Of a stretch of 42,472 nt of DNA, positions 1 to 42,472 are shown piece after piece. The notes beneath the pieces were generated by a model that was not told the origin of the DNA, ran no database searches, and saw only the letters and a list, made by a program, of their open reading frames with translations. A program made the translations under genes and the position numbers. Each line of letters starts with the position of its first letter. Position 1 is the first letter of the stretch. Source of the stretch: Oscillospiraceae bacterium (lineage in GTDB: Bacteria; Bacillota; Clostridia; Oscillospirales; Oscillospiraceae); NCBI GenBank assembly GCA_017516925.1, contig JAFXAQ010000010.1, positions 1 through 42,472 on the forward strand, read 5' to 3'.

Positions 1-40
1 AACCCGGAGGTCGTAGGTTCGAGTCCTGCCTCCGCAACCA
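1..40 (+). tRNA. tRNA, 3' part only (possibly tRNA-Met)
   Basis: The window opens inside a tRNA gene. Visible are the 3' anticodon-stem strand CCCGG, a five-base variable loop, a T arm (GTAGG, loop TTCGAGT, CCTGC), the acceptor strand CTCCGCA, discriminator A and an encoded CCA end. The anticodon lies outside the window. An inverted fragment at 107-125 shares nine visible bases with this gene and contains CAT in anticodon position, so Met is a guess and not a call. Confidence 0.85.
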
Positions 41-45
41 AAAAA

Positions 46-77
46 GACAGTCACCCATTCGGGTGGCTGTCTTTTTT
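46..77 (+). terminator. Rho-independent terminator of the tRNA
   Basis: An 11-bp stem (GACAGTCACCC with GGGTGGCTGTC, one G-T pair) with loop ATTC is followed by six T. It starts six bases after the CCA end. Confidence 0.9.
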
Positions 78-106
78 ATATGTGTCGGCAGAATTGGTGC
101 TGTGCT

Positions 107-125
107 CTCCGGGTTATGAGACCGG
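107..125 (-). other. Inverted tRNA anticodon-arm-like fragment
   Basis: Read on the minus strand, this stretch is CCGG, then TCTCATAAC, then CCGGAG: a 4-bp CCGG/CCGG stem around a loop with CAT in anticodon position. Its end AACCCGGAG is identical to the first bases of the tRNA at the window start. The rest does not fold into a complete tRNA, so it looks like a broken inverted copy. The match is short and the call is tentative. Confidence 0.3.
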
Positions 126-142
126 CGAGCGTAGCTCGTTGG

Positions 143-201
143 GGGAGCGAGGGGAGCGCCGCCGGTGGCGGAAGGAGCGACCCGAGCGAGTGGCAGCGGT
201 C
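143..201 (-). repeat. GC-rich 59-bp repeat, copy A
   Basis: On the minus strand this 59-base segment (from GACCGCTGCC to CTCGCTCCC) matches 20244-20302 at 53 of 59 positions with no gaps. The other copy lies inside the insertion that disrupts a spoVAC 3'-end copy. There is no coding potential and no obvious target-site duplication. Confidence 0.75.
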
Positions 202-303
202 TATATTTTCAAGGCGTCGCCGTACGCCACCGAAAATATAGGGCACCGCAACAGGGGAGATACGCAGAACCGTTTTCTGTAAATTTTCGTCACAAAGACA
301 AAA

Positions 304-327
304 TCGAGTCCTGCCGACCCGACCAAC
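304..327 (+). other. tRNA 3'-end-like remnant (direct repeat of the tRNA T arm)
   Basis: Twelve bases, TCGAGTCCTGCC, repeat exactly positions 19-30 of the window (T loop and T stem of the tRNA). They are followed by GACCCGACCA, which ends in CCA like a tRNA. A terminator follows 29 bases later. This is either the tail of a decayed second tRNA or the far attachment site of a lost element that used the tRNA 3' end. Confidence 0.45.
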
Positions 328-355
328 AATGCGAACCGAAAAAGATATCGGTTTG

Positions 356-391
356 AAAAACCCCGAAACCCGGGCGGTTTCGGGGTTTTTT
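356..391 (+). terminator. Rho-independent terminator
   Basis: A 10-bp stem (CCCCGAAACC with GGTTTCGGGG) around CGGGC is preceded by five A and followed by six T. It can end transcripts from either side. Confidence 0.85.
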
Positions 392-624
392 CGTGCCTTT
401 TTTCAAGGTGGAATTCAAAAGATATCATTTCCTAAAAATGACCTTTGGGGAGGACTTGAACTTCTTACCAAAGCAATATTGAGTGGAAAAATCTGCACTT
501 ATATGATATAATCAATTCGATAGATAAGAATTTGGCGGACTGTTGAACAAATTTGAACTTTCAGCGATACAATTACACGTTTGTGTTTACATAGATATCC
601 CGAATCGAAAGGAGATGTTCATTT
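392..624. other. Intergenic stretch, little visible
   Basis: No gene is supported here. A TATAAT lies at 507-512 but has no -35 at a normal distance (TTGAGT is 23 bases away), so no promoter is called. The stretch ends with AAAGGAGATG, the ribosome binding site of the short ORF at 625. Confidence 0.4.
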
Positions 625-693
625 ATGAATAGAAACTATAATCTGGTTACTATTAAAGCATTGAATTTGGAGGGAGACTATATTTTGCTGTAA
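625..693 (+). CDS. 22-residue ORF upstream of the acetyltransferase, possible leader peptide
   Basis: ATG follows a strong ribosome binding site (AAAGGAG) at good distance and the frame runs 22 codons to TAA. It ends 26 bases before the GNAT gene. A GGAGGG near its end can pair with CCCCTCC just after its stop, giving a small hairpin in front of the GNAT binding site. That arrangement fits a translated leader controlling the next gene, but it could equally be the broken start of a lost gene. I do not recognise the peptide. Confidence 0.4.
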   Translation: MNRNYNLVTIKALNLEGDYILL

Positions 694-719
694 CCCCTCC
701 ACAACAAACAGGAGGAATT

Positions 720-1169
720 ATGTCTAATATTGAACTAACACGAATTGATGAGAATAACTTCATACAAGCATTTAACTTAAAATTGGACAGAGAACAAGAG
801 CAATTTGTTTCTAATCCAATTAGGAGTTTAGCACAAGCATATGTATATTATAATCAATGCACACCTTTTGGAATATTTGATAGTGACAAAATGGTTGGCT
901 ACGTGATGGTGATATATGATTATGACCTTGCAGAGTATAATATTTGGCATATGATGATTGATGTTGCTTATCAACATCAAGGATTTGGAGCTCTTGCTTT
1001 AAGAAAATGTTTGGATTATATTGCATCCAAGCCGTTTGGCCCATCTAACAAAGTAGTATTAACTTGCAATAAAGACAACTCAATTGCACTGCATCTGTAT
1101 AATAAGTATGGTTTCAAAGAAACTGGTAATTTAGATGAGGATGAATTAGAACTTGTTTTGTTTCTGTAA
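720..1169 (+). CDS. GNAT family N-acetyltransferase
   Basis: This 149-residue protein has the length and order of a single-domain GNAT fold. The acetyl-CoA pyrophosphate loop appears as YQHQGFGALAL near residues 84-94 (Q-x-x-G-x-G/A pattern), and the C-terminal strand-helix motif as NSIALHLYNKYGFKETG. These enzymes move acetyl from acetyl-CoA to an amine. The sequence resembles the spermidine/BltD-like branch, but the substrate cannot be read from it. The start is set by AGGAGGAATT directly upstream. It lies in an A+T-rich accessory stretch behind a tRNA and after a short leader ORF, and is closed by a long hairpin, so acquisition by transfer is plausible. Confidence 0.9.
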   Translation: MSNIELTRIDENNFIQAFNLKLDREQEQFVSNPIRSLAQAYVYYNQCTPFGIFDSDKMVGYVMVIYDYDLAEYNIWHMMIDVAYQHQGFGALALRKCLDYIASKPFGPSNKVVLTCNKDNSIALHLYNKYGFKETGNLDEDELELVLFL

Positions 1170-1231
1170 AGCTTAATCAATCCCAATTTGTTGGCCAGTT
1201 TCAACCTTGATATCTTTTTCGGTGCTACGAG

Positions 1232-1274
1232 CCAAAAACGAAAGCAGTCCAATGGACTGCTTTTTCGTTTTTGG
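1232..1274 (+). terminator. Long hairpin terminator after the GNAT gene
   Basis: CCAAAAACGAAAGCAGTCC and its near-perfect complement flank a three-base loop (AAT). The stem is about 19 bp, with T-rich tracts in the 3' strand. It lies 62 bases after the GNAT stop and directly before the multi-hairpin element. Confidence 0.7.
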
Positions 1275-1276
1275 AA

Positions 1277-1446
1277 CGATGTGTTCCGCAAGCGGAACGT
1301 GATGCGCACTTTGTGCGTGATGTTGCCTTCGGCAGTGATGTGCGCTGCGGCGCGTGAGAAGGAACACATCACATCACTTTGCGACAACGGCGCAATACAT
1401 CACTGTGCGATTGCACTACATCACTTGACCGTCAGGGCATACATCA
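1277..1446. repeat. Multi-hairpin element with GTGATG / CATCAC spacers
   Basis: A chain of short hairpins is separated by a recurring hexamer. In the left half the stems GTTCCGC/GCGGAAC, CGCAC/GTGCG, TGCC/GGCA and GCGC/GCGC are separated by GTGATG-type spacers. In the right half, stems such as GTGC/GCAC and TGAC/GTCA are separated by the reverse complement, (TA)CATCAC. The outer GATGTGTTCC (1278-1287) also pairs with GGAACACATC (1361-1370). It is not coding, and its right end supplies the stop codon of the lipoprotein gene. Confidence 0.7.
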
Positions 1447-1656
1447 CTTTATGGTCTGACCATTATGGGTGTAGGTGAATGACCAGTCATTTCCCACACA
1501 ATTATTGGTGATTTTCTTTTCCGTGAATGTCAGTTCATATATGCCGTATGAATAATTCCCCTCGGGAGTTGCAGGTGTTGTTTGTGTTTGCCCCTCAACA
1601 CCGCAGGCAGACAGCAATAGCGCCAGCAGACAGACAATGCAAACAATCTGTTTCAT
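1444..1656 (-). CDS. Small lipoprotein, apparently cut short by the hairpin element
   Basis: Seventy residues begin with a clear lipoprotein signal: MKQ, a hydrophobic stretch, then the lipobox LSAC with Cys at about residue 18. A short polar linker (VEGQTQTTPATPEG) and about 40 residues of an exported domain follow. ATG is preceded by GAGGTAGGG. The last codons run into the multi-hairpin element: the stop TGA is formed from the AAGTGATG spacer, so the original C-terminus is probably missing. The mature part matches no domain I can name. The anchored product would sit on the outer face of the membrane if still made. Confidence 0.6.
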   Translation of the reverse strand: MKQIVCIVCLLALLLSACGVEGQTQTTPATPEGNYSYGIYELTFTEKKITNNCVGNDWSFTYTHNGQTIK

Positions 1657-1670
1657 AACCCTACCTCATT

Positions 1671-1696
1671 AAAAAAGCACACCCCGAAGGGTGTGC
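1671..1696 (-). terminator. Minus-strand terminator
   Basis: On the minus strand an 8-bp stem (GCACACCC with GGGTGTGC) is followed by six T. It would stop leftward transcription just upstream of the lipoprotein gene. Confidence 0.7.
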
Positions 1697-1722
1697 CGAA
1701 AAAGTGTTTCCCTCGGTTTCGC

Positions 1723-1831
1723 TACCACACTACACCGACAAATATCCACAGGGAATAAGGGGAAAACACCTTTTACCAAGGTAGTATTTCCCTGTGGATA
1801 GAAATATTGCATATTAAAGTGTAGTGTGGTA
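1723..1831. repeat. Nested inverted repeat with DnaA-box-like arms
   Basis: Two perfect 13-bp inverted repeats are nested: TACCACACTACAC (1723-1735) with 1819-1831, and TATCCACAGGGAA (1743-1755) with 1788-1800. Inside is a smaller dyad, ACCTT/AAGGT. The inner arms contain TATCCACA, eight of nine bases of a DnaA box, in opposed orientation. There is no transposase. It may be a miniature transposable element or a replication relic. Confidence 0.65.
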
Positions 1832-1971
1832 TGAATACATACTACCACAACAAACCGAAATGCAAAGTCAATAAAACCACGGTTGAAGGCGGCAGCTGTA
1901 AGGTGGCGGGAACATTGCAGGTATGTGCGGAATATCCTGAATTAGGCGAAATCTGCGTTTCGCCAAAATGA
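1831..1971 (+). CDS. 46-residue Cys-containing small protein (hypothetical)
   Basis: The frame opens at ATG 1831 (an in-frame TAG lies just upstream, so no earlier start is possible) and runs 46 codons to TGA at 1969-1971, 19 bases before the DUF4489-like gene. The peptide holds four cysteines (KCKV, SCKV, VCAE, ICVS). No good ribosome binding site precedes the ATG, which overlaps the end of the nested inverted repeat; this weakens the call. Pairing with the following Cys-rich gene suggests a spore-surface-type small protein, but I do not recognise it. Confidence 0.4.
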   Translation: MNTYYHNKPKCKVNKTTVEGGSCKVAGTLQVCAEYPELGEICVSPK

Positions 1972-1990
1972 ATGGTCAGGAGAAACGGAT

Positions 1991-2503
1991 ATGGGCGAAT
2001 ATCAATATGTTACCACCAATGATTGCGGGGCAGCCAATGCCGGCTGCAGACCCGTATACCAAAGAACAGAGGGCGTGCAAATCAAATGCCGCACCTACGG
2101 CGCAACCACCATTCCCGCAGATACTGAAGTGGGAACCACGTTCCCCCTGGTGAACCTGAATGTGGACACCAGAGGGTACAAGAAGCCTTGCGTCAAGGTG
2201 GAGTTTCTGAGCAATATCCTCACTGCTACCGCTACCGCCACCTTAAATTTCCAGGTGTTCCGGCAATGCGACGGTCAGCTGAGCCCTGTGCCCGCAGGAC
2301 CGATTTGGACCTTCAGCAGAACGGTAGATACTGCAGATGAAGCCAACGCCTTCGGTTTTGCTACCTGCGATTGCGACAACTGCAATTGCGGCTGCTGCAA
2401 CTACAGTGTGGTAGCTACCGTGGTAGGCACCGATACTACCGGAACCGTGACAATCAACAATGCCACCTTGATCGCAACCGTGGTCGAAGAAGCAGATTGC
2501 TAA
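1991..2503 (+). CDS. DUF4489-like Cys-rich protein
   Basis: The protein has 170 residues with CAGGAG eight bases before the ATG. After a short N-terminal Cys-containing stretch (NDCGAANAGC) comes a beta-rich domain with many Thr, Val and Ala, then a dense cysteine cluster near residues 128-139 (CDCDNCNCGCC), followed by repeated VVGTDTTGTVTINNATL-type strands. This arrangement resembles the DUF4489 proteins of Clostridia. Their function is not established; their composition is like that of spore-coat or exosporium proteins, which is inference only. A strong terminator follows directly. Confidence 0.65.
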   Translation: MGEYQYVTTNDCGAANAGCRPVYQRTEGVQIKCRTYGATTIPADTEVGTTFPLVNLNVDTRGYKKPCVKVEFLSNILTATATATLNFQVFRQCDGQLSPVPAGPIWTFSRTVDTADEANAFGFATCDCDNCNCGCCNYSVVATVVGTDTTGTVTINNATLIATVVEEADC

Positions 2504-2510
2504 AACAGAA

Positions 2511-2546
2511 AAACCCGGTGTCGTTGACCAGACGGCACCGGGTTTT
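2511..2546 (+). terminator. Rho-independent terminator
   Basis: AAACCCGGTG-CGT pairs with ACGGCACCGGGTTTT around a short loop. It starts eight bases after the DUF4489-like stop codon. Confidence 0.85.
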
Positions 2547-2571
2547 CCCATGAAAAGAGAGAGGTTAGAAA

Positions 2572-2685
2572 ATGAAAAAGCATAACAGGGATATACCTGT
2601 AGTTACTTATATTATAACTGTATATATGGAAAAAACAATAAAGCAATTATTAAATAAGTATGAAGAGTGTAAAAAATGCGCCTGA
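2572..2685 (+). CDS. 37-residue small ORF (hypothetical)
   Basis: ATG follows GAGAGAGGTTAGAA, a usable ribosome binding site, and the frame runs 37 codons to TGA. The peptide starts basic (MKKHNRD), has a hydrophobic beta-like middle and ends with a CxxC pair (ECKKCA). It lies after the terminator of the DUF4489-like gene and before the fumarase promoter. It is unrecognised and may be a chance frame. Confidence 0.35.
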   Translation: MKKHNRDIPVVTYIITVYMEKTIKQLLNKYEECKKCA

Positions 2686-2750
2686 AAATTTATGCAAACT
2701 GCACAAATTATATCCTGTGAGGGAATGGAAAAACCCAACGGAAAAAGCGG

Positions 2751-2779
2751 TTGCAAAATAAAAAGAAATAGGCTACAAT
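2751..2779 (+). promoter_or_regulatory. Sigma-A promoter of the fumarase/malic enzyme genes
   Basis: TTGCAA at 2751-2756, 17 bases, TACAAT at 2774-2779. The ribosome binding site AAGGAG lies 18 bases after the -10 box. Confidence 0.8.
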
Positions 2780-2811
2780 GTAAAGGTAATTTTTGTAAGG
2801 AGATGAGTGTG

Positions 2812-3651
2812 TTGCGAGAGATTTCTGCACAAAGGATAACGGAGACGGTGAAGCACCTGTGTATTGAGGCCAACTGCTTCCTGCCTCAGGATATGAAGGA
2901 CCGCATTCAGGAAAGCTTTGAAGCGGAGCCGTGGCCCCAGGCCCGGGAGATTTTGGAGCGTATCATCGAGAATTATCAGATTGCCGATGAAACTGCCCGT
3001 CCCATTTGCCAGGATACCGGTATGGCCTGCGTATTTGTCACTGTGGGACAGGAGGTACATATTGACGGTGATTTGACCGAGGCCATCCATGAGGGTGTCC
3101 GCCAGGGCTACACCGAGGGCTTCCTGCGCAAGAGCGTTGTCCGTGACCCGCTGGACAGAGTTAACACCGGGGATAATACTCCCGCGATGATTTATTATGA
3201 CATCGTGCCCGGAGATAAGGTGGAAATTACCGTCGCCCCCAAGGGCTTTGGCAGCGAGAATATGAGTCAGGTTAAAATGCTCAAGCCCTCTGACGGACTG
3301 CAGGGTGTCAAGGATTTCATCCTGAAGGTAGTAGAGGATGCCGGTCCCAATCCCTGCCCCCCCATTGTGGTGGGTGTCGGTGTGGGCGGAACCTTTGATA
3401 AGGCTGCCTTTATGGCGAAAAAAGCCTTGATGCGCTCCAGTGATGCGCGTCATCCTGAGCCTTTCTGGGCGCAGCTGGAAGCGGAAATGCTGGAGAAAAT
3501 CAATCAGCTGGGTATCGGTCCTCAGGGCTTTGGCGGCAAGACAACCGCCCTGTGTGTCAATATTGAAAAGTGCCCTACCCACATTGCGGGTCTGCCCATT
3601 GCGGTCAATATCAACTGCCATGTGACCCGACATAAGACGGAGGTGCTGTAA
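2812..3651 (+). CDS. fumA: Fumarate hydratase class I, alpha subunit
   Basis: About 279 residues of the iron-sulfur fumarase alpha domain (the split, two-subunit anaerobe form). It forms the [4Fe-4S] catalytic half that hydrates fumarate to malate together with the beta subunit encoded next. Visible family features are the N-terminus REISAQRITETVKHLCIEAN, QDTGMACVFV with a cluster cysteine just before it (CQDTG), NTGDNTPAMIYYDIV, GSENMSQVKML, and the end AVNINCHVTRH. AAGGAG at 2797-2802 sets the start: TTG 2812 gives the usual MREI beginning at nine-base spacing; GTG 2809 or ATG 2803 are alternatives. The beta subunit begins one base after the stop. Confidence 0.95.
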   Translation: MREISAQRITETVKHLCIEANCFLPQDMKDRIQESFEAEPWPQAREILERIIENYQIADETARPICQDTGMACVFVTVGQEVHIDGDLTEAIHEGVRQGYTEGFLRKSVVRDPLDRVNTGDNTPAMIYYDIVPGDKVEITVAPKGFGSENMSQVKMLKPSDGLQGVKDFILKVVEDAGPNPCPPIVVGVGVGGTFDKAAFMAKKALMRSSDARHPEPFWAQLEAEMLEKINQLGIGPQGFGGKTTALCVNIEKCPTHIAGLPIAVNINCHVTRHKTEVL

Positions 3652-3652
3652 G

Positions 3653-4207
3653 ATGCCTATTTCTATCAAAACCCCTTTAACCCGTGACGCAGCCCGGAAG
3701 CTGAAATCCGGCGATAGCTGCCTGATTTCCGGTGTGATTTACACTGCCCGTGACGCTGCCCATAAGCGGCTGTGCGAGCTGGTGGAGCAGGGCAAGGAGC
3801 TGCCGCTGGACGTAAAAGACAGCGTTATTTACTTTGTTGGTCCCACCCCGGCACGTCCAGGTGAGGCTATCGGCTCTGCCGGACCCACCACTTCCTACCG
3901 TATGGATGCCTACAGCCCCACAATGATTGCCCAGGGACAGACCGGTATGATCGGTAAGGGCAAGCGCAACGACGAAGTGATTGCGGCGATGAAAGAGCAC
4001 GGCGCAGTGTATTTCGGCGCTATCGGCGGCTGCGGCGCACTGCTTTCCAAGTGCATCAAAAAGGCAGAGGTCATTGCCTATGACGATTTGGGTGCAGAGG
4101 CAATTCGCCGCCTGGAAGTGGAAGATTTTCCTGTGGTCGTGATTATCGACAGCGAAGGAAACAACTTATATGAAACCGGCCGCAAGGCTTACTTAGAAAG
4201 AGGATGA
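3653..4207 (+). CDS. fumB: Fumarate hydratase class I, beta subunit
   Basis: The product has 184 residues and matches the C-terminal (beta) half of class I fumarase, which completes the active site formed with the alpha subunit. Diagnostic pieces are the early SGVIYTARDAAHKRL, then YFVGPTPARPGEAIGSAGPTTSYRMD, the GMIGKGKRND segment and YFGAIGGCGALL. In some species the two halves are fused; here they are separate genes one base apart, implying translation coupling and equal amounts. The 3' end overlaps the malic enzyme start by four bases, so fumarate can be converted to malate and then pyruvate by products of one transcript. Confidence 0.95.
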   Translation: MPISIKTPLTRDAARKLKSGDSCLISGVIYTARDAAHKRLCELVEQGKELPLDVKDSVIYFVGPTPARPGEAIGSAGPTTSYRMDAYSPTMIAQGQTGMIGKGKRNDEVIAAMKEHGAVYFGAIGGCGALLSKCIKKAEVIAYDDLGAEAIRRLEVEDFPVVVIIDSEGNNLYETGRKAYLERG

Positions 4208-5388
4208 AAGAAACTATGGACTACGCAAAAGAATCATTAAGACTCCACGGTGAGTGGGGCGGAAAAATTGAAGTCATCAGCAAGGTGCCCTGTAATACCA
4301 AGGAGGACCTGTCTTTGGCATACACCCCCGGTGTTGCCCAGCCTTGCTTGGAAATTCAGAAGGACGTGGACAAGTCCTATGAGCTGACCCGCCGTCATAA
4401 TTTGTGCGCCGTGATTACCGACGGCACGGCTGTTTTGGGTCTGGGCGATATCGGCCCCGAGGCAGGTATGCCGGTTATGGAGGGCAAGTGCGCCCTGTTT
4501 AAGGCCTTCGGCGATGTGGATGCCTTCCCTCTTTGCGTTAAGAGCAAAGACGTGGATGAGTTCGTCAATGCAGTGTACCTGATTTCCGGTTCCTTCGGCG
4601 GCATCAATCTGGAGGATATCTCTGCGCCTCGCTGCTTTGAGATTGAGCAGAAGCTGAAAGAAAAGTGCGACATTCCCATTTTCCATGACGACCAGCACGG
4701 CACTGCCGTGATTACCCTGGCAGGTCTTGTCAATGCCTTGAAGGTGGTCGGCAAGAAGAAGGAAGACGTAAAGATTGTCACCTCCGGCGCCGGCGCCGCT
4801 GCCATTGCCATTGTGAAACTGCTGCTCAGCGCAGGCTTCAAGAACGTGATTATGACCGACCGTACCGGCGCTATCTATGCCGGACGTGAGGGACTGAACT
4901 GGATTAAGGAAGAAATGGCGCAGGTTACCAACCTGGAGAAGAAGCAGGGCAAGCTGGCGGATGTGATTGTGGGCGCTGACGTGTTCATCGGTGTTTCTGC
5001 CCCCGGCACCCTGACTACCGAGATGGTCAAGACCATGGCAAAGGATGCCATTATCTTTGCCTGCGCCAACCCTACACCGGAGATTTTCCCCGAGGATGCC
5101 AAGGCTGGCGGCGCAAGAGTAATTTCCACCGGACGTTCCGACTTCCCCAACCAGATCAATAATGTTCTGGCATTCCCCGGCATTTTCCGTGGTACCTTTG
5201 ATGTCCGTGCCAGCGAGATTAACGAGGAGATGAAGGTTGCTGCCGCTGAGGCGCTGGCAAACCTGATTTCCGACGACGAGCTGAACGAGGAATACATCAT
5301 CCCTGCTGCCTTTGACCCCCGTGTGGGTCCGGCCGTTGCCAAGGCAGTTGCCGAGGCAGCCCGGAAAACCGGCGTTGCAAGAATTTGA
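4204..5388 (+). CDS. NAD(P)-dependent malic enzyme
   Basis: This 394-residue short-form bacterial malic enzyme oxidatively decarboxylates malate to pyruvate and CO2. Visible are the malic domain (LSLAYTPGVAQPCLEI, NLCAVITDGTAVLGLGDIG, and MEGKCALFKAFG with the catalytic Lys), the metal-binding region (FHDDQHGTAVI), the Rossmann motif VTSGAGAAAIAIVKLL and FACANPTPEI. The first ATG (4204) overlaps the fumB stop. A second ATG at 4216 (MDYAKESLRLHG) is equally likely, because AGAGG is very close to the first. Cofactor choice between NAD and NADP cannot be decided. It is the last gene of a fumarase-malic enzyme operon, followed by a hairpin. Confidence 0.95.
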   Translation: MKETMDYAKESLRLHGEWGGKIEVISKVPCNTKEDLSLAYTPGVAQPCLEIQKDVDKSYELTRRHNLCAVITDGTAVLGLGDIGPEAGMPVMEGKCALFKAFGDVDAFPLCVKSKDVDEFVNAVYLISGSFGGINLEDISAPRCFEIEQKLKEKCDIPIFHDDQHGTAVITLAGLVNALKVVGKKKEDVKIVTSGAGAAAIAIVKLLLSAGFKNVIMTDRTGAIYAGREGLNWIKEEMAQVTNLEKKQGKLADVIVGADVFIGVSAPGTLTTEMVKTMAKDAIIFACANPTPEIFPEDAKAGGARVISTGRSDFPNQINNVLAFPGIFRGTFDVRASEINEEMKVAAAEALANLISDDELNEEYIIPAAFDPRVGPAVAKAVAEAARKTGVARI

Positions 5389-5396
5389 TAAATCTG

Positions 5397-5419
5397 ACCC
5401 GACAGCTTTGCTGTCGGGT
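5397..5419 (+). terminator. Hairpin after the malic enzyme, possible weak terminator
   Basis: ACCCGACAGC and GCTGTCGGGT form a perfect 10-bp stem with loop TTT. There is no T run after it, so it may only attenuate or protect the mRNA end before the chromate-transporter genes. Confidence 0.55.
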
Positions 5420-5439
5420 TGCTTGCAAGGAGACAAGCT

Positions 5440-5994
5440 ATGAAATTGAAACGAATTTGGCAGCTGTTTTGCACTTTTTTCAAAATCGGCGCCTTTACCT
5501 TTGGCGGAGGATATGCGATGATTCCGCTGATTCAAAAAGAAACGGTGGAGAAAAAGGGCTGGATTACCGATGAGGATATTCTGGAGATTATTGCCATTGC
5601 CGAATCCACCCCCGGACCCATTGCCATCAACTCTGCCACCTTTGTGGGCTACCGTACTGCCGGTTTTTGGGGCGCATTTGCTGCCACCCTGGGAGTGGTG
5701 CTGCCCAGCTTTATGATTATATTGGCGATTTCCTATGTGCTGCGTCAGTTCCAGCAGCTAAAGGCTGTCCAGTATGCCTTCAACGGTATCCGGGCAGGTG
5801 TGCTGGCGTTGCTGTTTAAGGCGCTTTGGTCGATGTACCAGAAAGCGCCTAAAAGCTGGGTGAGCTACACGGTTATGGCAGGTGCCTTTGTGCTGACTGC
5901 ATTTTTAAATGTGAACGTGCTGTTTGTAATCATCGGCTGCGCTGTGTTCGGACTGGTCACGTCCTTGCTGGTAAAGAAGGAGGCAGAAAAATGA
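5440..5994 (+). CDS. chrA: Chromate transporter family protein, first half-size subunit
   Basis: The product has 184 residues, corresponding to one CHR domain. The signature GAFTFGGGYAMIPLIQKE near the N-terminus and ESTPGPIAINSATFVGYR are both present, followed by four or five hydrophobic helices. Short CHR proteins occur as adjacent pairs that are thought to work together; the partner starts four bases before this gene ends. The family name comes from chromate efflux, but the natural substrate in anaerobes is uncertain. AAGGAG eight bases before ATG 5440 sets the start. Confidence 0.9.
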   Translation: MKLKRIWQLFCTFFKIGAFTFGGGYAMIPLIQKETVEKKGWITDEDILEIIAIAESTPGPIAINSATFVGYRTAGFWGAFAATLGVVLPSFMIILAISYVLRQFQQLKAVQYAFNGIRAGVLALLFKALWSMYQKAPKSWVSYTVMAGAFVLTAFLNVNVLFVIIGCAVFGLVTSLLVKKEAEK

Positions 5995-6560
5995 TTTATC
6001 TGGAGCTGTTTTATACCTTCTTTATGATTGGCGCCTTTACCTTTGGCGGCGGTTATGCGATGCTGCCGCTGATACAGGAGCAGGTAGGGGTGCGTTGGGG
6101 AGATGTGATTTCTCAGCAAAGTATGATTGACTTTGTGGCGGTCAGCGAATCTACCCCTGGTCCCTTTGCCATCAATATGGCAACCTATATTGGCTCAGAG
6201 ATGGGCGGTGTGTTTGGCTCCTTCTGCGCCACCTTAGGTGTGGTGCTACCCAGCTTTATGATTATTCTGATTGTTGCCAAATGCTACGACAGATTTAAGG
6301 AAAGCCATATCGTGAAGGGCTGTATGACCGGCTTGAAGCCTGCAGTGGTGGGGCTGATCGGCAATGCGGTTTTGGGCGTTTTGATGACAGTGTTTTTCCC
6401 TGCCGGTATTTCCCTGAGTGTTTTTACCGGCATCAGCTTTTATATCTATGCCGCTATTTTCGGTGTAATGCTGTTGCTGGCTCTTAAAAAAGTGCATCCG
6501 ATTCTCATCATTTGCCTGTCGGCTGTCATTGGCATTGCAGTGGGCTATTTGGGCTTTTAA
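5991..6560 (+). CDS. chrA: Chromate transporter family protein, second half-size subunit
   Basis: The product has 189 residues and repeats the CHR motifs of its neighbour: GAFTFGGGYAMLPLIQEQ and ESTPGPFAINMATYIG, then hydrophobic helices to the C-terminus. The two genes overlap by four bases (ATGA), so they are co-translated. Internal similarity shows they arose by duplication, with the pair equivalent to one full-length two-domain ChrA. An inverted topology of the two halves is typical of the family but is not shown here. A hairpin with a T-rich tail follows. Confidence 0.9.
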   Translation: MIYLELFYTFFMIGAFTFGGGYAMLPLIQEQVGVRWGDVISQQSMIDFVAVSESTPGPFAINMATYIGSEMGGVFGSFCATLGVVLPSFMIILIVAKCYDRFKESHIVKGCMTGLKPAVVGLIGNAVLGVLMTVFFPAGISLSVFTGISFYIYAAIFGVMLLLALKKVHPILIICLSAVIGIAVGYLGF

Positions 6561-6565
6561 TGTAA

Positions 6566-6607
6566 CAGCGGTTTTTCGGTAATCCCGGAAAGCCGCTGCA
6601 ATTTTTA
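6566..6607 (+). terminator. Rho-independent terminator after the chromate pair
   Basis: CAGCGGTTTTTCGG pairs with CCGGAAAGCCGCTG (one mismatch/bulge), then CAATTTTTA. Confidence 0.7.
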
Positions 6608-6614
6608 TTGACAC

Positions 6615-6643
6615 TTGCAATAAAAGGGCTTATTTTGTATAAT
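6615..6643 (+). promoter_or_regulatory. Sigma-A promoter of the potassium uptake genes
   Basis: TTGCAA at 6615-6620, 17 bases, TATAAT at 6638-6643. A second TATAAT overlaps five bases later and a TTGACA lies seven bases upstream of the -35. Confidence 0.8.
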
Positions 6644-6675
6644 ATAATGTATCGACCGAAAACGGATGTGATTTT

Positions 6676-8025
6676 ATGCGTGGAAAGACAGGAAAAAAAC
6701 TCCTGCCAACCCAAATAATTGCTATCAGCTTTGCCCTTGTCATTTTGGCAGGAGCAGTCCTTTTGTGCCTGCCCATTGCGTCCCGAAACGGACAGTCCCT
6801 GGGCTTTCGCACGTCCTTGTTTACCGCCACTTCTGCAACCTGCGTTACCGGGCTTATCCTGGGAGATACTTGGACGCTGTTCAGTGGCTTTGGGCAGGCG
6901 GTGATTATCACCTTGATTGAAATCGGCGGTCTGGGCTTTATGTCTGTTGCCTCCTTGGTGATTTTTATGCTGCGGCGAAAAATCGGTTTGCGGCAGCGCC
7001 TGGTGATTGCCCAGGCATTGAGTGTGGAAGAAATTGCGGATGTTGTCCGCATCCAGAAGTGGGTGCTTTGGGGCAGCCTGATTGTTCAGACCACCGGCGC
7101 ATTGGTGTTGTTTTTCCGCTTCTTGCCGGAATACGGCTGGGCACGGGGGGCAAAGTGGGGTGTATTTCACGCCATTTCCGCATTTTGTAACGCTGGCTTT
7201 GACATTGTAGGTGATGTATCCGGCGGTGTGGGTATGATGTACTTTGCGGATGACCCGGTGGTGCTCATCACCCTGATGACGCTGATTGTGGTCGGCGGAC
7301 TGGGCTTTTTTGTGTGGCAGGAAATTGCGGTGCGGCGCAGCTTCCGCAAATTCGGCATTTATACGAGGCTGGTGCTGCTTACCTCCGGGGTGCTGATATT
7401 GGCAGGGGCTTTGCTTTTTGGCATTCTGGAATGGAACAATCCCCAGACCCTGGGGGCAATGCCTGTGTGGCAGAAAATTCTCAATGCTTTCTTTCAGTCT
7501 GTTACCACCCGTACCGCTGGCTTTGCTTCGTTGGATCAGGCGGCGCTGACGGAGGGCAGTAAGGCAGTCAGCGTCCTTTGGATGCTCATCGGCGGCGCCT
7601 CCGGTTCTACCGCCGGCGGTGTGAAAATGGTAACCTTCCTGGTGTTGATTTTGTTCGTCATTTCCCGGGCACGGGGGAAAAGCAATGTTACCGTATTTCA
7701 CAGAACCATCCCGCAGGCGAAGGTGCTGGATGCAGCTGCTTTGATTTCGCTTGTTTTGGGACTTGCGTTTTTGGGCGCCATCTTTATTACGGCAACCTCT
7801 CCTGTAGGCTTCACAGATGCGCTGTATGAAACAGCCTCTGCTCTGGCAACAGTAGGCTTGACTGCCGGGGTAACACCCCTGCTGAGCGTTCCGGCGCAGA
7901 TTATGATTATGATTTTTATGTACTTTGGTCGGGTGGGAATTCTCACCATCAGCCTGGGCTTTATGATGGGCGATCAGGCAGAGGAGCGTTTCCGCTATGC
8001 ATATACCAATGTTTTAATCGGATAG
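6676..8025 (+). CDS. ktrB: Trk/Ktr-type potassium uptake membrane subunit
   Basis: The 449-residue membrane protein belongs to the TrkH/KtrB family, which carries K+ (with Na+ in Ktr) into the cell. It has four pore modules. The first selectivity-filter region is visible as TSATCVTG near residue 55, a later one as TRTAGFASLD, and the gating loop of the third module as GGASGSTAGGVK. The length is that of KtrB rather than the longer TrkH. The gating partner, a TrkA/KtrA protein, is encoded nine bases downstream. ATG 6676 has only a weak GGATGTGA binding site. Confidence 0.95.
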   Translation: MRGKTGKKLLPTQIIAISFALVILAGAVLLCLPIASRNGQSLGFRTSLFTATSATCVTGLILGDTWTLFSGFGQAVIITLIEIGGLGFMSVASLVIFMLRRKIGLRQRLVIAQALSVEEIADVVRIQKWVLWGSLIVQTTGALVLFFRFLPEYGWARGAKWGVFHAISAFCNAGFDIVGDVSGGVGMMYFADDPVVLITLMTLIVVGGLGFFVWQEIAVRRSFRKFGIYTRLVLLTSGVLILAGALLFGILEWNNPQTLGAMPVWQKILNAFFQSVTTRTAGFASLDQAALTEGSKAVSVLWMLIGGASGSTAGGVKMVTFLVLILFVISRARGKSNVTVFHRTIPQAKVLDAAALISLVLGLAFLGAIFITATSPVGFTDALYETASALATVGLTAGVTPLLSVPAQIMIMIFMYFGRVGILTISLGFMMGDQAEERFRYAYTNVLIG

Positions 8026-8034
8026 GAGGCAAAT

Positions 8035-8682
8035 ATGAAATCCTTTGTTGTAATAGGGCTTGGTCGGTTCGGTATGCAGGTGGCAAGAAAGCTCAGCCAA
8101 CAGGGCTGTGAGGTTTTGGCGCTGGACATCTCTGGGGATTTGGTACAGCAGCTGGGAGAAGTTGTAACCCAGGCGGTGATTGCAGATGCCCGGGATAAGG
8201 AGGTTCTGCGCTCTCTGGGTGTAAAAGACTTTGATTGCGCAGTGGTAGCCATTGGCGACAGCTTGTCTGATTCGGTTTTGGCGACCCTGAACCTGAAAGA
8301 GCTGGGTGTTCCCCAGATTATTTGCAAGGCACACGATGAGACCCACCGGCACGTGCTGGAAAAGCTGGGGGCGGACCGTGTGGTAATTCCGGAGCAGGAA
8401 AATGCGGACCGCCTGGCTATGAGTCTGGCAAGCAACAATGTGCTGGACTATATTGAGCTGTCCTCAGATTATGGCATTATCGAAGTACCGGTGCCTGCAT
8501 CCTGGGAAAATAAAAGCCTGATTGAGCTGAATGTCCGGGCGAAGCTGGGCGTCAATATTCTGTCGGTGAAGCGGGGCGGCAGCATTACAGTCTCACCTGC
8601 TGCGGACTACCGCATGGCGAAAGGGGACATTATGCTGGTGCTGGGGGAAACCGCAGCCCTGGAAGCGGTGCAAAAGCTATGA
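8035..8682 (+). CDS. ktrA: Trk/Ktr potassium channel regulatory subunit (RCK)
   Basis: The 215-residue cytoplasmic protein has an N-terminal RCK/TrkA-N Rossmann domain (VVIGLGRFGMQVARKL, then acidic ALDIS at the end of the second strand, nucleotide-binding type) and a C-terminal TrkA-C domain (EVPVPASWENKSLIELNVRAKLGVNIL). Rings of this protein sit under the membrane subunit and open it in response to ATP/ADP or cyclic dinucleotides in the family. AGGAGG precedes ATG. The 3' end overlaps the methyltransferase gene by four bases. Confidence 0.95.
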   Translation: MKSFVVIGLGRFGMQVARKLSQQGCEVLALDISGDLVQQLGEVVTQAVIADARDKEVLRSLGVKDFDCAVVAIGDSLSDSVLATLNLKELGVPQIICKAHDETHRHVLEKLGADRVVIPEQENADRLAMSLASNNVLDYIELSSDYGIIEVPVPASWENKSLIELNVRAKLGVNILSVKRGGSITVSPAADYRMAKGDIMLVLGETAALEAVQKL

Positions 8683-9425
8683 CAGAAAGAATTACTTCCC
8701 GGAAGAATCCGCTTTTGCAGCAGGTGCGGCGCTTGCTGACCTCCAGAAAGGAACGGGAGCAGACAGGACTTTTTGTGGCTGACGGTACCAAGCTTTTGGA
8801 AGAAGCCGTCCGCTGGTGTCCGGGACTGGACACGGTGATTTTGTCAGACAGCGTTGCGGCGGAAGTGCCGGAAGGTGTTCGGCTTGTCCGGGTGCCGGAG
8901 GATGTGATGGAGAGTATTTCTCCGATGCAGACACCCCAGGGTGCGCTGTTTCTGTGCCGGTTGCCGGAAAAAACAGCCTTTGCTCCCAAACCGGGGATGC
9001 TGCTGCTGGACGGCATTCAGGACCCGGGTAATTTGGGGACAATCCTGCGTACAGCGGATGCCTTAAATGTGCCTGTAGCTCTGCTGGAGGGCTGTGCCGA
9101 CCCTTATAGCCATAAGGTTGTCAGAGCCAGTATGGGTGCGGTGTTTCGTATGGCGGTGCAGCAGACCACCTGGGAGGAAGCCCGGGAGCAATGTGAAAAA
9201 GCCGGTATCCCTGTGGCAGTGACGGCGCTTTCCGATCGGTCTGTTGACCTGCGGCAGGCGGCCGTGGAAAATTTGGCCGTGGTCATTGGCAGCGAGGGAC
9301 AGGGAGTGCGGCAGGAGATTTTGGAAAATGCCGGGCAGGAACTGATTATTCCTATGAATCCCCGGTGTGAATCCCTGAACGCAGCCGTTGCCGCCGCCAT
9401 CGTGATGTGGCAAATGCAAACATAG
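8679..9425 (+). CDS. TrmH/SpoU family RNA 2'-O-methyltransferase
   Basis: The product has 248 residues. An N-terminal substrate-binding domain (RKNPLLQQVRRLLTSRKEREQTGLFVADGTKLLEEA) is followed by the SPOUT knot with its three motifs: QDPGNLGTILRTADA (motif 1), VIGSEGQGVRQE (motif 2) and RCESLNAAVAAAIVMW (motif 3). It transfers methyl from S-adenosylmethionine to a ribose 2'-OH in rRNA or tRNA; the exact target is not readable. In many Clostridia it sits, as here, next to trk genes and before dprA, overlapping ktrA by four bases. Confidence 0.92.
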   Translation: MTERITSRKNPLLQQVRRLLTSRKEREQTGLFVADGTKLLEEAVRWCPGLDTVILSDSVAAEVPEGVRLVRVPEDVMESISPMQTPQGALFLCRLPEKTAFAPKPGMLLLDGIQDPGNLGTILRTADALNVPVALLEGCADPYSHKVVRASMGAVFRMAVQQTTWEEAREQCEKAGIPVAVTALSDRSVDLRQAAVENLAVVIGSEGQGVRQEILENAGQELIIPMNPRCESLNAAVAAAIVMWQMQT

Positions 9426-9441
9426 AAAGAGAGAACAAAAA

Positions 9442-10620
9442 ATGCTGGTACATTGGGTGTGGTATGCCACCTTGCCAAAGCTGTCTTTGCAACAAAAGCT
9501 GACGCTTTTGGAGCATTATCCAAGTCCGGAGGATATCTTTTATTCTGCGGACTTTCCGGAGCTTCCGGATGATATTGCCCAGGCGCTGGAGAACAAGGAC
9601 CTGACTTTGGCACGGAGTATATTGAGGGTCTGCGGAGAGACCCAGGTCAGTGTGCTGGCGATGACGGATTCTGCATACCCTTCCAGATTGCGGAATATCT
9701 CTGACCCACCCTTGGTACTATATTATAAAGGTGCGCTGCCGGATTTTGCCGGTCGGCCGGTGATTGGCGTTGTGGGAACCCGGAAGGCAACGGCTTATGG
9801 AAACAACAATGCCCGGGTTATCTCCCGGCAAATTGCCCGGTGCGGCGGTTTGGTGGTTTCCGGCGGCGCCGGCGGTATTGATACCGCTGCGCTGCAGGGT
9901 GCTGCCCAGACAGGACGGCAGACAGTTGCAGTATTGGGCTGCGGTGTGAATGTGGTGTATCCGGCCTCCAACCGGGACTTGTTTACCCAGATATCCAAAA
10001 ACGGCTGCCTGATGTCAGAATATCCCCCGGAAACGGGGCCAAAGCCTTGGCAATTTCCGGAACGAAACCGGATTATCAGTGGCCTGTCGGACGGTGTGCT
10101 GGTGGTGGAGGCGCCGGAGAAAAGCGGCGCGCTGATTACCGCCCGGAATGCCGTAGAGCAGGGCAGAGATGTGTTTGCGGTTCCCGGCAATATCGGTGTG
10201 CCTGCCTGCGCAGGCAGTAACGCATTGCTGCAGGAGACTGCGATTTCTGTTTCTTCCGGCTGGGATGTGGTGAAGCGCTATGCGGATTTGTATCCGGATG
10301 TGACCCCGGCAGGTATGGAACCGAAGGCAGATTTTTCCCGGGTACGGGTGGCGCAGCCGGTATCTTACCCCGAGCAAAACACCCAGCCTGACAAAAAATC
10401 CATTGACAATCCGGCGATTAACGCTTATAGTGTCCTAGATAACAGCCTGACAGAGCAGGAGAAAGCGGTTCTGCACTGCTTGTCCAATACGCCGGTGGCT
10501 GTGGACGAGGTTATCACCAAAACCGGAATTCCGGCTACGGAGGTTTTGCGGGTGATCACAGCCCTTGCGCTGAAGGGATTGGTAACCAACCACCCGGGCA
10601 GACTGGTATCTTTAAATTAA
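9442..10620 (+). CDS. dprA: DNA processing protein DprA/Smf
   Basis: The 392-residue protein matches DprA, which binds incoming single-stranded DNA and loads RecA during transformation. A SAM-like N-terminal region is followed by the extended Rossmann fold: GVVGTRKATAYG near residue 112, SGGAGGIDTAALQGAAQTG, NVVYPASN, PERNRIISGLSDGVLVVEA and ITARNAVEQGRDVFAVPGNI. A C-terminal winged-helix domain follows (LTEQEKAVLHCL to KGLVTNHPGRLV). It is widespread in species not known to be competent. It precedes topA, the usual order in Firmicutes. Confidence 0.95.
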   Translation: MLVHWVWYATLPKLSLQQKLTLLEHYPSPEDIFYSADFPELPDDIAQALENKDLTLARSILRVCGETQVSVLAMTDSAYPSRLRNISDPPLVLYYKGALPDFAGRPVIGVVGTRKATAYGNNNARVISRQIARCGGLVVSGGAGGIDTAALQGAAQTGRQTVAVLGCGVNVVYPASNRDLFTQISKNGCLMSEYPPETGPKPWQFPERNRIISGLSDGVLVVEAPEKSGALITARNAVEQGRDVFAVPGNIGVPACAGSNALLQETAISVSSGWDVVKRYADLYPDVTPAGMEPKADFSRVRVAQPVSYPEQNTQPDKKSIDNPAINAYSVLDNSLTEQEKAVLHCLSNTPVAVDEVITKTGIPATEVLRVITALALKGLVTNHPGRLVSLN

Positions 10621-10641
10621 ATTTAGGCGATGGAGGAAACC

Positions 10642-12834
10642 ATGGCAGAAACCAAGCTTGTAATTGTGGAGTCGCCCTCCAAGGCGAAGACCATTGGAAA
10701 ATATTTAGGACCCGGCTACGTGGTCAAGGCCAGTATGGGTCATTTGCGGGACTTGCCCAAAAGCACCATGGGTGTGGACATTGACGGCGGTTTTGAGCCG
10801 GAATATGTGCCGATGGACACCAAGTCCGAGATTATTGCGGATTTACGCAAGGCTGCCAAGCAGGCAGAAAAAGTGTATCTGGCAACGGACCCGGACCGTG
10901 AGGGCGAAGCCATTTCCTGGCATTTGAAGGAGCTTTTGAAGCTTCCGGATGAAAAAACCTGCCGGGTGACCTTTAATGAGATTACCCAAAGAGTTGTCAG
11001 TGAATCCATCCAAAATCCCAGAAATATCGACAGCGCTCTGGTGGATGCCCAGCAGGCACGTCGGGTTCTGGATAGAATTGTGGGCTACCAGCTGTCCCCG
11101 CTGCTTTGGAAAAAAGTGCGCCGGGGTCTGTCTGCCGGTCGTGTGCAGTCTGTGGCAACCCGGCTGGTGGTGGACAGAGAAAATGAAATCAGAGCCTTCC
11201 AGCCTAAGGAGTACTGGTCCTTGGAGGTTATGCTGAACCGGGTGGGTAAGCCCGGCAGCTTTGCAGCGCGTTATCACGGCACTACCAAGAAAATTGAGCT
11301 GGAAAACGAGGCCCAGACCGATAAGGTGATTGCCGATATCACCGGTAAGGAATTTACCGTGACCAGTGTCAAGCGGGCGGAAAAGAAGCGCACTGCTGCG
11401 CCGCCTTTTACCACCTCCACCTTGCAGCAGGAGGCATCCCGGAAGCTGAATATGACCCCCAAGCGCACCATGACCATTGCCCAGCAGCTGTATGAAGGTG
11501 TGGACGTGGCAGGGGAGGGCACTTTGGGTCTTATCACCTATATGCGTACCGACTCTCTGCGCCTTTCTGACGAAGCGATGGCGGCTGCGGGGCATTTCAT
11601 CAAGAACCGCTATGGCAAGGATTACTACTACGGAAAGCCCCATGTTTTCAAGACAAAAACCGGCGCTCAGGATGCCCACGAGGCGATCCGCCCCACCCAT
11701 GTGGAGCTTGACCCAGAGCGCATTCAAAGCAGCCTGACCAAGGAGCAATACCGGCTTTACAAGCTGATTTGGAGCCGCTTTTTGGCTTCCCAGATGGCAA
11801 ATGCCGTGTATGACACCGTAGCGATCGATACCCTGTGTGCCGGTCATACCTTCCGCAGCACCCACCAAAGCCTGAAATTCTCCGGCTTTATTGCGGTTTA
11901 TGAGGAGGGACGTGACGAGGAAGGAGAGGCTGTAGGCTCTCCGCTGCCGGACTTGCAGGAAGGGGATAAAGCGCTGGCAACGGATGTGAAGAAGGAACAG
12001 CACTTTACCCAGCCCCCCGCCCGGTATACCGAGGCAACCCTTGTGAAAGCAATGGAAGAAAAGGGTGTGGGTCGCCCCTCTACCTATGCGGGCATTGTCT
12101 CCACCATTCAAGACAGGGAATACGTCCAGAAAATTGATAAGCGCCTGTCGCCCACTGCCTTGGGCGAGGTGGTAAACGGACTGATGCTGGAACGGTTCCA
12201 GGATATTATCGATGTGGAATTTACCGCCAATATGGAAAGCCGGCTGGACGATGTGGAAGCAGGCAAGCGCCAGTGGAAAACGGTTTTGGCTGACTTTTAT
12301 AAGCAGTTCCATCAGGAAATGCTGGATGCGGAAGCTGCCCTGGAGGGTGTGCGGCTGAAGGTGCCGGATGAGGTCACAGAGGAAATCTGTGAGGAATGCG
12401 GACGGAATATGGTGGTGAAAATCGGTCGGTTCGGTAAATTCCTGGCTTGCCCGGGTTTTCCGGAGTGTACCAACACCAAGCCGATTGTGGAAAGAATGCC
12501 CGGTCGCTGCCCCAAGTGCGGCAGCACCATTTTGAAGCGGAAATCCAAGCGTGGCTTTGCCTACTATGCCTGCGAGCGTGGGGCGGATTGCGGCTTTATG
12601 AGCTGGGATGTGCCCACAGCAGAGGATTGCCCCACCTGCGGACAGACCTTGTTCAAGAAGTCCGGTCGGGGCAGAATGAAGCCCTTCTGTATCAATGAAG
12701 CCTGCAAGGATTTCCTGCCGGAGGACAAGCGGGGCTACTATAAGAAGGCGGAAACCGCCAAAGCAGACGGCGAAGCGCCTGCCAAGAAAACAACCAAAAA
12801 AACCACGAAAAAGACAGGGAGCAAGAAAAAATGA
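10642..12834 (+). CDS. topA: DNA topoisomerase I
   Basis: The product has about 730 residues of type IA topoisomerase, which relaxes negative supercoils by cutting one strand. The TOPRIM domain starts at once (LVIVESPSKAKTIGKYLG) and holds DPDREGEAISWHL. The catalytic tyrosine lies in ITYMRTDSLRLS at about residue 300. Three C-terminal zinc-finger modules follow (CEECGRNM, CPKCGSTI and CPTCGQTL, each with a downstream Cys pair), then a Lys-rich tail. GGAGG five bases before ATG 10642 favours MAETKL as the start over ATG 10630. The stop overlaps trmFO by four bases. Confidence 0.97.
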   Translation: MAETKLVIVESPSKAKTIGKYLGPGYVVKASMGHLRDLPKSTMGVDIDGGFEPEYVPMDTKSEIIADLRKAAKQAEKVYLATDPDREGEAISWHLKELLKLPDEKTCRVTFNEITQRVVSESIQNPRNIDSALVDAQQARRVLDRIVGYQLSPLLWKKVRRGLSAGRVQSVATRLVVDRENEIRAFQPKEYWSLEVMLNRVGKPGSFAARYHGTTKKIELENEAQTDKVIADITGKEFTVTSVKRAEKKRTAAPPFTTSTLQQEASRKLNMTPKRTMTIAQQLYEGVDVAGEGTLGLITYMRTDSLRLSDEAMAAAGHFIKNRYGKDYYYGKPHVFKTKTGAQDAHEAIRPTHVELDPERIQSSLTKEQYRLYKLIWSRFLASQMANAVYDTVAIDTLCAGHTFRSTHQSLKFSGFIAVYEEGRDEEGEAVGSPLPDLQEGDKALATDVKKEQHFTQPPARYTEATLVKAMEEKGVGRPSTYAGIVSTIQDREYVQKIDKRLSPTALGEVVNGLMLERFQDIIDVEFTANMESRLDDVEAGKRQWKTVLADFYKQFHQEMLDAEAALEGVRLKVPDEVTEEICEECGRNMVVKIGRFGKFLACPGFPECTNTKPIVERMPGRCPKCGSTILKRKSKRGFAYYACERGADCGFMSWDVPTAEDCPTCGQTLFKKSGRGRMKPFCINEACKDFLPEDKRGYYKKAETAKADGEAPAKKTTKKTTKKTGSKKK

Positions 12835-14132
12835 GTGAGGTAAAGGTGATCGGCGCAGGGCTTGCCGGTGCGGAAGCTGCCTGGCAGCTGGCGCAGCGGG
12901 GAATTTCCGTGACGCTCTATGATATGAAGCCCGGGAAAAAGTCTCCGGCGCACCACGCAGACACCTTTGCGGAGCTTGTGTGCTCCAACTCCCTTCGTGG
13001 AGACCGGCTGGAAAATGCGGTGGGACTTCTCAAGGAGGAACTGCGCCGTCTGGACAGTGTGATTTTGTCCTGCGCCGAAGCTACCCGGGTTGAAGCCGGT
13101 GGCTGTCTGGCGGTGGACAGACAGGGCTTTTCCAGCCTTGTGACGGAAAAGCTGAAAAGCCATCCCAATATTACCTTTTGCTCCGAGGAGATTACCCAGG
13201 TGCCGGAAGGACCTGCGATTATCGCTACGGGACCGCTGACCTCAGATGCGCTGTCTCAGGCTATCGGCGAATATTTTGGTGAAGGGTATTTGCACTTTTT
13301 TGATGCCGCCGCCCCTCTGGTTACGGCAGAATCAGTGGATATGACAAAGGCCTGGTGGCAGTCCCGGTATGACCGGGGTACTCCGGACTATATTAACTGC
13401 GCAATGAACAAAGAGGAGTACGAGGCGTTCCTGGATGCGCTGATTTCCGCCGAGGAAGCCGAAGTGCACGGCTTTGAGGATAAAAATGTCTTTGAGGGCT
13501 GTATGCCGGTGGAGGTTATGGCACGCAGAGGTCGGGATACCCTGCGTTTTGGACCGTTAAAGCCTGTGGGATTAACGGACCCTGCAACCGGGAAGGAGCC
13601 TTATGCGGTGGTTCAGCTGCGGCAGGACAATGCGGCAAAGAGTGTGTTTAATCTGGTGGGCTTCCAGACCCACCTGAAATTCCCGGAGCAAAAGCGTGTG
13701 TTTTCGATGATTCCGGCGCTGAAAAATGCGGAGTTTGTCCGCTACGGCGTGATGCACCGCAATACCTTCCTGCAATCGCCCAAGCTGCTGGATAAATATT
13801 ATGCGGACCGCCGTAATCCTTTGGTTGCCTTTGCCGGGCAGATGACCGGTGTGGAGGGCTATGTGGAAAGCGCTGCCTCCGGGTATTTAGCCGGTGTTGC
13901 TATGGCGGCGAAGGTCCGGGGAAAGCCCCTGCCGGAGTTCCCTCAGGAAACAGCCATCGGCGCTTTGGGCTTATATATCAGTGATGAACGGATTGGAAAT
14001 TTCCAGCCGATGAATATCAATTTCAGCATCATTTCCCCTTTGGAAACAAGAATTCGCAAGAAAGCAGAGAAAAACCTTGCCCTTGCAAATCGCTCTCTGG
14101 CAATCATTGACCGGCTGGCAAAGGAAGTTTAG
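12831..14132 (+). CDS. trmFO: tRNA (uracil-54-C5)-methyltransferase, folate-dependent
   Basis: The 433-residue flavoprotein makes ribothymidine 54 in tRNA using methylenetetrahydrofolate. The FAD-binding motif opens the protein (VIGAGLAGAEAAWQLAQRG, then LYDMKP). Family blocks include ELVCSNSLRGD, RVEAGGCLAVDR, FFDAAAPLV, FEGCMPVEVMARRG and GQMTGVEGYVESAASG. Length and gene order (topA then trmFO) match the Firmicutes arrangement. ATGA overlap with topA indicates coupled translation. Confidence 0.97.
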   Translation: MSEVKVIGAGLAGAEAAWQLAQRGISVTLYDMKPGKKSPAHHADTFAELVCSNSLRGDRLENAVGLLKEELRRLDSVILSCAEATRVEAGGCLAVDRQGFSSLVTEKLKSHPNITFCSEEITQVPEGPAIIATGPLTSDALSQAIGEYFGEGYLHFFDAAAPLVTAESVDMTKAWWQSRYDRGTPDYINCAMNKEEYEAFLDALISAEEAEVHGFEDKNVFEGCMPVEVMARRGRDTLRFGPLKPVGLTDPATGKEPYAVVQLRQDNAAKSVFNLVGFQTHLKFPEQKRVFSMIPALKNAEFVRYGVMHRNTFLQSPKLLDKYYADRRNPLVAFAGQMTGVEGYVESAASGYLAGVAMAAKVRGKPLPEFPQETAIGALGLYISDERIGNFQPMNINFSIISPLETRIRKKAEKNLALANRSLAIIDRLAKEV

Positions 14133-14146
14133 AAAGAGGTGTTCCA

Positions 14147-15187
14147 ATGAAAATCATTTTGGATGCAATGGGTGGCGATTTAGCACCGGAAGCTCCGGTG
14201 ATGGGCGCAGTGCAGGCGGCAAAGGATTTTGGCGCCCAGATTACCCTGGTGGGCAGAGGCGATGAAATTCTGGAGGTTCTGCGTAAGCACAGCATTGAAA
14301 ATCTGCCTGCTGGCGTGGAAATCGCCAACGCAGAGGAAGTGGTGGATATGCACGATGACCCCGCCAATGTCATCCGGAAAAAGAAGAATTCCTCTATGGT
14401 CATTGGTTTGAAGATGGTGGCAGAGGGAGAAGGGGATGCCTTTATTTCTGCCGGCAGTACCGGTGCGCTGCTTTCCGGCGCTACCTTGATTGTCAAGCGT
14501 GTCAAGGGTATTCGCCGGGCGGCGATGGGTCCTGTGATGCCCAATAAGGCCGGTGGCAGGACTGTGATTTTGGACTGCGGCGCCAACGCTGAGTGTACTC
14601 CGGAATTTTTGCTGCAGTTCGGCTTGGTGGGCAGTCTCTATGCCCAAAAATACTTAGGGGTTGAAAGCCCCAGGGTGGGACTTCTCAATATCGGCACAGA
14701 GGACACGAAGGGTACCCCCCTGCAAAAGGAAGCCTATGCTTTGCTGACGGAGGCCTGCAAGCAGGGTGTGCTGAACTTTGTGGGCAATGTGGAAGCCAGA
14801 GATGTGCCTCTGGGCGCTGTGGATGTGGTGGTGTGTGACGGCTTTGCCGGAAACGTGCTGCTGAAGTCCATTGAGGGCACCGCTATGTTTATGGGCAGCT
14901 TGATGAAGCACCGGATTTTTAAGCGAAATCTGTTCTCCAAAATCGGCTACCTGTTCTGTAAGCCCGGGGTGGATGAAGTGATGAAAATGCTGGACTACCG
15001 GGAGATTGGCGGCACCCAGTTCCTGGGCATTAAAAAGCCGGTGATAAAGGCTCACGGTTCCTCTGATGCCTTGGCATTCCGCAATGCGGTGCGTCAGGCA
15101 ATGGATGCGGCAGACAGCGATATCTCCGTGGAATTGGAGCAGGAACTGAAAGCCCTTTCTGCTGTGGAGGCGCCTGAAAATGATTAA
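14147..15187 (+). CDS. plsX: Phosphate acyltransferase PlsX
   Basis: The 346-residue peripheral membrane enzyme makes acyl-phosphate from acyl-ACP for phospholipid synthesis. The family start ILDAMGGDLAPEAPVMGA is present, followed by FISAGSTGALLSGATL, AVDVVVCDGFAGNVLLKS and REIGGTQFLGI. AAGAGGTG precedes the ATG. It overlaps rnc by eight bases. In many Firmicutes an acyl carrier protein gene (acpP) and sometimes fabD lie between plsX and rnc; here there is no room for them. Confidence 0.97.
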   Translation: MKIILDAMGGDLAPEAPVMGAVQAAKDFGAQITLVGRGDEILEVLRKHSIENLPAGVEIANAEEVVDMHDDPANVIRKKKNSSMVIGLKMVAEGEGDAFISAGSTGALLSGATLIVKRVKGIRRAAMGPVMPNKAGGRTVILDCGANAECTPEFLLQFGLVGSLYAQKYLGVESPRVGLLNIGTEDTKGTPLQKEAYALLTEACKQGVLNFVGNVEARDVPLGAVDVVVCDGFAGNVLLKSIEGTAMFMGSLMKHRIFKRNLFSKIGYLFCKPGVDEVMKMLDYREIGGTQFLGIKKPVIKAHGSSDALAFRNAVRQAMDAADSDISVELEQELKALSAVEAPEND

Positions 15188-15866
15188 GGATTTAGAAGTA
15201 TCCATCGGCTACCGCTTTCAAAATATTATCCTTTTGCAAAATGCGCTGACCCACTCCTCCTATGCCAATGAACGGTGGCACGACAGCCTGAAAAGCAATG
15301 AACGGCTGGAGTTTTTGGGGGATTCTATTCTGGGGATGGTGGTGGCGGAGCACCTTTACAAAACCTTTGAAAACCGTCCGGAGGGTGAGCTGACCCGGAT
15401 GCGTGCGGATATGGTCTGCGAGCAAGCTCTGGCGGAGATTGCCAACCGCCTGCAGCTGGGAGGCTATCTGCTTCTTGGTCACGGAGAGGAGCAGGGGAAT
15501 GGCAGAACCAGAGATTCCATTTTGGCAGATGCGGTGGAGTCTGTGATTGCGGCGTTGTTTCTGGACGGCGGTATGGACGCCGCCCGGAAATTCATTGAAA
15601 AATTTGTGCTGTGCAATGTACCCACCACAAAACTGCACAATATGGACTATAAAACCACCTTGCAGGAGCAGGTGCAGCAGAAGAAAAATCAGGTGTTGAC
15701 CTATACGCTTCTGAGAGAAAGCGGACCGGACCACGATAAGCGGTTCTGTGTTGGCGTTTCTCTCAATGGCGAGCTGGTGGGGCAGGGTGAGGGAAGCAGC
15801 AAAAAACGTGCGGAACAGGACGCTGCCCACTATACCCTGAAAAAACTCTTCCCGGAAGTACTTTAA
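15180..15866 (+). CDS. rnc: Ribonuclease III
   Basis: The 228-residue product has an N-terminal endonuclease domain and a C-terminal double-stranded-RNA-binding domain. The signature NERLEFLGDSILG (near residue 40) supplies acidic metal ligands, and DAVESVIAALFLDGG supplies the second pair. The dsRBD begins near residue 155 (MDYKTTLQEQVQQKK) and ends GEGSSKKRAEQDAAHYTLKKL. It processes rRNA precursors and cleaves structured RNAs. It is the last gene of the long plus-strand housekeeping run, followed by a hairpin. Confidence 0.97.
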   Translation: MIKDLEVSIGYRFQNIILLQNALTHSSYANERWHDSLKSNERLEFLGDSILGMVVAEHLYKTFENRPEGELTRMRADMVCEQALAEIANRLQLGGYLLLGHGEEQGNGRTRDSILADAVESVIAALFLDGGMDAARKFIEKFVLCNVPTTKLHNMDYKTTLQEQVQQKKNQVLTYTLLRESGPDHDKRFCVGVSLNGELVGQGEGSSKKRAEQDAAHYTLKKLFPEVL

Positions 15867-15871
15867 AGAAA

Positions 15872-15896
15872 AGACCGTTGGCTGAGCCAACGGTCT
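15872..15896 (+). terminator. Hairpin after rnc
   Basis: AGACCGTTGGC and GCCAACGGTCT form a perfect 11-bp stem with loop TGA, six bases after the stop. There is no T run behind it, so termination would be weak. Confidence 0.55.
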
Positions 15897-15970
15897 CAGA
15901 GTGTCAAAGAACCCCCAAATCGCCAAAACACAACAATATTGAAAAAGCAATCTGCCGATATTAAGTTGTC

Positions 15971-16007
15971 ATTGCGAAACCAGTGTCGCAACACTGGTTG
16001 TGGCAAT
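15971..16007. repeat. Palindromic intergenic repeat (REP-like)
   Basis: AACCAGTGT and ACACTGGTT form a 9-bp stem with loop CGCA. Outside it, ATTGC at 15971-15975 pairs with GCAAT at 16003-16007. The compact form and location between genes fit an interspersed palindromic repeat. No second copy is visible in this window. Confidence 0.5.
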
Positions 16008-16055
16008 CCGTTTCCTAAAATATCTTGCTACCGCAAGGTGTTTTGGCTTACTGCA

Positions 16056-16102
16056 CAAACCGGACCCTAACGTACCATCTGTACGCCGACGGGTCCGGTT
16101 TG
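16056..16102. repeat. Large inverted repeat upstream of spoVAC
   Basis: CAAACCGGACCC and GGGTCCGGTTTG are perfect 12-bp complements, with a further inner dyad CGTAC/GTACG. The following 110 bases up to spoVAC are A+T-rich. A GCATA followed 17 bases later by CATCCTT only weakly resembles a forespore sigma-G promoter, so no promoter is called. Confidence 0.6.
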
Positions 16103-16217
16103 CTTGTCTTTGGCGCTTCTTTGACCTCTGTCAGTCTGTCAAAAAGTACTTTTTTGACAGACAAAGTTTTGCATAATTTTTTGCATTTTTGGCATCCTTT
16201 AATTAGGAGGGATGTTT

Positions 16218-16655
16218 ATGACAGATAAGGAATATAATCGCCTGGTGCAGGATATGGCGCCAAAATCCCCCATTTGGAAGGACTGTATCAACGCTTTTTG
16301 GGTAGGCGGGTTGATTTGCGCCATTGCCCAGCTGATTTTAAACGGCTATCTTGCTCTGGGAATAGAAAAAAACGACGCTTTCACCGCCACCTCTATGTCG
16401 ATGGTGGTGCTGTCGGCATTACTCACCGGACTGAGCCTTTACGATGATATTGCCAAATTTGCCGGCGCAGGTACCCTGGTGCCCATCACCGGCTTTGCCA
16501 ATTCCGTCGCCGCCCCCGCCGTAGAATTCAAAACCGAAGGATTCGTCCTCGGCGTCGGCGCAAAGATGTTTACAATTGCTGGACCTGTTATCGTCTACGG
16601 CACTGTGGCGAGTGTGATTTATGGGGTTATTTATTGGATAACGACTATACTATAA
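16218..16655 (+). CDS. spoVAC: Stage V sporulation protein AC
   Basis: The 145-residue integral membrane protein matches SpoVAC (about 150 residues in Bacillus), part of the SpoVA channel that moves dipicolinic acid into the forespore and out during germination. Conserved pieces are FWVGGLICAIAQLI, LLTGLSLYDDIAKFAGAGTLVPITGFANS, EGFVLGVGAKMF and AGPVIVYG. AGGAGG seven bases upstream favours ATG 16218 over 16212. The usual neighbours spoVAD and spoVAE do not follow. Instead the last 120 bases of this gene are repeated five more times downstream, making it the apparent integration site of a cassette array. The gene itself is complete; its 3' end probably came with the first cassette. Confidence 0.92.
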   Translation: MTDKEYNRLVQDMAPKSPIWKDCINAFWVGGLICAIAQLILNGYLALGIEKNDAFTATSMSMVVLSALLTGLSLYDDIAKFAGAGTLVPITGFANSVAAPAVEFKTEGFVLGVGAKMFTIAGPVIVYGTVASVIYGVIYWITTIL

Positions 16656-16690
16656 AAACAGGCGGTCAATGACCGCCTGTTTAGCTTTTT
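16655..16690. terminator. Terminator after spoVAC
   Basis: ACAGGCGGTC and GACCGCCTGT form a 10-bp stem with loop AAT, three bases after the stop codon. It has T-rich sequence on the right and A's on the left, so it can serve both spoVAC and the converging gene at 16689. Confidence 0.8.
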
Positions 16691-17102
16691 ATTTTCTTTC
16701 TATTTCGGGAATCTCAAATTCCACTACAAAATTCTTTCGACTACCTTTTGCTGATTCAATTTTGATTTCGAGTAAATACCGTCCGTTGCCAAGTTTCTCA
16801 ATAGTATCACTTATCCACCAGGGTTTATCAATACTATTTATATCAATATCGGGCGTTTTGATTTTATAGTTGTATAACCGAATTGTTTTAATGTTTCGTT
16901 CGTACAAAGCGTTTTTGCTGTTCAATTCAATTTCTAAACAATTGTACTTTAACGGTTTTTCTTTATAGTCAGGTGCTAATTGTAATTCGGAAACAGAGAG
17001 AATAACAGCGTCGTGAAGTCCATATTTCCAGTACCAATCCGGAAACTGCGCGTAATATTCTTCGAGCTTTTTTACCGCAGCCTCTATCCCTTTTTTGCTC
17101 AT
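16689..17102 (-). CDS. Hypothetical protein, cassette 1 cargo
   Basis: The 137-residue soluble protein has no signal peptide or membrane segment. The N-terminus is basic and helical (MSKKGIEAAVKKLEEYYAQFP), followed by WYWKYGLHDAVILSVSELQ and a beta-rich remainder ending in VEFEIPEIERK. The WxxxxGLHDA pattern is reminiscent of small immunity-type proteins, but I cannot assign a family. It is transcribed toward spoVAC from the promoter in the cassette arm (17124-17152), with GAGGTG six bases before the ATG. It is A+T-rich compared with the housekeeping genes. Confidence 0.75.
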   Translation of the reverse strand: MSKKGIEAAVKKLEEYYAQFPDWYWKYGLHDAVILSVSELQLAPDYKEKPLKYNCLEIELNSKNALYERNIKTIRLYNYKIKTPDIDINSIDKPWWISDTIEKLGNGRYLLEIKIESAKGSRKNFVVEFEIPEIERK

Positions 17103-17123
17103 AAAAACACCTCACTTTATTTC

Positions 17124-17152
17124 ATTATACCACACCGCCAATGTAATGTAAA
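17124..17152 (-). promoter_or_regulatory. Cassette-end promoter, cassette 1
   Basis: On the minus strand: TTTACA (17147-17152), 17 bases, TATAAT (17124-17129), then GAGGTG and ATG of the cargo gene. The same sequence and spacing recur in cassettes 3 and 5. Confidence 0.85.
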
Positions 17153-17171
17153 TATTTTTGCAAAAGGGTGT

Positions 17172-17311
17172 GTCCTATATTGACAGCAGCAGAGGGGTTT
17201 GTCTTAGGAGTTGGTGCAAAGATGTTCACAATAGCGGGACCGGTGATCGTGTATGGTGTTTCAGCAAGTGTAGTTTATGGACTTATTTATTGGATAACGA
17301 CTTTATTTTGA
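17172..17311 (+). repeat. spoVAC 3'-end copy 1 with arm
   Basis: The arm is GTCCTATATTGACAGCAGCA; the 120-base copy (17192-17311) encodes 39 residues from EGFVLGVGAKMF to YWITTLF and stops at TGA. The peptide is identical to that of copy 4 but 22 of 39 codons differ. It lacks a start codon and a ribosome binding site of its own. Confidence 0.9.
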
Positions 17312-17313
17312 AA

Positions 17314-17349
17314 GCACACCGCAATCTTTTTGGTTGCGGTGTGCTTTTT
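17314..17349 (+). terminator. Terminator after spoVAC copy 1
   Basis: GCACACCGCAA and TTGCGGTGTGC form a perfect 11-bp stem, followed by five T. It starts two bases after the stop codon of the copy. Confidence 0.85.
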
Positions 17350-17362
17350 CTTATGCTACAAT
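17334..17362 (+). promoter_or_regulatory. Possible promoter of the cassette 2 gene
   Basis: TTGCGG (17334-17339), 17 bases, TACAAT (17357-17362). The -35 lies in the 3' strand of the preceding terminator, as in compact cassettes. Confidence 0.5.
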
Positions 17363-17392
17363 TATTACATAACAATAAGGGAGGTGTTTTCT

Positions 17393-17443
17393 ATGCTTGT
17401 ACATAGTAGCTTGGAAATCGCCGGAGAGGTTCCGGCAAAATAA
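17393..17443 (+). CDS. 16-residue leader ORF in cassette 2
   Basis: AAGGGAGGTG stands six bases before the ATG, and the frame runs 16 codons to TAA. It ends 19 bases before the next start, so it may be a leader peptide or the relic of a former cargo gene that used the GAGGTG site common in this array. The peptide is unrecognised. Confidence 0.35.
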   Translation: MLVHSSLEIAGEVPAK

Positions 17444-17462
17444 GAATTTTACCGGAGGTAAT

Positions 17463-18755
17463 ATGACAAAAAAGGAATTCAAAGAGGCGATGCTTCGAGG
17501 TCTTGGCAGATGCGTGATTGCTGTCAGGAAAGAACCGGAGAAATATCGTGATATTGTACTTTGGGCTTGCAAAAGGAATTTTGCTTACGATGCCCAAAGT
17601 GAGGGCACAAGGTCGTGGTATACCTATACGATGGTAAATGCCTACCCCGATAAGGAAACCTTTATTGACGCTACGGCAGATGCACTCAAACGGTATCGAC
17701 CTAATGGTAGTTGGGATTTGCTGCACTTGAGTGAAATCCTGATGTTCTTTGCGATGGACGGCTATGAATCTGCCCGAAATGCTTTGGAGGAGAAATATAA
17801 GGAAGTACTGACGGGGATGTTTGCGCGGAAACGCAGACCAAACCGTGTATTTCACGAACTGTCGGATTTAGAACAGCTTGGTTTGGTATTGGCTGTTGAC
17901 AGCAAATCCTTTCTGCGAATAGCGGGGGATTTTGGTCGTCTGTATCGGGAAAAGAAATACATGTGCGATGGTGATTTTGCGTGGTTCTTTTCGTCCAAGG
18001 GCGGACAATACAGAAGAACCATGGAAGCTGCTGCCCGCAAGGATAAGAACATCGCTTGCTTTATAAAAAGAAAGCAGGCAGATATTGATGCCCAGGAAGA
18101 ACACCAGAAACAGCGGCAGACCCTGTCACCAGAAACATATACTGGTGTCCGGTTGTCTCGGTGGCTTGCCCGAAAGGCAGACAAGGAAACCGTGGAACGG
18201 TACGCACTTGCGTACCGGGAACAAAAGCAACCGGAATTGCGTGCAGAGGCACTGTCTGCGTTTTATTGCTGCTCATATCCCGACGATCCACAGCCAATTA
18301 TTAAAGATACCAAATCGGAATGCGAGGAATTGCAAAATGCAGCGTGGAGAGCGTTGGAGAATATCCGGTATCCTGCTGTGCGTACATTTGCGATAAATAA
18401 CGCAAAATCTGGGATCCGTACACCGGAGAACTTTGCACTTTTGGTGACAAACTATGCACCGGAAGATGCTGACCTGCTGGAAGAATTATTGCAGGAACTG
18501 ATCGCTGCAAAAGACTGGGACGATGTTCATGCTGCTGGGTTGGATATCTATCGTGCATTTTATAAGGACAGCGGAATCTCACACCCCAAGCACCTATTGC
18601 CGTTACTGTACGAGTATAATCCCTGCTCTTTTTGTCGGGAATCTGCACTGGTGTATACGTCCAAACACCGGATGCTGACAAAGGAGATTTTGGAAGAATG
18701 TCTGTATGACAGCAATGACGATATTCGCCGCATGGCAGCAAAACGGTTAAAATAA
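17463..18755 (+). CDS. HEAT-repeat-like hypothetical protein, cassette 2 cargo
   Basis: The 430-residue soluble protein, mostly helical, has no signal peptide. The N-terminal third has paired amphipathic helices (GLGRCVIAVRKEPEKYRDIVLWACK; ILMFFAMDGYESARNALEEKY). The C-terminal half repeats a helix-turn-helix pattern typical of HEAT-like scaffolds, ending CLYDSNDDIRRMAAKRLK, the classic last HEAT helix. GGAGG precedes the ATG. Such proteins bind partners rather than catalyse; no enzyme motif is visible. It is A+T-richer than the core genes, alone in its cassette, and closed by a hairpin. No function can be assigned. Confidence 0.75.
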   Translation: MTKKEFKEAMLRGLGRCVIAVRKEPEKYRDIVLWACKRNFAYDAQSEGTRSWYTYTMVNAYPDKETFIDATADALKRYRPNGSWDLLHLSEILMFFAMDGYESARNALEEKYKEVLTGMFARKRRPNRVFHELSDLEQLGLVLAVDSKSFLRIAGDFGRLYREKKYMCDGDFAWFFSSKGGQYRRTMEAAARKDKNIACFIKRKQADIDAQEEHQKQRQTLSPETYTGVRLSRWLARKADKETVERYALAYREQKQPELRAEALSAFYCCSYPDDPQPIIKDTKSECEELQNAAWRALENIRYPAVRTFAINNAKSGIRTPENFALLVTNYAPEDADLLEELLQELIAAKDWDDVHAAGLDIYRAFYKDSGISHPKHLLPLLYEYNPCSFCRESALVYTSKHRMLTKEILEECLYDSNDDIRRMAAKRLK

Positions 18756-18761
18756 TGAAAG

Positions 18762-18791
18762 GAACAGGCTTGCCGATTGGTAAGCCTGTTC
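18762..18791 (+). terminator. Terminator after the HEAT-like gene
   Basis: GAACAGGCTT and AAGCCTGTTC form a perfect 10-bp stem with a 10-base loop, beginning six bases after the stop. Confidence 0.65.
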
Positions 18792-18847
18792 TGCTACTTA
18801 TTCGACCATTATTCCGCAAAAATTTAGTCCTAACAGAACACGAAGTA

Positions 18848-18991
18848 ATGGGTCCTAAGTTGACACAAGCAGAAGGGTTTGTATTAGGCGTTGGTGCAAA
18901 TATGTTCAAAATCGCAGGACCTGTAATCGTTTATGGAACTATTGCGAGCGTGATTTATGGGGTTATTTATTGGATAACCATATTATTTTGA
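18848..18991 (+). repeat. spoVAC 3'-end copy 2 with arm
   Basis: The arm begins ATGGGTCCTAAG, so an ATG opens a 47-codon frame (MGPKLTQAEG then the SpoVAC end) without a ribosome binding site. The 120-base copy is 18872-18991. It belongs to the same peptide subtype as the intact gene (TIASVIYGVIYWI) but has ANMFKIAG in place of AKMFTIAG. Confidence 0.9.
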
Positions 18992-19054
18992 ATGTAGGGG
19001 AGGCGTTTCGCCTCTCTTAGCAAGGAGGGAATGAAAACCGTAAATTTTTACACA

Positions 19055-19951
19055 TTATAAAATTTCCCAACTGTGTGTCATCTTGACGGGTATGATTCTT
19101 TCTCCATCAAACTGCATCTGGTCAATACACAAATACCGTGCATTACCATCGTGTTCTCCAATCTTATGTCGGTGATATACCATTAAATACATATCTTTTT
19201 CCGGAACATATAAAAATCCATTATGGCCGGGACCCGTTGCAATTTCCGGATCTTCTTTCAAAATGCATTCGCTTTTCGAATAACCGGATAAAATATGATC
19301 GGAAACAGCATATCGCACATTATAAGTGCCATTTGTCCAACTACCAGAAGACCACATAAAATAATATTTGGAATCTTTTTTCATAATGCACGGTGCTTCA
19401 ACATAATTTTCAGGAGTTATCTCTTTAAAGAAATCCCCGTTGTCCAATGTTATAAAGCCATCCATATTGTCATTTAAGATCCCAATATTACAATGCCGCC
19501 AGCCGCCATACAGCAAATACACGGTATCGTCATCATCTTTGAATAAATGGGCATCAATGGGCTGCGCCCCATTGATAAATTTTCCAACCAGGGTATCCGT
19601 ATATGCCTTGAAGGGACCTGCCGGACTGTCTGCTACCGCAATTTCAAGACCACCTATTTCTTCGTCCTTGTGTATATCGTTGCAAGCGAATATTAAATAA
19701 TATTTATTATTCTTCTCAATTACAGTCGGGGCCCATATTGCAAATCTATAACCGTAAAATCCCGACATATCGATTATATTTTCACAAATCTCCCAGTTTA
19801 CTAAGTCCTTAGAATGCAAAACATCGATATTCTTCTGTTCATGGTACGGTAGCGAGTGTGTTACGTATATCCAGTATTCCCCTTCATAAAATCTTGCTTC
19901 AGGGTCAGCATACCAGCGCTCACTTAAAGGATTTGTTATAATTTGTTTCAT
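19055..19951 (-). CDS. Glycoside hydrolase family 43 protein
   Basis: The 298-residue protein is a single five-bladed beta-propeller of the GH43 type (arabinofuranosidase/xylosidase group). The three catalytic positions are visible: Asp in WYADPEA (residue 16, general base), Asp in QPIDAHLF (about 133, pKa-tuning) and Glu in VEAPCIMK (about 186, general acid). There is no signal peptide, so it acts on imported oligosaccharides. GAAAGG 11 bases before the ATG sets the start. It lies in a cassette behind a cassette-end promoter and a truncated gene start, and next to a cassette with beta-mannosidase; the exact sugar is not decidable. Confidence 0.85.
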   Translation of the reverse strand: MKQIITNPLSERWYADPEARFYEGEYWIYVTHSLPYHEQKNIDVLHSKDLVNWEICENIIDMSGFYGYRFAIWAPTVIEKNNKYYLIFACNDIHKDEEIGGLEIAVADSPAGPFKAYTDTLVGKFINGAQPIDAHLFKDDDDTVYLLYGGWRHCNIGILNDNMDGFITLDNGDFFKEITPENYVEAPCIMKKDSKYYFMWSSGSWTNGTYNVRYAVSDHILSGYSKSECILKEDPEIATGPGHNGFLYVPEKDMYLMVYHRHKIGEHDGNARYLCIDQMQFDGERIIPVKMTHSWEIL

Positions 19952-20013
19952 ATCTAAATAACCTTTCCTGTTTGAGTGTTAATTTCTAAATGACTATTAT
20001 TTTGATAAGGTCG

Positions 20014-20067
20014 TCAGTAGTAATATAATATTGTATTTAATTGGTTATCAAAATCTAGTCTATCCAT
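20014..20067 (-). pseudogene. Remnant start of the MDRL-family gene (see 29158-29634)
   Basis: ATG follows GAGGTG in the cassette arm and encodes MDRLDFDNQLNTIL before breaking off into YYY and a stop. The gene at 29158-29634 begins MDRLTFDNQLDEIL: 11 of 14 residues are shared. The rest of the gene is gone and the GH43 gene now follows 62 bases downstream. It looks like an old cargo gene largely replaced by the glycosidase. Confidence 0.7.
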
Positions 20068-20084
20068 TTACACCTCATCATTTT

Positions 20085-20113
20085 ATTGTAACACACCATC
20101 GATTTAATGTAAA
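20085..20113 (-). promoter_or_regulatory. Cassette-end promoter, cassette 3
   Basis: Minus strand: TTTACA (20108-20113), 17 bases, TACAAT (20085-20090), then GAGGTG and the remnant ATG. It now probably drives the GH43 gene. Confidence 0.8.
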
Positions 20114-20132
20114 TATTTATGCAAATTACTGT

Positions 20133-20384
20133 GTCCTATATTGACAGCAGCAGAGGGTTTCATCCTTGGCGTCGGTGCGAAGATGTTCTCCTGTTGCGGT
20201 GCCCGGCATCTGCCTGCGTCGACGGCGCTCCTTGGCATCTGCCGACCGCAGCCACTCGCTCAGGTCGCTGTATCCGCCACCGGCGGCGCTCCCATCGCTC
20301 CCTATCGCAGGACCTGTTATCGTATATGGTACCGTCGCAAGTGTAATTTATGGGGTTATTTATTGGATTGCAACATTATTTTAA
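20133..20384 (+). repeat. spoVAC 3'-end copy 3 with arm, interrupted
   Basis: The arm GTCCTATATTGACAGCAGCA is identical to that of copy 1. The copy starts at 20153 (EGFILGVGAKMF), breaks at 20189 where a 115-bp GC-rich segment is inserted, and resumes at 20304 (AGPVIVYGTVASVIYGVIYWI) to TAA at 20384. Net gain is 112 bases, so the frame is shifted. Removing the insertion restores a 120-base copy if three bases (ACA) were lost. Confidence 0.9.
20189..20303 (+). repeat. GC-rich insertion with repeat copy B
   Basis: A 115-base GC-rich block sits inside spoVAC copy 3. Its last 59 bases (20244-20302) match 143-201 (minus strand) at 53 of 59 positions. The first half contains TGCCTGCGTCGACGGCGCTC and no reading frame of note. 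The insertion point matches ATGTTC / ATCGCAGG of the uninterrupted copies. Confidence 0.8.
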
Positions 20385-20385
20385 T

Positions 20386-20419
20386 GCAAAAGGCTTGACC
20401 AAACGGTCAAGCCTTTTGC
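20386..20419. terminator. Bidirectional terminator
   Basis: GCAAAAGGCTTGACC and GGTCAAGCCTTTTGC form a perfect 15-bp stem with loop AAAC, between the converging spoVAC copy 3 and the SIS gene. Confidence 0.85.
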
Positions 20420-21046
20420 TTAGTTTGTGAAAAATTCTTCTTCTGTAGCGGCACACAGATAATGGTATACCGGCAAATGTAGCTCCTGCACTTTGAAAGT
20501 CTCTGTTTCCGGTACCCGGATACAGATATCGGCAATCTCGCTAAGCTTACCACCACCTTTGCCGGTCAGACCGATAACCGTAAGACCAAGACTCTTAGCT
20601 ACCTTCGCTGCGGCAAAAACATTTTTTGCATTACCAGAGGTACTCATTGCAATCAACACATCACCGGTTTTCCCCATTGCCATAACGGACTGTGCATAAA
20701 TCAGTTCCGGATCAACATCGTTGCAGAATGCACTGTTAAGAGCCGTAAGAGAGGGCAAGGAAATGGCAGGCAATCCTCCTTGCAATTTGCTTAAGGTTTC
20801 TTCATCCAAAAGAGGGGACAGATTTGTCATTTGGGCTTTTTGCTCCGTGCTTAGCGGACGCTTTTTTAAAAAGCCTTTCATGAGTTCGCCCACAATGTGA
20901 TCGCAATCGGCGCAACTGCCCCCGTTTCCGCAGAGTAGAATTTTTCCACCGTTTTTATAGCAGTCAATCATCGCTGCAGCGGCTTTTTTAAGCTCATCCT
21001 GACATTTCGCAAGCTGCGGATAACGATTCAGTAATTTATTCAACAT
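20420..21046 (-). CDS. SIS-domain sugar phosphate isomerase (GmhA-like)
   Basis: The 208-residue single-SIS protein resembles sedoheptulose-7-phosphate isomerase. The phosphate-binding pieces are CGNGGSCADCDHIVGELMKGF near residue 40 and AMSTSGNAKNVFAAAKVAKSLG, then GLTGKGGGKLSEIADICIRVPE. The family binds phosphosugars and usually isomerises an aldose to a ketose. Within a beta-mannosidase/ROK operon it more likely handles a hexose phosphate than heptose; this is inference. ATG 21046 is preceded by GAGGTG; an open frame extends further upstream into the ROK gene but lacks a start signal. It is the last gene of the operon. Confidence 0.85.
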   Translation of the reverse strand: MLNKLLNRYPQLAKCQDELKKAAAAMIDCYKNGGKILLCGNGGSCADCDHIVGELMKGFLKKRPLSTEQKAQMTNLSPLLDEETLSKLQGGLPAISLPSLTALNSAFCNDVDPELIYAQSVMAMGKTGDVLIAMSTSGNAKNVFAAAKVAKSLGLTVIGLTGKGGGKLSEIADICIRVPETETFKVQELHLPVYHYLCAATEEEFFTN

Positions 21047-21056
21047 ATAAAACACC

Positions 21057-22004
21057 TCATGTAAGTGCCACGGCAACGGCGGCATAATCTCCAATTTGCT
21101 CTCCCAGTGCTGTCGGAACAACCTTGCAGCAGCTTGCGGACAGTTGTAATGTTTCCTTCTCAATTTCCTTTTTTGCTGCATCCCAGAGTAGATCCTTGCA
21201 TCTGGCAAAGACACTGCCGATAACGATCAACTCGGGGTTCAGCAGGTCGATGACGATGGAAAGACCTTTTCCCAAATAAGCACCGCAGGTGCGATAGACA
21301 TCCAATGCGGTTGCATCTCCTGCGAGTGCTGCATCGGCAACGGTCTTTGCGGTTACATCTGAAAGTGTGTATCCCTTTTCGTAATACATGGGATACTCAC
21401 CTTGCTGAACCTTTTCCAATGCCTTTATATAACCAAGCTGTGCGATGCCGTTGCCACTGCAAAAGCCTTCAAAAGAGCCGGATTTGCCAAAACCCACAGG
21501 ACCAAGATCAGAAAGACGGATGTGTCCCAGCTCTCCCGCGTTATCGTTTGTGCCGCTGTACAGTGCGCCGTTGAGGATTAAGCCTGCACCCAGACCCGTA
21601 CCAAAGGTCATAAACACCATATTGCGGCATCCTTTGCCGATACCGAATTTCCACTCGGCAACAGCACAGGCGTTTGCATCATTTTGCAGCTTGACCGGAA
21701 CGCTGTAATGCTGCTCTACTTGCTCTACGATGGTAACATGGTCCCATCCGGGAAGATTCGGTGGACTCATGATGATCCCCCGCTTAGAATCCAGCGGTCC
21801 GCCGCAGGAGATGCCTATTGCATCGGGTTTCTTTTCTAAAATACTGTCTGCCATTGCGATCAGTTTTTGAATCATTTCCTTGGGAGAAACCGAAAAATCA
21901 GTAGAGCATTTTTCTTTTTTTAGTATAGTTATGTTGGCACCGTCCCATCGGGCGGTAATGACAGCGCATTTTGTGCCTCCAATATCAAATCCTAAAATAT
22001 ACAT
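21057..22004 (-). CDS. ROK family sugar kinase
   Basis: The 315-residue protein is of the ROK (repressor/ORF/kinase) family, kinase type because it lacks an N-terminal DNA-binding domain. The ATP phosphate loop GFDIGGTKCAVI is at residue 5, the sugar-binding catalytic region is LQNDANACAVAEWKFG, and FGTGLGAGLILNG follows. The usual ROK zinc motif (CxCGxxGCxE) is replaced by GFGKSGSFEGFCSG, so the zinc site appears lost. It would phosphorylate a hexose such as mannose or glucose released by the neighbouring GH2 enzyme. It lies one base after the GH2 stop codon and 10 bases before the SIS gene, in one operon. Confidence 0.88.
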   Translation of the reverse strand: MYILGFDIGGTKCAVITARWDGANITILKKEKCSTDFSVSPKEMIQKLIAMADSILEKKPDAIGISCGGPLDSKRGIIMSPPNLPGWDHVTIVEQVEQHYSVPVKLQNDANACAVAEWKFGIGKGCRNMVFMTFGTGLGAGLILNGALYSGTNDNAGELGHIRLSDLGPVGFGKSGSFEGFCSGNGIAQLGYIKALEKVQQGEYPMYYEKGYTLSDVTAKTVADAALAGDATALDVYRTCGAYLGKGLSIVIDLLNPELIVIGSVFARCKDLLWDAAKKEIEKETLQLSASCCKVVPTALGEQIGDYAAVAVALT

Positions 22005-22005
22005 T

Positions 22006-24240
22006 TCAAAGCCCCAACTCCCCTATAAGTTTTTTGTACCAAGCCAGATCCAAAGGCGGATAGCCGCAAAGATAGTGGTTATATCCGGTCTCTCCGTTTA
22101 TATCCCATTGAATTGAGAGGAACTTATGGTCGGAATAATAGACGGGGATTTCCCCAATGCAGGTAGAAGTATTTTTGTTGGCAGTGAAATCCTTGTCGAG
22201 AAGCACTTGTTTTGTCTCAGCGTCGGTTATAATACAATGTCCGTTTTTTAGCTGTAGGGTATCATTGCAGGCAAAAATTTTAATTTTCCAGTTAGATATC
22301 TCGTCTGCTATGATACAGAAAGGTGCCTGTGACCGTTTAATATACCCGTAAGCTAGCTTCTTTGTAAAATAATAATCTACTACCGCGTCTGACATCTGCG
22401 GCCAACCATCCAGCAAGTTCCACCAAATAATGCCGTTTTTTTGCGGTCGTCCCACACGCATCCGTTCGATAAAATATTTCTTTGCCTCTGCCTGCGAAAT
22501 TTGGGAGGCTAAAATATAGTCTTCCGGATCTGTCGGAACGGTACCGAAAAGCTGACGAACCTGATTTTCCATTAGCATGACGCGTCCGTCATTACCTGTT
22601 TGGTTGCTGGAATGGAGAATCCATTCGCTGTTATTTTGATAAGGCCAAACCTTTTCAGCAGTTATGAACTTTTTGATGGATTCCAGGCTGGGACAGCCGT
22701 GATAACCTGTTTCGCTGACAAAATGCGCTTTATTGCATCTGTAAAAATCACTTTTGAAATAGTCTCGAGGACCCCATAGGTGATCTTCTACAAGAGGACT
22801 ACCGTGTTTCTGAGCCCTGAAGCCTGCAACATACATTTTTTCAGATATATACGGTGAGCTCGGCAGATAAGGTCTACCAACATCGTTTTGCTCAATGATG
22901 CGCGGGATGATCTCGCGGGTAATATGGTTGATCGAGGGGTTGGCAAACGAGGAGATAACCTGATCAATTTCGTTGTCTCCCGCCCAAAGAATGATGGAGG
23001 GATGATTACGGCGCCTTCTTACGACCCAAGTAACTTCTTCTTTAATTTGTTTCAGAAATTTCTCGGTTTCGGGATAGATGCGGCAAGCCATAGCAAAATC
23101 CTGCCAGACCATAATGCCGTTGCGATCGCAGAAATCATAGAATTTATGATCCTCATAAACGTTTCCGCCCCAGCAGCGAAGAATATTGCAACCGATATCC
23201 TTAACTAGCGCCAATGCTTCATCATAGCGCTCCGCATCGCGGCAATGGAAGGCATCCAGCGGCACCCAGTTTGACCCTTTGCACATAATCTCAACGTCAT
23301 TGATGAGGAATCTAAATTGACCGTTATGTTCGTCTGTCGCATCGGTGCGATCAAGTTTGACCGTTCTTAAACCAAAAGCTGCCGGTTCCTCGTGGATTAA
23401 CTCGCCGCAACTGTAAAGGCGTACCACGACATCGTATATATTTGCCTCACCGTATCCGTAAGGCCACCAAACCTTTGGGTTTTTGATGGGGATTGAGAAT
23501 CTTCCGGCTTTACCGCTGATAAGGGGTCTTCTAACGGAGAAAGAACTGTCGCCGCAATGGCCGACTGCTTCAATTTCAACATTCTTAAAATCAGACCATT
23601 TGGATTCAACTTCATATAAAAGTGTGCAGCTGGTTTGGGTGGTGTTGAAAAACAGTTGAGAAAAACGGAGTTTATCTCGGATCTCGAGCCTTACATCTCG
23701 CCAAATACCCGATGTTACTGCCCGCGGCATAATATCCCAGCCGTAGCTATGAGGTGCACGACGAATACCGGTTTCCACAGGAGCGTTTCCCCAGGCCATC
23801 ATGGAAGTAACGGTATAGTTTTCATAATGTGAAGCAATGACGGGAGATTTTATATGTATGGTGAGCGTGTTTTTACCGTCTCGCAAAAGATTGTCCACGG
23901 CAAATTCGTGTGAAATCATCATGTTTTGGCTTTCACCGATTAAAACGCCATTCAGAAAATATTCGGCAACGCAGTCAACGCCTTCAAACACCAAATAAAC
24001 ATTTTCTTTCGTTTCGGGTGCAGTGAAAGTACGGGTGTACCACCATTCAAAGTCTTCGTACTTCTGGGTTTCCAAGATATTTTCGCCCATAAACAAATCC
24101 GCAGGCAAATAGCCTGCTTGGGAAAGATCTAACTGTGCGCATCCGGGCACCTTTGCGGTCAGCGTCAGCTCGGCGGAGGGCTCGCCTTCTTGCCGTCTAC
24201 CCCGTAATTGCCAAGTGCCATTCAAAGAAACCATTTCCAT
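22006..24240 (-). CDS. GH2 beta-mannosidase
   Basis: The 744-residue intracellular glycosidase has GH2 architecture: a jelly-roll sugar-binding domain (SLNGTWQLRG, then WWYTRTF and VDCVAEYFLNG), an Ig-like domain, a TIM barrel and C-terminal beta domains. Barrel landmarks are NILRCWGGNVYEDHKFYDFC and GIMVWQDFAMACRIYP. The acid/base Glu lies in WAGDNEID (about residue 424) and the nucleophile Glu in FVSETGYHGCP (about 509). The WGGNVYE motif is typical of beta-mannosidase. There is no signal peptide. ATG 24240 (MEMVSLNG) has AGAAAGGA 11 bases upstream. It is first in the operon, transcribed away from the AraC gene. Confidence 0.92.
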   Translation of the reverse strand: MEMVSLNGTWQLRGRRQEGEPSAELTLTAKVPGCAQLDLSQAGYLPADLFMGENILETQKYEDFEWWYTRTFTAPETKENVYLVFEGVDCVAEYFLNGVLIGESQNMMISHEFAVDNLLRDGKNTLTIHIKSPVIASHYENYTVTSMMAWGNAPVETGIRRAPHSYGWDIMPRAVTSGIWRDVRLEIRDKLRFSQLFFNTTQTSCTLLYEVESKWSDFKNVEIEAVGHCGDSSFSVRRPLISGKAGRFSIPIKNPKVWWPYGYGEANIYDVVVRLYSCGELIHEEPAAFGLRTVKLDRTDATDEHNGQFRFLINDVEIMCKGSNWVPLDAFHCRDAERYDEALALVKDIGCNILRCWGGNVYEDHKFYDFCDRNGIMVWQDFAMACRIYPETEKFLKQIKEEVTWVVRRRRNHPSIILWAGDNEIDQVISSFANPSINHITREIIPRIIEQNDVGRPYLPSSPYISEKMYVAGFRAQKHGSPLVEDHLWGPRDYFKSDFYRCNKAHFVSETGYHGCPSLESIKKFITAEKVWPYQNNSEWILHSSNQTGNDGRVMLMENQVRQLFGTVPTDPEDYILASQISQAEAKKYFIERMRVGRPQKNGIIWWNLLDGWPQMSDAVVDYYFTKKLAYGYIKRSQAPFCIIADEISNWKIKIFACNDTLQLKNGHCIITDAETKQVLLDKDFTANKNTSTCIGEIPVYYSDHKFLSIQWDINGETGYNHYLCGYPPLDLAWYKKLIGELGL

Positions 24241-24324
24241 TATGCAACAGATCCTTTCTATAATCATTATAATTACTTTATACATAAACACGGAAAACGG
24301 CACAACAGAAAATCTAATAAAAAT

Positions 24325-24369
24325 AAACTGTTTTTTCGGATTTTATTGCAAAAAAAGAAAAAACAGTTT
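24325..24369. promoter_or_regulatory. Inverted-repeat operator candidate in the GH2/AraC divergent region
   Basis: AAACTGTTTTTTC (24325-24337) and GAAAAAACAGTTT (24357-24369) are perfect 13-bp complements separated by 19 bases. They span the -35 and touch the -10 of the AraC promoter. A dimeric regulator binding here could repress araC and activate the operon. Confidence 0.55.
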
Positions 24370-24374
24370 ATAAT
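24346..24374 (+). promoter_or_regulatory. Promoter of the AraC gene in cassette 4
   Basis: TTGCAA (24346-24351), 17 bases, TATAAT (24369-24374), inside the inverted repeat. Confidence 0.7.
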
Positions 24375-24390
24375 GTGCATGGTGATGCTT

Positions 24391-25227
24391 ATGAAAGAGT
24401 ATAAAAGTTTGCCGCGCTTAATGACAGGAGACAAGATCGGCAATCGACATATAGCCGTTGAAAAGCATATTTCCTTGGACTATCCACTACATTGGCACAA
24501 CTATTTTGAAATTGAAATAATCATTGATGGCACTGGATCATACATTTTTAATGGCACTGCATATTCGATCAGCAAAGGAGATGTATATCTTTTAACTCCG
24601 GTTGATTTCCATGAAATCGAAGCATCTTCTCCCGTAGAACTAATTAACATTTCTTTTGATGAAATGTGGTTATCTGAAAATATGCGGACTTTTTTATACA
24701 CAACGGATTTCACGAAACCGCGCCGGTTTGATATACATGATTATGAGCGCCTGATTATGGCAGCCGAATTGTTGCGCCATGAATGCGAAGCGGATGCGCC
24801 GTGCATAAATCAACTTCTGGAATATTTGTTGAGCCGCTTTGTGCAGTGTGAGATGCTCCAGTCTGAAACGGTTGCGAATCAGCTGCATTTAAGCGGAATC
24901 AAAAAGGCGGTAGCTTATATAGAGTTACATTTCAGAGAAAAAGTAACGCTACAGCAGATTTCCGCTATGTCCGGATACAATCCGACATATTTCAGCGAAT
25001 TGTTTAGAAAACTGACGGGAGAAACCTATATTGAAAGATTGACTTCTTTGCGTATAAATTATGCGAAAGCACTTTTAACAAGCGGTCTTTCCGTAACAGA
25101 TGCTTGCTTTGAATCAGGATTCGGTTCGCTTTCTAATTTTTTGGTTGCTTTCAAGGCAAAATGCGGTATGTCACCAAGTGAATATCGAAAAAACACAAAG
25201 AAATGTTGTAACCAAATCAAGAATTAA
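24391..25227 (+). CDS. AraC family transcriptional regulator
   Basis: About 278 residues: an N-terminal cupin ligand-binding domain (YPLHWHNYFEIEIIIDGTGSYIFNGTAYSISKGDVYLLTPVDFHEIE) and a C-terminal double helix-turn-helix (LQQISAMSGYNPTYFSELFRKLTG, then VTDACFESGFGSLSNFLVAFKAKCGMSPSEYRK). It is divergent from the beta-mannosidase operon and is its likely regulator. ATG 24391 is preferred because GGTGAT lies just upstream and the promoter's start point would exclude the earlier in-frame ATGs at 24373 and 24379. Its TAA overlaps the ATG of spoVAC copy 4 (TAATG), so the final codons lie in the cassette arm. Confidence 0.9.
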   Translation: MKEYKSLPRLMTGDKIGNRHIAVEKHISLDYPLHWHNYFEIEIIIDGTGSYIFNGTAYSISKGDVYLLTPVDFHEIEASSPVELINISFDEMWLSENMRTFLYTTDFTKPRRFDIHDYERLIMAAELLRHECEADAPCINQLLEYLLSRFVQCEMLQSETVANQLHLSGIKKAVAYIELHFREKVTLQQISAMSGYNPTYFSELFRKLTGETYIERLTSLRINYAKALLTSGLSVTDACFESGFGSLSNFLVAFKAKCGMSPSEYRKNTKKCCNQIKN

Positions 25228-25370
25228 TGGGTCCTAAGTTGACACAAGCAGAAGGGTTTGTCCTCGGCGTCGGCGCAAAGATGTTCACAATTGCTGGCCC
25301 TGTTATTGTGTATGGCGTAAGCGCCAGCGTTGTTTATGGCTTAATTTATTGGATAACAACGCTATTTTAG
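25227..25370 (+). repeat. spoVAC 3'-end copy 4 with arm
   Basis: The arm ATGGGTCCTAAGTTGACACA is followed by the 120-base copy 25251-25370 (EGFVLGVGAKMF to YWITTLF, TAG). Its first 25 bases after the arm are close to those of the intact gene (GTCCTCGGCGTCGGCGCAAA), while its second half is the VSASVVYGLIYWI subtype. Confidence 0.92.
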
Positions 25371-25473
25371 CGGGCGACCAATGGTCGCCCCTACGAATTC
25401 TATCGTACATAGTTGTAGGGGCGGGCATTGCCCGCCCGCACAAAAAAGGCTTGACCGATTTGGTCAAGCCTTA
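25371..25473. terminator. Three consecutive hairpins after spoVAC copy 4
   Basis: GGGCGACC/GGTCGCCC (25372-25390), GGGCGGGC/GCCCGCCC near 25420-25438, and AAGGCTTGACC/GGTCAAGCCTT (25447-25472). The last two, with the spacer CACAAAAAA, recur at 26164-26219. The third stem is the terminator shared with the converging gene. Confidence 0.75.
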
Positions 25474-25949
25474 AATATTTTCTTGAAAAACTCTTTTATT
25501 TTACTTGTTGCGTTGAATTGTACAGGTGAGGGAAACGGTTTATCCAACACCCAAGGCAACTCAAAAACATTTGCTATCGAAATGGTAAAAAAATCGTCTG
25601 TTTGTTCATTTGGAGAAGAAAAACCATCGGTAATTACAATGTTAAAAAACAAATTATCGTGTATATCAATTTCATATTGCCCCATTGTTGCTACTTTTCC
25701 GCAAACGGTATAGTCAACGCCAATATATTGAATTGTATCATCCAATTCAACACTCGTACATTCATCGGGTTTTGCTATATCCACACCAAACTCGGATAAG
25801 AAAGATTCAAGCTTTGGAAATTTGCCGCCTATTTGAGCATAAAAATTTTTGCAACAATCACATTCACAAAGAGAGTGTGTTTTATAATATTCTGTGGTTT
25901 TCTCAATATCAACCTCAAATACATATTCATCTTTTTGAATTTTAGTCAT
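25464..25949 (-). CDS. Hypothetical Cys-containing protein, cassette 5 cargo
   Basis: The 161-residue soluble protein has an N-terminal block with a cysteine cluster (HSLCECDCCKNFYAQIGGKFPKLESFL), which could bind a metal. A beta-rich middle follows (DTIQYIGVDYTVCGKVATMGQYEIDIHDNLFFNIVITDGF) and a basic tail (IKEFFKKIFKA). I have no family name for it. ATG 25949 has GAGGTG six bases upstream; GTG 25958 is in frame but sits on that site. It is driven by the cassette-end promoter at 25972-26000 and transcribed toward spoVAC copy 4. Confidence 0.75.
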   Translation of the reverse strand: MTKIQKDEYVFEVDIEKTTEYYKTHSLCECDCCKNFYAQIGGKFPKLESFLSEFGVDIAKPDECTSVELDDTIQYIGVDYTVCGKVATMGQYEIDIHDNLFFNIVITDGFSSPNEQTDDFFTISIANVFELPWVLDKPFPSPVQFNATSKIKEFFKKIFKA

Positions 25950-25971
25950 ACCGAACACCTCGCTTTGTTTT

Positions 25972-26000
25972 ATTATACCACATCGCCGATATAATGTATA
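25972..26000 (-). promoter_or_regulatory. Cassette-end promoter, cassette 5
   Basis: Minus strand: TATACA (25995-26000), 17 bases, TATAAT (25972-25977), then GAGGTG and the cargo ATG. It has the same register as cassettes 1 and 3. Confidence 0.85.
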
Positions 26001-26015
26001 TATTTTAGCAAATTA

Positions 26016-26159
26016 ATGGGTCCTAACTTGACACAAGCAGAGGGAATGATCCTTGGCACCGCCGCCAAAATGTTCACCATCGCCGGCCCCGTCATCGTCT
26101 ACGGCGTGAGCGCCAGTGTGGTTTATGGCTTAATTTATTGGATAACCACATTGTTCTAA
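26016..26159 (+). repeat. spoVAC 3'-end copy 5 with arm
   Basis: The arm ATGGGTCCTAACTTGACACA is followed by 26040-26159. This is the most diverged peptide (EGMILGTAAKMFTIAG, then VSASVVYGLIYWITTLF) and the most GC-rich copy in its first half, ending TAA. Confidence 0.92.
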
Positions 26160-26161
26160 TC

Positions 26162-26220
26162 GTAGGGCGGGCATTGCCCGCCCGCACAAAAAAGGCTTGA
26201 CCAAATCGGTCAAGCCTTTT
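26162..26220. terminator. Hairpins after spoVAC copy 5
   Basis: GGGCGGGCATTGCCCGCCC, then CACAAAAAAGG and AAGGCTTGACC/GGTCAAGCCTT with a T-rich end. This block repeats 25420-25472 almost base for base. It is bidirectional between the copy and the MFS gene. Confidence 0.8.
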
Positions 26221-27481
26221 GCTTGTTTTTAGTTAAAACGCATCTTGTATACAGTATTGCTAAAACGGTAAAGAACAGCGCAATGATTGTCAGAACTTGC
26301 TGCGCATATATTGCTATACCAAAGAGAGTGTTGCCACTGTTTTGAATATGTGAAATGAGTGGACTGACACAAAGCGTAGTTAGGAATCCGGTGAGACCTG
26401 CAACTGCTTGAGTAATGGCCAATGCATCAGCCGCTTTTTCTCTTGGAATATACTCGAATATCAAATTGATAAGCGCACTGTTTATTCCGCCCGATGCGAT
26501 GCCGTGAAGGATATAATATAAAACAAACATTACTTTCCCAAGTGAAGGAGTAGCAAAAATAACGCAAACCTCAGCGAAACCTAAGAAAATGAAGCATTTT
26601 TCTATCATTGCAGCAAATGAATTTTTGTCTGCATAGCTACCCCAAAATTTTGAAACCAAAATCCGAGATACACTACCGGAAAGTACAATGATAGAAACAA
26701 ATTTTAAACTTAGCCCCAACTCACCGATTTGATATGTTCCGTAAAATGGTGTCGAGATATAGGTAGATATATTGTGCAGTAAAAAAATAACTGCAATATG
26801 CAAAGTGTTTTTGTTTTTTAACAATTCAAGCAGCGAATGTTTTAAATCTTTTTGTGCGTTAGAAGGCAGTGGTTTTTCAACGGCAAACAGCATAGTTAGT
26901 GAATGTAATACCATAAGCACAAATATCACAAAAGCCGAGATAATAAAAGCCACGCGTATTTTGCCTGTACTGGAAAAATAGTCAATCACTGTTCCCATTA
27001 CAAAAGAGAATACCATTCCCGAAATAAGAGATATAATTTCTTTGTTTGCGGTAAAGCTGCCGCGATAATTATCTTCCACCAAAGACATCAACCAATTGAT
27101 TTTCTTGGGATGTGCAATGTTATAAATCAAATAAGCGGAGAAAATCAATACAATGAACAGCGGGATTCTTATTGTACCCTCAAAGCTTGTTAAAGGAACA
27201 ATATATAGTAACATAAAAAGGATTTGATTTATAATACTACATAGTATTACAATCCTTTTGACAACTGTTCGTCTGATCGATAACGATAAAAGCTGAAAAA
27301 GGCAGCCTAATGAAATTATAGAAGAAAGAACACCGGTTAAGCTATCCGACATTCCCAATTCCCTTGTTAATGTGGCAAGAAAAGAACCGTTCACTAAGAT
27401 GGAAATCAAGTATTCAAATGCGGCTTCAAAAATATACATTAGCTTACTACGCTTTATGCTTTTTACAGAAGGTTTGGTCAT
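26210..27481 (-). CDS. MFS family transporter
   Basis: The 423-residue membrane protein has about 12 hydrophobic helices and a basic central loop (AVEKPLPSNAQKDLKHSLLELLKNK), the layout of the major facilitator superfamily. Helix 4-5 carries basic residues (AHPKKINWLMSLVEDNYRG) in place of the usual loop motif. No drug- or sugar-specific signature is clear. Divergence from an AraC regulator with a cupin sensor suggests uptake of a sugar or glycoside. GAGGAA precedes ATG 27481. It is clearly A+T-richer than the core genes, and its 3' end reaches into the shared hairpin block. Confidence 0.85.
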   Translation of the reverse strand: MTKPSVKSIKRSKLMYIFEAAFEYLISILVNGSFLATLTRELGMSDSLTGVLSSIISLGCLFQLLSLSIRRTVVKRIVILCSIINQILFMLLYIVPLTSFEGTIRIPLFIVLIFSAYLIYNIAHPKKINWLMSLVEDNYRGSFTANKEIISLISGMVFSFVMGTVIDYFSSTGKIRVAFIISAFVIFVLMVLHSLTMLFAVEKPLPSNAQKDLKHSLLELLKNKNTLHIAVIFLLHNISTYISTPFYGTYQIGELGLSLKFVSIIVLSGSVSRILVSKFWGSYADKNSFAAMIEKCFIFLGFAEVCVIFATPSLGKVMFVLYYILHGIASGGINSALINLIFEYIPREKAADALAITQAVAGLTGFLTTLCVSPLISHIQNSGNTLFGIAIYAQQVLTIIALFFTVLAILYTRCVLTKNKQKA

Positions 27482-27630
27482 AAATCAATTCCTCACGTGA
27501 AAAACGTATGTCCTATAATACTTTACATTTAGAAGAATTTGCAGTATCATAGTCATTGTATTGAATGATTTTGCTAATTTCAATGTTAATATTGGCTAAA
27601 AACTGAACGATATTGCGAGTGCGGTGTGGT

Positions 27631-28470
27631 ATGGAAAAAGAGATAATATGTTTTGAAAAGTTAAATCTGCCAATTAAAATTCATCAGTTTTATATGGAAA
27701 CCGGAATGAATTACCGCGGAATGCATTCACATACGGCGGTTGAGATTGTTGAAGTTAAAAGCGGAATATTGTATTGCTTTGTGAATGATGACATAATTGA
27801 GGTTAATCCCAAACAAATTATATTTGTCAATAGCAATACCGGGCACCGATTGTATTCGGAAAATGCAGAGATTACTTATTTGCAAATTGATGTTAACTTG
27901 TTAGAGCCAAATATGAACGACGATAACGATTCAACACTCAATGCATTTATTTCGCGTATCCATGCCAAGCCGTATTTATTATTAAATGATAACAAAGACA
28001 TAACGGAACTTTTGAATAAACTAAGCATAAAATATTATGACCAAGCCCAAGAAAGCCGCTGGTATATAAAAGCATATCTGTATGAGCTTGTCGCATTTAT
28101 GTATTCTCAGTCATTTATTACTCCCTTGACGATTCCTAAAGAGCAAATCAAAAAAATTGAACAGGTTGTCCATTATGTTAACACTAATTTCAAATCGCCT
28201 ATTACACTTGATGATATTTGTATAGCGGCCAAATATAATAAGTATACGATTTGCCACACATTTAAAGCGGTAACAGGCTCAACGATTTTCGATTATATCA
28301 ATTTTCTGCGAGTGCATTATGCTGTTGAGAAATTAAGAGAGACCGGGAACTCTATTTTAGATATTGCAACAGAGTGCGGATTCGCTTCTGCTACATATTT
28401 TAACAGAGTTTTTAAAAGCTTTTTCGGGTGCTCGCCTTCGGGCTACCGAAAACGCTTGCCAAAAAAATGA
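27631..28470 (+). CDS. AraC family transcriptional regulator
   Basis: About 279 residues: a cupin sensor (MHSHTAVEIVEVKSGILYCFVNDDIIEVNPKQIIFVNSNTGHRLY) and a C-terminal AraC DNA-binding domain (ITLDDICIAAKYNKYTICHTFKAVTG, then ILDIATECGFASATYFNRVFKSFFGCSPSGYRKRL). ATG 27631 is the likely start, though its ribosome binding site is weak; GTG 27619 is an alternative. It is divergent from the MFS gene, which it probably controls. The stop is followed within eight bases by the truncated cassette arm. Confidence 0.9.
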   Translation: MEKEIICFEKLNLPIKIHQFYMETGMNYRGMHSHTAVEIVEVKSGILYCFVNDDIIEVNPKQIIFVNSNTGHRLYSENAEITYLQIDVNLLEPNMNDDNDSTLNAFISRIHAKPYLLLNDNKDITELLNKLSIKYYDQAQESRWYIKAYLYELVAFMYSQSFITPLTIPKEQIKKIEQVVHYVNTNFKSPITLDDICIAAKYNKYTICHTFKAVTGSTIFDYINFLRVHYAVEKLRETGNSILDIATECGFASATYFNRVFKSFFGCSPSGYRKRLPKK

Positions 28471-28477
28471 TCAACGA

Positions 28478-28504
28478 ATAGGCCCTAAGTTGACACGCAG
28501 AGGG
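28478..28504 (+). repeat. Cassette arm without its spoVAC end (copy 6 remnant)
   Basis: ATAGGCCCTAAGTTGACAC then GCAGAGGG matches the arm of copies 2, 4 and 5 with a one-base change at the ATG, one in GTCCTA and three bases missing (CAA reduced). Homology to spoVAC stops here: the 120-base end is replaced by unrelated sequence carrying a promoter. Confidence 0.8.
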
Positions 28505-28507
28505 CGG

Positions 28508-28536
28508 TTGCAATACGGGAAGTTTTGTGTTACAAT
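28508..28536 (+). promoter_or_regulatory. Promoter of the zeta-toxin-like gene
   Basis: TTGCAA (28508-28513), 17 bases, TACAAT (28531-28536), starting only four bases after the arm remnant. Confidence 0.8.
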
Positions 28537-28567
28537 GCAAGTACTGTTTGACGGAGGATGGTGTGCT

Positions 28568-29122
28568 ATGAAGACCTATACCATCGTTGCCGGGGTAAAC
28601 GGTTGCGGAAAAAGCAGCCTGACCGGTGTTTTGAGAACAGAAATTGATAATCTTGGGAAGATTATCAATGTGGATAAGATTACAGCGGCTTGTGGCGACA
28701 ACCTTCTGGAGGGTGGCAAAAAGGCGGTCACTCTAATCGAAGAGTGTCTGGAAAAAGAGATTTGCTTCACTCAGGAAACCACTCTGTCCGGAAGAAAGAC
28801 ATTGGACACCGTTAAGCGTGCTATCGCAAAGGATTACTACATTCGGCTTTACTATGTTGGATTGGACACGATGGAGGAAAGCTTGCTCCGCGTTGAAAAC
28901 CGGGTAAAAAGAGGCGGGCACAACATTGACACCGATACTGTGGAAAATTGCTTTTCCAAACGATTTGAGGATTTGCTGACAGTTTTGCCCCATTGTAACG
29001 AAGCTACTTTTTACGATAACGACAATGGCTTTGTTACAGTTGCCAAGTATAAGAACGGAGAGCTGCAGACCATTGGGGATAGTCCCAAGTGGCTATTGGA
29101 ATTGATTGAGAAAATGAAATGA
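28568..29122 (+). CDS. Zeta-toxin-like P-loop kinase
   Basis: The 184-residue protein begins with a P-loop (VAGVNGCGKSSL, Lys 15), followed by NVDKITAACGDN, FTQETTLSGRKTL and RLYYVGLDTMEESLLRVENRVKRGGHNID. The segment after the P-loop (Asp), the QETT strand and the RVxxRVKRGGH arginines are those of zeta-toxin-like proteins, which phosphorylate small molecules such as UDP-GlcNAc in toxin-antitoxin systems. Many such stand-alone chromosomal homologues have no known toxicity. No epsilon-type antitoxin gene is adjacent. GGAGG precedes the ATG. A bidirectional terminator separates it from the converging MDRL-family gene. Confidence 0.85.
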   Translation: MKTYTIVAGVNGCGKSSLTGVLRTEIDNLGKIINVDKITAACGDNLLEGGKKAVTLIEECLEKEICFTQETTLSGRKTLDTVKRAIAKDYYIRLYYVGLDTMEESLLRVENRVKRGGHNIDTDTVENCFSKRFEDLLTVLPHCNEATFYDNDNGFVTVAKYKNGELQTIGDSPKWLLELIEKMK

Positions 29123-29130
29123 TAAAAGGC

Positions 29131-29159
29131 AAACGGCATCGAATTTCGATGCCGTTTTT
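29131..29159. terminator. Bidirectional terminator
   Basis: AAACGGCATCGAA and TTCGATGCCGTTT are 13-bp complements, with A's to the left and T's to the right, between converging genes. Confidence 0.85.
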
Positions 29160-29634
29160 AACTATATTTGTTGACATATTTTTTGGCGATATTTCTAATC
29201 CAAGTACGCTTGTGTTTGGTGAAGGGTTGAATTTGAGCAACATAGTCAGGTGTTCCCATTTTATACAATGTATCGACAACGTGTCCGTCTATGTCATCAT
29301 CAGACAAGAATGGGGAAATAATGGGCGCATACTCTGCGTAACACTTTTTGCCCAAAAGCATAACAAAGCTTTGTCTGCCACGCTTGGCAAATGGGTTGGT
29401 GCAAATATCACAAATTCTCGTTATTTGGTCAATGTTTGGCTTTTTCTTTGCGGCAAGAATGAACTGCCTGATTTCTTCACCTTTATCCCATAAATCAAGT
29501 TCAAAACGATAATAATCGTGAACATCAGGTGCTTCAGGCATAAATGGCAAATCAGGTAAATTTTTATTTGGAATAAGTGCTTCGGCTTCGGATAATATTT
29601 CATCCAGTTGATTATCAAAAGTCAATCTATCCAT
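29158..29634 (-). CDS. Hypothetical MDRL-family protein
   Basis: The 158-residue soluble protein is unrecognised. The N-terminal part is acidic (DNQLDEILSEAEALIP), then comes a Pro-rich linker (LPDLPFMPEAPDVHDYY). The C-terminal helical region ends VDTLYKMGTPDYVAQIQPFTKHKRTWIRNIAKKYVNKYS, like one or two HEAT-type helix pairs. The first 14 residues match the gene remnant in cassette 3 (20014-20067), so this gene type has been cargo of the array, and this block is probably a cassette that lost its ends. AAGGAAG precedes the ATG. Confidence 0.75.
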   Translation of the reverse strand: MDRLTFDNQLDEILSEAEALIPNKNLPDLPFMPEAPDVHDYYRFELDLWDKGEEIRQFILAAKKKPNIDQITRICDICTNPFAKRGRQSFVMLLGKKCYAEYAPIISPFLSDDDIDGHVVDTLYKMGTPDYVAQIQPFTKHKRTWIRNIAKKYVNKYS

Positions 29635-29700
29635 TCATAAATACTTCCTTTGATAACATTCGTGATTGTGGTTCAATTTGGACGTAAGATCACGTGGTTA

Positions 29701-29728
29701 ATTATAACACAAAAAAGGACAAAAGCAA
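29701..29728 (-). promoter_or_regulatory. Possible promoter of the MDRL-family gene
   Basis: Minus strand: TTGCTT (29723-29728), 16 bases, TATAAT (29701-29706). It is not homologous to the cassette-end promoters. Confidence 0.5.
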
Positions 29729-29756
29729 GTATGGCAGAGACATACAAAAAGGACAC

Positions 29757-29785
29757 TTGCAATTAGAAATGGAATACAATATAAT
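29757..29785 (+). promoter_or_regulatory. Promoter of the AIM24-like gene
   Basis: TTGCAA (29757-29762), 17 bases, TATAAT (29780-29785), with AAAGGAG 16 bases further on. Confidence 0.8.
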
Positions 29786-29816
29786 GAAAATAGCCTAAAG
29801 AAAGGAGCAAAAAAAT

Positions 29817-30542
29817 ATGATTAAATACGAAATCGAAGGCGGCAATTTGCCTGTAGTTATCTGCTATCCCGAGGCGGGGCAGACCCTATGCACCGAAAGC
29901 GGCGCAATGAGCTGGATGTCACCCAATATGCAAATGAGCACCAATACCGGCGGCGGTATTAAGAAAATGCTGGGCAGAATGTTCTCCGGGGAATCCCTGT
30001 TTCTGAATGAGTATACTGTCCAGGGCGGTACCGGTATGATTGCCTTTGCATCCTCCTTCCCCGGCAGCATTATTCCGTACCAGGTGACCCCGGGCAATGG
30101 TATTATCGTGCAGAAACGCGGCTTTTTGGCAATGGAAAAAGGCTTGGAGTTATCGGTGTATTTCCAAAAGAAGCTGGGTAAGGGCCTCTTTGGCGGCGAA
30201 GGCTTTATTATGCAGAAGGTCACCGGAAACGGTATGATTTTTTTGGAGATTGACGGACATTGCAAGGAATATGAGCTGGCAGCGGGTCAGAGCATAGTGG
30301 TGGATACCGGCTATCTTGCGGCAATGAGCGAAAGCTGTACCATGGATGTGGAAATGGTCAGCGGTGCAAAGAACATCTTCCTGGGTGGCGAAGGCCTGTT
30401 CCACACCCGGGTTACCGGTCCCGGCAAGGTGTACATCCAGTCTATGCCCATTATCAATATGGCAGAGCGTCTTACACCGTACATCAAAGTCAATACCGGC
30501 AGCGATAATTCCGGCGGCATCAATATCAAACTGGGAGATTAA
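29817..30542 (+). CDS. AIM24 / TIGR00266 family protein
   Basis: The 241-residue soluble protein is built of repeated beta strands with Gly-rich turns (GAMSWMSPNMQMSTNTGGGIKKML, SLFLNEYT, TGMIAFASSFPGSIIP, GGEGFIMQKVTGNGMIFLEI, LGGEGLFHTRVTGPGKVYIQSMP). This is the TRAP-like beta-helical fold of the AIM24 family, common in bacteria and of unknown role; the name comes from a yeast mitochondrial protein. AAAGGAG precedes the ATG. It has base composition like the core genes and marks the return to ordinary chromosome after the array. Confidence 0.9.
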   Translation: MIKYEIEGGNLPVVICYPEAGQTLCTESGAMSWMSPNMQMSTNTGGGIKKMLGRMFSGESLFLNEYTVQGGTGMIAFASSFPGSIIPYQVTPGNGIIVQKRGFLAMEKGLELSVYFQKKLGKGLFGGEGFIMQKVTGNGMIFLEIDGHCKEYELAAGQSIVVDTGYLAAMSESCTMDVEMVSGAKNIFLGGEGLFHTRVTGPGKVYIQSMPIINMAERLTPYIKVNTGSDNSGGINIKLGD

Positions 30543-30545
30543 GTA

Positions 30546-30575
30546 AAAAGGCTTGAGCGTTTGCTCAAGCCTTTT
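30546..30575. terminator. Bidirectional terminator
   Basis: AAAAGGCTTGAGC and GCTCAAGCCTTTT form a 13-bp stem with loop GTTT, three bases after the AIM24 stop and overlapping the 3' end of the MATE gene. Confidence 0.85.
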
Positions 30576-31923
30576 CTGTTTGCCTGTCAAAGGTATGAAT
30601 CCAATCTGCCTTCAGCAGGTAGACAAGGAAGATGATACTGCTCAGAGACCAGGAAATGGGATATGCCCAGGACACGGTGGTCAGCTCGTTGACAAGCTTG
30701 ACCGCAATGGTGATATAGCTCACCCGGACGACACACCAGCAGGCAAGCATAATAAACATCGGCACTGTGGATTTGCCTGCGCCACGCAAAATGCTTGCCA
30801 CGCAGTGAGAAAAAGCCAGCAGAAAATAAAACAGACAAATGGTGCGCATATGCCTTACACCAAAGTCAATTGCTTCCTGGGTTTCGCAGAACAGACCAAT
30901 GAGCTGGGGCGAAATCAAATAAGAAATCCCACCCACAAGCTCCGCAATCAGGCAGCTGCAGGCAATGCCAAAGCCGATGCCTTTTTTTACCCGTCGGTGA
31001 TTGCCTGCGCCTAGGTTTTGTCCCACAAATGTAGACAGCGCCTGGGAGAAGCAGGTCACCGGCAAAAACACAAAGCCCTCCAGCTTGGAGTAGGAGCCAC
31101 AGCCTGCCATAGCTGCCTTGCCGAAGCTGTTTATGTTGGATTGGACCACCACGTTGGCAAAGGCAATCACGCTGTTTTGCACTCCGGAGGGAAAGCCGTA
31201 CCGGATAATTTCCAAAAGACTTTTTTTATCGAAGGCAACTTCTTTGAGCTTTACCTGATAGGGGGCGTCTACCCGCAGCAGGTGGATGCAGCACAGCAGC
31301 GCACTGACACCCTGAGAAATGGTGGTTGCCACGGCGGCAGAGCCCACATCCAGATGGAAAACACCGACAAACAGCACATCCAGACCGATGTTTACAAAGG
31401 TGGAAACAATCAGATAGTAAAGCGGATGCTTGCTGTCGCCCACAGCATGGAGAATGCCCACGAAAATGTTGTACATCACAATGAAGATGGCGCCGAAGAA
31501 GTAATACCGGAAATAGCTGATGGAACGGGGGAGGACTTCTGCGGGGGTTCCCATCCAGCGCAGGATGGTCGGTGTCAGCGCAACACCCAAAGCTGTCAGC
31601 ACCACACCGACTACCAAGCCAAAGGCGATGGAGGTGTGGATTGCCTTGCGCATAGAGGTGTACTGTCTGGCGCCAAAGTACCGGGCGATAATCACACCGG
31701 CGCCCATAGAAAGCCCCTGGAAGAAGCTGACCATCATAAAAATGAGGCTGCCGGAGGAACTGACCGCCGCCAAAGCGTCATCGCCGATAAAGTAGCCTAC
31801 GCACCAGGCATCAAAGGCATTATACAGCTGTTGGAACAAATTCCCCAAAAATACCGGCAAGGCAAACAGAAGCATAGACTTCCAGATAGAGCCCTCAGTC
31901 AGGGAATGGCGTTTGGTATGCAA
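30565..31923 (-). CDS. MATE family efflux transporter
   Basis: The 452-residue membrane protein of the MatE/NorM superfamily has about 12 helices in two similar halves. The first half starts LLFALPVFLGNLFQQLYNAFDAWCVGYFIGDDALAAVSSSG, the second ALSTFVGQNLGAGNHRRVKKG. Such proteins export cationic compounds with Na+ or H+. The frame begins at TTG 31923 with GGAGGGG eight bases upstream; no ATG fits better. It starts 35 bases after ribU without a terminator between them, so it may share the FMN-riboswitch transcript. Confidence 0.93.
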   Translation of the reverse strand: MHTKRHSLTEGSIWKSMLLFALPVFLGNLFQQLYNAFDAWCVGYFIGDDALAAVSSSGSLIFMMVSFFQGLSMGAGVIIARYFGARQYTSMRKAIHTSIAFGLVVGVVLTALGVALTPTILRWMGTPAEVLPRSISYFRYYFFGAIFIVMYNIFVGILHAVGDSKHPLYYLIVSTFVNIGLDVLFVGVFHLDVGSAAVATTISQGVSALLCCIHLLRVDAPYQVKLKEVAFDKKSLLEIIRYGFPSGVQNSVIAFANVVVQSNINSFGKAAMAGCGSYSKLEGFVFLPVTCFSQALSTFVGQNLGAGNHRRVKKGIGFGIACSCLIAELVGGISYLISPQLIGLFCETQEAIDFGVRHMRTICLFYFLLAFSHCVASILRGAGKSTVPMFIMLACWCVVRVSYITIAVKLVNELTTVSWAYPISWSLSSIIFLVYLLKADWIHTFDRQTEKA

Positions 31924-31958
31924 GGTTCGCCCCTCCTTTGTACGCTGGAATGGATGGA

Positions 31959-32501
31959 TTACTTTTTAATCAGGTGCACCGAAACGGTTTTGTAAACAAA
32001 AAAGGTAATCAGAGAATTGATACCTGCCTTGATAAGGTTAAAGGGTAAAAATACACTTAACAGCATTCCGTCCACCACGGAAACGGGTACGCCCATAAAA
32101 ATGGGGGTGATAAAGTGGTTGGCTGCCAGCATCACAAGCCCCATTGCCAGGGTACCGCAAATCAGGGAAATACCAGCCCCCAGCCGGGTGTGCTTGAATT
32201 TATAAATGGTGCCTGCGGTGATACACAGGGCGCTGGTGGAAATCACGTGCATCAAAAAGCCGTACAGACCGCTTTGGGCGCTGACCGTCAGCGCCTGCAC
32301 AGCGCTGGCGGCAATGGTCAGGAGCAGTCCTGCCACCGGTCCGTAGGTGAATGCGCCGATTAAAATGGGGATATCTGCCGGGTCGTACTCCAGAAATGCC
32401 GCCGTGGGAAACAGCGGGAAGTGCACCAGATACACCAATATGACGGATACCGCCACCAGCATAGCCATAACGGCCAGCTTTCTGACATTTTGTTTTTGCA
32501 T
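31959..32501 (-). CDS. ribU: Riboflavin ECF transporter substrate-binding subunit
   Basis: The 180-residue integral membrane S component has six hydrophobic helices. The RibU pattern is visible: LAVMAMLVAVSVILVYL, then LEYDPADIPILIGAFTYGPVAGLLLTIAASAVQAL and GFLMHVISTSALCITAGTIY. It binds riboflavin and couples to the shared energising module (EcfA/A'/T), not encoded here. ATG 32501 has GGAGG eight bases upstream. An FMN riboswitch with a terminator precedes it, so uptake is shut off when flavin is plentiful. This pairing makes the assignment firm. Confidence 0.95.
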   Translation of the reverse strand: MQKQNVRKLAVMAMLVAVSVILVYLVHFPLFPTAAFLEYDPADIPILIGAFTYGPVAGLLLTIAASAVQALTVSAQSGLYGFLMHVISTSALCITAGTIYKFKHTRLGAGISLICGTLAMGLVMLAANHFITPIFMGVPVSVVDGMLLSVFLPFNLIKAGINSLITFFVYKTVSVHLIKK

Positions 32502-32521
32502 AAGCTTTGCCTCCTGAATAA

Positions 32522-32552
32522 AAATACGCCTGAAGATATACTCCAGACGCAA
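32522..32552 (-). terminator. Riboswitch-controlled terminator of ribU
   Basis: Minus strand: GCGTCTGGAG, short loop, CTTCAGGCGT (with G-U pairs), then ATTTTTATT. It lies between the FMN aptamer and the ribU ribosome binding site. Confidence 0.75.
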
Positions 32553-32569
32553 AAAGCAAGCCTATGGTA

Positions 32570-32677
32570 TATCTTCTTTCATCCAGACTCTACTGTCGGT
32601 ATCGGAATTGCACCGATTCGTGCCGAAAGGCTCGCGGACTTTACCGCCGGTCGGGAATTACACCCTGCCCTGAAGAC
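32570..32677 (-). ncRNA. FMN riboswitch (RFN element)
   Basis: On the minus strand the conserved blocks appear in order: CAGGGCAGGGTG, ATTCCCGACCGGCGGT, AGTCCGCGAGC, a variable hairpin, GGTGCAATTCCGATACCGAC, AGTAGAGTCTGGATGAAAG and closing GAAGATA. This is the six-stem RFN aptamer. It senses flavin mononucleotide and controls ribU through the terminator downstream. Confidence 0.97.
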
Positions 32678-32683
32678 AGCTAA

Positions 32684-32712
32684 AGTTTAGCACATCCTGC
32701 CGCCCTTGTCAA
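32684..32712 (-). promoter_or_regulatory. Promoter of the FMN-riboswitch transcript
   Basis: Minus strand: TTGACA (32707-32712), 17 bases, TAAACT (32684-32689), a few bases before the aptamer begins. Confidence 0.85.
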
Positions 32713-32738
32713 GGTGAGCCGGATGTGCTAAAATAGGT

Positions 32739-33248
32739 TTATGTGGTTGCCGGTACGGTGGTTGCCGGTGTGGTTTCCGCAGGCAGTGCGGCTTCCTGCT
32801 TTTTGAAGCCCTGAACCACCCCTTTGGCAGAGGTGTCTGTAATGTCGCCGCCGATGATTTGGTTTTTATACACCAGAACCGTGGCGTACACCGGTTCGGT
32901 TGCGCCGGGGAAATTATTGACCTTGTAGACATAGCGCATAACAGTTTTGCCTGCATATTGGCTCAGGTCGTAGCCCTGACTTTTTTGCAGAGCGTTATAG
33001 CGTTCGTAGATTTTGGTCTGCTCGTTGGGAATTTTTACCTGACCGGATTCCGTAGGGGAGGCGCTGACCTCCCAGCCCATACTCTGCAAAAACTGCACCC
33101 GGCTGTCATTGTTGCTGACTGCCGGCGCACTGGTGGGGGCAGAGCTGTTACCTCCAAACAGCAGAACAATGGCAAGGATCACCCCTACAACTGCTGCCAG
33201 TATTACGGCGATTTTCTTTATGTCGACCTTTGCGGTCATTACCATCAT
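32739..33248 (-). CDS. DUF4830-like membrane-anchored protein
   Basis: The 169-residue protein has one N-terminal membrane helix (KIAVILAAVVGVILAIVLLFGG, residues 11-32), a short Ser/Pro/Ala linker and an exported domain (VQFLQSMGWEVSASPTESGQVKIPNEQTKIYERYNALQKSQGYDLSQYAGKTVMRYVYKV, then ATVLVYKNQIIGGDI). This matches the DUF4830 type of small extracytoplasmic domain seen in Clostridia; its function is unknown. It ends in a low-complexity Thr/Ala/Pro tail. AGGAGGG precedes ATG 33248. It is divergent from the pseudouridine synthase gene. Confidence 0.75.
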   Translation of the reverse strand: MMVMTAKVDIKKIAVILAAVVGVILAIVLLFGGNSSAPTSAPAVSNNDSRVQFLQSMGWEVSASPTESGQVKIPNEQTKIYERYNALQKSQGYDLSQYAGKTVMRYVYKVNNFPGATEPVYATVLVYKNQIIGGDITDTSAKGVVQGFKKQEAALPAETTPATTVPATT

Positions 33249-33315
33249 ATTCCATCCCTCCTGTAGGTTGTTGACGCTACAATATATTACGCAATTGAGA
33301 AAGGTAGAACCAAAG

Positions 33316-34011
33316 ATGATACGATTGGACAAATTCCTGTGCGACTGCGCTGTGGGCACCAGAAGTCAGGTGAAAAATATATTGAAGGCGGGGCGTGTCA
33401 CGGTGGACGGTGTGACGGAAAAGGACGGAAGCCGGAAAATTCAGCCGGGTCAGCCGGTATGCCTGGATGGAGAGGCGCTGTCACAGACCGGTACGGTGGT
33501 GGTTATGCTCAACAAGCCGGCAGGCTATGTGACAGCCACTGCTGATGAAAAGGAGCCGACGGTGATGGAGCTGCTCCCGGCGGATGTCCGCAAATGGGAT
33601 GTAAAGCCGGTGGGGCGTCTGGATAAGCAGACAGAAGGGCTTTTGCTGTTTACCAACGACGGAGATTTGCTGCACAGGCTGATTAGCCCCAAAAAGGAAA
33701 TTCCCAAGGTTTACTATGCCAAGCACCAAGGTACGGCAACCCGGGCGGATATTCAGGCTTTTGCGGAGGGGCTGACCCTGGGTGACGGAACGGTCTGCCT
33801 GCCGGCAAAGCTGGAAATTGTAGGGGAAGGGGAAAGCCTGATAACCGTTTGCGAAGGGAAATACCACCAGGTGCGCCGGATGATGGCGTCCCGCAATATG
33901 CACGTAGACTATTTGGAGCGTCGGGAGGAAGGGAAACTGGCTTTGGGGGACTTGCCCCGGGGTCAGGTGCGGATTTTGACGGAGGATGAGATAAATCTAT
34001 TGGAAAAATGA
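33316..34011 (+). CDS. rsuA: RsuA/RluB-type pseudouridine synthase
   Basis: The 231-residue protein has an N-terminal S4 RNA-binding domain (IRLDKFLCDCAVGTRSQVKNILKAGRVTVDG) and a catalytic domain with the motif VGRLDKQTEGLLLFTNDGDLLHRL, whose Asp (about residue 100) is the nucleophile. The C-terminal part has EGKYHQVRRMMASRNMHV. It isomerises a uridine in rRNA. The single length and VKPVGRLD form fit RsuA (16S position 516 type) better than RluB, but paralogues are hard to separate. ATG 33316 opens the S4 domain correctly; the longer frame upstream is not used. Confidence 0.92.
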   Translation: MIRLDKFLCDCAVGTRSQVKNILKAGRVTVDGVTEKDGSRKIQPGQPVCLDGEALSQTGTVVVMLNKPAGYVTATADEKEPTVMELLPADVRKWDVKPVGRLDKQTEGLLLFTNDGDLLHRLISPKKEIPKVYYAKHQGTATRADIQAFAEGLTLGDGTVCLPAKLEIVGEGESLITVCEGKYHQVRRMMASRNMHVDYLERREEGKLALGDLPRGQVRILTEDEINLLEK

Positions 34012-34128
34012 CCAATAAATTTGACGATTTTTCCTTCCAAAAAAGGAATGTTTTCCCCAAAAAAGTGGTTTTATCGGTATTTTGACTAAAAATAGACCTG
34101 CTTTTTTCAACAAAATGTCAAAAGCTAC

Positions 34129-34157
34129 TTGCAAAATGCGCAAAAAATGTATATAAT
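34129..34157 (+). promoter_or_regulatory. Promoter of the PucR/CdaR-type regulator
   Basis: TTGCAA (34129-34134), 17 bases, TATAAT (34152-34157). Confidence 0.85.
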
Positions 34158-34213
34158 AATCGTATAAATTTATTAGATGTGCTTTTGTGCAATTTTATGA
34201 GGGGGCTGGAAAA

Positions 34214-35302
34214 ATGTCCAATAGCGTTTTTCAAAGTGTAATTGTGCAGCTGGAATCTGTGACGGACCGGGCAATCGGTGTGATTGATACCGATGGCTAC
34301 GTGGTCTCCTGTACAGACGTAACCCTGTTGGGGGAGCGCTGGCCGGATGCGGCGCTGAAGGCAGCCGGAGCCGGTGGCAATACGGTGACCTTTGCCCAGA
34401 AGACCTTCCGGGGCATCATCGGCGGCACCAATGCGCTGGAGTATGCGATTTTCTGCGCCGGGGACGATGAGCAGGCCAGAGTGCACTGCAATCTGGCATA
34501 CATCAGCTTGAACAATGCCAAGGTTTTCTATGAGGAAAAGCATGACCGGGGCGCTTTTATCAAGAATATTATTATGGATAATATTCTGCCCGGTGATATT
34601 TACATCCGGGCCAAGGAGCTGCATTTTGCCACAGAAACATACCGGGCCGTATTTCTGGTGCGGCAGCTTGGACACAGCGATGTGTCCTCCGCAGATGTGC
34701 TTTCCGGTATGTTCCCGGATAAGCTGCAGGACTTTGTAATCAGCGTCAATGAGACGGATATTGCGGTGGTCAAGCAGCTCTCCAGCGAGCCCACCCAGGA
34801 GGACCTTTACAAGATTGCCAAGGAAATGGAGGATACCCTCCGTAACGAGCTGTTCATCAAGACGATTATCGGTATCGGTACGGTGGTCACCCATCTGCGG
34901 GAGCTGGCGGATGCCTATAAGGAAGCCCAGACTGCCATTGACGTAGGCAAGACCTTTGATACGGAGCGGAGCATTATCAATTACGAAAACCTGGGTGTCG
35001 GCAGATTGATTTACCAGCTGCCTACCACCCTGTGCGAGATTTTCCTGTCTGAAATTTTTAAGAAGAGCTCCATTGACGCATTGGACCAGGAAACGCTCTT
35101 TACAATCAATAAATTCTTTGAGAACAACCTGAATGTTTCGGAAACTTCCCGGAAGCTGTTTGTCCACCGTAACACCCTGGTGTACCGGCTGGAGAAAATC
35201 AAAAAGCTTACCGGTCTGGATTTGCGCCTGTTTGACCACGCCATTGTGTTTAAGGTCGCCTTGATGGTTCGCAAGTACCTGTCTTCCCGGGAAACCCGAT
35301 GA
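34214..35302 (+). CDS. PucR/CdaR-type helix-turn-helix regulator
   Basis: The 362-residue protein has an N-terminal sensor-like region (VTDRAIGVIDTDGYVVSCTD, as in the CdaR sugar-diacid recognition domain), a middle GGDEF-like region (FIKTIIGIGTVVTHLRELADAYKEAQTAIDVG) and a C-terminal HTH of the PucR/CdaR type (NLNVSETSRKLFVHRNTLVYRLEKIKKLTGLDLR). Ligand and targets cannot be read. ATG 34214 follows GAGGGGG; an earlier in-frame ATG at 34187 lacks a site. It is monocistronic, with its own promoter and a strong terminator, upstream of ftsEX. Confidence 0.88.
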   Translation: MSNSVFQSVIVQLESVTDRAIGVIDTDGYVVSCTDVTLLGERWPDAALKAAGAGGNTVTFAQKTFRGIIGGTNALEYAIFCAGDDEQARVHCNLAYISLNNAKVFYEEKHDRGAFIKNIIMDNILPGDIYIRAKELHFATETYRAVFLVRQLGHSDVSSADVLSGMFPDKLQDFVISVNETDIAVVKQLSSEPTQEDLYKIAKEMEDTLRNELFIKTIIGIGTVVTHLRELADAYKEAQTAIDVGKTFDTERSIINYENLGVGRLIYQLPTTLCEIFLSEIFKKSSIDALDQETLFTINKFFENNLNVSETSRKLFVHRNTLVYRLEKIKKLTGLDLRLFDHAIVFKVALMVRKYLSSRETR

Positions 35303-35314
35303 AGATGATTCCCA

Positions 35315-35352
35315 TTCGAACCGTACAAAAGCTGTACGGTTCGAATTTTTTT
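35315..35352 (+). terminator. Rho-independent terminator
   Basis: TTCGAACCGTACA and TGTACGGTTCGAA form a perfect 13-bp stem with loop AAAGC and seven T behind. Confidence 0.95.
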
Positions 35353-35419
35353 GCCGGGAATGTAAAAATTTCCTTCCATAATTTGGTCAAATTGCCAACA
35401 AATTTGTCTGTTTGAAATA

Positions 35420-35449
35420 TTGACAGATACATTTACAATATGTTACAAT
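35420..35449 (+). promoter_or_regulatory. Promoter of the ftsEX cluster
   Basis: TTGACA (35420-35425), 18 bases, TACAAT (35444-35449), 36 bases before the ftsE start. Confidence 0.75.
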
Positions 35450-35484
35450 TTGGTTACATACATAAAATGGAGTAAGATGCAGAT

Positions 35485-36174
35485 ATGATAGAATTTACCG
35501 ATGTGACCAAAGCCTATAGCGTAGGCAATCAGGCTTTGCGCGGCGTATCCCTGCAAATTGAAGATGGGGAATTTGCCTTTTTGGTGGGACCCTCCGGTTC
35601 CGGCAAGTCCACAGTGATTAAGCTGATTACCGGAGAGCTGAGACCTACCTCCGGCTCTGTCCACGTAAACGGCTACTCTCTGGAGCGTATCCGCAAGCGT
35701 GAAATCCCTTACCTGCGCCGTACCGTAGGCGTTGTTTTTCAGGATTTCCGCTTGATTGAAACCAAGACGGTTTATGAAAATGTGGCTTTTGCTATGCGAG
35801 TCATTGGCGCTCAGGAAAAGGAGATTCGGGAGCGTGTTCCCTATGTGCTGGAGCTGGTCGGCCTGGAAACCAAGAGCCGCCGCCACCCCAATGAGCTTTC
35901 CGGTGGCGAGCAGCAGCGTCTGGCCATTGCAAGAGCGCTGGTGAATAACCCCTCCACGATTATCGCAGACGAGCCCACCGGAAATCTGGACCCGGCCCGT
36001 TCTCTGGAAATTATGAGCCTGCTGCAGGAAATCAACAATCTGGGTACGACCATTCTGGTTGTTACCCACGAGCTGGATTTGGTGGAGCGCTTTGAGAAGC
36101 GTGTCATTGTATTGAATGAAGGTCTGATTGTCAGCGACGGAATGGACGGTTGTTACAGCTATGAAAATCAATAA
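35485..36174 (+). CDS. ftsE: Cell division ATP-binding protein FtsE
   Basis: The 229-residue ABC ATPase has Walker A GPSGSGKST at residues 35-43, the Q-loop in VFQDFRLI, the signature LSGGEQQR, and Walker B TIIADEPTGNLD followed by the H-loop VVTHE. With FtsX it forms a membrane complex that uses ATP to switch on peptidoglycan hydrolases at the division site. Here the hydrolase candidate (an M23 protein with coiled coil) is encoded two genes downstream. It overlaps ftsX by 14 bases. Confidence 0.97.
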   Translation: MIEFTDVTKAYSVGNQALRGVSLQIEDGEFAFLVGPSGSGKSTVIKLITGELRPTSGSVHVNGYSLERIRKREIPYLRRTVGVVFQDFRLIETKTVYENVAFAMRVIGAQEKEIRERVPYVLELVGLETKSRRHPNELSGGEQQRLAIARALVNNPSTIIADEPTGNLDPARSLEIMSLLQEINNLGTTILVVTHELDLVERFEKRVIVLNEGLIVSDGMDGCYSYENQ

Positions 36175-37048
36175 TTTTGGATACTTAATGAAAGAGGGCA
36201 TCCGGGGTATTTTCCTCCACGGCTTTATGTCCTTTGCAGCCGTGTGCGTCACGGTGGCATGTCTTTTGATTGTGGGTAGCTTCTCCATCCTGACCTACAA
36301 TGTGAACATTATGGTGGAGGACCTGAATAAAACAAACGAAATATTGGTTTACATCGATACAGCGCTTTCCGATGCGGAGGCCAAAAGTGTCGGTACACAG
36401 ATTAACCGGATTGAAAATGTGCAGAATGCGGTGTTTGTGTCCCGGGAGGAGGCGCTGGAGAAGTTTGTGGCGGACCATCAGGGGGATGACGCTTTTTCCG
36501 GTGTGGAGGCATCTGACCTGCGGCATCGTTTTGTGGTAACCTTGGCGGACAACGAGCTGATGGAGCAGACGGTGGCGACTTTGGAAGGCATTTCCGGTGT
36601 TGCCAATATCAACGCAGCCTTTGAGCTTGCCGAGGGCTTTACCACCCTGCAGAAAATGCTGCAGATTGCTTCTTTGGCGGTAATTACCATTTTGCTGGTG
36701 GTCAGCCTGCTGATTATCTCCAATACGGTTAAGCTTTCTATGTATGACCGCCGGGATGAAATCGCCATTATGAAAATGGTGGGCGCCACCAACGGCTTTA
36801 TCCGTTTGCCCTTCGTGGTGGAGGGCTTTACTCTGGGTATGCTGGGTGCGGCAATGGCATTCTTTTTGGAATGGCTTTTGTATAACGGTCTGATTGCTCG
36901 TCTGGAAGTGGTGGATAGCCTGAAGCTGTTCAGCTTTGTACCCTTCACAGAGCTTTTGTGGCCGATGATTGCAACCTTCGTAGCCACCGGACTGTTTGTA
37001 GGTGTTGTGGGCAGCTGGACTTCCATCCGGAAGTTTATGGATGTATAA
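36161..37048 (+). CDS. ftsX: Cell division protein FtsX
   Basis: The 295-residue membrane protein has the FtsX plan: a cytoplasmic start (NNFGYLMKEGIRGIFLHG), a first helix (FAAVCVTVACLLIVGSFSILTYNV), a large extracellular loop (residues about 50-170) that contacts the hydrolase, and three C-terminal helices (ASLAVITILLVVSLLIISNTVKLSMYDRRDEIAIMKMVGATNGFIRLPF and following). The DEIAIMKMVGA motif is the FtsE coupling region. ATG 36161 lies inside the end of ftsE. The next gene starts 11 bases after its stop. Confidence 0.97.
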   Translation: MKINNFGYLMKEGIRGIFLHGFMSFAAVCVTVACLLIVGSFSILTYNVNIMVEDLNKTNEILVYIDTALSDAEAKSVGTQINRIENVQNAVFVSREEALEKFVADHQGDDAFSGVEASDLRHRFVVTLADNELMEQTVATLEGISGVANINAAFELAEGFTTLQKMLQIASLAVITILLVVSLLIISNTVKLSMYDRRDEIAIMKMVGATNGFIRLPFVVEGFTLGMLGAAMAFFLEWLLYNGLIARLEVVDSLKLFSFVPFTELLWPMIATFVATGLFVGVVGSWTSIRKFMDV

Positions 37049-37059
37049 AAGGAGCGTTT

Positions 37060-38313
37060 ATGCGGAATAGAAAATTATGGGTTTCCATTTTGGCAGGCGT
37101 GCTGGCCTTTGTGCTGGTGTTCGGTCTGGTGGCAGGTGTGCTGCCCAGTTTGGTAGGCGCAGCCAAAAGCTCCAGTGAATTGAAAAGTCAGCTGGATTCC
37201 CTGAAGGCAGATAAAAAGAAGATTGAAAAAGAGATTGCCGCATTGGAGGACAAGCTCTCGGACAATCTGGACAGTATGGAAGAAATTGTGGAGCAGAAAA
37301 ACACCATTGACCAGCAGATTTTTATGCTTCACGAAAAAATCACAAATCTCAATGAGCAGATTTCCGCCTACGGCAACCTGATTGCGGACAAGCAGGAGGA
37401 GCTGGACATTGCCCAGGCGCATCTGGCGGAGCTGAACCGGAAGAATAAAGAGCGTATCCGGGCAATGGAGGAAAACGGCAGCCTGTCTTACTGGTCTGTG
37501 CTTTTCAAGGCAAACAGCTTTGCGGATTTGCTGGACCGGCTGAATATGGTGGAAGAGATTGCCGCTTCTGACCGTCGCCGCTTGCAGGAGATGAGCGAGG
37601 CGGCTGCGGTGGTGGAGCAGGCCAAGGCGGAGCTGGAGACAGAAAAGGCGGCTTTGGAGGAGAACAAGCTGGTCCTTGACGAGTCTCAAAAGGAAATGGA
37701 AGCCAAGCGCGAGGAAGCGGATAAGCTTTTGGCGGACCTGATTGCCACCGGAGAAGAGTACCAGAAGCTGATTGATGCGGCAGAGTCCGATGTCAGCGAT
37801 CTGGAAGATGATATTGATGCGGCGCAGGATGCCTACGATGAAGCCAAGCGTCAGGAGTGGCTGGCAACCTCCAAGCCCAGTACCTCCAATTCTTCTTCGG
37901 GCAGTATTTCCACACCCTCCGGCGGCAAGTGGCTGGTACCCTGCAAGTATACCCGGTTCTCCAGTCCTTTTGGCTGGCGTATTCACCCTGTTTATAAGGA
38001 TTGGCGCTTCCACAAGGGCGTTGACCTGGGCGCTCCCAGAGGCACGGATATTGTGGCAACCCGTAGCGGCACCGTTGTGTTTGCCAAATGGGACAATTCT
38101 GCCGGCTATTATGTGAAGATTGACCACGGTGACGGCTTTGCGTCTATTTATATGCATATGACCCACTACATAGTCAAGGCCGGTGACAAGGTAACTGCCG
38201 GACAGAAAATCGGCGAGGTAGGCTCTACCGGTACTTCCACCGGTAACCACCTGCACTTTGGCATACAGTACAAGGGCAGCTATGTGAACCCGGCAAACTA
38301 TATCAATATTTAA
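37060..38313 (+). CDS. PcsB/EnvC-like M23 peptidase with coiled coil
   Basis: The 417-residue exported protein has an N-terminal signal/anchor helix (LWVSILAGVLAFVLVFGLVAGVLP), then a long coiled coil (residues about 35-270, Glu/Lys/Leu-rich), a Ser-rich linker, and an M23 (LytM) domain. The zinc-site motifs are FHKGVDLG (about residue 316) and the final NHLHFGI (about 397), both intact, so the enzyme should be active. This is the organisation of EnvC/PcsB/CwlO-type hydrolases controlled by FtsEX, and its position right after ftsX supports that role. Confidence 0.93.
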   Translation: MRNRKLWVSILAGVLAFVLVFGLVAGVLPSLVGAAKSSSELKSQLDSLKADKKKIEKEIAALEDKLSDNLDSMEEIVEQKNTIDQQIFMLHEKITNLNEQISAYGNLIADKQEELDIAQAHLAELNRKNKERIRAMEENGSLSYWSVLFKANSFADLLDRLNMVEEIAASDRRRLQEMSEAAAVVEQAKAELETEKAALEENKLVLDESQKEMEAKREEADKLLADLIATGEEYQKLIDAAESDVSDLEDDIDAAQDAYDEAKRQEWLATSKPSTSNSSSGSISTPSGGKWLVPCKYTRFSSPFGWRIHPVYKDWRFHKGVDLGAPRGTDIVATRSGTVVFAKWDNSAGYYVKIDHGDGFASIYMHMTHYIVKAGDKVTAGQKIGEVGSTGTSTGNHLHFGIQYKGSYVNPANYINI

Positions 38314-38319
38314 ACCGAT

Positions 38320-38346
38320 GCCCACAACCTCAAAGGGGTTGTGGGC
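38320..38346 (+). terminator. Hairpin after the M23 gene
   Basis: GCCCACAACC and GGTTGTGGGC form a 10-bp stem, starting six bases after the stop. It has no T run, so partial read-through into the protease gene is likely. Confidence 0.5.
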
Positions 38347-38370
38347 AACCTGCCATTTATGAGGTGCGCT

Positions 38371-39534
38371 ATGAAAAAAGAACTCCTGAAACATATTCTG
38401 CGGCTGCTCAGCTATATTTTGGTGGCGGCAGCGGCTTCCTTTTTGACTCTGTGGCTGCTTGTGCCCAGAACCGGAATGGAAAAGCTTGCGCAGCTGGAAA
38501 ACCTGATTACCCAGCGTTTTGTGGGAGAGGCGGACAAAACCCAGCTGGAGGACGGGGCGGCCTATGGAATGGTCAGCGCCACCGGGGACCGGTGGAGCAA
38601 CTATATTCCTGCCGACCAGTACCAAAATTACCTGCAGACCATGAACAATCAGTATGTGGGCATTGGTGTAACCATTTCCACAGCTGTGACGGAAAAGGGA
38701 ATAGAGATTCTGCGTCTGGAGGAAAACGGCGGCGCCAGGGAAGCAGGGCTTCTGGCAGGGGACTATATTTATATGGTAGACGGCAAGCCGGTATCGGAGC
38801 TGGGGATAGAGGAAGCAAAGAAAATCATTTCCGGTGAGATAGGCACCACGGTGGAAATTACGGTCCTGCGCAGCGGTGAGACCCACAGCTATACCATTAC
38901 CCGCAAGGAATTCTCCGTGGAGGTTGCCAGCGGCGAAATCATCGGTGACGGCATCGGCTATGTGCGGATTGAGAACTTTGACGAGCGCTGCGCCCAGGAA
39001 ACGCAGGCTGCCATTGAAAGTGTTCTGCAGCAAGGGGCGAAAAAGCTGATTTTTGATGTGCGCAATAACCCCGGCGGCTATAAAAAGGAGCTTGTGAAGG
39101 TCCTGGACTATCTGCTCCCGGAGGGAGAAATTTTCCACACCGTGAACTACCAGGGGAAAGAGGAGATTACAAACTCGGATGCCGCCTGCCTGGATTTGCC
39201 GATGGCGGTGCTGGTCAATGCCCAAAGCTATTCCGCAGCGGAATTCTTTGCCGCAGCCTTGCAGGAGTATGACAAAGCTGTGGTGGTAGGAGAGCAGACT
39301 GTGGGAAAAGGCTATTTTCAGGAAACCTACAAGCTTTGCGACGGCTCTGCTGTCAGCCTTTCCGTGGGGAAATACTATACCCCTAAGGGTCTCAATCTGG
39401 TGGAGACCGGAGGATTGACCCCGGATGTTCCCGTGGCGGTGGAGGAAGAAACTGCGGCGAAAATTTACGCACAGCTTCTGCAGCCGGATGAGGACCCGCA
39501 AATTGCGGCGGCTGTGGCAGCGCTGACGGAATAA
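38371..39534 (+). CDS. ctpA: S41 family C-terminal processing protease
   Basis: The 387-residue protein has an N-terminal membrane anchor (LLSYILVAAAASFLTLWLL), a PDZ domain (GIGVTISTAVTEKGIEILRLEENGGAREAGLLAGDYIYMVDG) and the S41 catalytic domain (GYVRIENFDERCAQETQAAIES, FDVRNNPGGYKKELVKVLDYLLP). The Ser/Lys dyad lies in AQSYSAAEFFAAAL (Ser about 286) and VGKGYFQE (Lys about 312). It degrades or trims exported proteins from their C-termini. Association with ftsEX and an M23 hydrolase suggests it limits hydrolase activity, as Ctp proteases do elsewhere. GAGGTGC precedes the ATG. Confidence 0.94.
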   Translation: MKKELLKHILRLLSYILVAAAASFLTLWLLVPRTGMEKLAQLENLITQRFVGEADKTQLEDGAAYGMVSATGDRWSNYIPADQYQNYLQTMNNQYVGIGVTISTAVTEKGIEILRLEENGGAREAGLLAGDYIYMVDGKPVSELGIEEAKKIISGEIGTTVEITVLRSGETHSYTITRKEFSVEVASGEIIGDGIGYVRIENFDERCAQETQAAIESVLQQGAKKLIFDVRNNPGGYKKELVKVLDYLLPEGEIFHTVNYQGKEEITNSDAACLDLPMAVLVNAQSYSAAEFFAAALQEYDKAVVVGEQTVGKGYFQETYKLCDGSAVSLSVGKYYTPKGLNLVETGGLTPDVPVAVEEETAAKIYAQLLQPDEDPQIAAAVAALTE

Positions 39535-39540
39535 ACAAAA

Positions 39541-39575
39541 ACCCCTGGCAATGGGAGAAACCCAATGCCAGGGGT
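39541..39575. terminator. Terminator-like hairpin after ctpA
   Basis: ACCCCTGGCAATGGG pairs with CCCAATGCCAGGGGT (two mismatched bases) around AGAAA. A's lie on the left; no T run on the right. A second small palindrome, GGGAATATTCCC, follows at 39598-39609. Confidence 0.6.
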
Positions 39576-39616
39576 GAAATTATGCATAAAAAACCGGGAA
39601 TATTCCCGGTAACCTA

Positions 39617-39645
39617 TTGACAAGCCAGACAGATTATGGTAAAAT
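39617..39645 (+). promoter_or_regulatory. Promoter of rpoB
   Basis: TTGACA (39617-39622), 17 bases, TAAAAT (39640-39645). About 170 bases of untranslated leader follow, with a small hairpin AAGTTGT/ACAACTT at 39737-39759. No ribosomal-protein gene lies directly upstream. Confidence 0.8.
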
Positions 39646-39821
39646 GGCAGTCCGTACTATGGGGGATATGACCTTTCGGCAACCTTCCCCTTTTGATAGA
39701 ACCATTCTACCACAGTATGGCGCACCTGTCAAGAGGTAAGTTGTAACAAAGTGACAACTTATCCGTGCGTATCAAATTTTAAGCAACACAGTATTCCGGC
39801 GAAAGCCGAAGAAAGGCAGTG

Positions 39822-42472
39822 ATGAAGCATATGGCAATGGTCAAAGACCAGATGTTCGGAAAGACGATGCGTAAGTCCTACGCAAAGTACGAAGAAATTC
39901 TGCAGATGCCCAACATGCTGAAGATTCAGAAGGACTCCTACCAGTGGTTCCTGGAGGAAGGTCTGCGTGAGGTCTTTAAGGATGTAGGCACCATTACGGA
40001 TTTCTCCGGCAAGCTGGAGCTGAGCTTCCTGGATTACACCATGGAGGACAAGCCCAAGTACACCATCGAGGAGTGCAAAGAGCGGGATGCAACCTATGCA
40101 AAGCCCATTAAGGTCCGTGTCCGTCTGCGCAATACCGAGACAGAGGAGATTAAAGAGCAGGAAATCTTTATGGGTGATTTCCCTGTGATGACCAACGGCG
40201 GCACCTTTGTGATTAACGGTGCTGAGCGTGTTATTGTCTCCCAGATTGTCCGTAGCCCCGGTATGTACTACGGTCATGAGGTGGATAAGTCTGACCAGCA
40301 TACCTATACCGCCACCGTGATTCCCTACCGCGGCGCCTGGCTGGAGTATGAAACAGACCTGTCCAACGTGTTCTGGGTTCGTATTGACAAGAACCGCAAG
40401 CTGCCCATTACCTGCCTGATCAGAGCCTTGGGCGTGGATACCGACGAGAAGATTAAGGCGATGTTCGGTGAGGACCCCCGCATTCTGGCTACCCTGGAGA
40501 AGGACACCTTCAAGTCCAGAGAAGAAGGTTTGCTGGAAATCTACCGCCGTCTGCGTCCCGGTGAGCCTCCCACAGTGGAGACTGCCATTTCCCATCTGGA
40601 GGGACTGCTGTTTGATGCCCACCGCTACGATGTCAGCAGCGTCGGCCGTTATAAGTTCAATAAGAAGATGGATATCTGGAGCCGTATTTCCGGTCAGGAG
40701 GTGGCTGAGCCCATTGCTGACCCCATGACCGGCGAGGTGCTGGCTATGCCCGGTGAGATTATCAGCCGTGAGCATGCCAAGGCACTTAGCGCCAAGGGTG
40801 TCAATGAGGCGGTGCTGAAGGTCGGCGGACGCAACGTAAAGGTCTTCTCCAACGGCATGGTGGATATGGCAAACTTTGTGGACTTTGACCCCAAGCAATA
40901 CGGCATCAAGGAGAAGGTTCGTTTCAGTGTTTTGAAGGAAATGCTGGAAACACCGGATATTGACTGGGAAGAGGCCATCGCCGAGCGTGTGGATGACCTG
41001 ATTCCCAAGCACATTATTGTCGACGACATTATGGCCTCCATCAACTACCTCAACTGCGTGGCAGAGGGTGTTGGTGTGCCGGACGATATTGACCATCTGG
41101 GTAACCGCCGTCTGCGCTGCGTAGGCGAGCTGCTGCAGAACCAGTTCCGGATTGGCTTTAGCCGTTTGGACCGGGTTATCCGGGAGCGTATGACGGTTCA
41201 GGATCTGGACACTGTTACCCCCCAGAGCCTGATTAACATCCGTCCTGTTACCGCAGTCATTAAGGAGTTCTTCGGCTCCAGCCCCCTGAGCCAGTTTATG
41301 GACCAGAATAACCCCCTGGCAGAGCTGACCCACAAGCGCCGTCTGTCTGCCCTGGGTCCCGGCGGTCTGAGCCGTGAGCGTGCATCCTTCGATGTCCGTG
41401 ATATTCACTACACCCATTACGGCCGTATGTGCCCCATTGAGACTCCGGAAGGTCCCAACATCGGCCTTATCAACTATCTGGCTACCTTTGCCAAGATTAA
41501 CGAGTACGGCTTCGTGGAAGCGCCCTACCGTAAGGTGGACAAGGCCACCGGTAAGGTTACCGACCAGGTGGATTACATGACGGCAGACGTGGAAGACGAT
41601 TTCTGTATCTGCCAGGCCAACGAGCCGCTGGATGAAAACGGCTGCCTGGCAAATGAGCGTATTACCTGCCGCCGCCGCAGCGAGATTATCGCAGTTGACC
41701 GGGAGATGATTGACTACGTTGACGTATCTCCCAGAATGATGATTTCCATTGCGACTTCTTTCATTCCCTTCCTGCAGAACGACGACGCAAACCGTGCCCT
41801 GATGGGTGCGAACATGCAACGTCAGGCTGTGCCTCTGCTGACCACTGAGCCGCCGATTGTTGCCACCGGTATCGAGCACGCAGCAGCTGTGGACTCCGAG
41901 GTTTGCCTGAAGGCTACCGGCAACGGCGAGGTTATGGCGGTTTCTGCCGACGAAATCGTGATTAAGTATGACGATGGCGATGTGCAGACCCATAAGCTGA
42001 CCAAGTTCTCCCGGAGCAATGCAGGCACCTGTATCAACCAGCGCCCCATCGTTACCGTTGGCGAGCGTGTGGAGAACAACCAGATTATCGCAGACGGTCC
42101 TTCCTGCTCCGGCGGTGAAATTGCCCTGGGTAAGAACGTGCTGATTGGCTTCGTGACCTGGGAAGGCTACAACTACGAGGACGCCATTTTGCTGAACGAG
42201 CGTCTGGTTCGTGAGGACGTATTTACCTCCATTCACATTGAAGAGCACGAGACCGAAGCCCGGGATACCAAGCTGGGACCTGAGGAAATCACCCGTGATA
42301 TCCCCAATGTGGGCGAGGATACCCTGAAGGATCTGGACGAGGACGGCATCATCCGTATCGGTGCCGAGGTGCACTCCGGTGACTATCTGGTTGGTAAGGT
42401 TACTCCCAAGGGTGAGACCGAACTGACTCCCGAGGAGCGCTTGCTGCGTGCTATCTTTGGTGAAAAGGCAAG
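39822..42472 (+). CDS. rpoB: RNA polymerase beta subunit, 5' part
   Basis: The frame is open from ATG 39822 to the window edge (883 codons, no stop), about three quarters of a typical beta subunit. Recognisable pieces are [55 protein letters not shown], the rifampicin region [34 protein letters not shown], and [17 protein letters not shown]. In the rifampicin region the residues normally hit by resistance changes (S in SSPLSQ, D in MDQNN, H in THKRR, S in RLSAL) are the sensitive-type ones. AAAGG six bases before ATG 39822 favours it over ATG 39831. Its own promoter lies upstream. Confidence 0.97.

Follow-up and report, generated by a model that had tools for sequence, protein, structure and literature searches.

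How does a sporulation gene come to be trailed by displaced copies of its own 3′ end, with unrelated genes between them? The question is raised by spoVAC in the window analysed here, a 42,472-nucleotide stretch from an Oscillospiraceae bacterium. The initial annotation had counted six occurrences of the last 120 bases of the gene, always from the same Glu codon to the stop and once with an insertion, an arm ahead of each displaced copy, and one extra junction with the arm alone. All of this was reproduced: the gene's own end is followed by five displaced copies, the third of them interrupted by ~115 bp, the arm is exact at five junctions, and a sixth arm with one mismatch has no spoVAC end behind it (Table 1).

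The array in the window and its arm motif

Each unit is laid out as a spoVAC end with its terminator, cargo, and an arm that stops at a GA dinucleotide, part of a Glu codon 39 codons ahead of the spoVAC stop. The arms and repeats first described are real; the architecture was revised in that the arm is the right end of a unit and the array likely reaches further than the sixth arm. At the protein level, the gene at 29161..29634 (-) is 88% identical (158 aa) to a cassette of L094 that stands at the first position there, and the window array seems to extend to about 29634.

Table 1. Features of the spoVAC array, in window coordinates.
Feature	Position	Strand	Support
spoVAC, intact, array position 1	16212..16655	+	Pfam PF03862, 1.3e-44
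GA dinucleotide, putative crossover/attB	16536..16537	+	Same GA at arm junctions and 4 element left ends
Cassette 1, GA to GA	16536..17193		94% nt match to L093
Cassette 1 cargo, 137 aa, no Pfam family	16689..17102	-	
Promoter-like site, right end of cassette 1	17124..17152	-	-35 TTTACA 17147-17152, 17 bp, -10 TATAAT 17124-17129
Arm (P half-site) 1	17172..17191	+	Motif match
Displaced spoVAC 3′ end 1	17192..17311	+	Repeat of last 120 bases
Cassette 2	17192..18873		92% nt match to L081; last 130 bp up to GA identical
Cassette 2 cargo, 430 aa, no Pfam family	17463..18755	+	
Arm 2 plus extension as at element right end	18818..18871	+	Motif at 18852; 53/56 bases equal to L065, GA counted
Displaced spoVAC 3′ end 2	18872..18991	+	Repeat of last 120 bases
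Cassette 3	18872..20154		
GH43 glycosidase (cassette 3)	19055..19951	-	PF04616, 5.7e-43
Arm 3	20133..20152	+	Motif match
Displaced spoVAC 3′ end 3, split by a ~115 bp repeat	20153..20384	+	Repeat, resumes near 20304
Cassette 4	20153..25252		
SIS-domain protein (cassette 4)	20420..21046	-	PF13580, 8e-22
ROK-family protein, likely sugar kinase (cassette 4)	21057..22004	-	PF00480, 1.7e-50
GH2-type glycosidase (cassette 4)	22006..24303	-	PF22666, 7.2e-37
AraC-type regulator (cassette 4)	24391..25227	+	PF12833, 7.8e-21
Arm 4	25231..25250	+	Motif match
Displaced spoVAC 3′ end 4	25251..25370	+	Repeat of last 120 bases
Cassette 5	25251..26041		Cargo clusters with four cassettes in total
Cassette 5 cargo, no Pfam family	25464..25949	-	
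Arm 5	26020..26039	+	Motif match
Displaced spoVAC 3′ end 5	26040..26159	+	Repeat of last 120 bases
Cassette 6	26040..28501		MFS transporter and AraC regulator
MFS transporter (cassette 6)	26210..27481	-	PF07690
AraC regulator (cassette 6)	27631..28470	+	PF12833
Arm 6 including GA, one base short, no spoVAC end behind	28482..28501	+	One mismatch
Likely decayed array tail: Zeta-toxin-like gene (+) and gene 29161..29634 (-)	28568..29634		

The arm motif, GTCCTA-NN-TTGACA, has eight matches with up to two mismatches in the window against 2.65 expected, a number that 1 of 100 shuffles reached, and no further exact match was found in the rest of the window's own genome. Within the window's genus, 42 of 136 genomes carry a fuller arm pattern (at most one mismatch), and at the level of the order the arm is present in 8 of the 168 genera sampled; the reversed pattern, used as a control, occurred in none of the genomes searched. 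The scan of genome and virus collections, in which all 113 stretches were analysed, gave 132 exact arms made unique by the 110 bases around each. A complete spoVAC end follows 120 of these. Of the other 12, ten appear to stand at ends that have decayed or been cut short, the one from Peribacteria (L151) looks like a chance match, and L170 makes up the number. The extension seen on arm 2 (Table 1) is present in 25 of 159 arms and in none of 159 shuffled ones. Many cassettes carry a promoter-like site in the right end, in a test that took in 159 of 184 junctions (an arm was excluded if it had two or more mismatches or too little sequence upstream).

Cassettes and their junctions across genomes

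We delimited 128 cassettes, counting once those that agree in the first 60 and the last 80 bases; cassette 6 of the window is missing from this script-made set because its arm is one base short. Their median length is 1.08 kb, and 82 hold a single gene reading towards spoVAC. A Pfam scan covered 109 of the 114 cargo clusters (single-member clusters below 100 aa were excluded). The cargo includes glycosidases, sugar isomerases and kinases, regulators, restriction-modification proteins and many unknown families. Among the families listed for these 109 proteins there is no resolvase or integrase family, and transposases are not common, with one IS200-like and one TnpV match.

Close relatives of some window cassettes occupy the same GA of spoVAC in other species and families; cassette 1 and its counterpart in L093, 94% identical in DNA, lie in hosts whose spoVAC genes are 71% identical. 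The initial annotation had proposed serial insertion of mobile units at one spoVAC codon and had looked to relatives for empty sites, other cassettes or another order. All of these were found: relatives show empty, single and multiple sites, and cargo and order differ among them rather than being the same throughout. Local duplication of spoVAC ends around unrelated genes, followed by vertical inheritance, would account for tandem repeats at a single locus, but it is refuted by the related cassettes across families, the differing array positions and the empty sites, and its probability is negligible.

For a quantitative comparison, cassettes were paired when at least 80% identical in DNA over 70% of the longer one, which gave 44 same-cargo pairs comprising 36 of the 128 cassettes. 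Identity is 91% in the cargo and 91% in the last 90 bp, compared with 77% in the preceding and 75% in the following spoVAC end; random pairs of ends are 75% identical, and the N-terminal parts of the host spoVAC genes 71% (19 of the pairs). Cargo and arm travel between genomes as one, and the spoVAC end mostly does not. Over its first 60 bases, the preceding end reaches 95% identity in none of the 44 pairs; even the 14 pairs with cargo at least 94.5% identical show 67–90% there. The initial proposal of a full replacement end supplied by every cassette, with the whole end travelling alongside the cargo, was therefore dropped.

The sequence behind the arm behaves similarly. Its first 60 bases are at least 95% identical in 1 of the 44 pairs alone, so we also discarded a single homologous crossover of a circle, which predicts that this sequence travels. 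The exception is L019/L020, in which the following end is fully common and the own end 80% identical, against the general rule. Over the first four 12-base bins after the arm, same-cargo pairs (12 of the 14 with cargo at least 94.5% identical) show 64, 64, 72 and 64% identity versus 61, 57, 62 and 54% for random pairs. Between genomes, the right boundary of shared sequence usually lies at the GA, as for window cassette 2 and L081, which diverge just beyond it. The left boundary varies within the late spoVAC end or the terminator; the window's own spoVAC shares its final ~35 bp with the L093 copy of cassette 1.

In 23 of 127 cassettes the own and the next spoVAC end are at least 94% identical over the first 50 bp, versus 0.26% of random pairs, and these 23 pairs stay alike up to base 47–120 or beyond. 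At such recent insertions the front end follows the host as far as a variable point x and the cassette beyond it, the target being duplicated from GA to x. In L189 the front end switches at about the position where identity to the same-cargo cassette L079 starts, and the end behind the cassette has a different C-terminus. In L142, at a decayed end, the own end again matches the next one from the GA as far as a variable point; as this end no longer codes, selection for a working gene cannot explain its duplication. L027 is duplicated in the second part of the end instead. Of the 46 cassettes that are both first and last seen in their stretch, 12 show a fresh end duplication around the cassette. 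The arm or its AT-rich flank differs in some same-cargo pairs (L001/L093, L112/L182), which indicates that exchange within the arm happens too. In sum, the right junction looks site-specific and the left junction looks homologous.

These junctions bear on three further explanations. The first holds that circular cassettes with a complete replacement spoVAC 3′ end were inserted by a site-specific recombinase alone, pushing the old end downstream. It is compatible with the fixed right boundary and codon and with the intact first-position ends, and it would fit if gene conversion had later overwritten the foreign end with host sequence; given that the end does not travel with the cargo (0 of the 14 closest pairs) and that the match between own and next end runs from GA to a varying position even at the decayed L142, we consider it unlikely. 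The second, that homologous recombination alone, through conserved arms on the right and, on the left, conserved spoVAC ends or terminators, acts after transformation or conjugal chromosome transfer with no recombinase involved today, is slightly less probable still. It does not predict right boundaries at GA and requires an arm already in place, whereas the 12 fresh duplications, L189 among them, surround first-and-last cassettes; in its favour are the homology-like left boundary, the occasional arm exchange (L112/L182) and the lack of close integrases in most array genomes. The third is a transposase making a long, variable target duplication (~50–120 bp) at a favoured site, as the duplication from GA to x, also at the decayed L142, might suggest. 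At the left junction, homologous sequences meet at corresponding positions, the arm equals the end of a serine-integrase element and transposases are not common among the cargo families listed, all of which make this explanation very improbable.

Array polarity agrees with the initial statement that spoVAC is kept whole: intact ends were found in 63 of 63 cases at position 1, in 57 of 65 inside arrays and in 58 of 84 at the last position seen.

Serine integrase triplets and a proposed model of cassette movement

Triplets of adjacent large serine integrases (PF00239/PF07508) end in the same arm, GA and spoVAC end. In seven triplets the first integrase shares at least 64% identity with the reference, and behind each of the seven stand the arm and a spoVAC end, although five of them were found through the arm and have it by construction; the other two, in genomes G159 and G036, came from an arm-blind protein search of the genus (2/2), and their arms have diverged. 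Seven distant triplets (40–45% identity) have no arm with spoVAC end behind them within the stretches examined. The commonest arm type (the TA type, 88 of 159 arms) occurs at none of the seven close triplets. The extended arm 2 of the window matches the right end of the element in G060 (L065) almost base for base (Table 1).

The left ends point to a predicted conjugative element. In triplet genomes, all four left ends found break spoVAC at the GA with a mirrored half-site, the mirror symmetry extending to 13, 12, 10 and 8 of 20 bases; each of the four genomes has its left end on one contig and its right end on another, and no element was seen whole. Behind the left end in G060, the sole genome checked, are genes for a coupling protein and a TraG-type P-loop ATPase, so that three adjacent large serine recombinases, a broken target and conjugation genes, the marks of an integrative and conjugative element (ICE) with an integrase triplet, are all present. 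Both matches in viral contigs (L191, L192) are triplet-integrase ends, and a viral origin is for that reason not inferred.

The first reading of the window had found no integrase in sight. This stands for the window and its assembly (84% complete), in which, as in G081 and G084, a PF00239 profile search gave no match, but not for its relatives, which carry the triplet ending in the arm. It had suggested looking for a recombinase that tracks with the arrays. A candidate sits at the same arm and codon, but close integrases are absent from nearly all array genomes: they occur in 3 of the 136 genomes of the genus (G060, G159 and G036), and among the 42 arm genomes in G060 alone. Tyrosine recombinases were set aside as the motor since PF00589 was uninformative, being present in all 16 array genomes and all 14 controls; no match lies beside any array, the nearest on an array contig being ~36 kb away (G055).

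We propose that the locus is an array of recombinase-less mobile cassettes at the spoVAC GA that share a half-site with the predicted conjugative element and that probably move by means of its three serine integrases and homologous recombination. The role of the integrases is what we infer from the sequences. Each arm–GA–spoVAC junction would be equivalent to the element's attR, so that the element could leave with the cassettes ahead of a chosen arm. It would excise from its own left end carrying these cassettes, transfer with them and insert at the GA of spoVAC in a new host. Homologous exchange between the spoVAC end or terminator of the cassette and the host's own end, on an element-free copy of the chromosome, would then leave the cassette, shed the element and restore spoVAC, and older cassettes would be shifted away from the gene and decay. 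Such an exchange predicts a chimeric front end and a complete host end behind the cassette, which matches L189.

More tentatively, gut Clostridia might own a gene-capture system apart from integrons, in which triplet-integrase conjugative elements dock at spoVAC and any gene ending in the half-site becomes a cassette. Sporulation could act as a filter, in that only cells which lost the element through recombination at the cassette's spoVAC end would regain a working spore gene and retain the new cassette.

Relation to known systems and meaning

SCC islands of staphylococci likewise use serine recombinases and occur in tandem, some of them recombinase-less, and their attB also lies in a protein-coding gene, at the 3′ end of rlmH, but they are large elements with ccr genes of their own. 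In contrast, the spoVAC arms run into spoVAC ends (120 of 132), not rlmH, and the cassettes mostly hold single genes. Insertion of e14 or phage 21 at E. coli icd likewise leaves a homologous but different 3′ gene end; there, unlike at spoVAC, a tyrosine integrase acts, the element is single and the end travels with it. To our knowledge, integrons are so far the one system with arrays of small, adaptive gene cassettes.

Integrons (IntI/attI/attC) likewise form ordered arrays of small, often single-gene, recombinase-less cassettes with very diverse cargo and with decay that grows with distance from the insertion end, each cassette being closed by an attC of 57–141 bp with inverted R″-L″/L′-R′ homology (PMC12901181). 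Compared with that description, the candidate motor here is serine rather than tyrosine integrases, with no PF00589 match at the array; the site lies inside a protein-coding gene that is rebuilt; one junction looks homologous; many cassettes have a promoter-like right end; and the integrases reside on a predicted conjugative element.

CIMEs and accretion offer another parallel, with integrase-less tandem units at a gene's end that have an attachment site in common with a conjugative element, whose role in mobilising them has been proposed (PMC5704250). CIMEs are described there as decayed elements keeping attL and attR (PMC5704250). The spoVAC units lack integration and transfer genes among the cargo Pfam families listed, but have an attR-like right end alone, their left end being a spoVAC end and not a mirrored half-site; they are mostly single genes with a promoter-like site, six in the window. 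Streptococcus ICEs resemble the predicted element in their three adjacent, same-orientation serine integrases, interrupted target gene and 2–8 bp direct repeats; the targets given in the accessible sections are mutT, traG and hsdM, with neither spoVAC nor a cassette array there (PMC4701971). Among the papers listed by literature searches, none treats spoVAC as a site of insertion and none describes such a system; one article reports spoVAC as cargo of an island (PMC6907783).

If the proposal is true, gut Clostridia would have a second, unrelated route to cassette arrays beside integrons, one in which serine integrases and homologous recombination act together on a conserved spore gene. spoVAC would then be a place to seek a shared gene pool. 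The exact site and candidate enzymes are given here, and the paired site (~20+2+20 bp) is a possible reagent. The finding also raises a link between the uptake of mobile genes and sporulation.

An array of cassettes behind spoVAC

The 3' side of spoVAC carries six units, each closed by an arm, GTCCTANNTTGACA-n-GCA plus the GA of the Glu codon 39 codons before the spoVAC stop. Displaced copies of the 3' end of spoVAC stand at five unit junctions, and the sixth arm is one base short and has no spoVAC end behind it. The array seems to extend in decayed form to about 29634; the stretch past the last arm is probably a continuation whose junctions have been lost.

Table. Features of the window array and side observations at related loci
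Feature	Position	Content
rnc-spoVAC intergenic stretch	window, about 15900-16040	second copy, almost unchanged by eye, at another place in the genome near a contig end (C44; locus L075, first 200 bases)
spoVAC	window, 16212-16655	PF03862; located after plsX and rnc
Cargo of cassettes 1, 2 and 5		proteins of unknown kind
Cargo of cassette 3		GH43 glycosidase
GC-rich stretch, ~115 bp	window, 20189-20303	divides a displaced spoVAC end; close copy at the same position in one spoVAC end of L065 (near 17280-17400), related stretch at a further place in the own genome (L064, near 630-780); resembles a dispersed repeat
Cargo of cassette 4		SIS, ROK and GH2-type genes, AraC regulator
Cargo of cassette 6		MFS/AraC pair
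Sixth arm	window, 28482
Stretch past last arm	window, 28568-29634	Zeta-toxin-like gene; gene 88% protein-identical to a cassette at L094
Large unit at spoVAC	L057, 4357-12740	8.4 kb, five genes
Second, distant serine-integrase triplet	L066 (G060:C3), 9827-14890	on a similar element
Three adjacent tyrosine recombinase matches	G000:C62:13237-15729 (own genome)	possibly a recombinase-in-trio element

In total, 128 unique complete units of 426-8383 bp (median 1080) were delimited: 82 contain a single gene opposite to the spoVAC strand, 8 a single gene on the same strand, 35 several genes and 3 none. A promoter-like site (at least 10 of 12 consensus bases) reading into the cassette is present in the right end of 74 of 88 TA-type arms, at an almost fixed offset, and of 34 of 71 non-TA arms; over these 159 arms, the controls gave 11 sites (shuffled) and 6 (other strand). 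The 184 cargo proteins form 114 clusters, 82 with one member. Among the Pfam matches listed are several glycosidase families, a sugar isomerase and kinases, dehydrogenases, transporters, regulators, restriction-modification subunits and a Fic protein; many proteins have no family. The tally covering the L057 proteins lists type I restriction-modification methylase, specificity and restriction families, assigned by size to the large L057 unit.

Of 136 genomes in the genus, 42 contain the arm with at most one mismatch (8 of the 40 with at least 90% completeness and at most 5% contamination), and none contains a reversed control pattern. Across the order, an exact arm was found in 8 of 394 genomes, the own genome counted, and 8 of 168 genera, and the reversed control in none of the 394. 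A scan of a named genome collection gave 113 stretches; among 80 titles examined, Oscillospiraceae, Clostridia or Clostridiales appear in 75 and a ruminant gut source in 53. A full spoVAC end directly follows 120 of 132 unique exact arms; ten of the other 12 are followed by what resembles a decayed or truncated end, one (L151) is chance-like and one (L170) fits neither class clearly. Empty sites also occur: in all ten loci chosen for matching spoVAC without an arm, the spoVAC reading frame is complete and no arm lies in the 199 to 1502 bases available past the stop.

Separate histories of cargo and spoVAC ends

Related cassettes were compared in 44 pairs across different loci, drawn from 36 cassettes and thus not independent. 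Cargo and right ends are each 91% identical in these pairs, whereas the spoVAC ends preceding the cassettes are 77% and those following 75% identical, versus 75% between randomly paired ends. In the 19 pairs with both host spoVAC N-termini available, these are 71% identical. Binned by 12 bases, the identity of same-cargo pairs exceeds that of random pairs by up to ~10 points on either side. For the 14 pairs with cargo identity of at least 94.5%, the first 60 bases of the preceding end are 67-90% identical and, in 13 of them, the 60 bases past the arm 32-85%; contrary to this rule, the latter are 100% identical in L019/L020. Window cassette 1 matches L093 at 94% nucleotide identity (>99% in the cargo part) in hosts with 71% identical spoVAC, and cassette 2, second in the window, matches the first cassette of L081 at 92%. 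Cargo is 90% identical between the cassettes of L016 and L032, whose genomes are placed in two other families of the order. As judged from these comparisons, cargo travels between genomes and the spoVAC end mostly stays.

The right boundary of a cassette is usually the GA (L081 versus the window; L079 versus L189), and the left boundary lies either in the final part of spoVAC or in the terminator. Over their first 50 bases, the ends in front and behind are at least 94% alike in 23 of 127 cassettes, versus 0.26% of random pairs, and in these 23 the likeness persists to base 47-120 or beyond. In the clearest case, L189, they agree to about base 94, after which the front end is cassette sequence and the end behind has a different C-terminus. 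Because the two ends agree up to a variable point x, these insertions duplicated the target from GA to x. The same duplication at a decayed spoVAC end (L142) shows that it is independent of selection for a working gene. Exceptions are L027, whose end is duplicated in its second part, L182, where the duplication reaches past the stop codon, and L001/L093 and L112/L182, which share cargo but differ in the arm or its flank.

Serine-integrase triplets at the same site

Genome G060 encodes large serine recombinases of 549, 567 and 535 aa in a triplet that stops just before an arm and spoVAC end; PF00239, PF07508 and PF13408 match the first of them. Six further close triplets (L158/L214, L169/L215, L191, L192, G159 and G036) bring this arrangement to 7 of 7, five of them located through the arm itself. 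A genus search with the first integrase, blind to the arm, gave ten matches, spread over nine genomes. Three of them reach 64% or more (G060, G159, G036), and all three have the arm and spoVAC end, with a diverged arm in G159 and G036; the other seven, at 40-45%, lack a spoVAC end within the stretches examined. In four triplet genomes (G060, G100, G036, G159), a mirrored half-site interrupts spoVAC at the same GA, with 13, 12, 10 and 8 mirrored bases per 20 in the four left ends. We infer that left and right ends, on different contigs in all four genomes, belong to one element. The G060 left end is followed by a type IV coupling protein, a TraG-type P-loop ATPase and an NlpC/P60 protein.

The right end of the G060 element matches window arm 2 at 53 of 56 bases, and a further arm lies downstream in two of the seven close triplets (G060, L191) in the stretches examined. 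Since the L191 triplet is >99% identical to that of G060 and its first cassette differs, element and cassettes assort separately. The triplet element is the likely motor of the cassettes; against this count the presence of a close triplet in only 1 of the 42 arm-bearing genus genomes and the absence of the commonest arm type from all triplets found.

L191 and L192 are IMG/VR contigs, yet they are ends of triplet-integrase elements, so the viral label may be wrong. The distant L066 triplet adjoins a gene resembling, by its translation, a SpoVT/AbrB-type regulator, perhaps another sporulation target.

A probable route of cassette transfer and its known relatives

Under the proposed mechanism, each arm-GA-spoVAC junction would act as an attR with which the element's left end could recombine; as any such junction would serve, the element could exit either by itself or together with cassettes. 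Once transferred, it would integrate at GA and disrupt spoVAC. If the cassette's spoVAC end then underwent homologous exchange with that of an unoccupied chromosome copy, the element would be lost, the cassette retained and spoVAC repaired. This exchange must fall right of GA, because the element or another arm adjoins the cassette's spoVAC end leftward, and the observed exchange point lies there. The spoVAC end is intact in 63 of 63 cases at position 1, in 57 of 65 at inner positions and in 58 of 84 at the final position covered, from which we infer that selection acts only on the position-1 end.

SCC elements share tandem integrase-less units with this array but not single-gene cassettes. 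Integrons have the same logic but differ in candidate enzyme and target, and CIMEs also form tandem integrase-less units, though not single-gene cassettes. ICEs with serine-integrase triplets are already known (PMC4701971), and the available portion of that source describes no cassettes, unlike here. Searches of the open literature, with most subscription papers and preprints outside their reach, turned up no account of spoVAC serving as an insertion site. We rate the combination of features as new, and its motor as belonging to a known sort of element.
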